Positions 1-64,000 of a DNA stretch of 64,000 bases are shown here, in pieces. Below the pieces are notes generated by a model. It worked only from the letters and a program-made list of their open reading frames with translations. It made no database searches and was not told the origin of the DNA. Source of the stretch: Rhodomicrobium sp. R_RK_3 (GTDB taxonomy: Bacteria > Pseudomonadota > Alphaproteobacteria > Rhizobiales > Rhodomicrobiaceae); NCBI RefSeq assembly GCF_002198715.1, contig NZ_MWLK01000030.1:252112-316111 (forward strand). The letters run 5' to 3'. Numbering within the stretch: the first letter of the stretch is position 1; every line of letters starts with the position of its first letter. Both the position numbers and the translations under genes were made by a program.

Positions 1-98
1 TCTGTCATCTCTTCTATTCCCTTCTGAGGTAGGATTCCGGGCCCCCGTGACTCGGCGATGCCATTTACCGGCCCCGGCACGCCATCCGACGGAAGGCA

Positions 99-209
99 TA
101 ACCCTTTGGGTTAAGAAATAGAGATAGGCCGGATGGCTGTCAATAAAGTCATAACGGAAGGGGTTAAGAAAAGTTACTTGACACGCAAGCGAATCTTTTG
201 ACGTATACC
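99..209 (+). promoter_or_regulatory. Promoter/operator region of the higBA-like operon
   Basis: A perfect palindrome TAACCC-TTT-GGGTTA lies at 99-113, and its right arm is part of an 11-bp direct repeat, GGGTTAAGAAA, at 108-118 and again at 161-171. A consensus -35 hexamer TTGACA sits at 178-183, with a weak -10-like TATACC near 204-209; that spacing is longer than ideal. Autorepression by the downstream XRE antitoxin through these repeats is an inference from how HigA-type antitoxins usually work. Confidence 0.4.
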
Positions 210-234
210 CTTTGAAAATGCCGTGGCGGGGCTC

Positions 235-558
235 ATGCATTTAAGTTTTAGGGACGACGATCTGCGCACACTGTGCAACACGCAGGCGCTGCTGCGGGCG
301 CACTTCGGCGAATGCGGAGCAATCGTCGAGCGTCGGCTCCTAACGCTGTCGCAAGCGAAAGTGTTGGGAGAAATCACGGCGCGCCCGCCGGATCGGCGGC
401 GTCTGGAGCCACGCCTTGGCCCGTGTGCCGCGTCGGTGTGTGCCCGTGATGCCGGGCGTATTTACTTCAATGCTTGCGACTTGGATGGTCGAGACCAGCG
501 GCCGTTTGAAGAGGTTGACCACATCGAGATCTTTGCAATTGGGCGGAACAGCTTATGA
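235..558 (+). CDS. higB: HigB/RelE-like type II toxin
   Basis: A protein of about 107 residues, the size of HigB/'system killer' toxins (mRNA interferases that cleave translated mRNA at the ribosome). It begins MHLSFRDDDLRTL and carries the basic stretch and the short beta-strand end usual for the ParE/RelE fold. Identification rests mainly on size, overall pattern and position directly before an XRE-metallopeptidase antitoxin. Its stop overlaps the next start as ATGA, so the two genes are translationally coupled. A GTG at 223 could also start it, but the ATG at 235 has the G-rich stretch GGCGGGG just upstream. It is a stability or defence module at the left of the visible element. Confidence 0.6.
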   Translation: MHLSFRDDDLRTLCNTQALLRAHFGECGAIVERRLLTLSQAKVLGEITARPPDRRRLEPRLGPCAASVCARDAGRIYFNACDLDGRDQRPFEEVDHIEIFAIGRNSL

Positions 559-1673
559 AGGGTTTGAAAAAATCCGAATTCGCTCCTGACTATGTGCAGG
601 CGCCCGGAGCTTATCTGGAAGAAATTCTAGACCAGCGCGGCATCCGTAAATCGGACTTTGCCACCCGGTGCGGCCGCCCTGCCAAGACAATCAGCGAGAT
701 CATCGCTGGCAAGACGGCAATCTTGCCGGACACAGCTTTGCAATTCGAGCGAGTACTGGGAGACGTGAAGGCTAGCCTGTGGCTGGCGCTCGAGGCGAAC
801 TACCAGCTGCACGCTGCACGCGAGCGCGAACGGCAAGGGTTGCAACGCGGCAAGGACTGGGCGCAGCGGTTTCCGCTCAAGGAGATGCAGGAGAAAGGGT
901 ACATCGCGCCGACCCGGGATGCCGTCGAAATTGTTGCCAGGCTTCTTAACTTCTTCGGTGTCAGCTCGGTCGCAGCGTGGGAGGGCTATTGGGAAGAGCG
1001 GGTTACGACGGCACGCTTCAAGCGTGCCGGACAGCCGGCGATCAATAAATATGCTGTCGCAGCCTGGTTGCGGCGCGGCGATGTCGAGGCCGCTGAAGTC
1101 GACTGCGAACCATACAGTGAGGCTCGTTTCAAGGAAGCCTTAGCTCATTTGCGGAAGCTCACTGGGCAATCGTGGCCGGGCTTTCGCGCAGAACTGGTTT
1201 CTACCCTTGCCGCCGCCGGCGTGGCCATAGCTTTCGTACCAGATCTGCATAAGCTGAATCTGCGCGGGGCTGCCTATTGGGTATCAAAGGACAAAGCCGT
1301 CATCATCGTTAGCGACCGTATGAAGCTGGAAAGTCGGTTTTGGTTCGCGCTATTTCACGAAGCCATGCATATCCTACTGCACAGCAAGAAGGCGCTATTC
1401 ATTGACTATCACGGGCAATCCGAAGATGAAACTGTAGAGGAAACACAGGCCGATGAGGGCGCAGCCAACGCGCTCATCGCTATTGACCAGATTCAAGAGT
1501 TTCTTCGGCGCTATGGACGAACCTGGAATAGCTATTCTGCCTCAATGATTACTAGCTTCGCTCAAGAGATTGATATCGGTCCGTCGTTACTTCTAGTTAG
1601 GCTTCAGAAGGATGGATTTATTCCCTGGCGGACAAATTTGAATAAGATGTTTCCTGGCCGGGTGGAATTCTAA
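555..1673 (+). CDS. higA: HigA-like antitoxin: XRE helix-turn-helix fused to ImmA/IrrE metallopeptidase domain
   Basis: 372 residues. The N-terminal 20-80 form an XRE helix-turn-helix (KSDFATRCGRPAKTISEIIAGK), typical of the HigA/VapI group, which neutralises the toxin and represses the operon. The C-terminal half is an ImmA/IrrE-type zincin domain with the HExxH site at residues 268-272 (FHEAMHILLH). The large size compared with a 100-residue HigA is explained by this fusion, which is common in such pairs. It overlaps the toxin gene by 4 bases. It may act as a regulated self-cleaving or toxin-controlling antitoxin; that point is inference. Confidence 0.75.
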   Translation: MKGLKKSEFAPDYVQAPGAYLEEILDQRGIRKSDFATRCGRPAKTISEIIAGKTAILPDTALQFERVLGDVKASLWLALEANYQLHAARERERQGLQRGKDWAQRFPLKEMQEKGYIAPTRDAVEIVARLLNFFGVSSVAAWEGYWEERVTTARFKRAGQPAINKYAVAAWLRRGDVEAAEVDCEPYSEARFKEALAHLRKLTGQSWPGFRAELVSTLAAAGVAIAFVPDLHKLNLRGAAYWVSKDKAVIIVSDRMKLESRFWFALFHEAMHILLHSKKALFIDYHGQSEDETVEETQADEGAANALIAIDQIQEFLRRYGRTWNSYSASMITSFAQEIDIGPSLLLVRLQKDGFIPWRTNLNKMFPGRVEF

Positions 1674-2075
1674 ACTGAGCTTTGTGCAGGGCCACGTCCT
1701 GATATTCCCTCGTGACTGGGACGAATTTTCACAAGTGCTACCCCAGAGTCATTGTTTTTCATAAACTGTCATTGATTTTCATAGCTTCCACCCATTCGTG
1801 TGTTTGAGCTTGTTCAGTGCGAAGTCCTGATTTTGATGTTGGCGTGTTTCTCATTGCTCGGGGTGACAACGCGATGCAGCGCTTCGCTCATCAGGCCCGC
1901 CGGTTGGATATCTCGGTGGACCAGCTGAGCTGGGAATGTTTTAAGTATATCGTAAATGTAATTTTTCTCGAAATACCGGAATTTTATCATACCAGATATA
2001 CTATCGATGGCTGGGCGAGGATTTCGTGGCTATATTGCATGTGTCGTGATTCCCGTTTTTCCAGAAAAATTGCAG
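1674..2075. promoter_or_regulatory. AT-richer spacer and putative AbiEi operator
   Basis: About 400 bases without a convincing gene. The last 140 bases are markedly AT-rich. A 7-bp inverted repeat, GTATATC at 1945-1951 and GATATAC at 1995-2001, lies 75-130 bases upstream of abiEi. Known AbiEi proteins bind inverted repeats in their own promoter, so this is a plausible operator. Between 1817 and 1990 a short open frame exists, but it has no recognisable domain and I do not call it a gene. Confidence 0.35.
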
Positions 2076-2897
2076 ATGCAGGGTACTACGAAGAACCTAG
2101 GCGCACGCCGATCAAGATTGGCCGCCGTGATCAAGGCGGGGGGGGATCTTGTGAGCGTGGACGCTACCGCCCGCACGCTTGATATGCCGCGTCCTCAGGC
2201 AGCTAAGATTCTCGCGGCGTGGGCAAAGCAGGGCTGGCTTCAGCGCGTTGGAAGCGGGATTTACGCTCCCGTCGGTCTTGCTATGTTGGGGACCCAACAG
2301 GCAGTTGCCGATGCGTGGCTTTTGGTCCCGGCACTATTCGGCTCCGGCTATATCGGCGGCCGTACTGCTGCGGAGTATTGGGACCTCACTGAGCAGCTTT
2401 TCCGGGACATCGTTGTTTTCACGGCCCGCCCAATTCGGTCGCGAACCAAGGAGACCGGTGGGGCGACCTTCACACTGCGACATATCAAAGAAGAGCGAAT
2501 CTTCGGAACGAAAACAGTCTGGCGAGGGCAAACAAGGATCAGTGTGTCCGATGTCGATCGTACTCTGGTCGATATGCTGGATGATCCTGCAATTGGCGGC
2601 GGAATAGAGCATGTCGCGGAATGTCTTGACCGCTATCTGCACAAGAAAATGGGTAGAAAAGAACAACTGATTGCCTATGCCGAGCGCCTGGGCAATGGCG
2701 CAGTTTTCAAGCGGCTCGGCTTTTTGGCGGAACGCCATGCGCTGGGCGGCGAACTCGCGAGTGCGTGTAAATCACGGCTGACTGAAGGCTACGCCAAGCT
2801 GGACCCGGCCCTGAAGTGCAATCGTATTGTTACACGGTGGAAGCTCCGTGTTCCTACGAAATGGATCACGAAAGAAACGCATGATCGGCAAGGTTGA
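2076..2897 (+). CDS. abiEi: AbiEi family antitoxin/transcriptional repressor
   Basis: 273 residues from ATG 2076; an upstream ATG at 2007 would add an unlikely leader. The N-terminus holds a winged helix-turn-helix (TLDMPRPQAAKILAAWAKQG, then the wing QRVGSGIYAPV). The rest is the AbiEi_1-type C-terminal domain, with the characteristic GGRTAAEYW and VSDVDRTLVDML segments. AbiEi proteins repress the abiE promoter and counteract the nucleotidyltransferase AbiEii. The stop overlaps the abiEii start by 17 bases, as is normal for this bicistronic system. It acts in the cytoplasm on phage-triggered abortive infection and mobile-element stabilisation. Confidence 0.85.
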   Translation: MQGTTKNLGARRSRLAAVIKAGGDLVSVDATARTLDMPRPQAAKILAAWAKQGWLQRVGSGIYAPVGLAMLGTQQAVADAWLLVPALFGSGYIGGRTAAEYWDLTEQLFRDIVVFTARPIRSRTKETGGATFTLRHIKEERIFGTKTVWRGQTRISVSDVDRTLVDMLDDPAIGGGIEHVAECLDRYLHKKMGRKEQLIAYAERLGNGAVFKRLGFLAERHALGGELASACKSRLTEGYAKLDPALKCNRIVTRWKLRVPTKWITKETHDRQG

Positions 2898-4308
2898 ACT
2901 GCTCGAAACCGCAGCGAAACTCGGTCTCCGGCCAGATGTCGTCGAAAAGGACTACGTGCTCGGATGGACGCTAGCTGGAATATATGCGCATGACGAACTG
3001 CGGGACAGCTGGGTCTTCAAAGGCGGTACGTGTCTGAAGAAATGCTACTTCGAGACCTACCGCTTTTCTGAGGATCTGGATTTCACCCTCAAAGATCCCG
3101 CTCATCTTGACGAGGCATTTCTCAAACGGGTGTTCATTGAGGTTGGCGAGTGGATCTACGAGCAAGCCGGCGTAGAAATGCCGCCGGAAGGGCAAGACTT
3201 CGATCTGTTTCAGAATCCGAGAGGGAAGCAGGCCTGTCAAGGGAAGCTGAGCTACCGGGGACCGATATCGCCGAACGTCGCTGTCATTCGGCTGCCGCGG
3301 GTAAAACTTGATCTGACGTCGGATGAACGCCTTGTCCTGCCGCCGGAGCGCGTACCGATTTTCCACGCATACAGCGATGAGCCGGAGGAGGGCATCGAGG
3401 TTCTCGCCTACGCCTATGAAGAGGCCTTCGGGGAAAAGGTCCGCGCCTTGGCGGAGCGGACGCGGCCGCGCGATCTCTATGACGTCGTGAACCTCTATCG
3501 GAACGGCGAAGCGCGCCCGTCTTCGGCCGTGCTGCTGGATGTGCTGCGGCAGAAATGTGAATTCAAGGGTATCCCGGTTCCCACGCTTGCCGCCCTCGGA
3601 CCACATCGGAATGATCTTGAAGGCGGATGGGCAGCCATGCTCGGACATCAGCTGCCGGCTCTGCCGCCAGCTGCCTCATTTTGGGACGTGCTGCCGGAGT
3701 TCTTTAGATGGCTTGCCGGCGGAGCGGCCACAGCCCCCGCAGCCTACGCCATGGCTGCGGGCGAAACCGTCATTCGCGAGCGAACGCTAGGCCTTTCTCT
3801 GCCGCTCGGCATACAAACGCATCTAGAGATCATCCGCTTCGCGGGTGCCAATCGGCTGTGTGTCGAGCTTGCATATCAGGGATCGACGCGTCGCATCGAA
3901 CCCTATTCTCTGCGCCGGACGCGCGAAGGCAACATCGTCCTGCATGCGCATAACCTGGACAAGAACGAGCACCGCAATTATCGCGTGGACCGGATCGAGG
4001 GAGCGCGGACGACGAATCAGACGTTTGTGCCTCGGCATGCGGTCGAATTGACGCCAACCGGGCCGGTCCACGTGGCGCCGTCGCAGGCGGGTTTAGGGGG
4101 TGGCAGACAGCCCACGCCGTTTGCGCGGCTGGCAAGGCCCCGCCGTAGTCCGATCGCTTCGACAGGACCGACCTATGTCTATCAATGTCCGCTATGTCAG
4201 AAGAAATTCCGACGCAAAACGCATAACGGCAAACTCAACCCGCACAACGCGCCGAATGGCTGGGCATGCAGTGGACGCACCGGCTTCCTGATTGATACGC
4301 AATATTAA
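2881..4308 (+). CDS. abiEii: AbiEii/AbiGii-type nucleotidyltransferase toxin with WYL-like and zinc-ribbon C-terminal extension
   Basis: 475 residues from ATG 2881. Residues 20-70 contain the AbiEii signatures: EKDYVL (22-27), the G-G-T nucleotide-binding loop FKGGTCLKK (46-54) and the metal-binding pair in RFSEDLDF (61-68). Later the KVRAL and RPRDLYDV elements of the family follow. AbiEii toxins transfer nucleotides, in known cases to tRNA, and stop growth. Beyond about residue 300 the protein goes on with a segment resembling a WYL sensor domain (EPYSLRRTREGNIVLHAH, NYRVDRI) and ends with a zinc-ribbon-like CPLCQKKF...H...C motif at about residues 435-470. That extension is unusual for AbiEii. 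The nucleotidyltransferase call is secure; the extension calls are by eye. Confidence 0.8.
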   Translation: MIGKVELLETAAKLGLRPDVVEKDYVLGWTLAGIYAHDELRDSWVFKGGTCLKKCYFETYRFSEDLDFTLKDPAHLDEAFLKRVFIEVGEWIYEQAGVEMPPEGQDFDLFQNPRGKQACQGKLSYRGPISPNVAVIRLPRVKLDLTSDERLVLPPERVPIFHAYSDEPEEGIEVLAYAYEEAFGEKVRALAERTRPRDLYDVVNLYRNGEARPSSAVLLDVLRQKCEFKGIPVPTLAALGPHRNDLEGGWAAMLGHQLPALPPAASFWDVLPEFFRWLAGGAATAPAAYAMAAGETVIRERTLGLSLPLGIQTHLEIIRFAGANRLCVELAYQGSTRRIEPYSLRRTREGNIVLHAHNLDKNEHRNYRVDRIEGARTTNQTFVPRHAVELTPTGPVHVAPSQAGLGGGRQPTPFARLARPRRSPIASTGPTYVYQCPLCQKKFRRKTHNGKLNPHNAPNGWACSGRTGFLIDTQY

Positions 4309-4333
4309 ATTGGCCATTTAACGAGGCGCCGCC

Positions 4334-4783
4334 GTGGAGAATCTTGACGATCTGGCTAACAAGATGTTTCGGGTGTTTGCTCGCTGCGAATACGCGCTGA
4401 AGGCGGCGGGCTATCATAGAGGCGATGGCAAGGCGGAGCCGAATTGGACGGCTTTCGCAGCTGTGGTGGAGAACGTCCTGGCAGATCCAGACCGTGAAGA
4501 TTTGAAGGAGGCCATCGCCTATATTCTGAATCAGCCGCCCAAAAAGCAGGTGATCAGGAACGGTATGCTGGAATGGTCCGACGAGCCGCCGCAGGCTGCT
4601 TCACAGGCCGATCTCATTCTGCTGTACGTCAGGCGCGTACGGAATAATCTTTTTCATGGCGGGAAGTTCAATGGCCGCTGGTTTGAACCCGAGCGGAGCG
4701 AGCAGCTGCTGAGACACTCCCTCGTGATCCTGGACGCGTGCGCCACAGGTTGCAGCGATGTCCGCTATGCCTACGATCACTGA
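4334..4783 (+). CDS. HEPN-like protein downstream of AbiE
   Basis: 149 residues from GTG 4334; an in-frame ATG lies at 4364. It is mostly helical and has a clear R-x4-H element, RNNLFH (R103 to H108), the signature of HEPN ribonuclease/dimer domains. It lies 25 bases after abiEii in the same direction, so it is probably part of the operon. HEPN proteins often pair with minimal nucleotidyltransferases as toxin-antitoxin partners, so a third component acting with AbiEii is reasonable but unproved. It could also be an independent HEPN ribonuclease. No closer family is recognised. Confidence 0.55.
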   Translation: MENLDDLANKMFRVFARCEYALKAAGYHRGDGKAEPNWTAFAAVVENVLADPDREDLKEAIAYILNQPPKKQVIRNGMLEWSDEPPQAASQADLILLYVRRVRNNLFHGGKFNGRWFEPERSEQLLRHSLVILDACATGCSDVRYAYDH

Positions 4784-4941
4784 CCCTGAAGGGAAGGCGG
4801 CTTGAGCGTTGCACAGTGCTGCAGATGATGGCTGGCCGCCTTAGCTCGGCTATGATGGTTTGCCGTCGGCCGCCTGTCCGCCGTTCTCGCGTGCCTATTG
4901 AATTGTCATGAGGAGAATTGCTGCTGACTTGAAGAGGCGCT

Positions 4942-5892
4942 ATGCACACCCACTCTCTTGAATCCTGGCGACATGACCATGTGTTTCTCGGCGAGAAGCA
5001 CGAGCACCGCGAGCGGCGGACCTGGCTCGTTGTCGGGCTGACCGCCGCCATGATGATCGCCGAGATCATCGGCGGCACCATCTACGGCTCGATGGCACTC
5101 GTGGCCGACGGATGGCACATGTCCACCCACGCCGGTGCTCTGGCAATTGCGGCGTTGGCCTATCGGTTCGCTCACAGCCACGCGCATGATCCGCGCTTTG
5201 CTTTCGGCACGGGGAAGCTCGGCGAGCTGGCCGGGTTCTCCAGTGCCATCATCCTGGCGCTGATTGCGCTGCTTATCGGCTACGAATCGGTCCTGCGCAT
5301 CCTAAGCCCGGTTCCCATCAGCTTCAACCAGGCGACACTCATTGCCGGGCTCGGGCTCGGCGTCAATCTTCTCAGCGTCTGGCTGCTGCGCGACGGCCAC
5401 GAACACCACGCCCACGCTCATGACGATGATGGCGACCACCACCACGGTCACGCGCACGACCACAATCTGCGTGCTGCCTATCTCCACGTCCTCGCCGATG
5501 CAACGACATCGGTGCTGGCCATTGCTGGACTCTTGGCGGGCCGCTTCTACGGCTGGATCTGGATGGACCCGCTGATGGGCATTGTCGGTGCCGGCGTGAT
5601 TGCATTCTGGTCGTGGGGGCTGATCCGCTCTTCCGGTGCCGTGCTGCTCGACATCGTGCCCAATCCAAAGCTCGCGGGAGTGATCCGCGACCGGCTCGAG
5701 ATCGCCGGCGACCGTGTGACCGACCTTCACCTATGGCGCGTAGGCCCCGGCCACACCGCTGTGATTGCTGCCGTCGTCTCCGACCAGCCGCAGCCGTCAG
5801 CGGTCTACAAAGCACGGCTCAACGGGCTCCCAGGCATCTCGCATATGACGATCGAGGTGCACGCTTGTCCTGGCCATACGCTGCCCGCATGA
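4942..5892 (+). CDS. dmeF: CDF family divalent cation exporter, DmeF type (Co/Ni)
   Basis: 316 residues with six predicted membrane segments between about 28 and 225. The metal-site motifs are visible: D56/H59-containing ADGWHMSTHAG in helix 2 and H182/D186 in LHVLADATTS in helix 5. The cytosolic loop at 152-175 is very His/Asp-rich and the N-terminus has extra histidines, both typical of the cobalt/nickel-exporting DmeF subfamily. The cytoplasmic C-terminal ferredoxin-like domain follows (TDLHLWRVGPGHTAVIA). No DmeR/RcnR-type repressor gene is adjacent, unlike many dmeRF operons. A second, broken transporter gene overlaps its stop. Confidence 0.85.
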   Translation: MHTHSLESWRHDHVFLGEKHEHRERRTWLVVGLTAAMMIAEIIGGTIYGSMALVADGWHMSTHAGALAIAALAYRFAHSHAHDPRFAFGTGKLGELAGFSSAIILALIALLIGYESVLRILSPVPISFNQATLIAGLGLGVNLLSVWLLRDGHEHHAHAHDDDGDHHHGHAHDHNLRAAYLHVLADATTSVLAIAGLLAGRFYGWIWMDPLMGIVGAGVIAFWSWGLIRSSGAVLLDIVPNPKLAGVIRDRLEIAGDRVTDLHLWRVGPGHTAVIAAVVSDQPQPSAVYKARLNGLPGISHMTIEVHACPGHTLPA

Positions 5893-6086
5893 GCGCCGAC
5901 GCCGAGAGGGAAGGATTGCGCCGGGCGGTCCGCCTGGTGATGCTGCTGAACCTCGGCTATTTCGGCGTGGAGTTCGCTGTCGCTCTTGCTATCGGTTCGG
6001 TCTCGCTCCTGGCCGAGCCTGCCCCGCATAGATTTTCAGGCGATTCATGCCACGGTTCGGCAAAGGTGTGCTCCCGGTCGGGATAG
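5889..6086 (+). pseudogene. Truncated second cation transporter (N-terminal fragment)
   Basis: Starts with ATGA overlap on the dmeF stop. The first 43 residues (LVMLLNLGYFGVEFAVALAI, then GSVSLLAE) match the first membrane helices of a small CDF-like cation transporter. The similarity stops abruptly at about base 6018, after which the frame runs 22 unrelated codons to a stop. A full protein of this class would be about 200 residues, so a deletion or insertion junction has removed the rest. Non-functional remnant of a two-gene metal-efflux cassette. Confidence 0.6.
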
Positions 6087-6220
6087 TCCTCTACAAAGCG
6101 CGAGATCTTCTCTGCGATCGGATGCGTGATCGCGGCATCCTCATCCGCAGTCTTCCCGGTCAGAATGGCGAAGTAGATCATGGCATCGAGCTTAGATGTC
6201 GATTGAGATGGACTTTGGGC
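6022..6220 (-). other. Unassigned gene scrap
   Basis: The minus strand holds a well-coded but unrecognised frame (contains IYFAILTGKTADEDAA and EKISRFVEDYPDREHTF) that runs into the junction with the truncated transporter near 6020. It looks like part of a gene joined here by recombination rather than a complete gene. No family is recognised. Confidence 0.25.
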
Positions 6221-6303
6221 AAGGAATGGCGTTCAGGCCACAAAGATATTCTCCTCGTGAGACTGACGCCAAGAGCGTGGGCGGACTCCCTCTCCGCCAA
6301 CGC

Positions 6304-6432
6304 TCAAATATGTAGCTGGTTTTCCTTAGTAATTTTGGCTTCTATTTTTCTATCCACCAGTTTATCCCCCTCGCGATATTGAAATCGCCATTGGTTGAGT
6401 TCCAGGTCATAGGGGCATATCAGCCATAGCAT
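6304..6432 (-). CDS. Small ORF of 42 residues, unknown
   Basis: A 42-residue frame from ATG 6432 to TGA 6304. Its composition is protein-like (PYDLELNQWRFQYREGDKL, then a Lys-rich end), but it has no clear ribosome binding site and no known family. The surrounding 6087-6705 otherwise shows no gene. It may equally be the end of a lost longer gene. Confidence 0.25.
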   Translation of the reverse strand: MLWLICPYDLELNQWRFQYREGDKLVDRKIEAKITKENQLHI

Positions 6433-6705
6433 TGAAGGGGGCAGCGGCCTACGTTGCACCATAAGAGACACTCGGGAATGTGGCTAAGCTCTCGGGCAGG
6501 CATCACTGACTGAGTGTGCGAAGAGCATTGCCCTAGGAAGGCCGCGCCCAGCGAAAAATCAAGGTGTATCTGGCGCTTAGCTTCTTCTGGACAGTCATCC
6601 AAATGCAAACGCTGACAGGCGATCCGCTTCCGGTGACGGAGGTTGCGAAGCGGTGCGGAACGCCCGGATTGCGCTCCGGCCGCAGAGCGGCCTAGGCTCC
6701 CGGGC

Positions 6706-7512
6706 ATGAGCGATTCTCCCATTCATTTCGATGACGCGCTTGGCTGGCTGATTGAGAAGCTGAGCGAGATTGCGCGGACACCGGGGCCGCTGCCGCTGTG
6801 GCGGACGGCGGAGGCGGATGTTGCCCTGGTCGAGTTGATCGATCGTTATTGGATCGGCCGGGACGTCCGGCCGGATCATCTGCGGGCGCAGGCGGATTAC
6901 CCCTACTATCGGCCGTTCTATGATGCGGCCTGGGAGCTGTGCCGGCGCGGCATCCTGCGGCCAGGCCGGGTGGCGCCGCGCAATCGGACGCATCCCGATG
7001 TCATAGGTGATTGGTTCAGCATCACCGAGTTCGGTAAGCGGTGGCTGGCGGAGCAGGCCGACCATACCTTCGTGCCGAGCGATCCGGGGCGATTGACCGA
7101 GATCTTGCTCAAGTTCGAGCCGCGTTACGGTCATGGCTTCCGGCAGCGCGCAAGCGAGGCGGTTGCCTGCCATCGACTTGGCACCTATCTGGCATCCTGC
7201 GTCATGGCGGGCGCGGCGGCGGAGTCGATCCTCCTGGCGTTGGCCATCGCCAAGATGGGCGAAGAGGCCGCGATGAAGGAATACGCGGGCCGTTCCGGCA
7301 GGAAAGCGATAACGGATAAGATCGTGCACGGCCTGCCCGGCGGGACCACCGAGCAGTTTAAAAGCCTGTGCGAGCTGCTGAACTATTGGCGGGACCAGGC
7401 CGGACATGGCACGGCCTCGACCATCAGCGAGATCGAGGCCTTTCACGCCATCTCGCGGCTGCTGCGCTTCGCGCAGTTTGCGTCGGACCATTGGGAAACA
7501 TTAACGCGCTGA
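6706..7512 (+). CDS. Hypothetical protein with HEPN/DUF4145-like C-terminus
   Basis: 268 residues from ATG 6706. The first half is a wing-like or alpha/beta region ending in WFSITEFGKRWLAEQ, which resembles an end-of-domain helix. The second half is all-helical and contains YWRDQAGHG followed by EIEAFHAISRLLRF, a pattern seen at the C-termini of DUF4145/HEPN-type proteins, where an R-x4-H element can be catalytic. There is no operon partner; both flanks are scrap sequence. The function is unknown; a stand-alone defence or RNase role is speculative. Confidence 0.5.
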   Translation: MSDSPIHFDDALGWLIEKLSEIARTPGPLPLWRTAEADVALVELIDRYWIGRDVRPDHLRAQADYPYYRPFYDAAWELCRRGILRPGRVAPRNRTHPDVIGDWFSITEFGKRWLAEQADHTFVPSDPGRLTEILLKFEPRYGHGFRQRASEAVACHRLGTYLASCVMAGAAAESILLALAIAKMGEEAAMKEYAGRSGRKAITDKIVHGLPGGTTEQFKSLCELLNYWRDQAGHGTASTISEIEAFHAISRLLRFAQFASDHWETLTR

Positions 7513-8153
7513 GCGCGTCGTCGACACCGGCGCCGCAGTTGGGGGAAAGCCGCCGGGCCTTGGCCTGGGGTCAGGTCGGCGGCAGGAAGTTCTGCTTAGA
7601 CACGATGGAGTGGCCGAGCATGTTCTCCAACGCCTCGCGGGCGATGGCGGCGACCTTGGCGCTGTTCACGGACGCTTCTTTAGTGGGCACATAGCCGACG
7701 GGCTTGCGCTTATCGATGATCTCGACCGCCAACGTCGAGAAGCGCCTGGAGCAACTAGACGGATATCAGGACGCGCTCGCGCTGTGAAGCGGCACGGCAT
7801 TTAACCCCAAATCGGCGGCTGACTGTCAACCCCGGTGTTCCAGCGCTAAGACCCTATCGGACCACGACAAATTAGCAGCGGAGTGAGGTCAACGTCCGGG
7901 CCGAAAAGGGTCAAAGCCGATCCACAGTGTAGTTTGCCGCTTGCACAGCAAGCTGACCGATTGCTGAAGCTGAGAACTCGATGGCTTCCCGGCCACGGTG
8001 AAGCTCCGCATCGGTCAGCGAAGCCTGCTTCCCCAGCGCGGCTTCTCGACTTCGGCTGCCCTAAGCTTGTGCACATCGTCCTGCCGCAGCGCGTCACCAA
8101 TTGATCTTCCTACGCCGAATATGGCAATTCTGTGATGCGGGGGAAATCGGCTA
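7513..8153. other. Junction region with two gene tails and the Druantia leader
   Basis: No complete gene. On the minus strand 7571-7760 is the tail of an unrecognised protein (ends REALENMLGHSIVSKQNF then a stop). On the plus strand a different gene tail (NVEKRLEQLDGYQDALAL, stop at 7785-7787) overlaps it at about 7700-7760, so the two meet or overlap at a recombination joint. From 7800 to 8153 there is no gene; this should contain the druM promoter, but no clear hexamers are seen. Confidence 0.4.
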
Positions 8154-9353
8154 ATGGCGAGTGGTTTTCGATTTTACGAATTCTTTGCCGGCGGCGGAAT
8201 GGCGAGGATTGGCCTGGGTCCGGAATGGACCTGCGCGTTCGCGAACGACAACGCCGTCCAGAAGGTGGCTGCATACAAGGCGCGCTGGGGTGAGGGCGAA
8301 CTGGACGAGAGGGGGGTCGACGAGATCGGTGTCGACGACCTGCCGGGGACCGCACACCTAGCCTGGGCTTCCTTTCCCTGTCAGGATCTCTCGATCGCTG
8401 GCAGCGGGCGGGGCATTGGCACGGCTGGTGAGCGGATCACGCGCTCTAGCGCGCTATGGCCATTCCTAGACCTCATCGAGGCTCTTAAGCTAGAGGGACG
8501 ACACCCTCGTGTCATCGCGCTGGAGAACGTTACTGGATTGCTCACTTCCAGCGGCGGCCGCGACTTCGCCGCCATATGTCAGGCGCTTGCCGGTATTGGC
8601 TATGACTTCGGTACCGTCGTCATCGACGCCAAGCACTTCGTACCACAATCGCGCCCGCGGATCTTTATCGTCGCCGTACGCGAAGACGTGCAGATACCGC
8701 TCGGCCTAGCGCATTCGGAGCCTATGCGACCCTGGCACACCGCCGGGGTTGTCAAGGTCCACGCCGATCTGAACGAGATCCTCACCAAGCGATGGCGCTG
8801 GTGGAACCTCGGTGAAGCACCGGTTCTTGCGGAGTGCGCGCTCCAGGAGGCGCTAGTGCTAGGCGCGGGCGCGAGTTGGCATACCGAAGCGGAGACCGCG
8901 CGGCTGCTCTCGATGATGCCGAGGTCGCATCTCTCACGGCTCGCGGAGGCGAAACGAGCAGGTCGCATCATGATCGGCAGCCTCTATCTTCGCATGCGAC
9001 CGGAGAACGGCGCGAATGTGCAGCGAGCCGAGATCGCCTTTGGGTCGACGCTTGGCTGCCTCCGAACGCCGCGCGGCGGCGGATCTCGGCCGAGGATCAT
9101 CATAGTCGACGGCGAGGAGGTGCGAACCCGGCTCCTCTCGCCGCGTGAGGCAGCGGGACTGATGGGGCTTCCACTGGATCATCCGCTTCCCGAGCGGTAT
9201 CAACACGCGTTCCAGCTAATCGGCGATGGGGTTGTCACGCATGTCGTACGTTTCCTCGCCCACACGCTAATCGAGCCCCTCGCTCAGGCGCCTCTCATGC
9301 ACAGCTCCCGCACGGCGCATCCGATCTCGATTCCCGAGGAGGAGCCAGCATGA
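8154..9353 (+). CDS. druM: C5-cytosine DNA methyltransferase, Druantia type II DruM
   Basis: 399 residues. The conserved blocks of 5-methylcytosine methyltransferases are present: SAM-binding FFAGGG (10-15), catalytic PCQDLS with C76, ENV (124-126) and QSRPR (165-169), and a late GLPLDHPLP-type block near the C-terminus. The enzyme methylates cytosine in a short host site. Its stop overlaps the next start (ATGA), and it is the first gene of a four-gene operon ending in a giant DUF1998 helicase, the gene set of Druantia type II. There it probably marks self DNA or works with the helicase. A stand-alone restriction-modification role is unlikely because no restriction gene follows. Confidence 0.85.
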   Translation: MASGFRFYEFFAGGGMARIGLGPEWTCAFANDNAVQKVAAYKARWGEGELDERGVDEIGVDDLPGTAHLAWASFPCQDLSIAGSGRGIGTAGERITRSSALWPFLDLIEALKLEGRHPRVIALENVTGLLTSSGGRDFAAICQALAGIGYDFGTVVIDAKHFVPQSRPRIFIVAVREDVQIPLGLAHSEPMRPWHTAGVVKVHADLNEILTKRWRWWNLGEAPVLAECALQEALVLGAGASWHTEAETARLLSMMPRSHLSRLAEAKRAGRIMIGSLYLRMRPENGANVQRAEIAFGSTLGCLRTPRGGGSRPRIIIVDGEEVRTRLLSPREAAGLMGLPLDHPLPERYQHAFQLIGDGVVTHVVRFLAHTLIEPLAQAPLMHSSRTAHPISIPEEEPA

Positions 9354-11875
9354 ATGAATCGCCCATCGTGCTGCCGACGACGTTTGTTGCGTGGGAGCGC
9401 GCGCTCGTGGATCGCTTCCTTCGCGCGTCCTACGGCGAAGATGCGTCACCGCTGCGTTCGTTCGAGATCACCGGGGATACGCTGGCAACTGCATTCAACC
9501 ACATTCCGTCCTCGGGTGTCGAGGCCGAGGCAGCGTTCCGCGAGGCGATGCGTTCGGATCCACAGGTCTGGCGGGCGCTCGCCCAGGGCCGGCAGCGCGA
9601 ACCCACTGCTAGCAGTCCGAGCTGCTTCGCATACCTTTGCATGTCACTCCTGATCGACACTCTACTCGACGGTGAGTATTCCGGTCGCGGACAATATCGA
9701 GAGCGCCTTCGCACCTGGCTCAGCACTTCGCGCTCGATGATGCAGCTGTCCGGCATCGCCGGAATGTGGAGGAGCCTGGCGTCCTGGCTCGATGAGCGTA
9801 TCGCCGCCGGCGAGGGTTTTCGGAGGCTCATGCTGCCCGACCCCCGGATGTGGACGCAGATCGGATACACCCGCCGCCTCTCCTTTCCGACCAGATCCGA
9901 CATCAAATTTCTTGAGCGCGTGCTCCTCAGCGTCCGAGGAGGTTCTGCGGATCCGCCGGGGCTAATCCGCGCCGTCGAGGCTGCCCTCGATCGCCGGGGG
10001 GCGTCGTGGGGCATGGAAACCGCCTTCGCCGAGTTCCGCGACGCGTTCCGCAGCGGCGGCGCCTCGAGCGATCACCGATTCTGGCGGCTCGTCCTACGGG
10101 CCAAGGGCGGCTCCGGGAGTGCCTCGGAGATGGCGAACGCGAAGCTGGAGATCGAGTTCGACGAGGACGGTCGTCGAGGCCTGAGGCTCGACTCCGCGCC
10201 TGCGATAGATCTCGGGGCGGCGATGCAGGCTCCGCCCGTGCTCCGGAGCGCCAACCTAGGCCTTGCGGCAACTCGCGGGATCGTCTTCTTCCGGCAGGTC
10301 GGAATGGCTCACTGGCTGGCCGACGCCGAACCGCCGCCTGGAACCGCACACGTCGGTGTCGCCGCGTCGCACGCGGCAATCGCCAGAGGCATGACGATTG
10401 CATTCGAACCGAGCGGAGGCTGGCTCTTGACCACTGCGCCGGCTTCACCTCGCACTGTCGACGATCTGCTCACACGGCTGCGCTTGGTACGCCTACGGCA
10501 GGAGCGGCTCATCGACATAGGCGTCGAGGGCGGTATCCGTATGGCGGGGGACTTTCTCGGCCGGGCGAGGTTCCTGCCCCGAGTCAACGCCGCCGCGCGC
10601 AGCGTGACCATTCGCCCGCTTTCGGAACAGGACGCCGCCGCTGCTGCAAGATGGATCGAAGGCAGCATCGTCGCGGATCAGGCTCTGGATGGACGTTATG
10701 AAATCTCGGTGTCGTTGGGACGCAGCGGCGATGCGCCGGAGTGGACGCGCCGGATCCAGTTCCGGCGGGACGCGCAACAGCATCCAGATCTTGGCGGCGC
10801 GGCCGAGCGCCAACCGCCGATCGTCGAATGGACAGCAATGGAGCCTGGACGCTGGCGCACCGTGCGGGAGCGGAGCCTTGCGTGGCAAAGCTTATACGGC
10901 GATGCAGCGGACCTCTTCGAAGCGATCTACGCGGCAGGGCGCGTGAAGCTCGCGGAAGCCGAGGTGATCGACCTGATATCCCGCGTCTCCGCAGGCGGCA
11001 CGTCGTCTTGGGACATTCTGCGTGCGATTCACGAAGCTGGCTTCGCAACGGCACGACAAAGAGCGGAATGGCGCGGACGAGTCTGGACGCTAGAGCCGCC
11101 GCAACTCGCCAACATAGGTTCAACGGTCATTGTCATGGGCGCGACGTGCGTCGCTATGCAGGATGAGTTTCGCCAAGTCGCCCAGCATGCGGGAGGCTCG
11201 CCCTTCCGCACGCTGGGACCATCGCCATGGAGCCCCCCAGTCACCGGCGCGGTCGGCGTTGTGGCTGAGCGCCTCTCCAAAACGCTCGGGTGGGCGATCG
11301 CCAAGGCACCGCGTGTCCCGCGCATGCTTCCCGGGCGGTTGGAGACCTCCACGCTGGTTGCGGAGCACCACGTGCTAGCGTCCAGTTGGGACTGGAATCG
11401 CCGCAGGTTCGTGCCAGGCACTGCTCCCGGGGCGGTTGTGTCGCTAACGCGTTGGGTCCATCCGAGCGGTCGGGATCACGACCAGTATCGAGTGAATAGC
11501 TGGAAAGGAGAGACCCGCCACGCCACCCGAGTGGCAGCGATCCTCCAGGCGCACGTAGTGGCGGGCCGACCATTATTTGCGTTGGAGGGCGACACCCTCG
11601 TACGTAGGTCCGCTGAAGGCGCTCTGCCGCTCGAATTCGCGCAGTCGCTGCGCCTTTCCGCGGGTGCCGGCGGCGGGCCGTGCGGGGACGGGAGCTACGT
11701 TTATCCGTTGGGCGATATGCTTCTAGCCAGTCTAGCGTCGGCCTTGCCGGGCTGCATCGAAGGGGTTCCCCACAGACTGACGGAGTTGGCGGACGTCGCA
11801 GCGATCGTGAGGTCGAGGCGGTCTGGCGGCCGCATCCGCCTGCGCTGGTCAGGCGGCACGGTGTCGGTGACATGA
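9350..11875 (+). CDS. druF: Druantia type II protein DruF (uncharacterised)
   Basis: 841 residues, starting within the druM stop (ATGA) and ending within the next start (ATGA). No recognisable catalytic motif, signal peptide or membrane segment. It is Arg/Trp-rich, with alternating helical and strand-rich parts, and the C-terminal third looks compact. Assignment to DruF comes from size and from its place between the methyltransferase and a coiled-coil protein ahead of a DUF1998 helicase, as in published Druantia type II loci. The order of the F and G names is from memory of the system and could be swapped. Role in defence unknown. Confidence 0.65.
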   Translation: MNESPIVLPTTFVAWERALVDRFLRASYGEDASPLRSFEITGDTLATAFNHIPSSGVEAEAAFREAMRSDPQVWRALAQGRQREPTASSPSCFAYLCMSLLIDTLLDGEYSGRGQYRERLRTWLSTSRSMMQLSGIAGMWRSLASWLDERIAAGEGFRRLMLPDPRMWTQIGYTRRLSFPTRSDIKFLERVLLSVRGGSADPPGLIRAVEAALDRRGASWGMETAFAEFRDAFRSGGASSDHRFWRLVLRAKGGSGSASEMANAKLEIEFDEDGRRGLRLDSAPAIDLGAAMQAPPVLRSANLGLAATRGIVFFRQVGMAHWLADAEPPPGTAHVGVAASHAAIARGMTIAFEPSGGWLLTTAPASPRTVDDLLTRLRLVRLRQERLIDIGVEGGIRMAGDFLGRARFLPRVNAAARSVTIRPLSEQDAAAAARWIEGSIVADQALDGRYEISVSLGRSGDAPEWTRRIQFRRDAQQHPDLGGAAERQPPIVEWTAMEPGRWRTVRERSLAWQSLYGDAADLFEAIYAAGRVKLAEAEVIDLISRVSAGGTSSWDILRAIHEAGFATARQRAEWRGRVWTLEPPQLANIGSTVIVMGATCVAMQDEFRQVAQHAGGSPFRTLGPSPWSPPVTGAVGVVAERLSKTLGWAIAKAPRVPRMLPGRLETSTLVAEHHVLASSWDWNRRRFVPGTAPGAVVSLTRWVHPSGRDHDQYRVNSWKGETRHATRVAAILQAHVVAGRPLFALEGDTLVRRSAEGALPLEFAQSLRLSAGAGGGPCGDGSYVYPLGDMLLASLASALPGCIEGVPHRLTELADVAAIVRSRRSGGRIRLRWSGGTVSVT

Positions 11876-13968
11876 CTGCGGGAGGAAACTGGTACGCCGG
11901 GCGCCTAGCGCGGAGAATGGGCGCGCGCGTGTCGGTGGACGTGCTCGCGATGGAAGGATCCAGCGGCTGGGAACTTGTTCGCTATCCGCGGAAGCTCTTC
12001 CCAAAGAACGGGCAGGTCGAACTACTCAGCGCATCTGCCAACTCTTTTCGATCAGGCGAGTGGCTCGTGTTCCAGATCATGGCCAGCCCGCGACCGAACG
12101 CACAACCGTCCCGCATCAGCGCGCATCGCATCCTATCGCGCTTCGCCGACCTCCAAACCCTGGGCACGGTGGAGGCCGCCCGCTTCCTTTTCACGCGGGA
12201 GGGATGGGATGGGGCGATCAATCCGGGGCACTGGACCGTGAGGTTCAGCGAAGACTGTATCCTCACGCTTCAACTCGCTCGTAGCCCGGATGGCCGCCTG
12301 CGTTGCGTAGACCGGAGCCTTAGCGAGGTGGACTGCTACACCTTTGAAGCGGGGAATCTGCTCGGCGAACCGGCGGCGGAAAATCCACAGCAACTCTACG
12401 ATCTGCACAGCGAGCGGCCGCTGGTCACTTACAACTGGTCTCCGGGCGCAGATTACGTCGCGCACGTCGTCCGCGCCCTGGCGGGTGCCGACGATCCAAG
12501 GCTGCCGGAGCTGATCACCTGGCTCGAGCTGCATCGCGACGAGGTGAGCGGGCGGATCTCGGCAATCGGTACCGACCACAAGCTCGCATTCGAAGCGCTG
12601 CGTTCCGGTGAGCTCGCCGCAAGACTCACAGCGGACCGAGAGGTGATGTCTGCATATCTCGACGCTGTGAGGATCGACCCTGCGATCGCGGCCGCGGTTG
12701 AGCAAGCGGTAAGAGCGGAGGCCGTAAGGTCACGCGAAGTGGTGCGCACAGAGATAGCGGCAGAACTGGCTGCCGAACAGAGCGCCCGGCGGGCGGAGCA
12801 GGATGCAAAGAGCCTAGCTCGTGAGGCGACGCTCGAGCTGGAGCTGCAAGCGCAGATCACCGATCGCGAGCGCGAGCTCAGTGAAGCGCTCGAACGGCGC
12901 ATCGCCGAACGCGATCGCACCGCGATCGCGGCATCCAAGGCCGAGTGGGAAGCTGCGGTGGCGGAGGTCGAGGCTTTCCGAGCGAGCGTCTCGGACATGA
13001 AACGCGAACGGGATGCGCTCGCCGAGGAGGTCGAAGCCCTTAAATCCGAGGCAGAGCGCCAGAGGGAGTTGGTACGCGTGGCGGAGGGTCGATTGACGGA
13101 ATTGGAACGCGATCTCGCCTCGACAGTACAGCGCTCGGTAACCCGAGCCGTCGCAACGCTACCCGTGATCATGTCCAGCTCCGCTAGGCCAATTGACCGC
13201 GCAGAATTGGGCGAGCAAATTGCGCGCTGCGTGCTGCTCACAGGTGTTGGCAAGCAGCTGATGATGAGATTCGCGGCCTACCTCCTCTCCGGAGAGGTGC
13301 CGATCCTTGACGGGCCACAGGTCGAGGACTTCTCGCTAATCGCCGAGGCGCTTCTCGCCGCCGGCAGGCTGGTGTCTTTCGACGCGGACGCGACCATCAT
13401 CGCGCCAGAGGACATCTGGTCGCGTCCAGGATCGCGGCTCGATACCCAGGTTGCCCAGGCCGCCGTGCTGGCGAGTACAGGATATACCTGCCTCGTCAAG
13501 CTGCACGAGATCGATCGTTCGGCCGCCCGTTGCTGGTATCCGGCGATTTGCGCACTGGCGCGGCGAGGTCTGCTGCCAAGGCGGCTGCTGATGTTTGCTA
13601 CCCTTTCGGACCCAGCATCTGAAGAGGCCGCGGCGTTGCCTGCCAATGCCTGCCGGCTGACGGTGGACAGTGCGGTGGCCGAGGGCGCGGCGCTCGTCGC
13701 TCCGGGGCTTCTCGGGAGCGGCACGAACGCCACGGCGTTGCACCTCGATCCGGGCGACCGGCCGACCGATCTCTCGTCCGCGATGGCGACGCTGCCTGCA
13801 CTCGCCGACCTTGGCATTGGACTCGACATTGCGACATCCTTGAGGCTTGCCAGGGCGGTGGTCGAGACCGAGGGCCTCGCACCACCCAACTCTGGACGGG
13901 CGTTGGAGACGGCGCGGAACTTTTGCCGGGACACTCGGCGCGATGAAGTCGGCGGGACCGCCGGATAA
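11872..13968 (+). CDS. druG: Druantia type II protein DruG (coiled-coil, uncharacterised)
   Basis: 698 residues from ATG 11872, which overlaps the druF stop as ATGA; the frame stays open upstream to 11680 but this coupled start is preferred. Residues about 280-430 form a long, highly charged coiled coil with heptad-like Glu/Arg/Ala repeats (for example RAEQDAKSLAREATLELELQ). The flanking N-terminal and C-terminal parts look globular, without known motifs. A long coiled coil suggests a scaffold or oligomerisation role linking the methyltransferase and helicase; this is inference. It is separated from druE by 22 bases. Confidence 0.65.
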   Translation: MTAGGNWYAGRLARRMGARVSVDVLAMEGSSGWELVRYPRKLFPKNGQVELLSASANSFRSGEWLVFQIMASPRPNAQPSRISAHRILSRFADLQTLGTVEAARFLFTREGWDGAINPGHWTVRFSEDCILTLQLARSPDGRLRCVDRSLSEVDCYTFEAGNLLGEPAAENPQQLYDLHSERPLVTYNWSPGADYVAHVVRALAGADDPRLPELITWLELHRDEVSGRISAIGTDHKLAFEALRSGELAARLTADREVMSAYLDAVRIDPAIAAAVEQAVRAEAVRSREVVRTEIAAELAAEQSARRAEQDAKSLAREATLELELQAQITDRERELSEALERRIAERDRTAIAASKAEWEAAVAEVEAFRASVSDMKRERDALAEEVEALKSEAERQRELVRVAEGRLTELERDLASTVQRSVTRAVATLPVIMSSSARPIDRAELGEQIARCVLLTGVGKQLMMRFAAYLLSGEVPILDGPQVEDFSLIAEALLAAGRLVSFDADATIIAPEDIWSRPGSRLDTQVAQAAVLASTGYTCLVKLHEIDRSAARCWYPAICALARRGLLPRRLLMFATLSDPASEEAAALPANACRLTVDSAVAEGAALVAPGLLGSGTNATALHLDPGDRPTDLSSAMATLPALADLGIGLDIATSLRLARAVVETEGLAPPNSGRALETARNFCRDTRRDEVGGTAG

Positions 13969-13990
13969 CGCCGGATAACAGGAGAGACGG

Positions 13991-16900
13991 GTGCTTGATC
14001 CGATTGGCGGCTTCGAACGAATAAAGGACTTCTTCACGTCGTACGTGGAGACCAGCTTCCGCATCTCCGATCCCGCGGTCGCCGCCGCACGCTATGAACT
14101 TCTGCGGCGCCCCGATATCTTCGCGACACTCCCCTTCGTCGAACCAGTGCCGCGTTACCGCTCCAGCGACCACCTCCTCGAGGACTTCGTCGACATGGAC
14201 GGAGGCCCTCTCGAACCGCTCTCGCGAGGCGCCCGCGTCGCCTTCGTGGAGCTCGCCCTTTCCGGTTTGTTCGACGGCCGTCCTAGTGACGGCGAGCTAC
14301 GTCGCCGATCCATATACCCACCGTACCGCCATCAAGTAGGCATGCTGGCCCGTGGTGTGCAGCCAGGTCATCCAGGCATCGTCACCTCCGGCACGGGCTC
14401 GGGCAAAACCGAGAGCTTCATGCTTCCGGTACTCGCCGCCATCACCAACGAGGCCGTCAGGTGGGCGAGACCTTCGGCGGGGTACCTCTCGAACGATTGG
14501 TGGAACACGCCACGTTCGCGCTGGGCGCCTCAGCGCGCCGGGGAGAACAGGCCAGCTGCGGTGCGGGCGCTCGTCCTCTATCCGATGAACGCGCTCGTCG
14601 AGGATCAGATGGTGCGTCTTAGGCGGACCCTCGACTCCGACGACGCGCGAAGCGTCATGGACGTCCGGTTTGGCGGAAACCGCATCTTCTTCGGCCAGTA
14701 CACGGGCGTGACGCCAGTGACTGGGTACGAGCGCCATCCCCGCATTTTCGGGGAGGAGGCTGAACGCAAACGGCGTGCGCGGCGGCTGCGTGAGCTTCGA
14801 GCGACGATGTGCGCGCACGATGAGAACCAAGCGGCCGCCCGACGGCACGATGCCACGGTGATCGCAGAGGCGCTCGCCGCAGGCAAGAGAGCTCCGGATT
14901 TGACTCGGTACATCTTTCCGTCGCTAGACGGTGCGGAGATGGTGTCGCGGTGGGACATGCAGGACAGCCCCCCCGACCTGCTGGTGACCAACGCCTCGAT
15001 GCTCGGTGCGATGCTCGCGCGCGAGGTCGAGCAGGGTATGTTCGAGCAAACTAGAGAGTGGCTGATCTCAAACGATGACGCCTATTTCTATCTCGTATTC
15101 GACGAGCTCCATCTGATCCGCGGTTCCGCCGGCACTGAGGTCGCGTTTTTGGTCAAAGCCCTGATCCAACGGCTAGGGCTCGACCGCCCGGGACAACGTC
15201 ACAAGCTGAGGATACTCGCCTCTTCGGCGTCGCTTCCGATGGACGATGAGCCAGGCGTCCAATCGCGTCGCTACCTCCGCGACATGTTCGCCCCGTTCGG
15301 CACCAGCCGCGGCCCAGAGGATCTCGGTTCTGAGAAGGCAGACTTCTGGGAGGAATGCGTTGTCCGCGGAACGGCCGAGCTTCCCGAATGGGCCGGTGGC
15401 CGCATCCCTGGGCGGCCTTTCGCCGATCTCCTGCAAGTATGCGCCTCCGGATCGGACTTCGTGGCGCGGCTCAATGATGCCGATCATGTGATGGAGGCGA
15501 TCGGGGCCGCTGCTGACGCAGTTGGCGTCGCTCGCGACACACGCATGGTGCCGGCGCTCGCCGAGGCGGCCGCTGCGATTCTTACCCAGGCCTGCCGGGA
15601 CGGCGACAGCGTGCGTGCGCGATCGGTCGACGATATTGCCAACCGAGTCTTCAACGATGAAAGCGGCCCAATCGCAGTCCGAGGTTTGATGCTGGCACGC
15701 GCTTTGCCAGAGGCTGAAGCCTTCAACCAGGCCAGTCCACACCCCGCCACTCCCTCATTCCGCGTACACTGCTTCGTGCGCAACATTGAAGGGCTGTTCG
15801 CGGCACCGTCGGTCGACGCCGAGGGCCGCGTCACGTATGGCAGTCTTGGCGTAGAGCGCGGGATGTCGCACGCCACGCCGGCACCCGGTGAAACGCGGGG
15901 GCCGCGGCTCTTCGAGATGCTTTATTGCGAGGCCTGCGGGGACCTCCTGATGGGTGGTCAGCGGGGCACCATGAACGGCGGCCACAGCGAGACCGAACTC
16001 TTACCATCGACCACTGAGCTTGAGAACCTACCAGAGCGGGCGGCGGCGGAGTATTACGACCGCATGACCTTCGATCAGTTCGCTGTCTTCTGGCCGCGTC
16101 GATCGGAGCCGCAGCGGCCAGAGAGTGGCTTCGACGAGTGGGAGTCGGCGAGCCTTAACCCCGAGACTGGCGTCGTCAGTGTGGGACAAGCGGTGCCCGA
16201 TGGATCGATCGCCGGTCATCTGTACTTCCAGACGGACGCGGCGGTCCGGCGTGGTCGCACGCTGGATGTGAAGTCGGCGCAGCCCTTCTGCTGCCCGAAG
16301 TGCGGCACCGACTACTCCAACCGGCCATCAACAAGCCGGTCGCGATCGCCGATCCGCGCGTTCCGCACCGGTGTCAGCAAGGCGTCCCAGCTCGTGGCGA
16401 CGGAGCTATTCGAGCTACTCTATGCGATTGGTGCGGCCCCGAAGTGCATCGTGTTCTCTGACAGTCGGCAGGACGCGGCTAACCAGTCGCTCGAGATCGA
16501 ACGACTCCACCTGCGCGATCTTCGTCGTGAGATTCTGGTGTCGGTCGCCCGCGCCTACCTCGCTCGGCGGACGGCCGAGACGCTCGATCCGACAGAGACG
16601 ATGGCGCGCATCAACGAGCTAATGGGCACCGATCCCGCGGCGGCCATGGCTTTAATGGGGCAGTTGAGCAGTCAGAACGGCGATCGGCAGGTAAGCGTCC
16701 CCAATAGGAAGGTGCAGCTTGAGCGCATCTTCGACTACCGCGCGGACGGACGGGGAGACGTCGGCGAGCTAATCGCCGAGTATGTCCGCCTGGGCGTTCA
16801 TCCGTTCGACGAGGTGGGCCTGAAGACGTTCCAGCGCCGGCCTTGGTACGACGCATTTCAGGAGAATGACGGTGCCATCTCCTACAACCCAGGGCTTTCG

Positions 16901-19840
16901 GACACCGACCGCCAGCAGCTCTGGCTAAAGATCTTCGGTGAGCAGAGTGAGCTCGTGGACGACGTCATCTTCGCGAACACGTTCTTCGCTCTGGAGGAGA
17001 CCGGGCTCGCATATCCGTCGCTGTCCCGCGATGCCGGCGATGAAGTGGACCGCATGGACGTCTGGGTCCGGGTCTTCTCGAGCGCCACCCGCGTCCACGA
17101 GAACAAGTACTTCGACGCGACGCGAGTACGAGAATGGGGGGATTCGTCCGCCGTGCCGCGGACGAATCGGGTTGCCAGGTTCGCGCGCGCCGTTTTCGGT
17201 GACGACGGCGGCATAGGCCTGGACGGTATTCTCCGCCGCCTGGGTACGATGGGGCACCAAAACGGTATCATCCGCGTCCAGCGCGTCTATCTGCGCATTG
17301 CCCGAGAGGATGATCCGTACTGGCGCTGCGGCTCGTGCGAGCGCGTCCACATGCACCGCGGTGTGGGGATCTGCACCCGCTGCTACTCGCCGCTCGCTCA
17401 GGATGAGACCGGAGCCGTCCTGGAACTCTGGCGATCCAACTTCCTCGGACGACGGATCGTACGCGGGCAACAGGAGGGCGTCAGGCGCTTCAGACTACGA
17501 TGCGAGGAGCTCACGGGGCAGACTGACGACTTCTCGGACCGGCTGCGCAAGTTCAAAGGCATCTTCGTTGATGGCGAGGACCCGGTCTCGCGAAGGGCGC
17601 GGGAGATTGACATGTTGTCAGTCACCACGACTATGGAGGTCGGCATCGATATCGGTTCGCTGCAGAGCGTCTACCAGGCGAATATGCCGCCGCAGCGCTT
17701 TAACTACCAGCAGCGCGTGGGTCGCGCTGGTCGTCGCGGACAGGCCTTCTCACTCGTCGTTACATTTTGCCGCGGCCGCAGCCACGACGCCTATTACTTC
17801 GCGCATCCTGCGGCCATCACAGGTGATCCGCCGCCACCCCCCTTCCTCGCCGTCGATCACGATCCCATTCCGATGCGGCTGCTGCGCAAGGTGTGGCTGA
17901 GGGCCGCCTTCGACCTGCTGAGGCGCGAATGCCAAGACCAGGGCGTGGGTTTTCCCAGCGATGGGCTGGTACCACCCGACGTGCACGGGGAGTACGTCCC
18001 TACGGACGAATACTATGGCGACGTGCCCAGCGAGGACTGGCAGGCTGAGTTGCGACGCGCGCTCGAAGCCACCATCAACGTGCGCGACGGGTTCGCTGCC
18101 GCCGCCGCCATCGATCCGCTGCAGAGGGCGCGCCTGCTCAAGCGAGCCACCGTCAGCGCGCTGATCGAGGAGATCTGGGAGCAGCGCCCATTCAGGCCGA
18201 ACGGACGTCGAGGTCTCGCTCAGTTCCTTGCGGAGCGCGGCCTCTTACCAATGTACGGCATGCCAACCCGCGTCCGGCAGCTCTACCTCGGCCTGCGCCC
18301 GGAGACCGACGAACAGGACACCGATTACGACTGGTCAACGATGGATCGCGATCTCGATACGGCGGTATTCGAGTTCGCACCAAGCTCCGTGCTAACGAAG
18401 GACAAGAGGAAGCACCGCGTGGTCGGATTTACCGGCGACATGCTGCCGCCCGAGCGGCGGGGCAGAGATATCCTCGTGGCAGCAGCCTCGCAATGGCGGG
18501 AATCCGATCACTATGTTGCCCTGTGCATGCATTGCGGCTCGGCACGCTACTCTGTGGCTGTTCCCACAGCGGCTCTCAAGTGCGAGGACTGCAACGGGGA
18601 GGTCCCGTCCGACGCTTTCCAGCTCTACGTCACACCAGCCGGTTTCCGAACCGATTTTCGACCCGAGCGGAACGACCTCGACACCGTCGGGCGGATGGCG
18701 ACCCGAACCGTAGCAACTGTGCTGCACCAGGGCGAGACCGTCGACGCCCGAAACATCAGAGTTCGGAGGGGCGCTGGCGTCACCATCATGCAATTGAACG
18801 ATGGTCCGAATGACGATCAGGGATCTAGCAGCCGGTTTAGTGTAGTCGAAACGCCGGATCTCGGAGTTCCTATTCCGCCAACCGGCAATACGACCGAGAT
18901 CCAGGACCTGCAGGCCATAGACCCGGAGCACGCCTCCAATCCATCCTCGGGAGGTCGGTGGGCGGTGATTCCTAACAGCGCGACAACCTTCGGCCTGATC
19001 GCGAAGAAGGAGACGGATGCGCTATACCTTGAGATGAAGTCGTTTGATCCGCGACTGACACTTGATCAGGTCGCTCGCCGGGGATTGCGCTCTCATCTTC
19101 CGACGAGGGCGGCCGCGATAAGCGCGACCCAGATGTTGGTGCAGCGCGCCGCGTTGGATTTGGATGTATCCTCGGACGAGTTCGAGGCGTTAGAACCCCG
19201 GCTCCGGGATGGACGCCCCATGCTACAAATAGCCGACGCGCTCATCAATGGATCGGGACTCTCGCGCAGGCTCGGTGCCGACCGGAGCGACGGGACTCCC
19301 CACATCGTCAACCTGATGCGAAGCATTGTGGAGGACGATATGGAATGGCCTCTAGTAGACCTCCTATCGACCGACGAGGAAGGCGAGCACGCGGCGCGGT
19401 GTCAGACGTCATGCTATCGCTGCATCCAGCGGTACGGGAACCGTCCCTATCACGGCCTTCTCGACTGGCGATTGGGCCTTTCCTACCTTCGCGCGATGAT
19501 TGATCCAACTTACGGATGCGGCCTCGACGCTCGCGACCTGCGATATCCGGAGTTGTCGCTCTGGCCGCAGCGTGCGGCGGCCCTGGCGGAGACGGTGGCG
19601 TTGATGCGGCCCGGTTCGCTCACCGCGGGCACCCATGCCGCATCAGCGCTCCCCTGCCTCCACGAAGGCGGACGGACGGACGCTTCCAGCACTATAGTCG
19701 TCATACATCCGCTTTGGCGCCGCGACGGTGCGCTGGGATTGGCGCTCGCCGGTGGAGAGGCGATCCGCTTCGTCGACACATTCGAGCTGGAGCGCCGACC
19801 TCTTAGGGCTCTGGAGCAAGCGCGAAGAGCCGCAGCGTGA
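13991..19840 (+). CDS. druE: Druantia core helicase DruE (DEAD/DEAH-type, DUF1998)
   Basis: 1949 residues from GTG 13991, preceded by AGGAG at about 13980. Superfamily 2 helicase motifs occur in order: Walker A GTGSGKTES (about 134-142), motif Ia LYPMNALVEDQ, DELH (about 371-374), SAS, FSDSRQDA (motif IV) and QRVGRAGRRG (about 1241-1250). Several zinc-binding clusters are visible (CEACG, CPKCG, CGSCE...CTRCY, CMHCG...CEDC). The DUF1998/MZB Cys cluster CQTSCYRC lies near residue 1804. This is the signature protein of all Druantia types; it probably translocates on invading DNA. The gene is intact over 5.8 kb and forms the end of the operon. DISARM helicases share DUF1998, but the neighbours fit Druantia type II. 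Confidence 0.85.
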   Translation: MLDPIGGFERIKDFFTSYVETSFRISDPAVAAARYELLRRPDIFATLPFVEPVPRYRSSDHLLEDFVDMDGGPLEPLSRGARVAFVELALSGLFDGRPSDGELRRRSIYPPYRHQVGMLARGVQPGHPGIVTSGTGSGKTESFMLPVLAAITNEAVRWARPSAGYLSNDWWNTPRSRWAPQRAGENRPAAVRALVLYPMNALVEDQMVRLRRTLDSDDARSVMDVRFGGNRIFFGQYTGVTPVTGYERHPRIFGEEAERKRRARRLRELRATMCAHDENQAAARRHDATVIAEALAAGKRAPDLTRYIFPSLDGAEMVSRWDMQDSPPDLLVTNASMLGAMLAREVEQGMFEQTREWLISNDDAYFYLVFDELHLIRGSAGTEVAFLVKALIQRLGLDRPGQRHKLRILASSASLPMDDEPGVQSRRYLRDMFAPFGTSRGPEDLGSEKADFWEECVVRGTAELPEWAGGRIPGRPFADLLQVCASGSDFVARLNDADHVMEAIGAAADAVGVARDTRMVPALAEAAAAILTQACRDGDSVRARSVDDIANRVFNDESGPIAVRGLMLARALPEAEAFNQASPHPATPSFRVHCFVRNIEGLFAAPSVDAEGRVTYGSLGVERGMSHATPAPGETRGPRLFEMLYCEACGDLLMGGQRGTMNGGHSETELLPSTTELENLPERAAAEYYDRMTFDQFAVFWPRRSEPQRPESGFDEWESASLNPETGVVSVGQAVPDGSIAGHLYFQTDAAVRRGRTLDVKSAQPFCCPKCGTDYSNRPSTSRSRSPIRAFRTGVSKASQLVATELFELLYAIGAAPKCIVFSDSRQDAANQSLEIERLHLRDLRREILVSVARAYLARRTAETLDPTETMARINELMGTDPAAAMALMGQLSSQNGDRQVSVPNRKVQLERIFDYRADGRGDVGELIAEYVRLGVHPFDEVGLKTFQRRPWYDAFQENDGAISYNPGLSDTDRQQLWLKIFGEQSELVDDVIFANTFFALEETGLAYPSLSRDAGDEVDRMDVWVRVFSSATRVHENKYFDATRVREWGDSSAVPRTNRVARFARAVFGDDGGIGLDGILRRLGTMGHQNGIIRVQRVYLRIAREDDPYWRCGSCERVHMHRGVGICTRCYSPLAQDETGAVLELWRSNFLGRRIVRGQQEGVRRFRLRCEELTGQTDDFSDRLRKFKGIFVDGEDPVSRRAREIDMLSVTTTMEVGIDIGSLQSVYQANMPPQRFNYQQRVGRAGRRGQAFSLVVTFCRGRSHDAYYFAHPAAITGDPPPPPFLAVDHDPIPMRLLRKVWLRAAFDLLRRECQDQGVGFPSDGLVPPDVHGEYVPTDEYYGDVPSEDWQAELRRALEATINVRDGFAAAAAIDPLQRARLLKRATVSALIEEIWEQRPFRPNGRRGLAQFLAERGLLPMYGMPTRVRQLYLGLRPETDEQDTDYDWSTMDRDLDTAVFEFAPSSVLTKDKRKHRVVGFTGDMLPPERRGRDILVAAASQWRESDHYVALCMHCGSARYSVAVPTAALKCEDCNGEVPSDAFQLYVTPAGFRTDFRPERNDLDTVGRMATRTVATVLHQGETVDARNIRVRRGAGVTIMQLNDGPNDDQGSSSRFSVVETPDLGVPIPPTGNTTEIQDLQAIDPEHASNPSSGGRWAVIPNSATTFGLIAKKETDALYLEMKSFDPRLTLDQVARRGLRSHLPTRAAAISATQMLVQRAALDLDVSSDEFEALEPRLRDGRPMLQIADALINGSGLSRRLGADRSDGTPHIVNLMRSIVEDDMEWPLVDLLSTDEEGEHAARCQTSCYRCIQRYGNRPYHGLLDWRLGLSYLRAMIDPTYGCGLDARDLRYPELSLWPQRAAALAETVALMRPGSLTAGTHAASALPCLHEGGRTDASSTIVVIHPLWRRDGALGLALAGGEAIRFVDTFELERRPLRALEQARRAAA

Positions 19841-20004
19841 CGGTGGTGCTCGACATCGAGGATCATCTACCGCGAGCGGCAGAACGGCGACGGCTCACTT
19901 GTGGCGAGAATGGCGGACGTAGTCGACGACTCGGGCCAGCTGACCACTATCTCACACATCATCGGGAGCGCTTCGCGAGCACTGCCCACTAGTCACCGTG
20001 CCGA

Positions 20005-20445
20005 CTAATCCACCGTCGTCTTTGCTCGCAGGGCATTCTTGATATACTCCGGTTCACGAAGTCTGCATTCCCACAACACAAGAGCTCGCCAGCCGATGCT
20101 CTTGAGCCCCTCAATCGCCGCAGCGTCGCGTGCGATTGTCTGGTTGAACTTATTCGTCCAGTAATCGACGCGTGTGCGGGGCATCGTCGCGTGATCACAG
20201 TCCGGATGGCGATGCCAGAAGCAGCCGTGGACGAAGACCGCGAGATGATACCTAGGGAATACCAGGTCCGGGTTGCCTGGAAGATCTCGCCGATGGAGAC
20301 GGAATCGCAAGCCCAAGCGATGGGCCATGCGCCTGACGATTATCTCGGGAGTGGTGTCTCGAGAGCGGACCGCCCGCATCGTCTTGCGTCGTTGCTCCGG
20401 GTCTAGGTTATCCACGCTACGGGTTCCTTGTTGCGAGCTTGCCAT
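20005..20445 (-). CDS. vsr: Very short patch repair (Vsr) endonuclease
   Basis: 146 residues. It shows the full Vsr pattern: MRAVRSRDTTPE near the N-terminus, GNPDLVFPRYHLAVFVHGCF with the catalytic Asp, the zinc/active-site WHRHPDC, and the C-terminal TNKFNQTIARDAAAIEGL and VLWECRL. Vsr nicks 5' of T in T:G mismatches produced by deamination of 5-methylcytosine and starts repair to C:G. It points towards druE and almost abuts it, so it probably serves the druM methyltransferase by limiting C-to-T mutation. Such pairing of vsr with C5 methyltransferases is common in restriction systems. Confidence 0.9.
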   Translation of the reverse strand: MASSQQGTRSVDNLDPEQRRKTMRAVRSRDTTPEIIVRRMAHRLGLRFRLHRRDLPGNPDLVFPRYHLAVFVHGCFWHRHPDCDHATMPRTRVDYWTNKFNQTIARDAAAIEGLKSIGWRALVLWECRLREPEYIKNALRAKTTVD

Positions 20446-20564
20446 GCAGATATGGAAGGATCCCTAATCCCCGTAAGGCGGCTTGCACAGCAGCGCTCTC
20501 CTCCGAATGCTTGCCGCATGCGTTATTCGGCGGCTACATGACGCTTCACCGCTCAAGATGGTTG

Positions 20565-21527
20565 TCAAACGGATTTCTCGGCGAGTAAATGGTTGCCCTG
20601 GCTGGCAGACTTTGAATCCACGTCACCGCGCGCACCTTTCGACGTCTCTGGCGTCACGTCATATCCGTCCTTCACCTCGCTGACCCTGAAGCAAGTGCCG
20701 TTGAGTCGAAAGCTCCTGGGCAGAGAGATAGTGGCATGCGGGTTGGCCACCAGCTGAAAGTCGCCCCCAAGCAAGGCTGGCTTGTTCGCGGCATCGACAC
20801 GAGAGCAAAGCAGGCCGCTTAGCGCGGCGCACTCTTTTCGTTGAAACACGCCCGTTGGGACAAGCGCACCAGCGGCCTTGGGGATTTCATTTCGGAAATG
20901 ATAGCCCGTTCGAACGGCTTTCAGCGTCTCGCGATTTATGACGACGTAAAGGGGGCCAACCGTGAAGGCCGCCTGAAGGATACGGGGCGGCTCGGAATCA
21001 GCGTGTTCAAATCCAATCCCGCGTGGATTGATGGCGATCACGAAAGCGTCTTTGTCGGAGATCGTCCCGTTCTTGATCCACTGCGCGTATTGGCGATCAA
21101 ACTTGTCCGAGATGCAGTTTAGATATCGGAGGATGATTTTTTCTTCTGGAACATTCTGAACCGTCCCATCGTGCTTCATTTCTGGCACTTGGTCGGCATG
21201 GCCATCTGCCCCGCGCGTCGGTGAAACGGCCTCGAACCAGATGCGGCGGTCTTCGAAATCAACACCGAGATCCGGTCCCGGCTTGGGCGCATGAATCTCG
21301 AATCCATGCTCGATAAAATAGGCACCAAGATACATTTCCCAGTAGCGAGCGTCGAAATTGGTCCGCAGCTCGACGAGGAATTGGGCGTCAGCGTAAGGCT
21401 CAAAGAGGTCCCATAACGCTTCGCAATGCTCCTTCGCTTCCTTCAGGGGGCCACCCTTCGCTTCGCGAATGTTGATATAGCCGAGGTCCGTAGCGGCTTC
21501 ATTGGAGAAAAGGGGAGACTTAACCAT
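20565..21527 (-). CDS. Putative PD-(D/E)XK-like nuclease, unknown function
   Basis: 320 residues from ATG 21527, preceded by AGGAAG; an upstream in-frame ATG at 21566 is less likely. The segment ARYWEMYLGAYFIEHGFEI, then KPGPDLGVDF and IWFEAVSP, matches the restriction-endonuclease-like core: helix, catalytic Asp, then E-x-V in place of E-x-K. The remainder has no known domain. It lies between vsr and the Argonaute operon in the same direction as both, with about 400 bases and an IS3 scrap between it and the nuclease gene. It could be a further effector or an unrelated restriction enzyme. Confidence 0.5.
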   Translation of the reverse strand: MVKSPLFSNEAATDLGYINIREAKGGPLKEAKEHCEALWDLFEPYADAQFLVELRTNFDARYWEMYLGAYFIEHGFEIHAPKPGPDLGVDFEDRRIWFEAVSPTRGADGHADQVPEMKHDGTVQNVPEEKIILRYLNCISDKFDRQYAQWIKNGTISDKDAFVIAINPRGIGFEHADSEPPRILQAAFTVGPLYVVINRETLKAVRTGYHFRNEIPKAAGALVPTGVFQRKECAALSGLLCSRVDAANKPALLGGDFQLVANPHATISLPRSFRLNGTCFRVSEVKDGYDVTPETSKGARGDVDSKSASQGNHLLAEKSV

Positions 21528-21744
21528 AGGTGCTTCCTGGCTGCTCTGATAACGGGGATTATCCATCGACGCCGCGAGGGCAGTCTTGGCCGAATGAATT
21601 GAGAGACATTGGTTTTATACCTCGACGATTCGTAAATTTCGTCCACCAAATCAGCTTGATCTTCTACCCGAAACTGGGCCGAGTTGGATTGCAATTTTCC
21701 ATTGGAAGCTTTGGCTGAGGAAGGGAATTTCCGCAAAGCGCTCG

Positions 21745-21846
21745 AGGTTCAATGAGGCGCGGATTGCCTTTATTTTGCAGCAGGCGGGTATTGCCGATGC
21801 CACGTTTTACGATTGGCGCAAAAAAATATGCCAGGTGACGCCATAG
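21745..21846 (+). mobile_element. IS3-family orfA remnant
   Basis: The frame reads RFNEARIAFILQQAG then IADATFYDWRKK, which is the start and the helix-turn-helix end of an IS3-family orfA with the middle deleted. It ends in a stop shortly after. The rest of 21528-21925 holds no gene. The scrap marks a past insertion between the Argonaute operon and the downstream nuclease gene. Confidence 0.55.
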
Positions 21847-21925
21847 CTTTGCCTCGAAGCGGATCAAAGCGCCATACCGTCTTCGCATCGAATCCTAATT
21901 CGGCAGGACATATTCGCCGCAGCCA

Positions 21926-23095
21926 TCACGGCCGCTTCATTTTCGATGGTCGCGGCAAGATAATTGCTGCAGAAACGCCTTTTATTGACTCTAGCCCTGA
22001 CTTCAGCTCTTGATGCTGTTCGGTCTGGGCACGATCGTCCCAGACGAAGGCTACGATGCTGTCGTATATATCTGTCTTGCTGAGATACAGGCTTGCGTCT
22101 GCTGCGATCTCCTCGATGACCTTCGCGCATGCGGCTTGACCGCTACCGCGCATGAATTTCACTTCGACAATCGTCCTCAGAGATGGAATGCCCAGATCGG
22201 CACGTGGATGCTTGTGGCCAATCGACGGCAGGTTTTCTTCGTCTTCCAGGTCTGCAAACACCGGTGCGAGAACTGTCCAAAGGAGATTTTGGACATGATA
22301 TTCGTTCTCGATCTCCCACCTTGCAATGGCAGAATTTGGCGTTCGACTTTTGGACTCGTATGTCCATAGTCGCATCGAGCGGGCCAAATTGTTCAATAAA
22401 CTAATGAGGTCGTTTCTGTTCGCGCCAGCGATGGCGATCTGCCCCTGTCGCGCAAGCACGTGATCGAACAAGGCCAATCGAACCGCGTCACGACCCGGAT
22501 CACCATTATGCGCTTCGAGCCGCGCTGTGATTTCCCAGCCCCGGGTCAGATCACCGCTATCACACGCTCTAATTCCTTTCGCATTCATGGCGACGGCCAG
22601 ATCGGGCGGCACCAGATGCAGACCGGTCTCGCCGACCACCAAGCGCGCGGCTCTGACAAGCCCCGTCTGCCATGCATCACTCGACAAATGCGCTTCCGAT
22701 TGAACCAGCAGCTCCCTCAGCCATTGGCGATCGCTGGGTTTCTCGTCTCTCACAATGCCGAGCGATACGCCAAGCAAAGCGATCCCATCGACTTCGAAAC
22801 GAAGCGGCCGCTTTGGCGCAAAGAAGCCTCGACCGGTGAGATGCGTGATTTCATTCTGAAGAAGATCGTATTCCTCGGGTGTCAGCAAACCGCTTGCCGC
22901 GCCGTAACCGAGCGCAGCGACATATTCGGGATGGAAGATCTTTCCCGCGAAGCCTAGCGCCTCTTCGACACGCCGCCGAAGCATAGCATCGTCCGAAATC
23001 ATCCATGCGCAGAATGCGCCAACGTGGCATGGGAGGTCTTTGCCTTTGGCGAGTTCTGAGACCAGCGTGGTTCGTACGTCATTGAGGTTCATCAT
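21926..23095 (-). CDS. Argonaute-associated PD-(D/E)XK nuclease (bAgaN-like)
   Basis: 389 residues from the double ATG at 23095/23092; the frame extends upstream inside the Argonaute gene, but the start just after the ago stop is clearly preferred. The C-terminal third contains the restriction-like core: PRADLGIPSLRTIVEVKFMR (catalytic D then E-V-K), followed by a helix ACAKVIEEIAADASLYL, as in Mrr-type nucleases. The N-terminal two thirds are helical and of unknown type. The gene begins 2 bases after ago. In known long-B Argonaute operons such nucleases are the effector that degrades DNA when the Argonaute recognises invader nucleic acid, which kills the cell and stops plasmid or phage spread. 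Confidence 0.75.
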   Translation of the reverse strand: MMNLNDVRTTLVSELAKGKDLPCHVGAFCAWMISDDAMLRRRVEEALGFAGKIFHPEYVAALGYGAASGLLTPEEYDLLQNEITHLTGRGFFAPKRPLRFEVDGIALLGVSLGIVRDEKPSDRQWLRELLVQSEAHLSSDAWQTGLVRAARLVVGETGLHLVPPDLAVAMNAKGIRACDSGDLTRGWEITARLEAHNGDPGRDAVRLALFDHVLARQGQIAIAGANRNDLISLLNNLARSMRLWTYESKSRTPNSAIARWEIENEYHVQNLLWTVLAPVFADLEDEENLPSIGHKHPRADLGIPSLRTIVEVKFMRGSGQAACAKVIEEIAADASLYLSKTDIYDSIVAFVWDDRAQTEQHQELKSGLESIKGVSAAIILPRPSKMKRP

Positions 23096-23097
23096 GA

Positions 23098-25389
23098 CTA
23101 CAAGAACCACAAGGTGCTGCCGATCTGCCCGAAATGGACCGCGTCGGAATCCCAGCCCTCTATGGCGCTGAGCCCTGCTAGCCGTTGGGCAATCAAATCT
23201 GAATAGCGGATAGTGATCGGGTAGGCCTCGGGCGCCAACATCCGCCACGAATGGCCGGAAAACTCGAACGCCTGCCGCGCCAAATAGGTCATGTCAGTAA
23301 AGGTCGAAAGCCGATGCAGCTTCAAGAGACAAGGTCTTGGCATTCCGTCTCTCGCCTGCTTCAATTCCGAAGCGCCGGAGAACACAATCAAAGACTCGCG
23401 GTCTCCCAATTTCATGTGCAGGCCCCGCTCGGGTCCGAGCACGCCTTTTTTGGGAGGGCGATATCCTATCCCCTGTTGCGAGTTGTCGAAAATTAGGTAG
23501 GGATGGCTTGGCGCGATATGGACGAATGCGAACGTCACGTTATCCAGATCGAGCGCTTCCACGGTTCGCTTTATCGCTTCGGCCTCCGTGTCTTTTGGCG
23601 GTTTGAACATGTGAAAGACGAGGCGGACTTTATCGGTGCTGCGCCAGTTATCCTGCTTGCGAACCGTCATAATCGATTTTTTCAGCGTTTCGTAAAGCGC
23701 CTCCGCATAGCCTTCGAACGGCACCACGGCGGTCCGATCACTGAGCAAGTAGCTTCCGTCACTAGAGAAAACGGTCGTAATGCCAACAAACCTCTGGCTT
23801 GATCCAATCCGGCTGCTCGAAACCGAATGCGACCCCAAGCCGATTACCAGTTCATGGGCGACTGTTTGCTGAGAGGCTAAAAGCCACGGCACGCCGCCCA
23901 GCTTCGCATAGGTTGCGAGGCTCATATGGTTCATCGAGAATACGAGTTCTGTGTCCGGCTGCCCCATCGTTTCCAAGCGCACGCTTTGGACAGGCACGTC
24001 CCGCTTCAAAAACACCGACTTGGTCGCATAGTATGGATTTGATCCGTCATCGAAGCTTTTGAACTCTTCTTCTACCTGGACGAGTGCCAAGTCCCATTTG
24101 AATCCTTCGTCCGTCGCCTGCGCTAAAGCGCGGCGGCTTGCCGCCAAATAGTCTTTGGCACTTGCGCTCTCGGAAGTGAAAAAGGTGACGCTGGGTTTTT
24201 CCAGGCAGAAGCGACGCAAAAAGCCATCACCGTACCGCGCCGTCTTGTGCTTGCCACCTGTGAGGGTCTCCGGCATGCCGTCGAGAAACTTCGCGACAAA
24301 GCGGTCGACTTGCCCCTCATATTTGCCCTGGCATACGACGGCAATTCTCAATCGCTTCGGACTGAACGTTCTCTGGTCATAAGGCCCATTCTTTTTGAGA
24401 CCCCGCTCGTTCCAGTCGTCCTTGCGCGTGCCGCTTGGGTCGAAAACGAGCACGGATTTTGGAATTATTTCCGTGGTCGGAAATTCTTGGCTCCCAGAGG
24501 CAAGCATCGGGCCGAACGTGAACTTCGCGCCGGGAACCGCCTCAAGCGAGGCCTTCTCTCTCAGGTAGGAAAGGGCATCATCAATCTGCTTCTTCCGGCC
24601 CGGCCCCGAATGAAGCGCCGCCGCTTCGGCTGCCGCATTGTCGAGAACCATCTGCGCGCTTCCGCAAAGGATTTGACCTATGCAGTAATCAAACGCTTCT
24701 CGCCGGGCTTCCAGGAAAGCCTCTGCCGCACAAACCGTTTCAAATCCTTCCTTATGATCCTCCAATATGAGGACATCGCCTTCGACTGCCACAACCCGCC
24801 CGACCAACATGCGCGGTTTCATGAGCCGCTCGTCACGAGGCGCAACCTCTATCTGCACGTATCGTCCCATCAGGGAAATGCCCAGCGCCATCAAATCCGC
24901 GCAGGTCCCCAATATCAAATTTTTCAGACGCGTCTCGCAGACAAGGCCCAGCGTTCCCTTATCGCGCGACCGATAGATCCAGCGTGTCTCGAATTTCAAC
25001 AACGTTCGTTTTTGTATCCATTCGGGTAGATCCCGGTGTTTCACCAGCCCCCGCTGCGCAGCGCCGATCACCGTTACCGGGGCGTCGAAGAGAATGTCAC
25101 GATTGCCGCTGAAAGCCCTGACAAGAGCAGCCGAGAACAGAGGCGGCCAGAGCGCAGGCGTTTTCGCAAGATCGACTTCTTCTCGGATATTCGCGAGCGG
25201 ACTTTGCCCGATGACGATCGGAATATCGACGATAGAGTTCTCGGCCCCGTCGCGCCGAAAGACGTGAGTTTCATGGAACTCCCTCCGCAATGTTTCCAGG
25301 CGCTCTTTCGCGTAAGGCTGTCGACCAATCAGAACTTGGGTCTCTCCTTGAATACCGATCGGCGCAAAATTTATGGTGTAATTCGACAT
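23098..25389 (-). CDS. ago: Prokaryotic Argonaute, long-B type, apparently catalytically inactive
   Basis: 763 residues, the length of full-size pAgo proteins such as that of Rhodobacter sphaeroides. The MID region has the guide 5'-phosphate pocket pattern (YYATKSVFLKRDVPVQS with Y, K, Q). The PIWI domain begins with ATYAKLGGVPWLL and HELVIGLGSHS and ends with the hydrophobic tail STLWFL buried in MID in this family. Where active enzymes have G-x-D for the first catalytic Asp, this protein reads GLG, and the later site reads HMFKPPKD, so the DEDX tetrad is not intact. Guided binding without slicing, with the neighbouring nuclease as effector, is the known logic for long-B pAgo. It is the first gene of the operon. 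Confidence 0.85.
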   Translation of the reverse strand: MSNYTINFAPIGIQGETQVLIGRQPYAKERLETLRREFHETHVFRRDGAENSIVDIPIVIGQSPLANIREEVDLAKTPALWPPLFSAALVRAFSGNRDILFDAPVTVIGAAQRGLVKHRDLPEWIQKRTLLKFETRWIYRSRDKGTLGLVCETRLKNLILGTCADLMALGISLMGRYVQIEVAPRDERLMKPRMLVGRVVAVEGDVLILEDHKEGFETVCAAEAFLEARREAFDYCIGQILCGSAQMVLDNAAAEAAALHSGPGRKKQIDDALSYLREKASLEAVPGAKFTFGPMLASGSQEFPTTEIIPKSVLVFDPSGTRKDDWNERGLKKNGPYDQRTFSPKRLRIAVVCQGKYEGQVDRFVAKFLDGMPETLTGGKHKTARYGDGFLRRFCLEKPSVTFFTSESASAKDYLAASRRALAQATDEGFKWDLALVQVEEEFKSFDDGSNPYYATKSVFLKRDVPVQSVRLETMGQPDTELVFSMNHMSLATYAKLGGVPWLLASQQTVAHELVIGLGSHSVSSSRIGSSQRFVGITTVFSSDGSYLLSDRTAVVPFEGYAEALYETLKKSIMTVRKQDNWRSTDKVRLVFHMFKPPKDTEAEAIKRTVEALDLDNVTFAFVHIAPSHPYLIFDNSQQGIGYRPPKKGVLGPERGLHMKLGDRESLIVFSGASELKQARDGMPRPCLLKLHRLSTFTDMTYLARQAFEFSGHSWRMLAPEAYPITIRYSDLIAQRLAGLSAIEGWDSDAVHFGQIGSTLWFL

Positions 25390-25799
25390 GGCGGGTTGGA
25401 TATTTCAGATAAAGTGTTTTTATCTCTCAAATTACACTGAGAATACTAAGGCAATACAAATGTCGGCAGACGGGTTGAAAGGGTCAAACCACCTTTGGCC
25501 TAGCATCGAGATTAGGCCATGGGGCTGTATTTCGTATCATACAATCTAGCTGATTCAACTCTCGTTGTGGGTAGTAAAGAGTGGATCGGGGCGCGTGCCG
25601 ATCTGGTTTTCTTTGGGAGCACGGTTCGGCGTTAGGCTGTCGTGAACCTCGCCATCATCGCAGGCTCAGGGGCTGCGACAAACCGCTGGCTAGTTCTCCC
25701 TTCTGGAGCGCTCAGTTTTGTTTTGCTGGGCTGCCACAAGTCGCTAAGAACCACGGTGACCACCGCGACGATGGCGTGCGCCCCTGTGATCCGCCTGTC
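25390..25799. promoter_or_regulatory. Intergenic region upstream of the Argonaute operon
   Basis: About 410 bases between the ago start and the end of an XRE gene. The first 60 bases next to ago are AT-rich and are the likely promoter and leader, although no clear -35/-10 pair stands out. Nothing else recognisable is seen. Confidence 0.35.
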
Positions 25800-26030
25800 T
25801 TAGGAAGACTTCTTCATCCGTACTCCTGGTTGATCACCATTCGTGAATTCAACACCGGCCTTTTCCAGCGCATTCCGGATGGCCTCCAAAGTGCGCGGCT
25901 TCAACTCTTCACCGTTTTCAAGTCGTGCCAGTGTGTTCGTCGAGACGTTTGACATGGTGGCTACATCGCGGACGCTCAATCTTAATGCAGCGCGCGCCAT
26001 ACGATATTGCTCGGAGGTAATTATCGCCAT
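25800..26030 (-). CDS. Small XRE-family transcriptional regulator
   Basis: 76 residues from ATG 26030; an upstream in-frame ATG exists at 26054. Residues 5-60 are a textbook XRE helix-turn-helix (LRLSVRDVATMSNVSTNTLA and RLENGEELKPRTLEAIRNAL). The tail, GVEFTNGDQPGVRMKK, is typical of short alphaproteobacterial regulators of this group. It lies between ago and the relaxase region and has no clear partner. It may regulate ICE functions or its own promoter. Confidence 0.8.
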   Translation of the reverse strand: MAIITSEQYRMARAALRLSVRDVATMSNVSTNTLARLENGEELKPRTLEAIRNALEKAGVEFTNGDQPGVRMKKSS

Positions 26031-26199
26031 GGTGTATCGAAATCGAGTTGACATGTCGAATTAAGCGCAGCATGATCAAGCTGCAGTATCGATTTCGCTA
26101 CCGTATGGCAGAATCGGTTTGCTGCAAACGAAAACGGCCCGACGAGGTGCTGGTAACACCATCGCCGGACCTGACCAGCAACCTGTTGAAGAGGTAAGC

Positions 26200-26454
26200 A
26201 TGGCTGAGAATGAGAATACCCCGCCCAATGGCGAGGGCAATATACGCGTGGAAATCGTCACGCTGATATACGAAATCCAGATCCTGTTCGAGACCGTCGT
26301 GATGGCGCTCGAGAGTCTTAAGGTTCTGCCTGAGGCAAAGTCGATCGCCGAGCAGCTCGGCGTCATCCAGAAGCTCGCATCCCAGGCAGGAGAAGCACTG
26401 GAGACACTGGGCAACGCCATCCAACGGGTCTTCCAGCCGCGCCCAGCGAACTGA
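26200..26454 (+). CDS. Small hypothetical protein
   Basis: 84 residues from ATG 26200 with the good ribosome binding site GAGGTAAG. After a polar N-terminus the protein is amphipathic helical (VEIVTLIYEIQILFETVVMA, then KSIAEQLGVIQKLASQAGEA), suggesting a helical hairpin or a partner-binding bundle. It sits convergent to the relaxase gene 100 bases away. No family is recognised. Good coding quality and a ribosome binding site make it likely real. Confidence 0.55.
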   Translation: MAENENTPPNGEGNIRVEIVTLIYEIQILFETVVMALESLKVLPEAKSIAEQLGVIQKLASQAGEALETLGNAIQRVFQPRPAN

Positions 26455-26553
26455 GGCGATCCCCGAGACATGGCGGCGTTCGCCGCCATGTCCACAGATC
26501 GGCCGTCACGCAGGACGGTTCTTGGCCGCGATATGCGCTACTCCACACCTCCA

Positions 26554-28296
26554 TCATGCACGTCCTGGAAGTCCACGTCCGCGGTCGAGAGACCAGCTCA
26601 CCCGGCTCGGCGTCGTGATGCCTGTAACCGGACGACCGCGGAATGGCTCCAGCGATGGCCGCCATGGCGCGAGCGTGAATGCATCCACTTGGCGAATGAT
26701 CGCCAGCCGCCCGGTTGGCGTCGAGACCGATCTCTCGTAAGTACCGGAGATCCGTGCTCCAGGCTCTGGCGGAAGGTAGGCTGCCTTCAGCTCTCGGGCC
26801 AGCGCGCCAGCCAGACGCTGGGTTTCGCGTTGGCGCAAGACTGCGATCAGTTGCGGCTTGATCTCAAGCTCGCCTGCCGAGGTTCGGCGAGCGAGCCCTT
26901 TGCGGGCCAGCCAGTCGGCGCGGACGGCGAGAGCTTCTTTCAGCTCGGCTGCGAATCCGCGAGGATGATCCTCCAGGGTTTGGCGCTTCAAGAGCGCCTG
27001 ATCCAGCCAGGTCGGACCGTCATAAGCAGGAAGCTTGTTGAGCTCGACCGTCGATAGGATTTCAAGGCGCGGTGTTCCGCTCGGCTTGCCATTCAGCCGG
27101 TTGCCGACGAGCGCCACAATTATGCCTCGCGACGGCACCTCGGAGGGGGTGAGGCGGCCGAGCTCGGCATAGTGGGCGCGGCCATCGAGGGCGTCGATCA
27201 CCACCCAGCTGCGATCGGTGATTTCATCGACCATGCCCACGCCGGCGACTTTGCCGATGACCGGCGCCTTGCGGGTGCCGCGCTCGAAGACGGCAAGGTC
27301 GGCGGCGGCGCGTTCGATGCCCGCTTCGCGCAGCGCGCGCTGCATCATCTTGAAGGTGTCAGCACGCTCACCGAGCGCACGCAGTTTCGGCTCGAGCGCT
27401 GGATCGAGACGCCAGACGCCCGGCTGCAGCTCGGAAGCAAGGCCAAGCCGGCCGAGCGTCTGCAGGCGGCCGATCTGCAGGCTCTGCTGCTGCGGATCGG
27501 AGGCATGCATGGCTGTGACAGTGAGAATGTCATCCACCGCCCGTCCGACGATCTTGCGGTCAAGACGCGTCAAGCGCTCCTGGTCGACCTCCTTGGTCAA
27601 TTTCCGCAGGCGCTCAATTTCAGTCTCGGGACCAAGCTCAAGGGTGACCAGTGCCTGGGCCCGCGCACGGATGCCGTAGGCGATATAGTCGCGCGCCATC
27701 ACCAGCTCCCGGCCGTTTTGATCGCGGCCCCGGATCACGAGATGGGTGTGGGGATGCCCGGTGTTGAAGTGGTCGACCGCAACCCAGTCGAGGCGGGCAT
27801 CGAGATCATGCTCCATCTGCGCAACCAGATCGCGGATGAACGGCTTCAGATCGGCGATGCGATCGCTATCCTCGGGGGCGATGATGAAGCGGAATTGGTG
27901 CGGGTCGTTCTCGGAGCGGCGGAGGAACGCCGCCGCGTCGGCAGGGTCATCGCCAGCCGTGTAGAGCTCTCCGGCCTCGCCGTCGCGTGTGACGCCATCG
28001 CGCAGGATGTAGTGGAGATGCGCACGAGCGGTACCGAGATCGCCAGCTTTGATGACCGCATAGCGCGCCTTCACGATGACACGGCGGCCGCTCGGATTAA
28101 TCAATCCATTTGCGGCGCGCAGCCCAGCGCCGGTGCCACGGCGTATGCTGCCCGGCTTGAGGTGGCCGTAGTGGCGCAAGGCGCGTGCGCCGGTGCGCCC
28201 GGCAACGCGAAGCGCTTTGGTACTGTGGCTTTGCAGACGGCCGCGGCCGGCATCGCCAATCCGGCCGAGCTTGAGTTCAAGGTCGTCGTCCGCCAT
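26554..28296 (-). CDS. rlxS: ICE relaxase, RlxS type (DUF3363)
   Basis: 580 residues from ATG 28296 (MADDDLELKLGR). The N-terminal part carries the relaxase metal-binding motif at about 176-190 (DHFNTGHPHTHLVIRG) and the upstream catalytic-region segment ARAHLHYILRDGV. The C-terminal half is the DUF3363 domain (GRAHYAELG, RGIIVALVGNRLNGKPSG), ending in a basic tail. RlxS relaxases nick oriT and pilot the single strand during transfer of alphaproteobacterial ICEs such as those of Mesorhizobium. It pairs functionally with TraG and Trb encoded 31 kb away. The oriT itself is not recognised. Confidence 0.85.
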   Translation of the reverse strand: MADDDLELKLGRIGDAGRGRLQSHSTKALRVAGRTGARALRHYGHLKPGSIRRGTGAGLRAANGLINPSGRRVIVKARYAVIKAGDLGTARAHLHYILRDGVTRDGEAGELYTAGDDPADAAAFLRRSENDPHQFRFIIAPEDSDRIADLKPFIRDLVAQMEHDLDARLDWVAVDHFNTGHPHTHLVIRGRDQNGRELVMARDYIAYGIRARAQALVTLELGPETEIERLRKLTKEVDQERLTRLDRKIVGRAVDDILTVTAMHASDPQQQSLQIGRLQTLGRLGLASELQPGVWRLDPALEPKLRALGERADTFKMMQRALREAGIERAAADLAVFERGTRKAPVIGKVAGVGMVDEITDRSWVVIDALDGRAHYAELGRLTPSEVPSRGIIVALVGNRLNGKPSGTPRLEILSTVELNKLPAYDGPTWLDQALLKRQTLEDHPRGFAAELKEALAVRADWLARKGLARRTSAGELEIKPQLIAVLRQRETQRLAGALARELKAAYLPPEPGARISGTYERSVSTPTGRLAIIRQVDAFTLAPWRPSLEPFRGRPVTGITTPSRVSWSLDRGRGLPGRA

Positions 28297-28585
28297 TGGT
28301 GCAGCTCCCATCGCCGGTGAATGGGCCGACGTGGCTATAGGCGCCGAGACGTCAAGATGGAGTCGTTATAGGCTTTTGATTCCAGGTGATATTCGGCAAC
28401 GATCACGCTGCCATGCGATATAGGGAGTCGCGCCAAGTCTTGAATTCTCAAGGACTTTCTCGCTGCGTGGCGCTCTGTCTTTATCTTGATCTCCCGCCAG
28501 TCCCATTTGCATTCAAAATCCTCGTCAATCGGTTGCGTTCGGCTATGCTTATTCGGTCCGTGCGTAGTGGCCGGAACTCAACGGC

Positions 28586-28876
28586 TCAACGTGCTTTTGT
28601 GTTTTCGCGGGTTGACGGTTCTTGCTGTTCTGAGGATTTGAGGATGTCATGCAATTCGTCGAGGAGATCGGAGGGGCGGATCTGGAGCGCTTCGGCGATG
28701 TCGATGAATTCGATGATGCTCAAACGCCGCTCCCCACCCTCGTATTTGGCGACAAAGGATTGCGGCTTGTCGAGGCGCTTCGCCAGCTCGGCCTGGGTCA
28801 GGCCATGGTCAGTGCGCCGCCTGAGAAGCAGCTTGCGCAGCTCGAGCTGTCGCGGCGAGCGCAAGGTGTCGCGCAT
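28586..28876 (-). CDS. XRE-family transcriptional regulator
   Basis: 96 residues. It has a clear helix-turn-helix at residues 12-70 (HGLTQAELAKRLDKPQSFVA, KYEGGERRLSIIEFIDIAEA) and a polar C-terminal tail. It is divergent from the next gene, and paired palindromes lie 39-74 bases upstream of its start, so autoregulation and control of the neighbour are probable. Regulators of this type sit next to relaxase genes in many alphaproteobacterial ICEs. Confidence 0.8.
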   Translation of the reverse strand: MRDTLRSPRQLELRKLLLRRRTDHGLTQAELAKRLDKPQSFVAKYEGGERRLSIIEFIDIAEALQIRPSDLLDELHDILKSSEQQEPSTRENTKAR

Positions 28877-28914
28877 GGGAGAGGCCAGCCTGGATGTAAA
28901 GCGGCCTCAGGAAA

Positions 28915-28950
28915 TAATCCCATTTCCGGATTATCCCATTTTAGGATAAT
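28915..28950. promoter_or_regulatory. Tandem overlapping palindromes, probable XRE operator
   Basis: Two half-overlapping inverted repeats are seen: TAATCC (28915-28920) with GGATTA (28928-28933), and ATTATCC (28930-28936) with GGATAAT (28944-28950). Each has a 7-base spacer. They lie in the divergent promoter region between the XRE gene and the gene at 29008. The regular 7-base spacing over about 36 bases fits two dimers binding cooperatively. Confidence 0.5.
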
Positions 28951-29007
28951 TCGATAAGGGAGCTTAATCCGCGCCACCTGTCTGACCGGCGCGAACGGAG
29001 GAAGCGC

Positions 29008-29436
29008 ATGGGCAAGACAATGACGCTGTGCGCCTATATTGAGCGTGCAGAGGGGACGGACGGTTCGGATGGATATGTTGCCGGGCTGAGGAGTGCCGAC
29101 GGCGGTGAGGTCTGGCTCCAGCTCTTGCTGCCAGCAGACGCTGTCGAGTGCTCGGTCCTGAAAGGCGCGCGTCTCTCGGTCATGCTGTCGCCCTGCGGCA
29201 GACTCGTCCTCGACGCCGAGGGGCTGAGCGAAGGAGCCCTTGAGGTCGTCAGTGCGGATGCGCCTTTGCGGGATTTGACTCTGGAGAAGCTGGTGCGCCT
29301 GTGCCTGGAGCCCGCGCTCCTGAAGGGTGAAGACGACCTGCCAAGGGACCTTGATGCCCTTTATGATCAGTTGCAGCGGGCCTTGCAGCTTGTCAACGAG
29401 ACTCGCAGCGGGCTGACCCGGCCAGCGCAATCTTGA
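29008..29436 (+). CDS. Hypothetical ICE protein
   Basis: 142 residues from ATG 29008 with AGGAAG upstream. The first half is beta-rich and the second half helical (TLEKLVRLCLEPALL, DALYDQLQRALQLV). No signal peptide, membrane segment or known domain is seen. Its promoter region holds the XRE palindromes, so it is probably controlled by the divergent regulator. Confidence 0.6.
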   Translation: MGKTMTLCAYIERAEGTDGSDGYVAGLRSADGGEVWLQLLLPADAVECSVLKGARLSVMLSPCGRLVLDAEGLSEGALEVVSADAPLRDLTLEKLVRLCLEPALLKGEDDLPRDLDALYDQLQRALQLVNETRSGLTRPAQS

Positions 29437-29504
29437 TCCCGCTGGAAGTGGCGCGAAGCTGAGCCTTGACAATGCTTCGGGCTGCCTTCACAGAAGGACG
29501 GGCA

Positions 29505-30098
29505 CTATCGGCGTCGGCAGGCAGGACCTACACCATGGCGTCGCCGGCTCGTCACGGTCCGTCCGCCGAGCCCTTCGCAGCGGAAGCTCTTGTCCTCTGT
29601 GTGAATAAGCGCAATCAGCGCTTGCCGAAGAGGGGATAATGACGCGAATGGTGCTCGATAATGTCGAGTAGGCCGCGCGCGAAGGCTTGGTCGTCGGCCA
29701 CGAGCATTTGGAAAATTCTCGATGCAGATAGTGCTGTCATCAGCCGTGTCGAAAGGCTCGCCGCGCCGCGCCGCGCGTCGTTGAAAGCGTCGAGGTTGGC
29801 CGCTCCAAGGCTCGTAGTCGAACCGCTCGCGCCATTTCAGCGCGGCGGGCATCTCATCAATGAAGTGCTCCGGTCCGCTCCTGAAGATCAGCATGCCATA
29901 GCCAAGGCTGTCGAGTGCCGCGATCGCTGTGGCATGGTCTTGGCGGCGTGCGAAGAGATTCACGGTGCTGTTGCGCAGGAGCGGCCAGTCGGCACGATTG
30001 TGCGTTTCGAGAAAGAACATGGCCTTCACAACTGGGTTGACCAGGAAATGACCCTCTTGGAAGTTTCTTTCACGAAGTTGCTCGGGCAATTTCAGCTC
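29505..30098 (-). pseudogene. Barstar-like (barnase inhibitor) gene with several frameshifts
   Basis: Read in a single frame the protein is scrambled, but combining frames gives a continuous sequence: NFQEGHFLVNPVVKAMFF, FDYEPWSG, then in another frame ANLDAFNDARRG, back to FDTADDSTICIENF, then QMLVADDQAFARGLLD and IIEHHSRHYPLFGKR, and back to LIALIHTEDKSFRCEGLGG. The WSGANLDAFNDA core resembles barstar-family inhibitors. At least four shifts are needed between about 29830 and 29620, and no good start codon is left. It is either a decayed gene or a poorly sequenced spot. Confidence 0.55.
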
Positions 30099-30324
30099 TG
30101 ACCTGTGGGTCCGGGACCTTTGCCGACGCTGTCGCCCATAGCAAGGGGCAGAGACGATGGTTCACGTCCGCCTCGGCGATGTCGATCGCCTGGTGCCGAT
30201 CGGCCGTGTCGAACTGCGCGAGACATCGGAAGGCGTTTCGTCGCCGCCTCCACGTTTCACGAAGTCAGGGCAACATGCCGACAAATGAATGCGGGAGGCA
30301 AAGCCTCCCGCAAAAAGCGGTCTG

Positions 30325-30687
30325 TCAATATTCGCTCGGCAGCAGGATGGTGTTGTCGGTGAGGTAGAGTTGGATCCGGTCTAGCGGAAAATCCGTGTAT
30401 TCGATCTGCTTACGGAACACCGGATTGCCGTTGCCATCCTCGCAGGTGAGAAGGGCGGCGCGGTCCTTGCTGACCTCAAGCGTCCAGAGCTGGAACGGCT
30501 CGCCGGCAACCGCTCGGTTTGCCTTCTGGGCGAGGACGATTTCGTCGAGGAGCCAGTAGGCTCCGCCCTGCTCGGCGACGTATTGCGCGCCGTCGGTATA
30601 GAGGATGTGGCGGACCAGGCCGTGGCGATACCAGGTTTCGGAGCCGGTGAACTGCCGCAGATCGGCGGGGGTGAGCGTCTTCTCCAT
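30325..30687 (-). CDS. DUF6876 family protein
   Basis: 120 residues from ATG 30687; the open frame extends upstream through a GC-rich hairpin-bearing leader that is unlikely to be coding. The sequence contains LRQFTGSETWYRHGLVRHIL, AYWLLDEIV and FQLWTLEVS, the pattern of the small DUF6876 family found on alphaproteobacterial ICEs and plasmids. The function is unknown. The gene is on the same strand as the broken barstar-like gene. Confidence 0.7.
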   Translation of the reverse strand: MEKTLTPADLRQFTGSETWYRHGLVRHILYTDGAQYVAEQGGAYWLLDEIVLAQKANRAVAGEPFQLWTLEVSKDRAALLTCEDGNGNPVFRKQIEYTDFPLDRIQLYLTDNTILLPSEY

Positions 30688-31328
30688 AGGGTGGTCCTTT
30701 CCCGGGCTGGCGGGCCGCCGGGGTGGCGGCCTCGATGCCGGATCGCCCGAGCCCTGCGGATGAGCGGGCGCGTCAACAGGCCGAAGGCCCGAAGCCGTAA
30801 TGGAGGGTCCCTTCAGGGAGGCGGCCGTTCGGTGTTGAGGCACACGCGTGCAGGCTCAGAAACGGCATGGGAGAGGCCGCTTCCGGCTGGCCCGCCAGCC
30901 TGGGAAAGGTGGCTGAGGGCAAAGACGCCGCCCCTGGCTTAATGCGGGCGGTTTGGCGATGCGGCATTGCAGTATGCCGTCACGCTGCCATGACGGTAGA
31001 GCCGCTCCTTCACCGGCGCGAGAACGGCCTTTTTCAGGCGCGCTTTGGATGCAACTCATAGGTCCTGATTGAGATCAGCGGCTCGTGATGGACAACGTTG
31101 CCGGGACGCAATGCGATCCATATCGAAAATGTCGAGCTCTTGGCCGCATCGGCGTTCGATCGCTTCCCGCGATCGGGTAGTGTCCCAATTTCAATTCGGC
31201 TACCGCCCCGCTAATCTTCTCAGGTCACGTCCCAACAGGGATTGGGACAGAGCCGACCGTGCTTCTTAAATCCGGTCCAACCATTGAGATTGGCAAACCT
31301 CTATGCTTCCATCTTCCCTTAAACATGA
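30688..31328. other. Intergenic region with GC hairpins
   Basis: No gene is seen in 640 bases. The leader of the DUF6876 gene contains a hairpin with stem GGCCGCC/GGCGGCC (30713-30731). A further perfect hairpin GGCTGGC/GCCAGCC is at 30885-30900. Near 31183-31250 there is a 9-bp inverted repeat, TGTCCCAAT...ATTGGGACA, about 50 bases apart, which could be the ends of a lost insertion. Confidence 0.35.
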
Positions 31329-32410
31329 ATGAAGTTGGCGATGCCCAGAGCCGTAATTGTTGGCGGGACCGGACAGATCGGCCTTGCAACGGCCTGTCGT
31401 CTGCTTGGTGAAGCCTGGGACGTGACTATTGTAAGCCGCCACGCGACAGCTCTGCCGGACGGCTGTCGCCACACTGAAGCCCTGCGCGCGACGCTGAGAC
31501 GTTACGCGCCGCGATCGGCTCGGATACCGACCTCCTGCTATCCTCCGTGGCCTTCGACGCGGCTGATGCGGAATGCCTCGCTCGGGCCGGGCGTACCGCG
31601 GGCCGTATCGTGGCGATCTCAAGTGCGGGCGTCTATCGTGACGAGGAGGGCAGAACTTTGGGTGAGGCGTCTGCATGCGGCTTTCCGGCATTCCCCGTAC
31701 CGTTGACCGAGGCAAGCCCGACCGTCGCTCCAGGGCCGAAGACCTATGCGACCCGCAAGATTGCGATGGAGCAGGCGCTTCTGGACGGCGCGTCGTGCCC
31801 GGTGACCATCCTGCGGCCCTGCGCCGTACATGGCAGAAAGCAAGAGCGCGCGGGAATGGTGGTTCGTGAAGCGGTTTGCGCGGCGACAAACAGGATGAGA
31901 GAGCACCCAGATTGTCGCGCTATAGCGGTTACTGGATGGCAGGTCGGCAATCCCCTTGGCCTACCGTGGTCAAAGCCGCTTTCAGACCACGTCCGTCGCC
32001 GCTATCGCCAATGCCGTTCTGCGAGCGCAAGCCGGAGATCTGCCGGCAGTCGCCAACGTTTCTGACGCCGACAGCCCGACCGTTGCCGAAATCGGGCATG
32101 CAATCATGGACGTCATGGATGTTCGGGCTGAGCTTATCCGCTTGCCCGATTCCTCGACCTACCCGCCGGAATTGGGTCGAACACCGTGGTCGATTCCCCG
32201 GCCCATGGTGTGCTCGGCTGCGGCGGCCGCAGAATCGACTTATGCGCAGTCCGTCAAACCGGCGGTTGTCTGCTTCTCGACGTCGTTCGGAGCGAGAATT
32301 GGTGCGAGCGCCTACCGCAACTCGCAGCATATCCCGGAGATCTGTTCGACTACCAAGCCGAAGAGCGCGCGTTGCAGTTGCCGGGGGCAGCATCGCTGGC
32401 TGTTTGATGG
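31329..32410 (+). pseudogene. NAD-dependent epimerase/dehydratase family gene, broken
   Basis: Starts with the nucleotide-binding loop of a Rossmann fold, AVIVGGTGQIGLATA, then needs a frameshift near 31500 to reach LLSSVAFDAADAECL and ISSAGVYRDEEGRTLGEAS. A second shift near 31848 leads to AREWWFVKR. A 54-base insertion with stops (31871-31930) interrupts this before RLLDGRSAIPLAYRGQSRF. A third shift near 32273 leads to LLDVVRSENWCERLPQLAA. Without the lesions it would be an intact short-chain/extended SDR of about 350 residues. Not functional as read. Confidence 0.75.
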
Positions 32411-32499
32411 CGCTGCGGGGTTGCTTCGAGACACAGCGGTCGTCTCGCTGTGGAGCCGCGGCGGCCGCTGTAGCCGCCAACCCCTGAAGGGACAGCTCC

Positions 32500-32620
32500 A
32501 TGCGATTTCCGTTACGGTGCTTGACGCTGGAAGAAATGGATCGCGCCGCCACTGTTCACCGCGCCTCGTTCGACGACCAGCATCCCTGGCTCGCAGGTCT
32601 CCACACGCCTGAGGAAGACC
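32500..32620 (+). pseudogene. GNAT acetyltransferase N-terminal fragment
   Basis: The reading frame begins MRFPLRCLTLEEMDRAATVH and WLAGLHTPEEDR, the usual N-terminus of a small GNAT acetyltransferase. After about base 32620 the similarity is lost at the join to an IS66-type transposase scrap. It sits just after the broken epimerase, so the two may once have formed one operon. Confidence 0.5.
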
Positions 32621-32677
32621 GTAAGCGCTTTCCCGCCCCCACCTTCCACCGCCTGCTTTTCCGCGCGATGATCGGTC

Positions 32678-32870
32678 ATGAGCCGAGAGCGACTTAACGA
32701 CAACCGTAAGGTCGACCGTCTGGTCGACCCGAAGCCCTATAGCCCGCGCCGGATCGAGGTGATCACGGGGGCGGACACGCGCCGCCGGTCGAGCGAGGAG
32801 ACGAAGGCGCGGATCGTGGCGGAGAGCTTTGCCGAGGGCGCGGTGGTTGCGCAGGTGGCGCGCCGACGGG
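32678..32870 (+). mobile_element. IS66-family tnpA (orfA) N-terminal fragment
   Basis: Encodes RRIEVITGADTRRRSSEETK and ARIVAESFAEGAVVAQVARR, the helix-turn-helix start of IS66-family TnpA. It breaks off at about 32870, where the sequence continues as an IS21-type transposase. No inverted repeats were recognised. Confidence 0.65.
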
Positions 32871-32874
32871 GGCG

Positions 32875-33100
32875 AGACGCGGGTGAAGGATTTCGTTCGC
32901 GGCCTCGGACGACGCCTGCGCCGGAACCGGTGGTGCGTTTCGAGACCGTGCCGGGCCGGCAGATGCAGGCCGACTGGGCGACGGTGGGGCGCGGCGCGGG
33001 CAGGCTGTGCGTGTTCGCGACGACGCTGGGCTGGAGCCGTGCGGCTTACGTGGAGTTCTGCTCCGACGAGCGGATCGAGACTTTGGTTCGCTGTGCTGCC
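32875..33100 (+). mobile_element. IS21-family istA internal fragment
   Basis: Contains VKDFVRGL in one frame and then, after a shift, PAPEPVVRFETVPGRQMQAD and TLGWSRAAYVEFCSDERIET, the central catalytic region of an IS21 IstA transposase (DDE/integrase core start). Both ends are lost. It is joined directly to an IS66 scrap on the left. Confidence 0.65.
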
Positions 33101-33346
33101 GGCTCCTCAGACGAAGGCGTTTTCGCCAACATCGGCGCACCGCTACCCGAAAAACTGCCTCTCCTTCAGAAGGGCGGAGGTGCGATGGATGAGTTCGGTG
33201 AAGATCTCACTTTCGAGGTGACGACACACTTTTTCGGCAGGCGGCTTGATGACTTCGAGGGGATACCGTTGCAGATGACCCAGTTCAGAAAACCACCCGC
33301 CACAGGGCGCAGCTTTTTCGGAAAACGCCTCGGGCGCGGGTAAGCA
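33101..33346. other. Unassigned scrap between IS21 fragment and immunity genes
   Basis: No complete gene. A minus-strand frame (LQRYPLEVIKPPAEKVC, then SEIFTELIHRTSALLKER) is protein-like but matches no family I recognise. It may be part of another insertion element. Confidence 0.25.
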
Positions 33347-33358
33347 TGAGAGCACCCG

Positions 33359-33820
33359 CTAACTGTCAGTCAGCACGGTGCGCAGCTTGATGAGCTTGGG
33401 AGCGATCTGGGGAGACTGATCAGCCAGCTCGTTGATGAGATTCAGAACGGCGCGCCTGACATCGGGCGGCGCTGTCTTCAGAAGCCTCGTAAGATGGCTG
33501 CAGGCCTTGTCGTTGTTGAACACTCGAGAATAGAGAGTGGCCAACCATTCCGGGGCCTGCTTGACGAGGGTCGGTGACTGAGCCAGCAGATGAGACAGAT
33601 ACACGCTTTGAGCGAAATGCTCGACAGTATGAATGAGCGAGAACATGGCCTCGTCATACATGCATTTGTCATCAAACAGCCCGAAGAGTAACGGAACTGC
33701 ATCCGGATCGTCCAATGCGATGATCTCGGCAAGTCCCGCGTCGAACTCGCGGACCCAGCCGGGGCTGTTCGATGTGCTAAGCGATCGCAGCCTGGCGACC
33801 GTGTCTTCCAAGGTGTTCAT
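33359..33820 (-). CDS. Imm30 family immunity protein
   Basis: 153 residues from ATG 33820. The pattern EFDAGLAEI, DAVPLLFGLFDD, MFSLIHTVEHF and APEWLATLYSRVFNNDKAC is that of Imm30, a helical immunity family for polymorphic (contact-dependent or secreted) toxins. No cognate toxin gene is seen nearby. It opens a cluster of small immunity-like genes running to 37.6 kb. The N-terminal extension of the frame (to 33895) is less likely to be translated. Confidence 0.7.
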   Translation of the reverse strand: MNTLEDTVARLRSLSTSNSPGWVREFDAGLAEIIALDDPDAVPLLFGLFDDKCMYDEAMFSLIHTVEHFAQSVYLSHLLAQSPTLVKQAPEWLATLYSRVFNNDKACSHLTRLLKTAPPDVRRAVLNLINELADQSPQIAPKLIKLRTVLTDS

Positions 33821-33916
33821 TTTTCCGTCGGCTTTACGGTGAGGTGTTGAGGATACTTGGCCTTTCTGTCCGCGGAACTGCCGCCACAAGGTCAATGATC
33901 AGCGCCGGTTCATACG

Positions 33917-34183
33917 TCAACCGACGCAGACCAACCTCCATCTACCAGACCGGGCCTCGTCAGAGGACAATACGACCGCTTCCGTTGTTGCAATGGAGCG
34001 TCGCCGATTGGAGGGATCGATCTTCTTCACCATGGGCTCGCCTTCGCAGCGTACGACCTGGCGGGTGCGTTGACCCTCCAGCAACGCGCATTCACAAATG
34101 CCAATTGCGCCAGCGTGCCCGGAGATCACACCTGTGAACAGCGTTCTGCCGTTGGCAAGCCGGAAGACCTCCTCGATCTGCAT
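33917..34183 (-). CDS. Small beta-barrel-like protein (EF-Tu domain 2 pattern)
   Basis: 88 residues from ATG 34183; an in-frame start at 34219 is also open. MQIEEVFRLANGRTLFTGVI followed by GAIGICECALLEG resembles the translation-factor beta-barrel (EF-Tu domain 2) fold found in some small immunity-associated proteins. It is on the same strand as the Imm30 gene, 96 bases upstream of it, so it could be co-transcribed. Function unknown. Confidence 0.5.
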   Translation of the reverse strand: MQIEEVFRLANGRTLFTGVISGHAGAIGICECALLEGQRTRQVVRCEGEPMVKKIDPSNRRRSIATTEAVVLSSDEARSGRWRLVCVG

Positions 34184-34261
34184 TTCAAACCTCACGGCAC
34201 CCCTCCTTTCTCGACGCACTGCGACTATTCATCACCGACCACGTCATCGGAAAATCGCAGC

Positions 34262-35035
34262 TCAGCGAATCAGCACGTCGCTGAACACCAGCTTCGCGCG
34301 GACCTCGGCCAGCGAGGCACTGTCGACGCTCCATAGCCGCAGGTCACTGTCATCGAGGCTCTGCAACGTGGAGCCGCGATCCTCCTGAATGAACTCGCGC
34401 AGCGACGTCCCACCGCCGACCTTCGCGGCCAGCTGCTGGTCATTGACCAGATAGAACGGATAGACATCGCGCAACTTGCGGACACGGTCGCTCGGCGAGG
34501 AGGCGTACCACGCATTCAGCAGCTTGCTCTCCGCAGGCGTCAACTTGCCATCATCCAGCCCCAGCACATGAAACAGGGGCTTTTTCTTGATGGGCTGGCA
34601 CAGGGCGTAACCGAAGTCCCACTTTTGCAGCGCGACCAGCGATGCCAATATCCGCTTGAATTGCGGACCACCGAAATCGGCGAACCGTTCCTCGATCGAC
34701 AGCGTCAGCAGCGACTCGCTGATATTCGCGATGTGCGCAAGACCAATGTGGGCGAATGCGTCGTAGCCGGGCTGCTTGCTGCCTTCCGGATTGGCCACTA
34801 CAGCCAGCGTACGAATTCCGGCAAATCCAGCCTGCGAGAGGCGGATCTGCGCCGCGCCGCTGAACGGCACCAGATCGCCGGTATCCTGCGGACCATCCGC
34901 AGCGAAATAAGTTGGCTTGATGCCCAGGTCCTGAAAGGTCGACAACGCCAGGTCAAAGAATTGGCCAAAGCCTTCCGCCCCCGGCGGTGGCACCGAGTAA
35001 CTAAAAAGCGCAAGAGCCCAAGCGTTCTCCTCCAT
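34262..35035 (-). CDS. Hypothetical protein in immunity cluster
   Basis: 257 residues from ATG 35035 with GAGGAAA just upstream; the frame is open further up, but this start is favoured. It begins MEENAWALALFSYSVPPPG and lacks a signal peptide and membrane segments. No motif is recognised. Its position at the head of a minus-strand group with the beta-barrel protein and Imm30, and divergent from other immunity-like genes, suggests an immunity role; this is inference only. Confidence 0.5.
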   Translation of the reverse strand: MEENAWALALFSYSVPPPGAEGFGQFFDLALSTFQDLGIKPTYFAADGPQDTGDLVPFSGAAQIRLSQAGFAGIRTLAVVANPEGSKQPGYDAFAHIGLAHIANISESLLTLSIEERFADFGGPQFKRILASLVALQKWDFGYALCQPIKKKPLFHVLGLDDGKLTPAESKLLNAWYASSPSDRVRKLRDVYPFYLVNDQQLAAKVGGGTSLREFIQEDRGSTLQSLDDSDLRLWSVDSASLAEVRAKLVFSDVLIR

Positions 35036-35187
35036 TTTCCTCAGATCCCCTATACTTGCGGCAGGCCACAGAGTATCCAATGATCTGCCATGCGCGCAAA
35101 GGACGAAACGCCTTCGTTCCCGTACGAATCGCGTTGGCAGAAGGGACGTTCGAAGGCGGTGCCAGCGCCGCGCTGTAGGAAACTGCA

Positions 35188-35652
35188 ATGATAGTCGACT
35201 ATGGCGACCTGGAGCCGTCGGGCGATCACCTGACGCTCACCTATCAAGGGGCGGATTTTACAGGCACCGCCGTCGAGAAAGATCAGCACGGCAACGTGAT
35301 CTCGGAAGTGGCATTTCGCGACGGCAAGAAATACGGCCTATGCCGCGAGTGGTTTCCGGGTGGCCACGCTCGCGCCCAGGAAACCTACGCGTTCGGTGTA
35401 CTCCATGGCGAGTCACGCGAGTGGCACGAGAACGGCGCACTCAGGGCGCAAGGCGTCTATGAGCTTGGCATTTGCCTGCACAAGCATGAGTGCTCAGACG
35501 ACGGGAGCGTAATCAACGAGATGACGCTGACCGAAGACCATCCGCAGTACCGGACCCTGCAGTTGCTGCGCGCCAGCAGCCTGGGACAGCGCGCACCGCG
35601 CCTGGAATCGACATCAACTATCTACCTTGCGCCACGCACAAGCCATGACTGA
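35188..35652 (+). CDS. MORN-repeat/YwqK-like antitoxin (immunity) protein
   Basis: 154 residues. Repeats of the MORN/YwqK type are visible at about 45-100: DGKKYGLCREWFPGG, YAFGVLHGESREWHENGALR and GVYELG. YwqK-type proteins are antitoxins or immunity proteins linked to LXG and other polymorphic toxins. The 152-base space to the divergent gene at 35035 probably holds two promoters. The next gene starts inside its last codons. Confidence 0.65.
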   Translation: MIVDYGDLEPSGDHLTLTYQGADFTGTAVEKDQHGNVISEVAFRDGKKYGLCREWFPGGHARAQETYAFGVLHGESREWHENGALRAQGVYELGICLHKHECSDDGSVINEMTLTEDHPQYRTLQLLRASSLGQRAPRLESTSTIYLAPRTSHD

Positions 35653-36136
35653 ACTATCGATAAAGGCATTCGACGCATTGGCAAGAGCGACTTTCGCAGC
35701 CGCTCTCGAACCGCATGGATTCACCGCAGCGGGATCCCGCCGGTGTACGCTACATCGAAAGATTTCCAACAATGTCTACCATTTCGTGGTGGCCGACAGA
35801 TCTCTCAGACTGTTGCAGTACACCGTCCATATCTTTCCGCACTCGCCGCTGCTCGACGCCGACTTCCACTCTAAGTTTCCCGACAATCTGGGATTCACAA
35901 CCGATGTAGACGGATATCTTTCGGAGAAAGGAGTCGGCATGCGCCAGCGGTGGTATTGGTGCAAGAACGGCGAGAGCTTCGAAAGGAACTTTCAGACAAT
36001 CGTTCGTCCGGCCCTGCTGGAACACGCGATTCCGTTCCTCGACAGCCTGCCGGATCTCGCATCCTTTGCGCGTGTCGTTCGTCGCGGGTACTTTGCGGAG
36101 CGATTGAAGGAACTTGGGTGGAACATCCGCGAATAA
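35645..36136 (+). CDS. DUF4304-like hypothetical protein
   Basis: 163 residues from ATG 35645, overlapping the previous gene by 8 bases, so the two are co-translated. It begins with a helix (FDALARATFAAALEPHGF), followed by strands such as YHFVVADRSLRLLQYTVHIF. This order (a 'LxPxGF' helix, then an RxxxxxxVYHFV strand) fits DUF4304, a family often found among toxin-immunity genes. The match is by eye. Confidence 0.5.
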   Translation: MTELSIKAFDALARATFAAALEPHGFTAAGSRRCTLHRKISNNVYHFVVADRSLRLLQYTVHIFPHSPLLDADFHSKFPDNLGFTTDVDGYLSEKGVGMRQRWYWCKNGESFERNFQTIVRPALLEHAIPFLDSLPDLASFARVVRRGYFAERLKELGWNIRE

Positions 36137-36150
36137 GTGGGAATTGCGGG

Positions 36151-36927
36151 TTACAGCAGCTTCGCAGTGGCCTGCCCGCCGGCGGGCCCCTGCTTCTTGA
36201 GATAGAGGTGCGCTTGGCTGACAACTTCCACGGGCGAGCGCGTCTTGCCCGCGAGGTTCCAGTGCGCGATTTTCAACCAGGACAGCGCTGTCGTGTACTG
36301 GCCTGTGCCAATCCAATCGTTCAGGGATTTCCCGAGCAGTTTTTCGGCGTGCTTCGACGCATCAGCGCGGTTGCCCGCCTGCAGATCCGCAGCGATCGCA
36401 AACCCCGCCGCGCGAGGCGTGCGTGAGCCCTCTTTCAATTTTTTGCCGGCCTGGGCTTCATATCGGTCCTCGAACTGCAAAGCTGCGTCATACTGCTGCG
36501 CATGCAGCCCGAGCGCCGCTGCGATATCAACGCTGAGGTCCAGCAGTGGAGGATTGCGCTCGATCTGGTCAATATGTGCGCGGAACGCTTCGTCGAAGAG
36601 CTGTGGCATGTCCTCGCCGGTGAGCAGCCAACGCGACATGGCGTAGTCCGACCTGATGCCGCCGGGGCCACCGGCAAATGTGCCCTCCTCACCTTGGGCT
36701 ATCGATCGTTCCAGCCATTCGCGCGCCGCCCAAGCTTGTTCGAGCGCCGGCTGATCCATGCCGACCAGCAGGCCGCGCACCGCAACGATGAGTTTGGTGT
36801 GCGCGCCAGAGCACAGATTGCGGTTCCTGGCGAAATCCTCGGCGTTGTCCCGTTGGTACATTGCGAAGCCAGTGACCGACTCGAGCCGGTCGCGCTCTGC
36901 GACAGGATCGTAGCTTCGCGATTTCAT
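36151..36927 (-). CDS. Hypothetical helical protein in immunity cluster
   Basis: 258 residues from ATG 36927. Almost entirely helical, rich in Ala and in paired-helix repeats (for example ALEQAWAAREWLERSIAQGE). No motif, signal or membrane segment. It converges on the DUF4304-like gene with 14 bases between them. It could be an immunity protein by context; no independent support. Confidence 0.5.
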   Translation of the reverse strand: MKSRSYDPVAERDRLESVTGFAMYQRDNAEDFARNRNLCSGAHTKLIVAVRGLLVGMDQPALEQAWAAREWLERSIAQGEEGTFAGGPGGIRSDYAMSRWLLTGEDMPQLFDEAFRAHIDQIERNPPLLDLSVDIAAALGLHAQQYDAALQFEDRYEAQAGKKLKEGSRTPRAAGFAIAADLQAGNRADASKHAEKLLGKSLNDWIGTGQYTTALSWLKIAHWNLAGKTRSPVEVVSQAHLYLKKQGPAGGQATAKLL

Positions 36928-37120
36928 GCGTCCATCCGCGTTGCCAGCTGGCCCCATGAAAATCCTCCCCCAGTTTTCCGGGGTGAATCATAATTCACAG
37001 CCTGCGGCAAATGAACAGGCGCGCAGGCTCGCGCGTTCAATAAATATCGGGCGACGACGCGCGGAAACAGTCTACATTGTGCCCGACTGTGACAGCGGCG
37101 CCGATGACGCGGCGGCTGCG

Positions 37121-37636
37121 CTAATTCTTCAGCGCGGCCAGCTCGGCACGGTTGTAATCGACCATGGCCAGAAAGTAGTCGCTGAAACTGCCAAAGCGCT
37201 GCACTTCCGTCCCGGCGAACCAGATGACGGGCGCTTGCGAGGAAGAACCAGTTCTGTCGAATGCGAACACGTCCATGTCCATATCCGTGGCAGCAACAGG
37301 CAAGAGCGCCGTCCTTCCGACGCCCGAAGTCTTCAGCACGCTATCATCCAGATAGCTGACTATGCGCAGTGCGTTGTTCATTGCTGCGTTGCCGAGCAGT
37401 TCCTCGGTTCCGAAAAGCTGCACGCTTTGATAAAAGGCCGGCCAACCGTTGGCGTGGCGCAAGAATTGCGCGTAGTCCTCATCCAGCTTGTGATCCAGAC
37501 AGGATTCTGCGGCCGAGATTTGGGCCTCCGTAGCCGCGACGCGCGGCAGATGGTAAGGTCAAAGCTTGCCGGTATCCGCCTTGGCCAGCTCGCTCTTGAC
37601 GAACGCCATGACAGCGATTTCCTTTTTCCAGTCCAT
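37121..37636 (-). pseudogene. SMI1/KNR4 (SUKH) immunity protein gene with in-frame stop
   Basis: From ATG 37636 (MDWKKEIAVMAFVKSELAKA) the frame meets TGA at 37561-37559, then continues in the same frame with AATEAQISAAESCLDHKLDE and YAQFLRHANGWPAFY to the end, VQRFGSFSDYFLAMVDY. The latter segments are the SUKH pattern (AE..L...LP..Y..FL...NG). A single change of TGG to TGA would explain the break. A restart downstream (37462) would give only 113 residues, lacking the N-terminal strand. SUKH proteins neutralise nuclease toxins. Confidence 0.7.
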
Positions 37637-37726
37637 CGGAGCCTCGACCCTGAAGAATGAGTTCGCCAGTCCCTAATGAGCAATAGTTGAGCTGCCCCGG
37701 TTCCCTGGACACTGAGTTAAGCTAAT

Positions 37727-37783
37727 CGCATCCGTTCCTCGTAGGCAATCGGGCTCAAGTAGTCGAGTGTCGGCGGCGTGGAT
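37727..37783 (-). mobile_element. IS3-family orfB C-terminal fragment
   Basis: The minus strand encodes PPTLDYLSPIAYEERMRLA and a stop, the well-known end of IS3-family (DDE) transposases. The matching orfA start lies 1 kb to the right on the same strand, so both belong to one interrupted IS3 copy. Confidence 0.75.
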
Positions 37784-38165
37784 TATACAACGAGGTTTGA
37801 GAACACCCACAAGACCGTTCTTCGCCAGGTTTTCTATCCGCATCATCCGTGGTCGGGCCAACAGGTCGGCGTGCACGCGACGATCGACAAGCCTGATGGC
37901 GTTGTTTTCCGCTGCGCGCTGGATGGGTCGGAAGCGGATCGATGGCTGGAGATCCCAGCCTGGATGTTCGATCGGGCCGGATGTCCTCACGCGGCTTCGA
38001 TGACGGCGGAACCTTTTGTCAGCTTGGACGCACTCGCAGCCCTGTCTGGGCTTCTCGATCTGACGTTGAAGGATCGGACACCATCATCGAATGCCCAGCT
38101 TTCAGGCGCATGCAGAACCTCTCATGACCAGAATCGGGGAGAGGCTCATGTCACACAAGACGGCG
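37778..38165 (+). pseudogene. DUF5372-like protein of a serine-recombinase element
   Basis: The frame reads VLRQVFYPHHPWSGQQVGVH, then FRCALDGSEADRWLEIPAWM, then FVSLDALAALSGLLDLTLKD. This is the pattern of the small DUF5372 proteins that sit upstream of a serine recombinase gene in some rhizobial elements. The true start is lost at the IS3 joint near 37784, and no stop occurs before the recombinase, so the end is approximate. It forms a three-gene set with the next two entries. Confidence 0.5.
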
Positions 38166-38369
38166 ATGTCGAGGGGAGAAGGCCGGCAGCCGCAACTGCC
38201 GCAGATGGATCTGTTCAAGAACGGTTTGCCCGGCAGCTTTGCCGGCGCACCGAGATGGCCCGAGTTGCCGGCGAAAGCGCGGGCGACGCTGACCAGCCTC
38301 ATGGCGCGGTTGATCCTCGATCACGCCGAAAAGACCGCGACGCCACCCCGCAAGGGAGATCAGCTATGA
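38124..38369 (+). CDS. Small protein of a serine-recombinase element
   Basis: About 81 residues from ATG 38124, with other ATGs at 38091 and 38148. It contains PQLPQMDLFKNGLPGSFAGA and a helical end, LTSLMARLILDHAEK. It overlaps the recombinase start as ATGA, so it is coupled to it. Conserved small partner genes of this sort precede recombinases of NGR234 y4b-type elements; the exact role is unknown. Confidence 0.5.
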   Translation: MTRIGERLMSHKTAMSRGEGRQPQLPQMDLFKNGLPGSFAGAPRWPELPAKARATLTSLMARLILDHAEKTATPPRKGDQL

Positions 38370-38766
38370 TCACTGACAAGGTCCGATCTCATCATCTGGA
38401 GCGCAAAGCGCTCCTCTACGTGCGGCAGTCTTCACCGCATCAGGTGCTGCACAACCGTGAGAGCAGCACGCTGCAATATGCTATGCGGGATCGGCTGGCG
38501 GCACTTGGATGGTCCGAGATCGAGGTCATCGACGAGGATCTCGGCCGCTCCGCTGCCGGCGGCGTGCAGCGTGCCGGCTTCGAGCGCATGGTGGCGCAGG
38601 TCTGCCTCGGCAAGGTCGGCGCGGTCTGTGCCCGCGAGGTCTCGCGCTTCGCCCGCAACAGCCGGGGCTGGCAGCAATTGATCGAGATGTGCCGCGTGGT
38701 CGACGATCAGGAAACGGTTTACGCGCCCCGGCACGGCAACGACCGCCTGCTGCTTGGACTGAAGGG
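38366..38766 (+). pseudogene. Serine recombinase (resolvase-type) N-terminal fragment
   Basis: From ATG 38366 it contains the catalytic block ALLYVRQSSPHQVLHN with the nucleophile Ser, then EVIDEDLGRSAAGG and the REVSRFARNSRGW segment with the conserved arginines. After RHGNDRLLLGLKG the sequence switches to an inverted IS3 orfA end at about 38767, so the large C-terminal DNA-binding part is gone. Not functional. Confidence 0.7.
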
Positions 38767-38827
38767 GAACCTCGGCCTCGCGCAGCATCCCAATAATCTG
38801 CTCCGTCACAAACCGCTTCCGTGCCAT
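38767..38827 (-). mobile_element. IS3-family orfA N-terminal fragment
   Basis: The minus strand encodes MARKRFVTEQIIGMLREAEV from ATG 38827, the classic start of IS3-family orfA. Together with the orfB tail at 37727-37783 it brackets the serine-recombinase remnant, so that element inserted into, or recombined within, this IS3 copy. Confidence 0.75.
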
Positions 38828-38888
38828 TCCTCGTTCCCCATCTTCGGGTTGGAAATAGCCGGTTTCTCTTAATCAATTTGGTATCGGT

Positions 38889-39380
38889 TCAGGGGAGCAG
38901 GCCACCGGCTGAAGTTGTTGGGATTGCGAACATCAAATCTTCCGTATCGCTGCGCGCATCCCTGTGGGTAGATCTGCCGACCGGATAAGCACCGTGCGCG
39001 CGATAGAATGCGATCGCATTTTCAATGATAGCGAAGACGTCGAAGCACGCCTCTAGCACGCCCAGCTTGTCGAGTGACGCTAACAGCCGCCTTAGCAAAG
39101 CCCTGCCAAGGCCGCGGCGCCGATGAGAACGGAGCAGGTAAAGGGCACCGATGCGATCCCCGCGGACATGGCCAAAGCCGACGATGTCGGGGCCGTCGAC
39201 TGCCACCAAGAAGATATCGCCGTCACGCAGCGCGCACCGCCATCGCAGTGCGCTTTCGTTCGGTTCGAGCGCGTATGCCTACGACCCCAACCGCATGGAG
39301 TAGGTGTCCCAATCGGCCTGCACATGGACCCGTGCGATCGCCGGAACATCGTCAAGCACAGCTTCACGGATCTGGAACAT
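38889..39380 (-). pseudogene. GNAT family acetyltransferase with in-frame stop
   Basis: From ATG 39380 the frame reads MFQIREAVLDDVPAIARVHV and then meets TAG at 39281-39279. The same frame continues with YALEPNESALRWRCALRDGD, GFGHVRGDRIGALYLL and the acetyl-CoA loop HRRRGLGRALLRRLLASL. This is a complete 163-codon GNAT protein apart from one amber codon, which could come from CAG. Acetyltransferase of unknown substrate, presently broken unless suppressed. Confidence 0.75.
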
Positions 39381-39497
39381 CTCAGCTTGAGGTTGGTAAC
39401 GTTTCGATCAGTGCAAGCCTACTCGATCGGCAAGTGAAAGTCTCAGATGAGTCGAAGCGGCCGATGGGCGCGCTGAAACAAACGCCACCCGAGATGG

Positions 39498-40121
39498 TTA
39501 GCGGTCTTTGACCGCCTCGATCCACATGAACGCGGCTTCCTCGTTGTCCTGCTTCTCGACGGAAGAAGCGCGAACTCTCACTCCGGAATCGGCCAAATAC
39601 CCCAGCGTTTTTGCTTCGCCGTTGTGGCCAAAGAACATCGTGGTTCCTAGCCATTCGCCGGTCCACTCGCCCGCTGCGCCTGTACCAAAGCTTGCGACCA
39701 GGGTCCCGCCTGGCCTCAGCCACGCCGCGATGTTCGCGATCAACGGGCCCTGCTGGATCGGCGGGATATGTGTGATCGAATAGAAGGCTCCGACAGCATC
39801 GAACGAGCCGGCTTCAAACGCAACTTCACACATGTCCGCCTCGATAAACATCGCCTCCGGGACGTTCCGCCGAGCCCTGACGACCTGTTGTGCCGACCCA
39901 TCGACACCAACGACGGCGTGCCCCAGTGCAGCAAGATCACGTGCAACAGGGATGCCCGCACCGCAACCGAGATCGAGAACCTGGCCCCCGCCGACTGGCA
40001 AGGCGTCGATGAGCCGCCCCACCCATTTCCGACGAACGGTCGAAAAGCCGAATCTTTCCAGGTAGACGTCTGCAACATCGTCGTAGCCTGAGGCGACAAT
40101 GCGTTTCGGGTCGGTGGACAT
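39498..40121 (-). CDS. Class I SAM-dependent methyltransferase
   Basis: 207 residues from ATG 40121; an in-frame ATG at 40130 is also possible. The SAM-binding loop VLDLGCGAGIPVARDLA is at about residues 51-67, the acidic end of strand 2 in VVGVDGSAQQV follows, then FIEADMCE and FDAVGAFYSITHIP. The protein is a small-molecule methyltransferase of the UbiE/type 11 group; the substrate cannot be told. It is intact, unlike its neighbours. Confidence 0.8.
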   Translation of the reverse strand: MSTDPKRIVASGYDDVADVYLERFGFSTVRRKWVGRLIDALPVGGGQVLDLGCGAGIPVARDLAALGHAVVGVDGSAQQVVRARRNVPEAMFIEADMCEVAFEAGSFDAVGAFYSITHIPPIQQGPLIANIAAWLRPGGTLVASFGTGAAGEWTGEWLGTTMFFGHNGEAKTLGYLADSGVRVRASSVEKQDNEEAAFMWIEAVKDR

Positions 40122-40231
40122 GCCCTTCACCTTCGCAGACGGGCAGTCAATCGTCGAGCCTTGTCCGCGAACATCCTATTGCTGGCGTTCTCCCACCGTG
40201 CGAGCTTTGGGCCGTGAGCGGAGAAGTGCTG

Positions 40232-40660
40232 ATGCTGGTCGTATTTGGAGGCCTACCGGGAACAGGTAAGACAACGATTGCACGTGCCATCTCGACTCGG
40301 CGCTTGGCAACCTATTTGCGCATCGACGAGATCGAGCAGGCGATACGATCAGCAGGCGTTCTGGCCGCAGTCGTTGGTCCGGCTGGCTACACTGTGGCTG
40401 TGGCGGCATCCAACCTCAGGAACGGCGGCTTGGTGATCGCTGATTGTGTCAATCCGGTTCAGGAAAGCCGTCAGGGCTGGCGCTCAGTAGCAGCACGTGT
40501 GCAAAGGCCGCTGTTGGAAGTCGAGGTGATATGCTCCGATCCTGTTCAGCATCGCCGTCGCGTGGAAGACCATCGCTCGGACATTGACGGCCAAACGCCT
40601 CCAACCGAGCGGAATAGCGGCGAGTGCCCGTATGTTTTTCACACGCGTTTCGCGCGGTAA
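40232..40660 (+). CDS. AAA-type small kinase/ATPase
   Basis: 142 residues from ATG 40232 with GGAGAAG upstream; GTG 40214 is an alternative. Walker A is VFGGLPGTGKTTIARAI at the N-terminus, followed by YLRIDEIEQAIR and a lid-like HRRRVEDHRSDIDG. It resembles small P-loop kinases of the zeta-toxin/chloramphenicol phosphotransferase-like group. The last 25 residues are unlike the family end, so the gene may be truncated or shifted near 40590. Confidence 0.6.
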   Translation: MLVVFGGLPGTGKTTIARAISTRRLATYLRIDEIEQAIRSAGVLAAVVGPAGYTVAVAASNLRNGGLVIADCVNPVQESRQGWRSVAARVQRPLLEVEVICSDPVQHRRRVEDHRSDIDGQTPPTERNSGECPYVFHTRFAR

Positions 40661-41183
40661 GCTGCCCGCCGGCTCGTCAGTACGCAAATGATATATTTAT
40701 AGTTTTGCGATACCGGTCGCGAAATTACTATTTCCGGAATAGCCATAGTATTCGGTGGCCATGAGTGTGCTTGCCGCAACGCTGGAATCCGGGATGTTTG
40801 AACTTCACTCTCTTGCCCGTTACTAAGGCAAAGACACGGACGTTGAGCAGCGCAAACGTGATGAGAAGGTCCGTCTCGGGAGCATCTGATGAGCCGGCAC
40901 GCCAATGCACTTGCTTGCCATAGGGAACGTCAGCAATAGCTATCGAGCGGTGTCAGCTCGTGACGAGATGCGCGATAGCCTCAGTACACGTTGCATCAGC
41001 CCGGAATCCCCCCGCCGTGAGGGCATTGAAGGGCAAGAAGCCGAGCAGCACTTCGGCCGCCCCAGGCGAAGCGGCGTTTTCATAGAAAGGCAATCCCGCA
41101 TTGGCGGGAAACTGGCCCGGTTGTCCCCGGGAGCATCGGGGCAGCCCCGCCCGGACTGTCCAGGCGGGGCATCTCGGTGCGGC
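40661..41183. other. Intergenic region, possible small ORF and hairpin terminators
   Basis: No convincing gene in about 520 bases. A 60-residue minus-strand frame (40910-40728, ATG start, contains DLLITFALLNVRVFALVTGK) is protein-like but unrecognised. A short hairpin CCCGC-ATTG-GCGGG is at 41093-41106. The right end carries the terminator-like hairpin listed next. Confidence 0.3.
41144..41170 (-). terminator. Hairpin downstream of the DUF736 gene
   Basis: A perfect 8-bp stem, GCCCCGCC (41144-41151) with GGCGGGGC (41163-41170), and an 11-base loop. It lies 14 bases beyond the stop of the minus-strand DUF736 gene. A T-tract is missing, so it may be a Rho-assisted end or an mRNA-stabilising structure rather than a classic terminator. 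Confidence 0.45.
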
Positions 41184-41510
41184 TCAGTCGCCGTTGCGGC
41201 GACCGTTGGGGCGGGACCAGATGAGGCTGTAGCCCTCACCGTCCTCGGCCTCGAAGAGGTTGGCGTAGATCGGGGCGGTGAAGCTCGGGTCGTCGAGCTT
41301 GAGGCCCAGATAGTCGCGGCCCTCGTTCGAGCGTTTGGACCAGGCGGCGCCGATCTCGGCTCGGCCGACGAAGACACGGTGGCTGGGGGCGTTCTCGCCG
41401 GTGGCCCGCGTTTCAGGGACGATGCGGACGTTCTTGGCCTGGACGCTGAGTGTGACGATCTCGCCGCTGAACTCGTTGCCGGTCTTCTTGAAGGTGCCGA
41501 TGGTTGCCAT
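41184..41510 (-). CDS. DUF736 family protein
   Basis: 108 residues from ATG 41510. It begins MATIGTFKKTGNEFSGEIVT and has DYLGLKLDDPSFTAPIYANL and a final LIWSRPNGRR, the standard DUF736 layout. These small beta-rich proteins are nearly universal on alphaproteobacterial ICEs and conjugative plasmids, usually near traG, ardC and parB, with an unknown role. It is the last gene of the long minus-strand maintenance block. Confidence 0.85.
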   Translation of the reverse strand: MATIGTFKKTGNEFSGEIVTLSVQAKNVRIVPETRATGENAPSHRVFVGRAEIGAAWSKRSNEGRDYLGLKLDDPSFTAPIYANLFEAEDGEGYSLIWSRPNGRRNGD

Positions 41511-42080
41511 GTCAGTTCTCCTTGATCTGAAGCTTCGAGCCCGCACCATTGCGGCCTCGATGGCGATCGGCAGGCCGGAGGGGATCGACGGCGCACCCCG
41601 AAGGGGCTCGACAGCAAAGGAAGAACTTTCTTGCCTCGCGAGGAATGGGCGCAGCCCAGGGGACGAAAGTTTGACGCCGCTGTTGCGCCATAGGCGATCG
41701 AGGCTTCAGCCGGCCTTCGGCCAGATCAGGCCATTGAAGAGGCCGCTTAGGTGCGCTCGATCCGGCGCGGATCTCATATGGAGAACGTGGCGCCCCGTCG
41801 CGACCGCCCAGGACACCGGCACGCCGTTCAGAGCATCGGCTTTCCACCACGGACAGGCAGGCACGCCGCATCCCGCCGATAGGAACACCACGACCCGAAG
41901 CGTCCATCCTGCTGCCTTGTCCGATCGCCGAGTGGGGTGCCCCGTTTGCGAGCGCCTCGAAGGCCGGACGTTTCGCGCCTCAAAAGCCGGGCGCCCGGCA
42001 CCATCCGATCATCGTCCAGCATGATGACGGAACGGAGCGGCTTAGAGCTTCCCTGGTCCGCGCGCCGGCCGCAGTGGCGT
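41511..42080. other. Long GC-rich intergenic region
   Basis: About 570 bases. Several long open frames exist on both strands because of high GC, but none has a family match. One minus-strand frame (41891-41706, GTG start, contains AVATGRHVLHMRSAPDRAHL) is the most protein-like, but it is weakly supported. Possibly a long leader of the DUF736 gene. Confidence 0.25.
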
Positions 42081-42518
42081 TCAAGCCGTAGCGGTGCCCT
42101 GTCCGGGGCCGGGCGCGGTCATCGCCGTCACCCGAACGAATGCTGTGATGCTGACTGCAATCGCACCGATCACGGAGAAGACGATCTGCCAGGTTTCGGA
42201 GGGCATGGTGTGCTTCACGATGCCGTATGTTGCCTGGTAGCCGGCGATTGCGGCTGGGGCGACGAAGGCGAGCGCGACGAGGAGCTTCAGCCACATCGGA
42301 CGGAGGAAAATGAGCAAAAGCTGGCCGATGCCGAGAGTCGCGCCGGCGGCAACGACGCCAATGGCGATGGCGCCGAGGATGCCGGCGCCGGTCTGATGCG
42401 CCCAGATGCCGGCGGTTATGCCGGCAAGCGCCGGCAGCGCGAACACGGCGAGCGTGAAGAGCAGCCAGCAAAGCACGCCTATGGCAGCGAACAATCCGAG
42501 GATGGCGAGGATGATCAT
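42081..42518 (-). CDS. Small multi-pass membrane protein of the ICE
   Basis: 145 residues from ATG 42518. Four or so hydrophobic segments: IILAILGLFAAIGVLCWLLF, VFALPALAGITAGIWA, GILGAIAIGVVAAGATLGIG and a last one near IVFSVIGAIAVSITAFV. The inner-membrane location is clear; no domain is recognised. It is part of the minus-strand maintenance block. Similar small membrane proteins are common near DUF736. Confidence 0.65.
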   Translation of the reverse strand: MIILAILGLFAAIGVLCWLLFTLAVFALPALAGITAGIWAHQTGAGILGAIAIGVVAAGATLGIGQLLLIFLRPMWLKLLVALAFVAPAAIAGYQATYGIVKHTMPSETWQIVFSVIGAIAVSITAFVRVTAMTAPGPGQGTATA

Positions 42519-42659
42519 GGTGGTGGTCTCCGTGAGAGTGGGTCTGACGGTTGCGCCTGCCACCACCACCACGGCACGATCGGCAGCATAGCCGAAGTCG
42601 GCCCACCTCAGGAGCGGAAATCGAACCGATCTCCGCCCGCGAAAGCGGTTCGCCTCCGG

Positions 42660-42824
42660 TCATGGGGCGAAGGGATCGATTTCGGCTACGATGTCAGCAT
42701 CGCCGTCGAACTCGTTGGAGGGGACGACAGAAAGCGTGCCGTCTCCGGCCTTGAAGATGACGATCGCGGCCATCAGGGTGGTGGCAAGGCTGAAGGCGAA
42801 GGCTTGAGCATCGTTGAGGGACAT
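42660..42824 (-). CDS. Small single-pass membrane protein
   Basis: 54 residues from ATG 42824: MSLNDAQAFAFSLATTLMAA begins a single hydrophobic helix, and the short acidic tail ends VAEIDPFAP. Too short to classify, but the position, start and helix make it believable. It lies between the membrane protein above and the next gene of the block. The frame is open upstream to 42905. Confidence 0.45.
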   Translation of the reverse strand: MSLNDAQAFAFSLATTLMAAIVIFKAGDGTLSVVPSNEFDGDADIVAEIDPFAP

Positions 42825-43048
42825 CGGTCTGGCTCCTGTTGCTTGAGCGGAGGACCATCCCCCGCTGACAGGCGCCCGACATGTCGGACTGAGAGCTGCA
42901 ATCACCGCGTGAGGCGCAGCCGAAGCGGCGGCACGCGAAGCGTAGCCGACCCTTCACGGGTTGATGGCGTCAAGCGATCAGCCTGACCAAGGATCAGCGC
43001 AGAGAAGCGGGGGTGGTGCTTCCCGACGGGAGCCGTTCGTGTTCCAGG

Positions 43049-43555
43049 TCAGCCAAGGTGAGCCGCACGGAGCCCAGGTGGAGCGTTGGCTATGAAGTCC
43101 CGATAGGCGTAGTTGATGAGGTCGCGGACCAGTTCGAGGAGCCCGCCGACAGGTAGACCATCGAACGGATCGCCATGGGCCATCCCATTGCGGCGCTGGC
43201 TAAGGCTTGGCTCATATGCGCCGGTGACCAAGCCGATCGCGGTGCCGCCGGTGCGGACAATCATCGGAATGTGCGCCTCGTCGAGGCCGTCGAGGTCGAC
43301 CATGTGCTTCAGCAGCGAGGCGAACGAGCGCTTCTTCTTCGGAACCTGGCCGCCATATCGGTCCATCAGCGTGAGCTCCAGGGCGATGAGCGCGGCGAGC
43401 TCGCCGGCCTTCAGCACGTCGAGGTCGATCCAGCCGAGAAGATAGAGCGTCTGCGCGCGCCTGAATTTGAACTGGACGATGTCGGGTATGCGGGCATCGA
43501 TGCCGAGGCCGACGATGAAACGTCGCCATTGATCGGGTTCGTCGAACTGGATCAT
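43049..43555 (-). CDS. HEPN-like hypothetical protein
   Basis: 168 residues from ATG 43555 (MIQFDEPDQWRRFIVGLGID). It is helical and contains RRNGMAHGDPFDG, an R-N-x3-H element of the HEPN/DUF4145 kind, followed by LVRDLINYAYRDFI. HEPN proteins are often RNases in defence or toxin modules. No nucleotidyltransferase partner is adjacent. Alternative start at 43594. Confidence 0.55.
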   Translation of the reverse strand: MIQFDEPDQWRRFIVGLGIDARIPDIVQFKFRRAQTLYLLGWIDLDVLKAGELAALIALELTLMDRYGGQVPKKKRSFASLLKHMVDLDGLDEAHIPMIVRTGGTAIGLVTGAYEPSLSQRRNGMAHGDPFDGLPVGGLLELVRDLINYAYRDFIANAPPGLRAAHLG

Positions 43556-43716
43556 TCCTCCGGGGAGCCCGGGCGACGGCCATGCGATGATCAACGGTGC
43601 TTTGCGAGTGGCAAGTTGAATGTGGTCGAGATCCAGATGCGCCTCCTATCAGCGGAAGTACAGTGTTTCTGCCGACAGTATCAGATTGCGGTCACTTGTT
43701 TGAGGTCGCGCGGCGC

Positions 43717-44640
43717 TCACACGCCGCCGAATTTCAAGACCGGGATGCCGAGTTTCTTCGCCTTGTCGGCGAGGTTGGCCTGGATGCCGGTGCCAGGGAA
43801 GACCATGACGCCGATCGGCAGCACGTCGAGCATCTGGTCATTGCGCTTGAAGGGCGCCGCGCGGCCGTGCTTCGTCCAGTCGGGCGCGAAGCCGATTTGG
43901 GGCACGCCCCGGTGATCGGCCCAGCAAGAGGCGATCTTTTCGGCGCCCTTCGGCGATTTGCCGTGCATCAACACCATGCCCGGATACTTGGCGTGGACCT
44001 GGTCGAGCTTCGACCAGATGAGGCGGTGGTCGTTGAAGTCGAGGCCTCCGGTGAATGCGACCTTCGGCCCGGGCGGCAGGAGCACCTCCTGCTCGGCACG
44101 CTTCCTCGCGGCGAGAAAATCGCGGCTGTCGATCATCGCCGAGGTGAGATTGCGGTGGTTGATTTTCGACCCGTTGCGCGGAAGCCAGGGTTTGCCGACG
44201 TGACGCTCGTAGAGCGCGCCGGCCTGGTCGCGCATCAGCTCGAGCGCATCCTGCCGCTCGACCAACGTCCCGCCTTCGGCAACAAGCCGTTCGAGCTCGA
44301 CCGATTTGACCTCGGAGCCATCCTGTTCTCGTTGAGAGCGGTGCTGCGCCTGCTCGTTGTCGTCGAGATCCCGCGCGATCCGCTCGGCGGCGCGGTGGAA
44401 GACGTTGGCGGTCGACCAGAGGAGATCGTCGAGATCGGGCTCGATGCGGGTGTCGCCCAGGGTGGAGATCAGGGCATCGAAGATGTCGGCGATCGCCCCG
44501 GCGATCTCGTTGCCGTCGGGGAGCGGTCGCGGATCGGGCTCGTCGGCGAAGGGACGGTAGCCGTAGAGCTGAAGCTCGGTCAGGACGTGGTCGGTCGGAG
44601 AGGAAGCTTGGGTAGCGTCGTGGTCGTCATGCTCGCTCAT
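43717..44640 (-). CDS. DUF2493 domain-containing protein
   Basis: 307 residues from ATG 44640. The C-terminal 120 residues are the DUF2493 (YspA-like, Rossmann/SLOG) domain: PKVAFTGGLDFNDHRLIWSK, LMHGKSPKGAEKIASCWADH and MVFPGTGIQANLADKAKKLG. SLOG domains bind nucleotide-derived ligands. The N-terminal half is acidic and helical. This protein is a constant member of alphaproteobacterial ICE maintenance blocks. Role unknown. Confidence 0.85.
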   Translation of the reverse strand: MSEHDDHDATQASSPTDHVLTELQLYGYRPFADEPDPRPLPDGNEIAGAIADIFDALISTLGDTRIEPDLDDLLWSTANVFHRAAERIARDLDDNEQAQHRSQREQDGSEVKSVELERLVAEGGTLVERQDALELMRDQAGALYERHVGKPWLPRNGSKINHRNLTSAMIDSRDFLAARKRAEQEVLLPPGPKVAFTGGLDFNDHRLIWSKLDQVHAKYPGMVLMHGKSPKGAEKIASCWADHRGVPQIGFAPDWTKHGRAAPFKRNDQMLDVLPIGVMVFPGTGIQANLADKAKKLGIPVLKFGGV

Positions 44641-44980
44641 GGGATGCTCCGCCCGCTGGACCGCGACCGTCGCGGCCTTCATGGCGACGACGCCGTCGGG
44701 CGGGCCGGACAGGCACCCGGAGCGGAAGCGAAGGGCCGAAGCGAAGCGGAGGGCCGCAGGGGCCGGCTATTTTGGCTCGCGATGGAAAGGCCCTCTCCCT
44801 TCCGCGCGCCGAGCTGCGTCGGGTGGAGAGGGCCGCCGGAAAATAGCCGGCCCCAAGGTTGCCCGGCCGGACCGTTTGACGGCAGATCGCCCTCTCGAAG
44901 GCCGAGGCGCGGTCCTCCGGCGAGGACGAAGCATCCGAGCGGTGCGGTTGGCGGCGAGCCGCCCCGCATCCCCGTTCCGG
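44641..44980. other. GC-rich intergenic region between DUF2493 and Toprim genes
   Basis: About 340 bases. The sequence has several imperfect inverted repeats (for example TTTTGGCTCG/CGGCC-rich parts around 44770 and 44850, where GCCGGCTATTTT recurs as AAAATAGCCGGC). GGCCGGCTATTTT at 44761-44773 and AAAATAGCCGGCC at 44840-44852 form a 13-bp inverted repeat with a loop of about 66 bases. No gene is seen. Confidence 0.4.
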
Positions 44981-46036
44981 CTACGCCGCCAGATCCATGA
45001 AGCGGGCGACGTCCTGCGGTGCGATCTGGACGCGAATGGCCGCCCGAAGCGCATCGACGCCCGGCATCCGCAGATCCTCGTTGAAGTCCGCCAGCACCGG
45101 CGACAGCACGATTGCCTCGATGCCGGCCTGCTTGGCGCGGTCGATCAGCGTCGCCATCGCGCCGTCGCCGGCGGGATCGTCGTCGCGCGCGATGTAAAGG
45201 CGGCGCAGCGTGTCCGGAAACCGGATGGCGGCGAGGTGGGCTGCCGAGAGCGCTGCCACCACCGGCATGGTCGGCAGAACGCATCTGAGCGACAGCATGG
45301 TCTCGATGCCTTCACCGGCCGCCATTACCGAACCCGCCACGCCGAAGCGCACGGCATGGCCCAGAAGATCGCCCATTGACCGCTTCGGCCTGTCGATGGG
45401 CGCCTTGCCGAGCGTCGCCTCGCTAAAGCCATCAGGGTCGAGCCAAGTGCGGTGCCCACCAGTGATCCGGCCGCCGAGATCGGTGACGGCGGCGATCATT
45501 GCCGGCCATATCTCGGTCGGCTCATGCTCGTCGGGCCGATAGTAGCAGCGCGGATGGAAACGCAGCGCCCCGGTTTCGTGGAAAGCGGCAATGCCGCGTT
45601 TCCGCAGATACGCCTCCGCGAGCGTCCCCGTTATCGGCTGCGCCATGGTGAACAGTCGCCGCGCCGCCTCCGACGATCCGGTCCGCGCGGCGGGCTTGCG
45701 GCTTCGGTGCTCATTGGGCTCGGGATGCGGCAGGCTGAGGAAGCTCCGCGCCTCGTCGGCGACATCCTTGAAGTCGACGAGGCCGCACGCCTCGCGGATC
45801 ACGTCCAGTAAGTCCCCGTACTCGCCGGTCGCGGCGTCGGTCCAATGACCGGCCGCACCCTTGCCGGTCTCCGGCCCCTTGAGTCGCACGAACATCGAGC
45901 GGCCCGGCGTGTTGCGGACGTCGCCGACCAGCCAGTAATTGCCCTGGCGGCGGCCGTGGGAGAGATAATGCCGGCAGACCGCCTCGGCCTGCCGGCCGAG
46001 GCGCTGCGACAGTTCGGAGGCGTCATGGCTGGGCAT
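44981..46036 (-). CDS. Toprim domain protein (primase-like, DUF7146)
   Basis: 351 residues from ATG 46036, overlapping the helicase stop by 1 base (TGATG). The N-terminal half has WLVGDVRNTPGRSMFVRLKG and GDLLDVIREACGL, the DUF7146 pattern. The C-terminal half is a Toprim fold with the catalytic Glu in VMAAGEGIETMLSL and the acidic pair in YIARDDDPAGDGAM. Probably primes or processes the transferred single strand together with the upstream helicase; this comes from gene coupling. Confidence 0.8.
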   Translation of the reverse strand: MPSHDASELSQRLGRQAEAVCRHYLSHGRRQGNYWLVGDVRNTPGRSMFVRLKGPETGKGAAGHWTDAATGEYGDLLDVIREACGLVDFKDVADEARSFLSLPHPEPNEHRSRKPAARTGSSEAARRLFTMAQPITGTLAEAYLRKRGIAAFHETGALRFHPRCYYRPDEHEPTEIWPAMIAAVTDLGGRITGGHRTWLDPDGFSEATLGKAPIDRPKRSMGDLLGHAVRFGVAGSVMAAGEGIETMLSLRCVLPTMPVVAALSAAHLAAIRFPDTLRRLYIARDDDPAGDGAMATLIDRAKQAGIEAIVLSPVLADFNEDLRMPGVDALRAAIRVQIAPQDVARFMDLAA

Positions 46037-49000
46037 CACACCGCCTCCCGTTCGGAGGCGTGCTCGATGGGATAGCGCTCCAGCACCCTGGCCAGGGCGG
46101 CGCCGCCATTCGCGTCGGTCGGCACGAACATGCGCAGCTTCCACGAGATGATCTCGTGGAACAGACCATAGGCGCGGAGCCGGTCGCGCATGGTGTCGGT
46201 AAAGCCCGACAGCTCGATGCGATGGGCGCCCATGATACGCACGCGGCGAAGCTGGAGCCCTTCGGCCAGGTCGAGCACGGTGCTGCCGTCCAACAGCGCC
46301 GCAAAGGCATCGTCCGGCGTCAGCGTAACGACGCCGGTCGCGAGCGCGCCCGCGGCCCAGGCCGAGGAGACACGGCGGCCGATAATGCGCTCGCCCTTAT
46401 CGGTTTGGAGCCGATAGACCCGCGTCGACTCGTTCGGCAGGCGCTTCCAGATCGGGAGCAGGAGGCCGGCGACGATGTGGATTGTCGAGTCGGAGAACTC
46501 CGGCACCTGCGCCACTTCGCGAGTCCAGGCGACCGCGAAGGCGTCGCGATCGGCGTCCCGCCAGTGGCTCTCCGCCATCATCGTCAAGGACGCATGATGC
46601 TGCTCCATGGGACGGAGCAGCCGCACGCGGCGTTCGATCTCTCCGTCGTCGAGCATCACGCTCGGCGCAGTGACTTGCACCGCCGCGCGGCCGGAGCGCT
46701 CGTTGACGAGCAGCGTGGTGCGAGGATCACAGAGATGATCCAGCGCCTGGTCGAATGTCAGCGGCCGGTTGCGCACGCGCTGCGTGATGGTGAGCAGCCG
46801 CGTTTCCGCCGCAGTGGCGGGATGCGTGTAGATCGTGCGCCGGTCGGTGACGACGAAGCTTTCCGCCTTCAGCGTCTCCAGTCCGATGTCATAGGTTCCG
46901 CTGGCGATGGCGCCCTCGATCCTCGCGTTGAGGAGTTGCTCGAAGGCCGTGAACAGCACGCCCTGCAGGTCGATGGGCAGCGCCAGCAGCCGGTTGAGGA
47001 AGGTGGTGATCGGAGGCAGCGCGTCCCTGACGCCACCCTCATCCACCAGACTGAGGCCGGTAGCCTCCTCGAAGCGCTGCAGCGGGCAGCCCTCGACCTT
47101 GCCGCGCACGATGAGCAGATAAAGCTGCCGCAGCGCGTCGCGGGCGTGAGGGCTTTCCAGATTGTCCTCCGGCCGGAACAGGCCCTGGCCGCCGGTCTGG
47201 CGCTGGCCGCGTGTGATCGCGCCCAGCGTGTCGAGCCGGCGAGCGATCGTGCTCAGGAAGCGCTTCTCGGCCTTCACGTCGGTGGCAATCGGACGGAACA
47301 GCGGCGCTTGCCGCTGGTTGGTCCGATTGGTGCGACCGAGCCCCTGGATGGCGGCATCCGCCTTCCAGCCTGGCTCAAGCAGATAGTGGACACGCACGCG
47401 CTGGTTTCTTGCCGTCAGCTCGGCGTGGTAGCTGCGCCCGGTGCCGCCTGCATCGCTGAACACCAGGATGCGCTTCACATCGTCCATGAAAGCGGCGGTC
47501 TCGGCGAGATTGGCGGAGCCGGCGCGGTTTTCCACCATGAGCCGATCGCCTTTGCGGATCACTCGACGCGAACGGCCGGTGACCTCGGCCACCATGTCGG
47601 TTCCGAAGCGCTGCACGATCTGGTCGAGCGCGCCGGGCACCGGTGGCAGGCTGGCGAGTTGTTCGATCAGCCGGTCGCGCCGTGCCACCGCTTCGCGGCT
47701 CTCCGCCGGCTGGCCGTCGCGATAGACGGGCCGCGACGAGAGATGGCCCTCCGAGTCGGTGAAAGGCTCGTAGAGCTGCACGGGGAAGGAGTGCTGAAGA
47801 TAGGACAGGACATATTCGCGCGGCGTGATGTCGACGCGCACGTCGTTCCACTCCTCGGTCGGGATCTCTGCGAGACGGCGTTCCATGAGCGCCTCGCCGG
47901 TCGAAACGATCTGCACGACGGCCGCGTGCCCCTCCTCAAGGTCACGGTCGATCGAGCGGATGAGCGTCGGTGTCTTCATCGAGGTAAGCAGGTGCCCGAA
48001 GAAGCGCTGCTTGGTGCTTTCGAAAGCCGAGCGAGCCGCGGACTTCGCTCGGGCGTTCAGCGTGCCGGTTTCGCCGGTGATGTTCGCCGCCCGCATGGCC
48101 GCTTCGAGATTGTTGTGAATGATCGAGAAGGCGCCGGCATAGGCGTCGTAGATGCGCCGTTGGTCATCGGTGAGCTGGTGCTCGACCAGCTCGTATTCGA
48201 TGCCGTCATAGGAAAGCGAACGCGCGGTGTAGAGGCCGAGCGAGCGCAGGTCGCGGGCGAGCACCTCCATCGCCGCAACGCCGCCGGCCTCGATCGCCTC
48301 GACGAACTCGGCCCGGGTCGCGAACGGGAAATCCTCGCCGCCCCACAGGCCGAGCCGCTGGGCATAGGCGAGATTGTGGACGCTGGTGGCGCCGGTGGCC
48401 GAGACATAGACGACGCGGGCGCGAGGCAGCGCATGCTGGAGCCGGAGCCCCGCGCGCCCTTGCTGAGAGGGGGCGATGTCGCCCCGGTCTCCCTTGCCGC
48501 CGGCGGCGTTTTGCATGGCGTGGCTTTCGTCGAAGACGATCGCCCCATCGAAATCGGGGCCGAGCCATTCGACGATCTGCCGGACGCGCGACGCTTTCTC
48601 GCCGCGCTCGTCGGACCGGAGCGTGGCATAGGTGGTGAACAGGACGCCTTCCTGAAGCGTGATCGCGCGCCCTTGCGGGAAGCGCGATAGCGGTGTCACC
48701 AGCAGGCGTTCCATGCCGAGTGCCGACCAGTCGCGCTGTGCGTCCTCGATCAGCTTGTCGGACTTGGAGATCCAGACGGCCTTGCGGCGCCCGCACATCC
48801 AGTTGTCGAGGATGATGGCAGCCGACTGGCGGCCCTTGCCGGCGCCGGTACCATCGCCCAGCATGAAGCCGCGCCGGAAGCGGACCGCGTCCTTCGCATC
48901 ATCCGGCGCCGCCGTGACGAGATCGAAGGTCTGATCGACAGTCCAGGAGCCGGCGAGAGTGTCCGAGTGCGCTTCGCCGGCATAGATTACGGTTTCGAGC

Positions 49001-50370
49001 TGGGCGTCCGACAGGACGCCGTCGGTCACGAGGCGGGCGGGCAGACGCGGACGATAGCTCGGCCTGGGCGGCGCGACCGACGCCATGGCGGCCGATTGCA
49101 CCAGCTTGGTGGGATGCGCCTGAGAGCCCGGAATGCGGATCGTCTGAAGCCGATATTCTTCATAGATTGCATCTGTCAGGCGCGCGCCCTCGGCCGGCGT
49201 CCAGTCCGCGGTCTCATAGACGAGATCCACGGCCTCGGGGTCGGTGAGTGGGCGCTTTGCGGGCGGTTTGGAGGCGGCTCGGGCGATATAGCCGCCCACG
49301 GTCTTCGGAATGCGAGCGGCCGCTGCCGGAACGGCGACGGTGGCGGCCACGGCGGGACGAGGCGGCACATGCTTGGCGATCCAGCCGATGAGCGTGGCGA
49401 CATCGGGGGCGATCCCCGGCGATGCCGGGGATGCCGCCGGGTCGTCGGCGGGCGCCTTGTCGATGACGGTGAGGCGCGTCTCGATCGTCGTGCCGTGCTT
49501 GGCATAGACCGCGCCGTCGATCGCGGCGGTGAACACCACGCGCCCGCGCTCTTGCAAGCGAGCGAAAGCCGCCGTCCAGGCTGGGGCGTCCGGCGCGAAA
49601 TTGGCGCCGGTGATAGCGACCAGTCGCCCGCCGTCGGCGAGGCGGGCCAGCGCCGAGGCGACGTGGCGGAAAGCGGCGTCGGCCATTCGGCCCGAGACGT
49701 TCGGCATCGCCGAAAAAGGCGGGTTCATCAGCACGACGCTCGGGATCGCCGCTGGACTCAGATGATCGTCTATCTGCGCGGCGTCGAAACGTGTGAGGGG
49801 TACGGCCGGAAACAGGCAGGAGAGCAGTCCGGCGCGCGTGCCGGCTAGCTCGTTGAGGATGAGCGTGCCACCGGCGATCTCAGCCAGGATGGCGAGCAGG
49901 CCGGTGCCGGCCGAGGGCTCCAGCACGCGGTCGGCCGGCGTGATGGCGGCTGCGATCAGCGCGGCGAGGCCCAGCGGCGTCGGCGTCGAGAATTGCTGGA
50001 AGGCCTCGCTCTCGGCGGAGCGGCGCGTATGGGTCGGCAGAAGCCCTGTGATTTTCACGAGCAGTGGCAGCGCGGCCTCCTGAGAGCCGGCCTTACGCAG
50101 AAGTGCCTTTCCGTATTTGTGCAAGAACAGCACGGTCGCCACCTCGCAGGCGTCATAAGCCGTCTTCCAGTCCCAGGCGCCAGACGCATCGGAGGCGCCG
50201 AAAGCGGCTTCCATGGCCGAGCGAAGGATCGGGGCGTCGACACGCTGGCCATGTTCGAGATGGGGGAGGATTTGTCGGGCCGCCGCGAGGATGGCGGGGG
50301 CCGGGTCGATCACGGGGACGGACGAGAGCGACGCGACGTCGGCGGTGGCGCGCGGAGAATGTTCGTGCAT
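46036..50370 (-). CDS. Strawberry-notch-like helicase/methyltransferase fusion
   Basis: 1444 residues. The N-terminal 330 have the Rossmann methyltransferase motifs: VLEPSAGTGLLAILAEIAGG and the N6-adenine-type tetrapeptide in VVLMNPPFSAMPN (about 214-217). Then a superfamily 2 ATPase follows with Walker A in GDGTGAGKGRQ (about 508-515), DESH at about 614 (FDESHAMQNA), SATGATS, and a C-terminal helicase block with VFSDAGGTGRSYHAEL and GLGRTNRTNQ. This is the strawberry notch family seen on alphaproteobacterial ICEs. It may protect or remodel entering DNA. Intact over 4.3 kb. Confidence 0.85.
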   Translation of the reverse strand: MHEHSPRATADVASLSSVPVIDPAPAILAAARQILPHLEHGQRVDAPILRSAMEAAFGASDASGAWDWKTAYDACEVATVLFLHKYGKALLRKAGSQEAALPLLVKITGLLPTHTRRSAESEAFQQFSTPTPLGLAALIAAAITPADRVLEPSAGTGLLAILAEIAGGTLILNELAGTRAGLLSCLFPAVPLTRFDAAQIDDHLSPAAIPSVVLMNPPFSAMPNVSGRMADAAFRHVASALARLADGGRLVAITGANFAPDAPAWTAAFARLQERGRVVFTAAIDGAVYAKHGTTIETRLTVIDKAPADDPAASPASPGIAPDVATLIGWIAKHVPPRPAVAATVAVPAAAARIPKTVGGYIARAASKPPAKRPLTDPEAVDLVYETADWTPAEGARLTDAIYEEYRLQTIRIPGSQAHPTKLVQSAAMASVAPPRPSYRPRLPARLVTDGVLSDAQLETVIYAGEAHSDTLAGSWTVDQTFDLVTAAPDDAKDAVRFRRGFMLGDGTGAGKGRQSAAIILDNWMCGRRKAVWISKSDKLIEDAQRDWSALGMERLLVTPLSRFPQGRAITLQEGVLFTTYATLRSDERGEKASRVRQIVEWLGPDFDGAIVFDESHAMQNAAGGKGDRGDIAPSQQGRAGLRLQHALPRARVVYVSATGATSVHNLAYAQRLGLWGGEDFPFATRAEFVEAIEAGGVAAMEVLARDLRSLGLYTARSLSYDGIEYELVEHQLTDDQRRIYDAYAGAFSIIHNNLEAAMRAANITGETGTLNARAKSAARSAFESTKQRFFGHLLTSMKTPTLIRSIDRDLEEGHAAVVQIVSTGEALMERRLAEIPTEEWNDVRVDITPREYVLSYLQHSFPVQLYEPFTDSEGHLSSRPVYRDGQPAESREAVARRDRLIEQLASLPPVPGALDQIVQRFGTDMVAEVTGRSRRVIRKGDRLMVENRAGSANLAETAAFMDDVKRILVFSDAGGTGRSYHAELTARNQRVRVHYLLEPGWKADAAIQGLGRTNRTNQRQAPLFRPIATDVKAEKRFLSTIARRLDTLGAITRGQRQTGGQGLFRPEDNLESPHARDALRQLYLLIVRGKVEGCPLQRFEEATGLSLVDEGGVRDALPPITTFLNRLLALPIDLQGVLFTAFEQLLNARIEGAIASGTYDIGLETLKAESFVVTDRRTIYTHPATAAETRLLTITQRVRNRPLTFDQALDHLCDPRTTLLVNERSGRAAVQVTAPSVMLDDGEIERRVRLLRPMEQHHASLTMMAESHWRDADRDAFAVAWTREVAQVPEFSDSTIHIVAGLLLPIWKRLPNESTRVYRLQTDKGERIIGRRVSSAWAAGALATGVVTLTPDDAFAALLDGSTVLDLAEGLQLRRVRIMGAHRIELSGFTDTMRDRLRAYGLFHEIISWKLRMFVPTDANGGAALARVLERYPIEHASEREAV

Positions 50371-50395
50371 GGGGAAAACCTTAAAGAGAGCCGGA

Positions 50396-50446
50396 ACGGG
50401 ACGAGCCTGCCGGCGCTCTCTCTCGACCGAGCGGGCTCAAACCCGT
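50396..50446 (-). promoter_or_regulatory. Leader hairpin of the strawberry-notch gene
   Basis: Two nested stems lie just upstream of the start: outer ACGGG (50396-50400) with CCCGT (50442-50446), inner GAGCC (50403-50407) with GGCTC (50434-50438). The same plan (outer arm with CCCGT(C), inner GC stem, then the start region) occurs before parB and ardC. It may be a translational or protein-binding element. Confidence 0.4.
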
Positions 50447-50493
50447 CCCGGCTTGTCTCTGCCTCTAGGCGGACTGGCCGTGGCCGACATGAA

Positions 50494-50524
50494 ACAAGCG
50501 CCCGGCCGTGAGGCGGGCGCTTGT
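50494..50524. terminator. Strong intergenic hairpin
   Basis: A perfect 11-bp stem, ACAAGCGCCCG (50494-50504) with CGGGCGCTTGT (50514-50524), and a 9-base loop, 5 bases after the stop of the minus-strand gene at 50530. On the minus strand it is followed by TTTC only, so it looks like a weak terminator or mRNA-processing element between this gene and the helicase gene. Confidence 0.5.
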
Positions 50525-50529
50525 CCGGA

Positions 50530-51171
50530 TCAGCCGAACCGGCGGCCGGCTTCCGTGAAGGTGTAGTCGTTGGCGATGATCGCCTCGTCGACCGCCTCGT
50601 CCGACGTCAGATCATCGTAATCCCGTTCAAGCTGGCGATAGAGCCAGCGGGCGAGATCGCGCACCGCCTCGATGACGGCATCCTCGGCATCGGAGGTCAT
50701 GTCCTGCCAGGTAGGGCTGTCGCGTTCGACCGCAACGCCCATGCAGTATTCGTGGTAGTAGCGACCGCGATGGGTAATAGCAGCGCGGAGCTGATAGAAG
50801 TTGCGGCGCTGGATCGCCTGAAGCGCATCGGCGATGCGGTGAAGCTCGTTGTCCTTCGGCGCGTACTTGCGGATTTTCCGTGGCGCGGCTTTCGCATGAC
50901 AGTAGCGCCCCTCGAAGCAAGCCCCGTCGCCCTGACTCCAGAATCCCGAGAACCAGATGCAAGGCTTCCGCCGCGTGCCACCGCCATAGAGGCGAACCGC
51001 GCGCGTCTCGAGGTTGACGCCGAGGATCACGCAGATGCGCTCGAAGTCGTCATAGACGAACTCGAACCAGTCGTAGTCGAAGCCCCCCTCGTGATACCAG
51101 GCGCGGGCCTTCTCCTTCGCCGCGTTGGAGAGTTTGTCGAGGCGATAGACGGTGGTGGTAATCTCAGGCAT
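50530..51171 (-). CDS. Conserved ICE hypothetical protein
   Basis: 213 residues from ATG 51171. It opens with TTVYRLDKLSNAAKEKARAW and has FEFVYDDFERICVILGVNLE and YYHEYCMGVAVERD. I know this type as a conserved protein of alphaproteobacterial ICEs, often labelled 'antitoxin of toxin-antitoxin stability system' without proof. No catalytic motif. It overlaps the small upstream gene by 8 bases. Confidence 0.65.
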   Translation of the reverse strand: MPEITTTVYRLDKLSNAAKEKARAWYHEGGFDYDWFEFVYDDFERICVILGVNLETRAVRLYGGGTRRKPCIWFSGFWSQGDGACFEGRYCHAKAAPRKIRKYAPKDNELHRIADALQAIQRRNFYQLRAAITHRGRYYHEYCMGVAVERDSPTWQDMTSDAEDAVIEAVRDLARWLYRQLERDYDDLTSDEAVDEAIIANDYTFTEAGRRFG

Positions 51172-51322
51172 CGGGATCGCCTCCGACCAGGACGATGGCG
51201 AGCCAGTCATCGGTGTTAATCCAGTCGGCGGTTTCGCCCGTCGCCAGGTCGAGCGCGCGGGCGGCGTTCTCGGGGGTGCCTACATCGAGCAGGCGGGAGA
51301 AGTGCGTGAGATAGTTGGCCAT
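51164..51322 (-). CDS. Small conserved ICE protein, 52 residues
   Basis: From ATG 51322 to TGA 51164, preceded by the block's usual GGAGACC-type ribosome binding site. It reads MANYLTHFSRLLDVGTPENA and ends WLAIVLVGGDPDA. Good coding quality, correct spacing and an 8-base overlap with the next gene support it despite its size. Function unknown. Confidence 0.6.
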   Translation of the reverse strand: MANYLTHFSRLLDVGTPENAARALDLATGETADWINTDDWLAIVLVGGDPDA

Positions 51323-51345
51323 GTTGGTCTCCGTAGAAAAGCCAA

Positions 51346-51367
51346 AGCCCGGTGCGATGGCCGGGCT
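51346..51367 (-). promoter_or_regulatory. Leader hairpin before the 52-residue gene
   Basis: Perfect 7-bp stem AGCCCGG (51346-51352) and CCGGGCT (51361-51367) with an 8-base loop, between the stop of the preceding gene and the ribosome binding site of the next. It could end the upstream message or shape translation of the small gene. Confidence 0.4.
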
Positions 51368-51391
51368 CGGTTGGTTGGGATGATGCGGTAC

Positions 51392-51663
51392 TCAGGCTGC
51401 TGGCGGGGCGTGGATGCGATCGTCGTCGAACTCAACGTCCTCGATGACGGCTTTGCGGCCGCCGGCGTGATGCGGTCGATGAAGGCGATGACGCCTTCGC
51501 GCCGCTCGTCGATCTCGATGTGCTCGGGGTGGGCTATCGACTTCATGGCGATCGCGGCCGCGGCCTTCGCCTTCTCGATCGCTTCGGCATCGGAGTTGGC
51601 CTCGACGGTGAAACCGTCATAAGCGCGCACCCAGAAGCCAATCTTGACGATGTATTCGGTCAC
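51392..51663 (-). pseudogene. Small ICE protein gene with a one-base deletion
   Basis: From GTG 51663 (overlapping the upstream stop as GTGA) the frame gives MTEYIVKIGFWVRAYDGFTV and ANSDAEAIEKAKAAAA, then FIDRITP. The coding sense then passes to another frame near 51465, which reads GRKAVIEDVEFDDDRIHAPP and stops at 51392. The join lies in a CCGGCGGCC run; one missing G explains it. About 90 residues when repaired. The function is unknown. Sequencing error or a real recent lesion. Confidence 0.6.
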
Positions 51664-52214
51664 GGCGCGTCTCCGCTGTCTGGAGCAGCCATGTTCATGT
51701 CGGTGCGCGCCGCGCCCGACTCCCCAAGGCCGGCCCTCGTGAGGAAATCTTCGATGAGATCGTTGGTTGATTTGCCGAAGATCGCGTCCGGCGTGATGAG
51801 CACGGCCATGCCGCCGAAGCCATCCGGGCGCATCTTGCTGCAGGTGAAGGCTGCGACGATGCTGACCTAGTGCAGCGTTCTCGATCGTTTGACGATGTCC
51901 TGAAGGAAGAACTCCCAGGATGTGCCGCTGAGATCGAGGTCGACGTCGGCGGCATTGGGGTCCCCGGTCGCAAGCTGTTCGGTCACGCAGGCATGGGCGG
52001 CGGTCTCCGTGTCGCAGGGTGCGGCGAGCGCGCCTTCGATCTCGGCGCGTGTCGCGAAGACCATTGTCGAAGGGCTCTGCTCCGCGAAGAAGCGCCAGCC
52101 CTCGCCATCACGCTCGCACTCGAAAATTCGCGAGAGAAGCAGGCGCTCGATGGGTGCCATGTCCTCATCGGGAATGGTCTGCTGAACAACGGTCTGTTCG
52201 AAGTAGTCGGCCAT
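51660..52214 (-). pseudogene. Conserved ICE protein gene with in-frame amber codon
   Basis: From ATG 52214 it reads MADYFEQTVVQQTIPDEDMA and has LDLSGTSWEFFLQDIVKRS, then meets TAG at 51869-51867. The same frame goes on with VSIVAAFTCSKMRPDGFGGM and STNDLIEDFLTRAGLGESG to the TGA at 51660. The continuous 184-codon product is what I expect for this conserved block protein, so the TAG looks like a Tyr codon change. The shortened 115-residue product might still be made. Confidence 0.6.
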
Positions 52215-52281
52215 GTCGTGTCTCCGGATACGAAGAACCCGGCTCGACGGCTGGGCGGATGGATTGGATGGTGAGAGGATG

Positions 52282-52674
52282 TCAGTCTGCGGCTCGGACC
52301 TTGGCGACGATCGCCTCGGTCGTCGCGAAGGGATCGACGAGCTTGTGGATCGGCTGGGCGCGGCCCATCCACGGCTGCGGGCGGATACAGCGGACCCAGT
52401 CGGCGAAGCTCGGAATGAAGCCGAGATCCTCGAGCACATGCTGTTCGCCGATCAGGCGGACGGGCACGACCCGGCCGGTCGAGATGGTGAGCGTGGCCCC
52501 GAATGTCCGCTCCAGCTCGAATATGCCCTGCGCATGATGGCGCAAGGCCCGGTGGCGGAAATCGGCAGTGATCTCTTTCGACTCATCGAACCACTGGTGC
52601 AGCGGCAGATAATCCTCCGCCGTGCCGCCCCATTTCCGCGCCGAAGAAAGCGCGTGGTGATAGCAATGTCCCAT
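52282..52674 (-). CDS. DUF6915 family protein
   Basis: 130 residues from ATG 52674. MGHCYHHALSSARKWGGTAE, LPLHQWFDESKE and RALRHHAQGIFELERTFG mark the DUF6915 family, whose members sit in this block on alphaproteobacterial ICEs. The many His residues suggest metal binding, possibly an HD-like fold, but this is not shown. Function unknown. Confidence 0.75.
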   Translation of the reverse strand: MGHCYHHALSSARKWGGTAEDYLPLHQWFDESKEITADFRHRALRHHAQGIFELERTFGATLTISTGRVVPVRLIGEQHVLEDLGFIPSFADWVRCIRPQPWMGRAQPIHKLVDPFATTEAIVAKVRAAD

Positions 52675-52684
52675 CGTCGCCTCC

Positions 52685-53165
52685 TCAGAAGGTGTGCATG
52701 TCGTTTTCGGAGGCGGTGTACCGCTTGTTGTAGTCGAGCGTGATTCTGTACTCCGCCACGTCGAAGGTGATGTCGCCATAAGCGCCGTCGTCGTTCTCCC
52801 AGCCGCAATGGGTCTTTTCGAGAACGTCATAGGCCAGGCTCTCGACGGCCGTTGCGATGCTGACGGATGAACGCATCGGCTCGAATCGGCCCCACACGGC
52901 CTCGGCGATTTCGACCGTGTCGGCAGGCATGGCAATGTGGTCATCACCGGCCCCGACTTCGACATTCCTCAATCTGGCCGGAATCGCCAAAGCCGTCGAA
53001 GGTGACGATGACATGCGTGACGCCGGCCAACGCGAGTGCATTGAGCAGCACGGCCTTGTTGAGACTGAAAAGCTCGGCCTCGAGCTGGGTATGAAGAGCG
53101 GCCAGCGTCTCCCATTCAGAGAGCGGCGGCTTGGGGCTTGGCGCGGCGTCGGAACCGTCGGTCAT
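52685..53165 (-). pseudogene. DUF6878 family gene with a one-base insertion
   Basis: From ATG 53165 the frame reads PPLSEWETLAALHTQLEAEL and HVIVTFDGFGDSGQIE, then runs to an early stop. Coding continues in the next frame from about 52970 with NVEVGAGDDHIAMPADTVEI, THCGWENDDGAYGDITFDVA and YNKRYTASENDMHTF. An extra G in GAGGAATG accounts for the change. Joined, it is a normal DUF6878 protein of about 159 residues. A short downstream product from an internal start is possible. Confidence 0.65.
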
Positions 53166-53264
53166 GAGGATCTCCTGAAACGAAAGCGCCCGGCGCGAAG
53201 GCCGAGCTGTGGGACGGATTGGACAGAGGGAGCGGGGCGACCTACGCCTCCCCGCGCGGCTCTG

Positions 53265-55415
53265 CTAATCGGCTGCGACCGCAGGCGGCCGGTCGGCGTC
53301 TTCGGCTGAGGCTTCATCGTCGTCTCTGGCGAGGAATTCCGGCAGCGCATCGGCAGCGCCGTCTGCGTTCGCTTCGCCGGCTCCGGCCAACGGCTCCTCG
53401 GAATCCGCGAGGCGCAGCGGTTCGGGCAACCAGCCAGTGCTGGCCAGGAGCCGCTCTGCTTCCTTGGCCATGTCGCCTTTCTTCAGATGGTCGATGAGCT
53501 GCGCGGCCTGTTCGCCTGCGCCCTCGCGTACCGCTTCAAGGATGCGGCGCTTCGGCACGCGGCCGAGATAATTGTCGATCGCGGGCGTCCAGCCGACCTC
53601 GACCATGTCGAGGCCGGTGGCGCGTGCAAGTCGGTCGGCTTGGGCCAGACGGCGCTCCAGCCCATGCTGGGAGACGCCGTTGCCGCCATATGGGTTTGGC
53701 TTCTCATAGAGGGCGTTGATGCCGAAGCTGACGCAATGGGCGAGCAGCGACAGCCGGCTTGTCTCGTCGAGTGCGGCGAGCCAGTCCCATAGGGCTTGGT
53801 CGTCCTGCGGCAGATCGGTCTTCCAGGCCTCCTGCCGTTCGGCAATCGACCGGGCGGACGGGCTGTCCTTGAGGTCGGCAGCCTGAACGGAGAAGAAGAC
53901 ATGGCGCACCGAGGCCTCCAGACATCCGCCGCTCGTGGCGGTGCGCTGGAAGGTGTCGACGACGAGCTTGTGCAGGAGCGTCGTCAACGCAATATGCGGA
54001 TTGTTCGCCACCGCGTCGCGCAGCGCCAGCGTGCGATGGGCGGTCAGTTCCATCATCAGCCGGTCGGGTAGCGGTTTGACGGTATCATCCTCCTCATCTT
54101 CCGACTCGGTCGGCTGACCGCCGATCGTGATCACCGCGCGCTGCACGGTCGGCGTGCTGGCGCCAGCGCCATCCTGATCGTCGGATGGCGTATCACCGCC
54201 AGGCTCCTGTCCGGGCTCAGAGACCTGCATCTCGTCCTCAAGGCGGACATAGCCGCGATCGACCGAGAGCTTGCCATCGGCACCGATGCTGACGAACACG
54301 CCGGCGCGGGCGATGTCGGCGGGGTCGTAGGTGACAGGGTGATTGTCGAGTTGGCCAAGCGCCGCTTCGATCTCGCCGAGCCGCTGATCCGCCTCGTCGG
54401 GCAACTCGTCAGCGTCTTCATATTCGGCTTCGAGCGTCTGGTATTCGGCGTTGAGCGTGTCGATCATCGCCTGTTCCTCGGCGGTTAGGTCGGCCGTCAC
54501 ACCGTCGAGCTTGCGCAGGTCGCGCGCATGGCCATAGGAGAAGTCGATCGCGACCTCGATCCACTTCCAACCCTCGGCGGCGATCTTCTCCGCCTCGGCC
54601 TTGAGCTTCGCGGCGACCAGGCTGTCGAGCAGCGCGACATCCTCGAGCCAGCCGCCGTCGTCCTGCTGGAAGAGATCGCGCAGAGCGACGCCGCCCGCCG
54701 CTTCATAGGCGTCAAGACTGACGAATACCGCTCGCTTGTCGGAGGCACGTACGGTCTTTTCGGTCAGCATGCGGCGGATCTGATAGGGCTCCTTCGACCA
54801 AGAAGCAGAGATGGTCTCCCAGACCTGTTCCTGGCGGGCATGGTCGGAGCTGACGGTAAAGGCCATCAACTGCTCGAGCGACATGCCGTCCTCGGCATAG
54901 ATGTCGAGCAGCTTCGCCGAGACGCTGGCGAGGCGCAGGCGCTGCTTCACCACATTGACCGAGGTGAAGAACGCCGCCGCGATCTCCTCCTCAGAGAGCC
55001 CCTTCTCGCGGAGGCCCAAAAAGGCGCGGAACTGGTCGAGGGGATGGAGTGGCGCGCGCTGGATGTTTTCGGCGAGCGAGTCGTCCTCGGCGAGGATGTC
55101 GGTCGCCGGATCGCGCACCACGCAGGGCACGGGGGCGTTCTTCGCCAGGCGCTTCTGCTTGACCAGCAGTTCGAGCGCCCGGTAGCGGCGGCCGCCGGCG
55201 GGGATCTCGAACATGCCAGTCTCGGCGCCTTCGGCGTCGAGGATCGGTCGGACGCTGAGGCTCTGAAGCAGCGTTCGCCGGGCAATGTCCTCGGCCAATT
55301 CCTCGATCGAGAGGCCGGCCTTCACGCGCCGGACGTTGGCCTGGGACAGCACCAGCTTGTTGAAAGGAATGTCGCGCGAGGACGACAGGGTGATCTTCTG
55401 AACGGCAGCAGCCAT
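53265..55415 (-). CDS. parB: ParB/RepB/Spo0J family partition protein
   Basis: 716 residues, long for ParB. Residues about 15-115 form the ParB/sulfiredoxin-like CTPase domain: IPFNKLVLSQANVRRVKAG, FEIPAGGRRYRALELLVKQK and LAEDDSLAENIQRAPLHPLD. A helix-turn-helix follows (LSEEEIAAAFFTSVNVVKQR). The long C-terminal part (from about 300) is acidic in the middle and helical at the end and is typical of the ICE/plasmid version. No parA is near. It probably supports segregation of excised, circular element or gene regulation. Confidence 0.85.
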   Translation of the reverse strand: MAAAVQKITLSSSRDIPFNKLVLSQANVRRVKAGLSIEELAEDIARRTLLQSLSVRPILDAEGAETGMFEIPAGGRRYRALELLVKQKRLAKNAPVPCVVRDPATDILAEDDSLAENIQRAPLHPLDQFRAFLGLREKGLSEEEIAAAFFTSVNVVKQRLRLASVSAKLLDIYAEDGMSLEQLMAFTVSSDHARQEQVWETISASWSKEPYQIRRMLTEKTVRASDKRAVFVSLDAYEAAGGVALRDLFQQDDGGWLEDVALLDSLVAAKLKAEAEKIAAEGWKWIEVAIDFSYGHARDLRKLDGVTADLTAEEQAMIDTLNAEYQTLEAEYEDADELPDEADQRLGEIEAALGQLDNHPVTYDPADIARAGVFVSIGADGKLSVDRGYVRLEDEMQVSEPGQEPGGDTPSDDQDGAGASTPTVQRAVITIGGQPTESEDEEDDTVKPLPDRLMMELTAHRTLALRDAVANNPHIALTTLLHKLVVDTFQRTATSGGCLEASVRHVFFSVQAADLKDSPSARSIAERQEAWKTDLPQDDQALWDWLAALDETSRLSLLAHCVSFGINALYEKPNPYGGNGVSQHGLERRLAQADRLARATGLDMVEVGWTPAIDNYLGRVPKRRILEAVREGAGEQAAQLIDHLKKGDMAKEAERLLASTGWLPEPLRLADSEEPLAGAGEANADGAADALPEFLARDDDEASAEDADRPPAVAAD

Positions 55416-55430
55416 CGGGATGGTCTCCGC

Positions 55431-55471
55431 GACGGGCGGCCGAAAGCCTCTCTCTCGGCCTCCAACCCGTC
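55431..55471 (-). promoter_or_regulatory. Leader hairpin of parB
   Basis: Outer stem GACGGG (55431-55436) with CCCGTC (55466-55471); inner stem GGCCGA (55438-55443) with TCGGCC (55455-55460). On the mRNA it ends immediately before GCGGAGACC, the ribosome binding site. The ardC leader has the same outer stem with a different but still paired inner stem. Confidence 0.5.
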
Positions 55472-55530
55472 ACGAAGATGGCGCAGCCCTCTTCCTCTGC
55501 TCCGGGCCGTGAAGCCGGAGAAATCCGGCA

Positions 55531-56499
55531 TCATGCGGCCTCCATCGGCTCGTGAGTATCGAGAGGCGCCGTGGTTTCGAGACTGTCGTCATTGGGCAGG
55601 AAGGCGAGCAGATAGTCGGCCGCTTTGCTGGCCTGCGACGCGGCACGGACGATCGCACGATTATCCTCGCGCAGAACCTCCGCCCAAGAGCCGATGTAGT
55701 CGGCGTGCCGCACAGTCGGCACGATGCCGAGGGCTGCGCAGCAGAATGCCGCTGAGATTTCGGCGATCAACTCCTCGAAGGCGTATTTTTTCGAACCGAA
55801 GGATCCGGAGAGGTCGCGGTTCAGGCGGCGGGGCGCTCCGCTGGCATGGGAGCATTCGTGCAGGGCGGTTCGATGCCAGTTGATGGGCTCGAAGAACGCC
55901 TGGGGCGGTGGGACCATCACATAGTCGTGCGCCGGAACATAGAAAGCGCGATCGCCGCCGATCCGAAACTCGATGCCGCTTGCTTTGATGAGCGCCTCGA
56001 CCTTCGGTTCGATCAGACCAGGTTCCCGCGCCGGCGCTCCGATGGTGATGTCGTCTGGCAGTCCTTCGCACTGCGCCGCGTTGAAGACCGTGAAGCGTTT
56101 CAGGAACGAGATCGCCTGGGCGTCTTCGCCGATCTCGTGGGCACGCCTCTTCTCGTCGTCGGGCACGAAGCGGTCGGCGTAAACGATGGTAGTTCCGTGT
56201 TCCCCGCGCCGGACATGGCCGCCGAGCGACAGAGCCTGGCGGAAGGTCAGCCAGCTCTGGCAGGTGAAACCGCGCTGGATGACGGCTCCCCAGAGGATAA
56301 GCACATTGATGCCGGAATAGCCGCTCCCTGTAGCAGCGTTCTTCGGCATGGCGAGCGGCGCATTTGACGCGGCCGTATCCCAGGGCTGGATCCATGGAAG
56401 CCGGCCGGCTTCGAGCTCGGCGAGGATCCTGCTGGTGATTTCGGCATACAAGTTCGTCCGGTCGGCGCCGGAACGAGTGTGCGCTTCATGTCTGGGCAT
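55531..56499 (-). CDS. ardC: ArdC-like antirestriction protein (ssDNA-binding zincin)
   Basis: 322 residues. N-terminal ArdC-N domain (YAEITSRILAELEAGRLPWI, GYSGINVLILWG, WLTFRQALSLGGHVRRGEHG) binds single-stranded DNA. The C-terminal zincin carries HExxH in TALHECSHASGAP (about 212-224) and a later Glu-containing helix, YAFEELIAEISAAFCCAALG. ArdC proteins protect incoming plasmid or ICE DNA from restriction during transfer. First gene of the minus-strand block, divergent from the ATPase gene. Confidence 0.9.
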   Translation of the reverse strand: MPRHEAHTRSGADRTNLYAEITSRILAELEAGRLPWIQPWDTAASNAPLAMPKNAATGSGYSGINVLILWGAVIQRGFTCQSWLTFRQALSLGGHVRRGEHGTTIVYADRFVPDDEKRRAHEIGEDAQAISFLKRFTVFNAAQCEGLPDDITIGAPAREPGLIEPKVEALIKASGIEFRIGGDRAFYVPAHDYVMVPPPQAFFEPINWHRTALHECSHASGAPRRLNRDLSGSFGSKKYAFEELIAEISAAFCCAALGIVPTVRHADYIGSWAEVLREDNRAIVRAASQASKAADYLLAFLPNDDSLETTAPLDTHEPMEAA

Positions 56500-56512
56500 C
56501 GCGGGTCTCCGC

Positions 56513-56552
56513 GACGGGCGCCGGAGGCCTCTCCTCCAGCTCTCAACCCGTC
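56513..56552 (-). promoter_or_regulatory. Leader hairpin of ardC
   Basis: Outer stem GACGGG (56513-56518) with CCCGTC (56547-56552); inner stem GGAGG (56523-56527) with CCTCC (56533-56537). It abuts the GCGGAGACC ribosome binding site, like that of parB. The outer stem is identical to the parB leader while the inner stem differs but still pairs, which argues for a selected structure. Confidence 0.5.
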
Positions 56553-56727
56553 ACGGAAAACCCGTCCGCACTCTTCCTCTACAGTGAGGGCTCCCTCAGA
56601 AAGGGGGGCCGTCGCAGGAGAAGGCTTGCCCATGGCCTCGCTTCTAAACGAGCTACAGGTGAGTTCTAATCATCTTGTGATTGACTTCTAATTATCATTG
56701 CCGATAGTTCTGATTGCAGGAGCTGAC

Positions 56728-57950
56728 ATGTACGAGCGATTCGTGGAGCGTCGGGCGGAGGAAGCCCTTTCAGATACCCCGGTCGTGCTGATCGTGGGAC
56801 CGCGCCGGGCAGGCAAGACCACGCTTGTCCGAAAGATGGGGGACGCGGGCCGGACCTATATCACGATCGACGATCAGACGGTCCTCGAGGCCGCACGGTC
56901 CGATCCGGCAGGCTTTATCCGTGCTCTCGACGGGGGGCCATCATCGACGAGATCCAGCGCGCGCCCGACCTGCTGCTGGCGATCAAGAAGACGGTGGATG
57001 AGGACTACCGCCCTGGCCGCTTTCTGCTGACCGGTTCCGCCAATGTGCTCACCCTGCCGCGCGTCGCCGACAGCCTGGCGGGCCGGATGGAAACCATCCG
57101 CTTACTGCCGCTGGCCCGTGCTGAAATCGCAGGCAAGCCACCGACCTTCCTGGAGCGCCTGTTCACCGGAAAGCTGCGGGGCGACCGCAAGGCGGTTATC
57201 GGAGACGATCTGGTCCGGCTCGTGCTGCTCGGCGGCTTTCCCGAAGCGGTCAGCCGCGAGAGCGAGCGCCGGCGGCAGGACTGGGCGCGGTCCTATCTGA
57301 CGTCAGTTTTGATCCGGGATCTCAGGGATATCGCCGAGATCGAGAAGCTGACCGAGTTGCCGAAATTCGTCCGGCTTCTGGCGGAGCATTCGGGGCAGCT
57401 GGTCAATTATTCGCAGTTCGGATCCAGCATTAATGTCAGCTACAAGACAGGCCAGCGTTATGTCGCGCTTCTGGAGCAGGTGTTCCTCGTCGCGACATTG
57501 CAGCCCTGGTACACGAATGCGCTGAAGCGGATCGCTAAGACGCCGAAGCTGCACTTCCTCGATTCCGGCCTGCTTACCACGGCGCGCGGATTGAGCTTCG
57601 ATAGGGTGAAGACTGATCGCGACGTGTTCGGCACACTCCTGGAAAGCTTCGTGTTCTCCGAAGTCTTGAAGCTCATGACGGGATCGGACCTGCGGCTGAC
57701 GCCCTATCATTTCCGGGACCAGCAAATGCGCGAAGTAGACATCGTGCTGGAGCGCGACGATGGCATGATCGTGGGCATTGAGATCAAGGCATCCGCGACA
57801 GTGAAGTCCGGCGACTTCGGCGGGCTTCGAACCTTGGCCGAGGTGTGTAAGGAACAGTTTGCCTACGGCGTCGTGCTCTATGACAGCACGGATCTCGTGC
57901 CGTTCGGCGACAAGCTGGCCGCAGTGCCTTTGTCAGCCTTGTGGAGTTGA
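56728..57950 (+). pseudogene. AAA+ ATPase with DUF4143, frameshifted at a G tract
   Basis: From ATG 56728 (ribosome binding site AGGAG) the protein starts YERFVERRAEEALSDTP with Walker A in GPRRAGKTTLVRKM, and reaches FIRALDG. A run of six G at 56932-56937 then breaks the frame. The next frame continues AIIDEIQRAPDLLLAIKKTV (Walker B) and RFLLTGSANVLTLPRVADSL, ending with the DUF4143 nuclease-like tail (REVDIVLERDDGMIVGIEIK). Adding one base restores a 407-residue protein. Such ATPases are common on mobile elements; the function is unclear. Length variation in the G tract could make the gene switch on and off. Confidence 0.75.
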
Positions 57951-58028
57951 GCGTCAGTGCGATATGCGCCGGAGGCGGGCCGGTCGCCGGTTTGAAGATT
58001 ACTCCCATTCGTGTATCGAACCATTCTC

Positions 58029-58973
58029 ATGACCTACCCTCCGATCAATCCGTTCGATGCCGGGCTTCTCAGCGTTGCGAACGGAAATGAAATCTACTGG
58101 GAAATATCGGGCAACCCGGATGGAAAACCTGCTCTATATCTCCATGGCGGCCCGGGCGCCCCTCATGGCTCCGGTGGCTATCGCCGTCACTTCGACCCGC
58201 AACAATATCGCATCGTAGGGATCGACCAGCGTGGATGCGGCCGAAGTCGACCTCTCGCCATCGACGCTCTCGGCGAACTGCACCACAACACGACCCAATC
58301 GCTCATCAAGGACATCGAGGCGGTTAGGAGACACCTTGGCATCGAGACGTGGCTGGTGTCAGGCGTGTCTTGGGGGACGACGCTTGCGCTTGCTTATGCC
58401 CAAGCGCATCCGGAACGGGTTTCGGAACTGGTACTCGTCGCAGTAACGACCACCAGCAGGGAAGAGGTCGATTGGATCACCGAAGGTGTCGGGTGCATAT
58501 TTCCCGAAGCCTGGCAGCAGTTTGAGCAGGCCTCAAGCAGGCGGGCCGGAGAGCGGATCGTGGAGGTTTATGCGCGGCGACTCGCCACTGGCGACATACA
58601 GGACCGGCTGCTGGCAGCCCGCGCCTGGAATGATTGGGAGTCGACCCACGTCTCACTTGATCCGAATTGGGTGCCCATCGACCAGCGTTTCGATGAAACA
58701 TGGGGTTTAACTTTTGCAACCCTCGTCACGCATTACTGGTCGCACGACGGATTTCTGCAGAACGGCAAAGAAATACTCCGCCACGTCTCCACGATCGCCC
58801 ATATTCCAGCCGTGCTCATCCATGGCCGTCGCGACATTAGCGGGCCAGCGATAACGGCCTGGCGGCTCAATCAGCAGTGGCCGGCAAGCCGCTTGTGCAT
58901 CGTGGAAGCCGAAGGACATGGCGGGCCGCAGTCGATGGAGGAGATGCGCATCGCGCTCGATGCATTCGCTTGA
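58029..58973 (+). CDS. pip: Proline iminopeptidase (alpha/beta hydrolase, S33)
   Basis: 314 residues from ATG 58029; GTG 58011 would add six residues. Oxyanion loop YLHGGPGAP (about 39-47), GIDQRGCGRSRP, nucleophile elbow VSGVSWGTTLALAYAQAHPE with the catalytic Ser, then the acid in HGRRDISGP and the base in EAEGHGG near the end. It removes N-terminal proline from peptides in the cytoplasm. A housekeeping-type gene carried as cargo, between the broken ATPase and the transfer genes; no link to conjugation is seen. Confidence 0.85.
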   Translation: MTYPPINPFDAGLLSVANGNEIYWEISGNPDGKPALYLHGGPGAPHGSGGYRRHFDPQQYRIVGIDQRGCGRSRPLAIDALGELHHNTTQSLIKDIEAVRRHLGIETWLVSGVSWGTTLALAYAQAHPERVSELVLVAVTTTSREEVDWITEGVGCIFPEAWQQFEQASSRRAGERIVEVYARRLATGDIQDRLLAARAWNDWESTHVSLDPNWVPIDQRFDETWGLTFATLVTHYWSHDGFLQNGKEILRHVSTIAHIPAVLIHGRRDISGPAITAWRLNQQWPASRLCIVEAEGHGGPQSMEEMRIALDAFA

Positions 58974-59268
58974 GGACAATGATCAGGTCTCGGAGCGCGA
59001 CGATCGCATAGCCAGCCGCGGCCGAAATTCAAGCTGAGATAGGCCGGACTTTCCTCACCAAAACCAGAACCGGCTTTTCCTTCAAGGCTGCTACCCAGAC
59101 AGCTTCGCATGCAATGCATCTTGAGCATTGCCGCGCCACGAGATTGCCCAAAAGGCACTCCTTTGTTTCACAGGACTTCACTAGGCTGCACAATTTACTC
59201 CATTGAGCATTCGCTGCTGCTCGACCATCCTTTTCAGACGGTTACACGGCTGAAAGGGATTGTCCGAG
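58974..59268. other. Intergenic region upstream of the transfer operon
   Basis: 295 bases without a gene. This should hold the promoter of traG-copG-trb, but no consensus hexamers or repeats stand out. The last part contains AAGGGA (59254-59259), the likely ribosome binding site for traG. Confidence 0.35.
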
Positions 59269-61221
59269 GTGTCGAGCGTCAAGGTCCATAGTCTTCGAGG
59301 GATTTGCTGCTTTCTGATCGTGCTCCTCTGTCTCTGGGGCGCGACGGAATGGACGGCAAGTGCGCTTGGCTTTCACCCGGTGCTCGGACGGCCGTGGATA
59401 ACGCTGTTCGGCATTCCACTTTACGCGCCGTGGTCGCTGTTTGGCTGGTGGCTGGCCTTCGAGGAGCAGGCGCCGCATGTATTTGCCCGCGCCGGAGCGC
59501 TGGCGGCTCTCGGCGGAGTTCTCAGCGCGTGGATCGCGATCGGCGGGGGGATCCGGCGTGGCCGGGCCGGCAAGGCCTCCAGCACTTACGGCTCGGCCCG
59601 CTGGGCGTCCGGACATGACATCCGCCAGGCCGGTCTTCACGCGGGCAAAGGGGTGATCCTTGGCTGTGTCCGGAACCGTTACCTTCGCCACGACGGTCCC
59701 GAGCATATCCTGGCGGTAGCGCCGACGCGCTCGGGAAAGGGCGTCGGCCTCGTCATCCCGACGCTGCTCACCTGGTCCGGCTCGGCCGTCATCCATGATC
59801 TCAAGGGCGAGAACTGGGCGCTGACGGCCGGCTGGCGCGCCCGGTTCTCCGACTGCCTGCTCTTCGAGCCGGTGAGCCCGCAATCGGTGCAGTTCAATCC
59901 CCTCTTCGAGGTGCGTCGCGGCGTCAATGAAGTCCGTGATGTGCAGAACATCGCCGACATCCTCGTCGATCCGGAAGGCGCAAGGGAGCGCCGCGATCAT
60001 TGGGAGAAGACGGCGCATGCCTTGCTCGTCGGCGCCATTCTCCATGTGCTCTATGCCGAGGAGGAAAAGACCCTCGCGCAGGTTGCGCATTTTCTTGCCG
60101 ATCCTGCCCGCTCGATCCGCCGCACGCTAAGGGTGATGCTGACGACCAACCATGTTGGTAGCGAGGACGCACCGCGGGTGCATCCGGTGATCGCCTCGAT
60201 CGCACGCGAGTTGCTCAACAAATCCGAGAACGAACGCTCAGGCGTCGTCTCAACCGCGATGAGCTTTCTCGGCCTCTATCGCGACCCGATCATTGCCGCC
60301 AACACTGCCCAGTCGGACTTCCGGATTGCCGATCTGATGGGCGGCCCACGGCCGACCTCGCTTTATCTCGCCGTGCCGCCATCGGACCTTTCGCGCACCC
60401 GCCCGTTGATCCGGATGCTGCTCAATCAGATCGGCCGCAGGCTCACCGAACAGCATCAGGAGCACAGAGACGAGAGGGCGAGGCTGCTCCTGATGCTCGA
60501 CGAGTTCCCGGCTCTCGGTCGGCTCGATTTCTTTGAGAGCGCGCTTGCCTTTCTTGCCGGCTATGGGATCAGAGCGCTTCTCGTGGCCCAGTCTCTCAAC
60601 CAGATCGACAAGGCCTATGGCCCCAACAATGCCATCCTCGACAATTGCCATGTGCGCGTTGCCTTTGCGCCGAATGATGAGCGCACGGCCAAGCGTCTGT
60701 CCGACGCGCTGGGCACCGCAACGGAAGAGCGCAACCAGCGGAATTTTTCCGGACGCCGCTTTTCGGCCTGGCTGTCGCACACGACGATCTCGCATCAGGA
60801 GACGGCACGCCCGCTGTTGACGCCCGGCGAGGTCCTGCAGCTTCCCCAGGATGAGTCCCTGGTCTTCCTCTCCGGCATCCCGCCGATCCGGGCACGGAAA
60901 TTGCAATACTTTCGCGACCGCAATTTCCTGAAGCGCTGCCTGCCGGCACCGGCTCTGAAGGCGAGACAGTCGGTCGAAGAAGCGGCCTCCCATGACTGGG
61001 CCGGGTCCATCCGCGTTCCGCATCCCGCCCTTGATTACGGATGGGCTGCCGGTGAGCATGATGAAGAAGCGCCCAATGACCGGCACGCCGGCACGGTCCC
61101 ATCCGCCCTCACTCATGAAGACATGCCGGCCCTCTTCGAGGACCGGGCCGAGCCAGCCTCCCCTGACGTAGATGACGACAGCGCCATCATCGAGCTGCCG
61201 GGAGGGGTGAGGCTGTCATGA
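59269..61221 (+). CDS. traG: Type IV coupling protein TraG/VirD4
   Basis: 650 residues from GTG 59269, 9 bases after AAGGGA; a TTG at 59260 is too close to that site. Two N-terminal membrane helices (about 10-30 and 75-95) anchor it. Walker A is VAPTRSGKGVGLVIPTLL (about 149-166) and Walker B is LLLMLDEFPALGRLDFFE. The closing part has RNFSGRRFSAWLSHT and LFEPVSPQSVQFNPLFE typical of TraG. It brings the RlxS-DNA complex to the Trb channel. The stop overlaps the next start as ATGA. Confidence 0.9.
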   Translation: MSSVKVHSLRGICCFLIVLLCLWGATEWTASALGFHPVLGRPWITLFGIPLYAPWSLFGWWLAFEEQAPHVFARAGALAALGGVLSAWIAIGGGIRRGRAGKASSTYGSARWASGHDIRQAGLHAGKGVILGCVRNRYLRHDGPEHILAVAPTRSGKGVGLVIPTLLTWSGSAVIHDLKGENWALTAGWRARFSDCLLFEPVSPQSVQFNPLFEVRRGVNEVRDVQNIADILVDPEGARERRDHWEKTAHALLVGAILHVLYAEEEKTLAQVAHFLADPARSIRRTLRVMLTTNHVGSEDAPRVHPVIASIARELLNKSENERSGVVSTAMSFLGLYRDPIIAANTAQSDFRIADLMGGPRPTSLYLAVPPSDLSRTRPLIRMLLNQIGRRLTEQHQEHRDERARLLLMLDEFPALGRLDFFESALAFLAGYGIRALLVAQSLNQIDKAYGPNNAILDNCHVRVAFAPNDERTAKRLSDALGTATEERNQRNFSGRRFSAWLSHTTISHQETARPLLTPGEVLQLPQDESLVFLSGIPPIRARKLQYFRDRNFLKRCLPAPALKARQSVEEAASHDWAGSIRVPHPALDYGWAAGEHDEEAPNDRHAGTVPSALTHEDMPALFEDRAEPASPDVDDDSAIIELPGGVRLS

Positions 61222-61748
61222 GGAAGAAGCGCTATTGCCTCTATCTGTCCCGCCCGCTCGCGAGCAAGTTCGACCTTGTTGCGATGCGGAGGAAGCGATC
61301 CAAATCCGCCTTTCTCGAGGACGCGCTGCGCCAGGCGCTTGAGCCCGAGACACATCCGGGCATCGAGGACGTCTTGTTGCGAAGGCTCGATGCGATGAAC
61401 CGGTCGGCCGGTGCGCTCGAACGTGAGATCTTCGTCATCGGCGAAACGCTGGCCCTGCTGGTCCGCTATTTCCTGACCATTACGCCACCACTGGCATCGA
61501 GCGAGCAGGAGGCAGCGCGCCTGCTTGGCAAGGAACGCTATCAGGCTTTCCTTACCCAGATCGGCCGCCGGATCGGCGCCAACCGCCGCTTTGCTGCCGA
61601 GGTGCTCGAGACGGTGCGCGTGCCCCCATCGGATTTATTCGCGAGTCCCACGGAAGAGCAGCCGGAAGCGCGCGCCAATGGCGCAGGTCCCCACGCCAGC
61701 GATCCTGCATTGACCACCAACAGCCAGGGAGATGACCATCATGGTTGA
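61218..61748 (+). CDS. CopG-family regulator/accessory protein of the tra operon
   Basis: 176 residues. The N-terminal ribbon-helix-helix pattern is MRKKRYCLYLSRPLASKFDL followed by RRKRSKSAFLEDALRQAL. A helical middle with a hydrophobic patch (ETLALLVRYFLTI) and a disordered tail follow. A gene of this kind regularly separates traG and trbB in alphaproteobacterial ICEs. It could regulate the operon or bind DNA at the relaxosome. Confidence 0.75.
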   Translation: MRKKRYCLYLSRPLASKFDLVAMRRKRSKSAFLEDALRQALEPETHPGIEDVLLRRLDAMNRSAGALEREIFVIGETLALLVRYFLTITPPLASSEQEAARLLGKERYQAFLTQIGRRIGANRRFAAEVLETVRVPPSDLFASPTEEQPEARANGAGPHASDPALTTNSQGDDHHG

Positions 61749-62736
61749 CCTGATCAAACTGACAGGAAGCCAGGAAGCCACCAATCGCCGTCGCCAGATG
61801 TTGCAAACGGCTTTCGGCGCCGAGATCGCGCAGGCCCTTGCCGATCCTTCCGTCATAGAGGTGATGGTCAACCCGGACGGCAAGCTCTGGGTCGACCAGA
61901 TTCCGGAGGGCCGCAGCAATACCGGCGAGACCGTCAGTGCCGCGGAGACGGAGCGGATCATTCGCCTCGTCGCCAGTCATACGCGGCGGGAGGTGCATGC
62001 CGGCGCGCCAATCCTCTCGGCAGAGTTGCCCAACACGGGCGAGCGCTTCGAGGGGCTCATCCCGCCCGTTGCCCCTGCTCCTTGCTTCGCGATCCGCAAG
62101 CCGGCGCAAAGCGTCTTCCGGCTCGGCGACTATATTGCCAGCCAGATACTGACGGCTACCCAAGCCGAGGCGCTGACCGAGGCCGTCCGTGAGCGCTGGA
62201 ACATCGTTGTCGTGGGCGGCACCTCGTCGGGCAAGACAACCCTCGTCAACGCTCTCCTGGCCGAGGTCGCGACGATGGATGAGCGGGTCGTCATCCTCGA
62301 GGATACGCGCGAGCTGCAATGTGCTGCCCCCGATTGCGTCAGGCTGCGCACCAAACCGGGGGTGGCGTCTCTTGCCGATCTCGTCCGCTCGACACTTCGC
62401 CTGCGGCCCGACCGCATCATCGTCGGCGAGGTGCGCGGTGCCGAGGCGCTCGACATGCTCAAGGCCTGGAATACCGGCCATCCCGGCGGCATCACCACGC
62501 TCCATGCCAATTCGGCAGCAAGTGCACTCATCCGGCTCGAGCAACTCGTGCAGGAGGCCGTCATCACCGTGCCGCGCGCCCTCATCGCCGAGGCGATCGA
62601 TCTCATCGTGTTTTTGAGCGGGCGCGGCGCCGCCCGCCGGGTGGAGAGCCTTCTCAGACTCAAAGGTCTCGACGCTCAAGGCGGCTATCGCCTTGAGGCG
62701 CTCGATCACGCTGCAAATTTGGAGCGAGTGCTATGA
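61741..62736 (+). CDS. trbB: TrbB/VirB11-type secretion ATPase
   Basis: 331 residues from ATG 61741, spaced well from GGGAG; an in-frame ATG at 61732 is nearer to it. It has the VirB11 order: DPSVIEVMVNPDGKLWVDQ, Walker A VVVGGTSSGKTTLVNALLAE, Asp box ILEDTRELQ, Walker B RIIVGEVRGAEALDML and the His box GGITTLHANSA. It is a hexameric ATPase that powers pilus assembly and DNA export on the cytoplasmic side. It overlaps copG and, with ATGA, trbC. Confidence 0.92.
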   Translation: MVDLIKLTGSQEATNRRRQMLQTAFGAEIAQALADPSVIEVMVNPDGKLWVDQIPEGRSNTGETVSAAETERIIRLVASHTRREVHAGAPILSAELPNTGERFEGLIPPVAPAPCFAIRKPAQSVFRLGDYIASQILTATQAEALTEAVRERWNIVVVGGTSSGKTTLVNALLAEVATMDERVVILEDTRELQCAAPDCVRLRTKPGVASLADLVRSTLRLRPDRIIVGEVRGAEALDMLKAWNTGHPGGITTLHANSAASALIRLEQLVQEAVITVPRALIAEAIDLIVFLSGRGAARRVESLLRLKGLDAQGGYRLEALDHAANLERVL

Positions 62737-63152
62737 CCCGTCAGCTTCAACATCATCCGATCCCGAGTTTTGGCAAGGTCAATGCGAGACGCGGCCTCAA
62801 TGTTAAACGCGCCGCGGCGCTGACCCCCCTACGCCTTGTCTTACAATGCGGGGGACTGATCGTCCTGGCCCTGATCGTGTTTGTTGCGATGAGCCAGGAG
62901 GCGCACGCCGCCGGATCCGGCCTGCCCTGGGAGGCTCCGCTGGAGCGTATTCTGGAATCCATCGAAGGCCCGGTCGCCAAGGTCGTTGCGGTGCTCATCA
63001 TCATAGTCACGGGGCTCAGCCTGGCGTTCGGCGATATGTCCGGCGGCTTCCGGCGGCTGATCCAGATCGTCTTTGGTCTGACCATCGCCTTTGCCGCCAC
63101 CTCCTTCTTCCTCACATTTTTTTCCTTCGCCGGCGGCGCACTGATCAACTGA
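62733..63152 (+). CDS. trbC: TrbC/VirB2-type conjugative pilin
   Basis: 139 residues. A long basic N-terminus precedes a signal helix (LVLQCGGLIVLALIVFVAM) with a cleavage site after EAHA. The mature pilin has two hydrophobic helices, VAKVVAVLIIIVTGLSLAF and LIQIVFGLTIAFAATSFFLT, with a short polar loop between them. It forms the conjugative pilus. Start overlaps the trbB stop (ATGA). The N-terminal extension is longer than usual. Confidence 0.85.
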   Translation: MTRQLQHHPIPSFGKVNARRGLNVKRAAALTPLRLVLQCGGLIVLALIVFVAMSQEAHAAGSGLPWEAPLERILESIEGPVAKVVAVLIIIVTGLSLAFGDMSGGFRRLIQIVFGLTIAFAATSFFLTFFSFAGGALIN

Positions 63153-63165
63153 AAGGCCTCATCTC

Positions 63166-63438
63166 ATGCATCACTCGCCTGACACCATTCCCGGCTTTGG
63201 AGTGCCCCTGCACCGTTCCTTGACCGAACCGGTATTGCTGGCCGGCGCCCCGCGCGGCTTCGCCATCCTGGTCGGCACGCTCGCCGCGGCGATCGGCCTG
63301 GGGCTCCGCCTCTGGCTCGCCGGGCTGATCATCGCTGTTGCTGGCCACGCGCTTGCGGTCTGGGTCACCAAACGCGACCCGGCCTTTCTCACCGTCCTCT
63401 CCCGGCACAGCCGCCACAAAGGATTCCTGTCATGCTGA
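63166..63438 (+). CDS. trbD: TrbD/VirB3-type membrane protein
   Basis: 90 residues. PGFGVPLHRSLTEPVLLAGA is the conserved VirB3/TrbD start, followed by two membrane helices (FAILVGTLAAAIGLGL and LAGLIIAVAGHALAVWV) and TKRDPAFLTVLSRHSRHKGF. It joins TrbE at the inner-membrane complex. The next gene starts inside its end. Confidence 0.9.
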   Translation: MHHSPDTIPGFGVPLHRSLTEPVLLAGAPRGFAILVGTLAAAIGLGLRLWLAGLIIAVAGHALAVWVTKRDPAFLTVLSRHSRHKGFLSC

Positions 63439-64000
63439 ACCTTGCCGAATATCGCCGCAAAAGCGCGAGCCTTGCGGACTACCTGCCCTGGGCCTGTCTC
63501 GTCGCGCCCGGCATCGTTCTCAACAAGGACGGGTCACTGCAGCGAACAATCGCCTATCGCGGTCCCGACCTTGACAGCGCCACGCCCGCCGAGCTTGTCG
63601 CCATCACCGCGCGGCTCAATCTGATGCTGAAACGGTTCGGCGAGGGCTGGGCGCTGTTTTTCGAGGCCGATCGCATCCCGGCGCACAGCTACCCGGGCGA
63701 GCGTTTTGCCGATCCGGCATCATGGCTGGTTGATCGCGAACGACACGCCGCCTTCAGCGCCAGGGATGCCTATTATGAGAGCCGGTATTACCTGACACTG
63801 CTTTACCTGCCCCCGGTCGAGCATGAGCGCCGCGCCGAGCGGCTGCTCATCGAGCGCAATGGCGAGATCGCACCGGCTCCGGACGGAATGGCGCAGCTCG
63901 AATGGTTTGCGACCGAGACCCGGCGCGTCATCGACCTGCTGAGCGCGCTCTTCCCCGAACACTACCCGCTCGGCGATGCCGAGACGCTGACCTATCTGCA
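63432..64000 (+). CDS. trbE: TrbE/VirB4-type secretion ATPase, partial
   Basis: 189 codons from ATG 63432 run open to the end of the window. MLNLAEYRRKSASLADYLPW and VLNKDGSLQRTIAYRGPDLD are the standard TrbE start, followed by FGEGWALFFEADRIPAHSYP. The ATPase half (Walker motifs) lies beyond the window. It is the largest ATPase of the Trb channel. It overlaps trbD by 7 bases. Confidence 0.9.
   Translation, partial: MLNLAEYRRKSASLADYLPWACLVAPGIVLNKDGSLQRTIAYRGPDLDSATPAELVAITARLNLMLKRFGEGWALFFEADRIPAHSYPGERFADPASWLVDRERHAAFSARDAYYESRYYLTLLYLPPVEHERRAERLLIERNGEIAPAPDGMAQLEWFATETRRVIDLLSALFPEHYPLGDAETLTYL

Follow-up and report, generated by a model that had tools for sequence, protein, structure and literature searches.

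The locus at positions 8154-20445 of the window, as we call the whole 64,000-nucleotide stretch analysed here, raises the question of whether its genes form a complete Druantia type II defence operon and why a gene for a Vsr endonuclease stands next to them. A preliminary description, made from the letters of the sequence, had listed a C5 methyltransferase, two large proteins, a 1949-residue helicase and a convergent vsr, and open reading frames for all five were found in that arrangement (Table 1). The four operon genes run in the same direction (+) in the order M-F-G-E and span positions 8154-19840. They had been described as joined by ATGA overlaps throughout, which holds for the druM/druF join (9350-9353) and the druF/druG join (11872-11875), but druG and druE are separated by a gap of 22 bases with an AGGAG ahead of the GTG start of druE. 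The open frame of druG begins at 11680; its probable start is the ATG of the ATGA overlap at 11872, for a protein of 698 aa, and the PADLOC DruG match begins at residue 68 of the longer frame. Between druE and vsr there is a single terminator-like site, where 0.7 would arise by chance, and no promoter-like site was found.

Table 1. Genes of the Druantia type II locus and mobility-related genes, in window coordinates.
Feature	Position	Strand	Length	Assignment and profile matches
druM	8154-9353	+	399 aa	C5 cytosine DNA methyltransferase; PADLOC DruM2 PDLC00028, 532.7 bits over 4-381; Pfam PF00145, 127.2 bits
druF	9350-11875	+	841 aa	PADLOC DruF2 PDLC00019, 814.5 bits over 8-839
druG	11872-13968	+	698 aa	PADLOC DruG2 PDLC00025, 480.2 bits
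druE	13991-19840	+	1949 aa	YprA-family SF2 helicase; PADLOC DruE2 PDLC00014, 2367.7 bits over 1-1947
vsr	20005-20445	-	146 aa	Very-short-patch-repair endonuclease, convergent with druE; TIGR00632, 140.4 bits
RlxS-like relaxase	26554-28296	-		Best match RlxS, 575.8 bits, under the model cut-off of 850
Resolvase-domain gene	37778-38872			38 bits
TraG	59260-61221			989.5 bits, cut-off 674

The search of the five proteins against the PADLOC defence models matched all of them, and for each of the four Dru proteins the type II model was the top match over nearly the full length (Table 1). Druantia type II was reportedly described by Doron et al. in 2018 as DruM, DruF, DruG and DruE. The PADLOC authors name DruM and DruG as requisites of type II besides DruE and DruF (PMC8565338), and the window holds all four requisite proteins. 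Among the Druantia types, the helicase scored 2367.7 bits with the type II model, 1214 with type IV, 472.9 with type I and 236.4 with the best type III model. Judged by these profile scores, the locus is a complete and ordinary Druantia type II operon, as had been proposed. DISARM (DrmA/DrmB/DrmMII) shares with the window a helicase of the YprA family and a C5 methyltransferase, and the PADLOC scores rule out DISARM or another YprA-family system: DrmA reached 29.0 bits against the 2367.7 bits of DruE2, DrmMII reached 102.8 against the 532.7 of DruM2, and DrmB was absent from the PADLOC matches listed. The translation of DruM contains FPCQ, ENV and QSRPR, which we take to be the motifs of a C5 methyltransferase.

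DruE had been called a DUF1998 helicase. The helicase part of this assignment stands, with Pfam matches to DEAD and Helicase_C, but DUF1998 gave no Pfam match at E<=0.001. The protein has GTGSGKT at 134, DELH at 371, QRVGRAGR at 1241 and seven CxxC motifs, and C1804, C1808 and C1811 are invariant in seven DruE proteins. A solved relative in the PDB, 9wae_A, matched DruE with 2442.4 bits over residues 1-1944. Seven PDB entries (9wae, 9waf, 9wds, 9wdu, 9wdv, 9wdw and 9wdy) are close full-length relatives of DruE and are titled only 'Helicase'; a search of the open-access literature for the structure code 9WAE found no relevant paper.

DruF and DruG had been described as motif-less. Neither protein has a match in Pfam or NCBIfam at E<=0.001, and a single-sequence search of the PDB found no relative of either at E<=0.001, but DruG does have a recognisable predicted fold. 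AlphaFold2 models of both proteins were built from 42-row alignments. The DruF model is well folded (pLDDT 85.8), with a beta-sandwich-like stretch at 388-474; the fold searches gave no confident match, with a top Z of 5.4 for the small beta-sandwich stretch and a best Foldseek E of 0.096, and single-sequence pattern searches found no DruF relatives in viral contigs. The DruG model has an N-terminal beta domain, a helical and coiled-coil region at about 211-398, and a C-terminal AAA+ fold at about 441-698, with the placement of these domains unsure because the pTM of the model is 0.44. The structure nearest to the AAA+ fold is 2r44, a putative ATPase with Z 12.2 and the sole Foldseek row under E 0.001. 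RavA follows at Z 12.1, magnesium chelatase, MCM and BrxL score about 10-11, and McrB reaches 10.3 across 155 residues. At Z 10-12 and an rmsd of about 4, the modelled likeness to McrB, RavA and MCM is a fold resemblance only. A Walker A lysine is missing from the AAA+ part where one would be expected, so this part is probably not an ATPase. The N-terminal beta domain is perhaps OB-like, a guess prompted by exosome subunit chains that rank high in Foldseek, where the matched part is not given. The model, with its extended coiled coil and its AAA+ fold near McrB, RavA and MCM, fits the account by Bell et al. (2025, PMC12458937) of a homologue of Type IV CoCoNuT CnuB; a difference is that DruG of the window lacks the Walker A lysine. 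We infer that DruG may be this CnuB homologue, the equation being ours since the names DruF, DruG and DruM occur 0 times in the available text of PMC12458937.

The product of the fifth gene is a true Vsr, with 140.4 bits for TIGR00632 (cut-off 97.85) and 102.9 bits for PF03852 (cut-off 27), and it is also matched by PADLOC's own Vsr model, described as a type II nicking endonuclease. The window protein and E. coli Vsr (1cw0) aligned over residues 15-136 with 104.8 bits. The active site, listed for the E. coli enzyme as E25, D51, H64, H69 and D97 in PMC12907096, is present in the window Vsr as E34, D60, H73, H78 and D107. In all 47 Vsr proteins encoded at DruE loci, E25, D51, F67, W68 and H69 (E. 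coli numbering) are unchanged, and D97 is present in 46, with one gap. Position 64 is H in 32 of them, D in 9 and N in 6; D at this position is described for the Vsr of Neisseria and Caulobacter, and the Neisseria enzymes with the D form are said to act on degenerate motifs (PMC12907096). The window thus has in common with the Dcm-Vsr pair of E. coli a C5 methyltransferase and a Vsr with the same catalytic residues. The arrangement is different: in E. coli, vsr sits in the dcm operon (PMC12907096), whereas the vsr of the window is convergent and lies 10.6 kb from the methyltransferase, past three defence genes.

The frequency of vsr at druM, which the preliminary description had suggested surveying, was determined at 87 DruE loci mapped by profiles, comprising the best 80 from a DruE alignment search of species genomes, six plasmid loci and the window. 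The window and the plasmid loci served as seeds for the Vsr, DruF, DruG and methyltransferase profiles, and type II was defined as at least 200 bits for DruF and at least 80 bits for DruG on these profiles, thresholds that were chosen after inspection of the table. By this definition 51 of the 87 loci are type II, and vsr was found at 36 of these 51 and at 35 of the 45 that have at least 4 kb of sequence on both sides. The six plasmid records came from a DruF search, and each has DruE, DruF and vsr in the surrounding 23-28 kb (vsr in 6/6). The pairing is therefore recurrent. Its absence from what we could consult of the literature is twofold: the account of Druantia in the PADLOC paper (PMC8565338), in the sections available, has no mention of the adjoining vsr that distinguishes the window operon, and the available portions of the open-access literature yielded no report of a free-standing vsr beside Druantia type II. 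While Druantia type II is known, its recurrent vsr accessory is apparently unreported.

Two further observations came from the locus maps. At the type II locus L041 (10001-15842), druE is broken into two frames; the adjoining vsr (G030:C1:687590-687793) contains a stop, so that both genes look inactive together. Five distant non-type-II DruE loci (L053, L058, L066, L079 and L081) also have a C5 methyltransferase and a vsr; vsr directly adjoins the methyltransferase in L053, L066, L079 and L081, and three of the five loci are Bacteroidota by record title.

To place these counts against the background of whole genomes, we searched 40 genomes, picked after inspection of the locus maps from those of the 48 genome loci classed as type II or type II-like. 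These 40 genomes contain 41 vsr matches in total: 31 are no more than 10 kb from the operon, among them the stop-interrupted gene of L041, and one more, in L072, lies at 11.9 kb. The other C5 methyltransferases of the same genomes have a vsr within 10 kb at 9 of 42 places, a control in which some fragments are counted as separate places and in which the two methyltransferases and the vsr of L078, whose operon contig was not identified by matching, are counted as elsewhere; the excess at the operon has P 6e-7. When the eight left-out loci (L019, L031, L032, L037, L044, L045, L050 and L052) are added, of which six are cut off less than 1 kb from the operon on at least one side and only L037 has a local vsr, vsr is found at 32/48 (P 2e-5). 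We also examined an even sample of the class, 115 genomes including that of the window, which was excluded from the counts. Here vsr lies within 13 kb of 19 of 69 C5 methyltransferase places (some of them fragments counted separately, with the window's row and seven weak places of 18.8-30.5 bits each removed), and a C5 methyltransferase lies within 13 kb of 19 of 26 vsr genes (with the window's row and two matches below cut-off removed). The class and same-genome counts together indicate that vsr generally accompanies C5 methyltransferases and does so with a higher frequency at type II operons.

The presence of vsr follows that of the methyltransferase at DruE loci in general. Of the 73 DruE loci that have a C5 methyltransferase, 46 also have vsr, against 0 of the 14 that lack one, most of these 14 being truncated (P 7e-6); with complete flanks only, the counts are 42/60 and 0/3 (one-sided P 0.03). 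The genome of the window (5.79 Mb, 99.49% complete) has exactly one PF00145 match and one PF03852 match, both in the Druantia locus, so the Vsr of the window has no other Pfam-visible C5 methyltransferase to serve. On the other hand, no vsr was found anywhere in the genomes of five type II loci (L011, L013, L015, L038 and L077), though a methyltransferase is present; L011, L015 and L077 are metagenome-assembled genomes of unstated completeness. From these five operon-bearing genomes it appears that vsr is not required for type II.

We consider it probable that the locus is a Druantia type II anti-phage operon in which Vsr is the repair companion of the methyltransferase. DruM would put 5-methylcytosine at its motif and so mark the host chromosome as self, while DruE, with DruF and DruG, would act on unmarked DNA or on structures associated with infection. 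The 5-methylcytosine that DruM would spread over the host could deaminate to T and give T:G mismatches, and Vsr would nick the T strand of the mismatch and lead to repair to C:G. By carrying its own vsr, a mobile defence island could enter hosts without one. The available portions of the open-access literature yielded no test of host methylation by DruM, or of a self mark, in Druantia type II. Counting against the repair reading are the five type II genomes in which no vsr was found and the finding, described below, that the divergence of Vsr follows that of DruE and not that of the methyltransferase.

If Vsr were instead a working part of the defence, it could provide nicks for the loading of DruE or substitute for a nuclease activity that DruE has lost, which we regard as distinctly unlikely. 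In its favour, Bell et al. (2025, PMC12458937) report for DruE of types I and II an inactivated Vsr-type domain at the C-terminus, predicted from modelled structure; however, a profile comparison of the Vsr alignment with the C-terminal 160 residues taken from 51 DruE proteins gave no sequence match. DruE of Druantia III is also reported to engage intermediates containing single-stranded DNA (PMC13192584). The positions of the genes point both ways. In the 38 loci that have the two genes, methyltransferase and vsr take ten different layouts of position and orientation around the F-G-E block; the distance between the two is at most 2 kb in 23 loci, and in the other 15 vsr stands apart from the methyltransferase. 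In 22 of the 38 loci no more than 247 bases separate vsr from the F-G-E block (median 165.5), as would suit a part of the defence, but in 21 of the 38 vsr is encoded on the opposite strand from the operon, which would not.

The history of the genes was followed in a tree of 71 Vsr proteins, in which three of the 28 background vsr loci (L095-L122) have no row at E 1e-8 (L116, L121 and L122) and one short row, L103, is left out. The type II label changes 14 times on this tree, against 23.7 times in shuffles, and at least five of the changes are forced by the starred branches. Because of these forced changes, vsr must have arrived at type II operons several times, though relatives also cluster. 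Such repeated recruitment, with type II Vsr interspersed among Vsr from elsewhere, argues against a Vsr that works as part of the defence, as do the type II genomes in which no vsr was found and the failure to see it at any of the 14 DruE loci that have no C5 methyltransferase, many of which are truncated.

Further evidence in favour of a defence role comes from the distances between the proteins. With DruE allowed for, the distances of Vsr and the methyltransferase over the 38 loci have a partial rank correlation of -0.02 (permutation P 0.62), whereas those of Vsr and DruE have one of 0.38 (permutation P 0.0015); the methyltransferase distances between groups are saturated, with a median of 2.0, and the label permutation ignores shared ancestry. 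The contrast grew when only pairs with alignable methyltransferases were used: at four distance cut-offs the methyltransferase gave -0.10 to 0.00, and DruE gave 0.63-0.64. As examples, L005 and L067 are close in Vsr but unrelated in methyltransferase, and for L034 and L064 it is the reverse. The co-inheritance of Vsr and methyltransferase that would be expected of a strict cognate pair was thus not found, and since the divergence of Vsr tracks DruE, Vsr is not locked to one methyltransferase lineage. Either the specificity of Vsr is too loose to need matching, or Vsr is tied to the helicase side, and we place loose specificity well ahead, because of the five operon-bearing genomes in which no vsr was found and the repeated arrival of the gene.

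We see only a small chance that Vsr serves as a lock, so that loss of druM with Vsr retained would cause DNA breaks and vsr would stabilise the methyltransferase and the island. In Caulobacter, where ScmA and VsrA are unlinked, the DNA-damage response and the fitness loss of an scmA mutant depend on vsrA (PMC12907096), and the conserved active sites of Vsr at DruE loci agree with such a role, but the effect could be a by-product of ordinary repair and not what keeps the two genes paired. The smallest chance goes to mere neighbourhood, since defence genes generally cluster and this island is dense with other defence genes, of which vsr might be just one more, a reading already disfavoured by the concentration of 31 of the 41 vsr genes of the 40 whole genomes at the type II operon, by a rate of vsr well above that at other C5 methyltransferases of the same genomes, and by the multiple origins of vsr on the tree.

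The conjugative setting that had been noted for the locus is supported by the relaxase and TraG (Table 1), by TrbB (415.6 bits, cut-off 304.55), TrbC and a ParB-like protein to the right of the Druantia operon in the window, and by matches to TrbE, TrbL, VirB8 (TrbF-like), CagX (TrbG-like) and TrbI just past the right end of the window. The relaxase, TraG and Trb genes are probably the transfer module of a Tn4371-like element. The single PF00589 integrase match of the contig (C24:219428) lies about 32.7 kb to the left of the window, the ends of the element were looked for and not found, and no tRNA was found in the window or in the four flanking loci scanned. The element is likely, but not conclusively, an ICE. 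From its neighbourhood, the operon may spread with the conjugative element.

Several other systems were observed around the operon. A Zorya type I set (ZorA 816, ZorB 292.6, ZorC 457.8 and ZorD 1077.6 bits) lies about 6 kb to the left of the window, at L091 6213-13857 (G000:C24:238324-245968); Druantia III and Zorya II have been reported as a synergistic pair (PMC13192584). On the minus strand at 21926-25389, a gene for an Argonaute (pAgo_II, 891.6 bits) overlaps or abuts one for a DpnII/MboI-like helical restriction nuclease (458.8 bits), and between this pair and vsr, at 20565-21566 (-), is a gene with a partial likeness to PD-T7-5 (52.7 bits) and PD-T7-1 (48.5 bits). An AbiE-type toxin-antitoxin pair is at 2007-4308 (+), with AbiEi at 20.7 bits, just under its cut-off of 22.2, and AbiEii at 132.7; the AbiEii frame also has a WYL domain match. 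An ArdC-type anti-restriction protein is encoded at 55531-56451 (-), to the right of the operon, and shares its element with several defence systems.

It had been suggested that the companion vsr reflects methylation by DruM so frequent that mismatch repair becomes necessary; methylation may be this frequent, although no vsr turned up in five type II genomes. That vsr came to these operons repeatedly is indirect genetic evidence for activity of DruM on the host genome and for a cost of its 5-methylcytosine. The recurrence of vsr also raises the chance of a role beyond repair at type II operons. Beside or instead of repair, Vsr could act in Druantia type II as a fifth working part that nicks or locks and is kept by selection with DruE rather than with the methyltransferase. 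This is unlikely in our estimate; if true, Vsr would give the helicase an entry point or make the loss of DruM costly. Regardless, the survey suggests that defence annotation should count vsr as a frequent accessory of Druantia type II.
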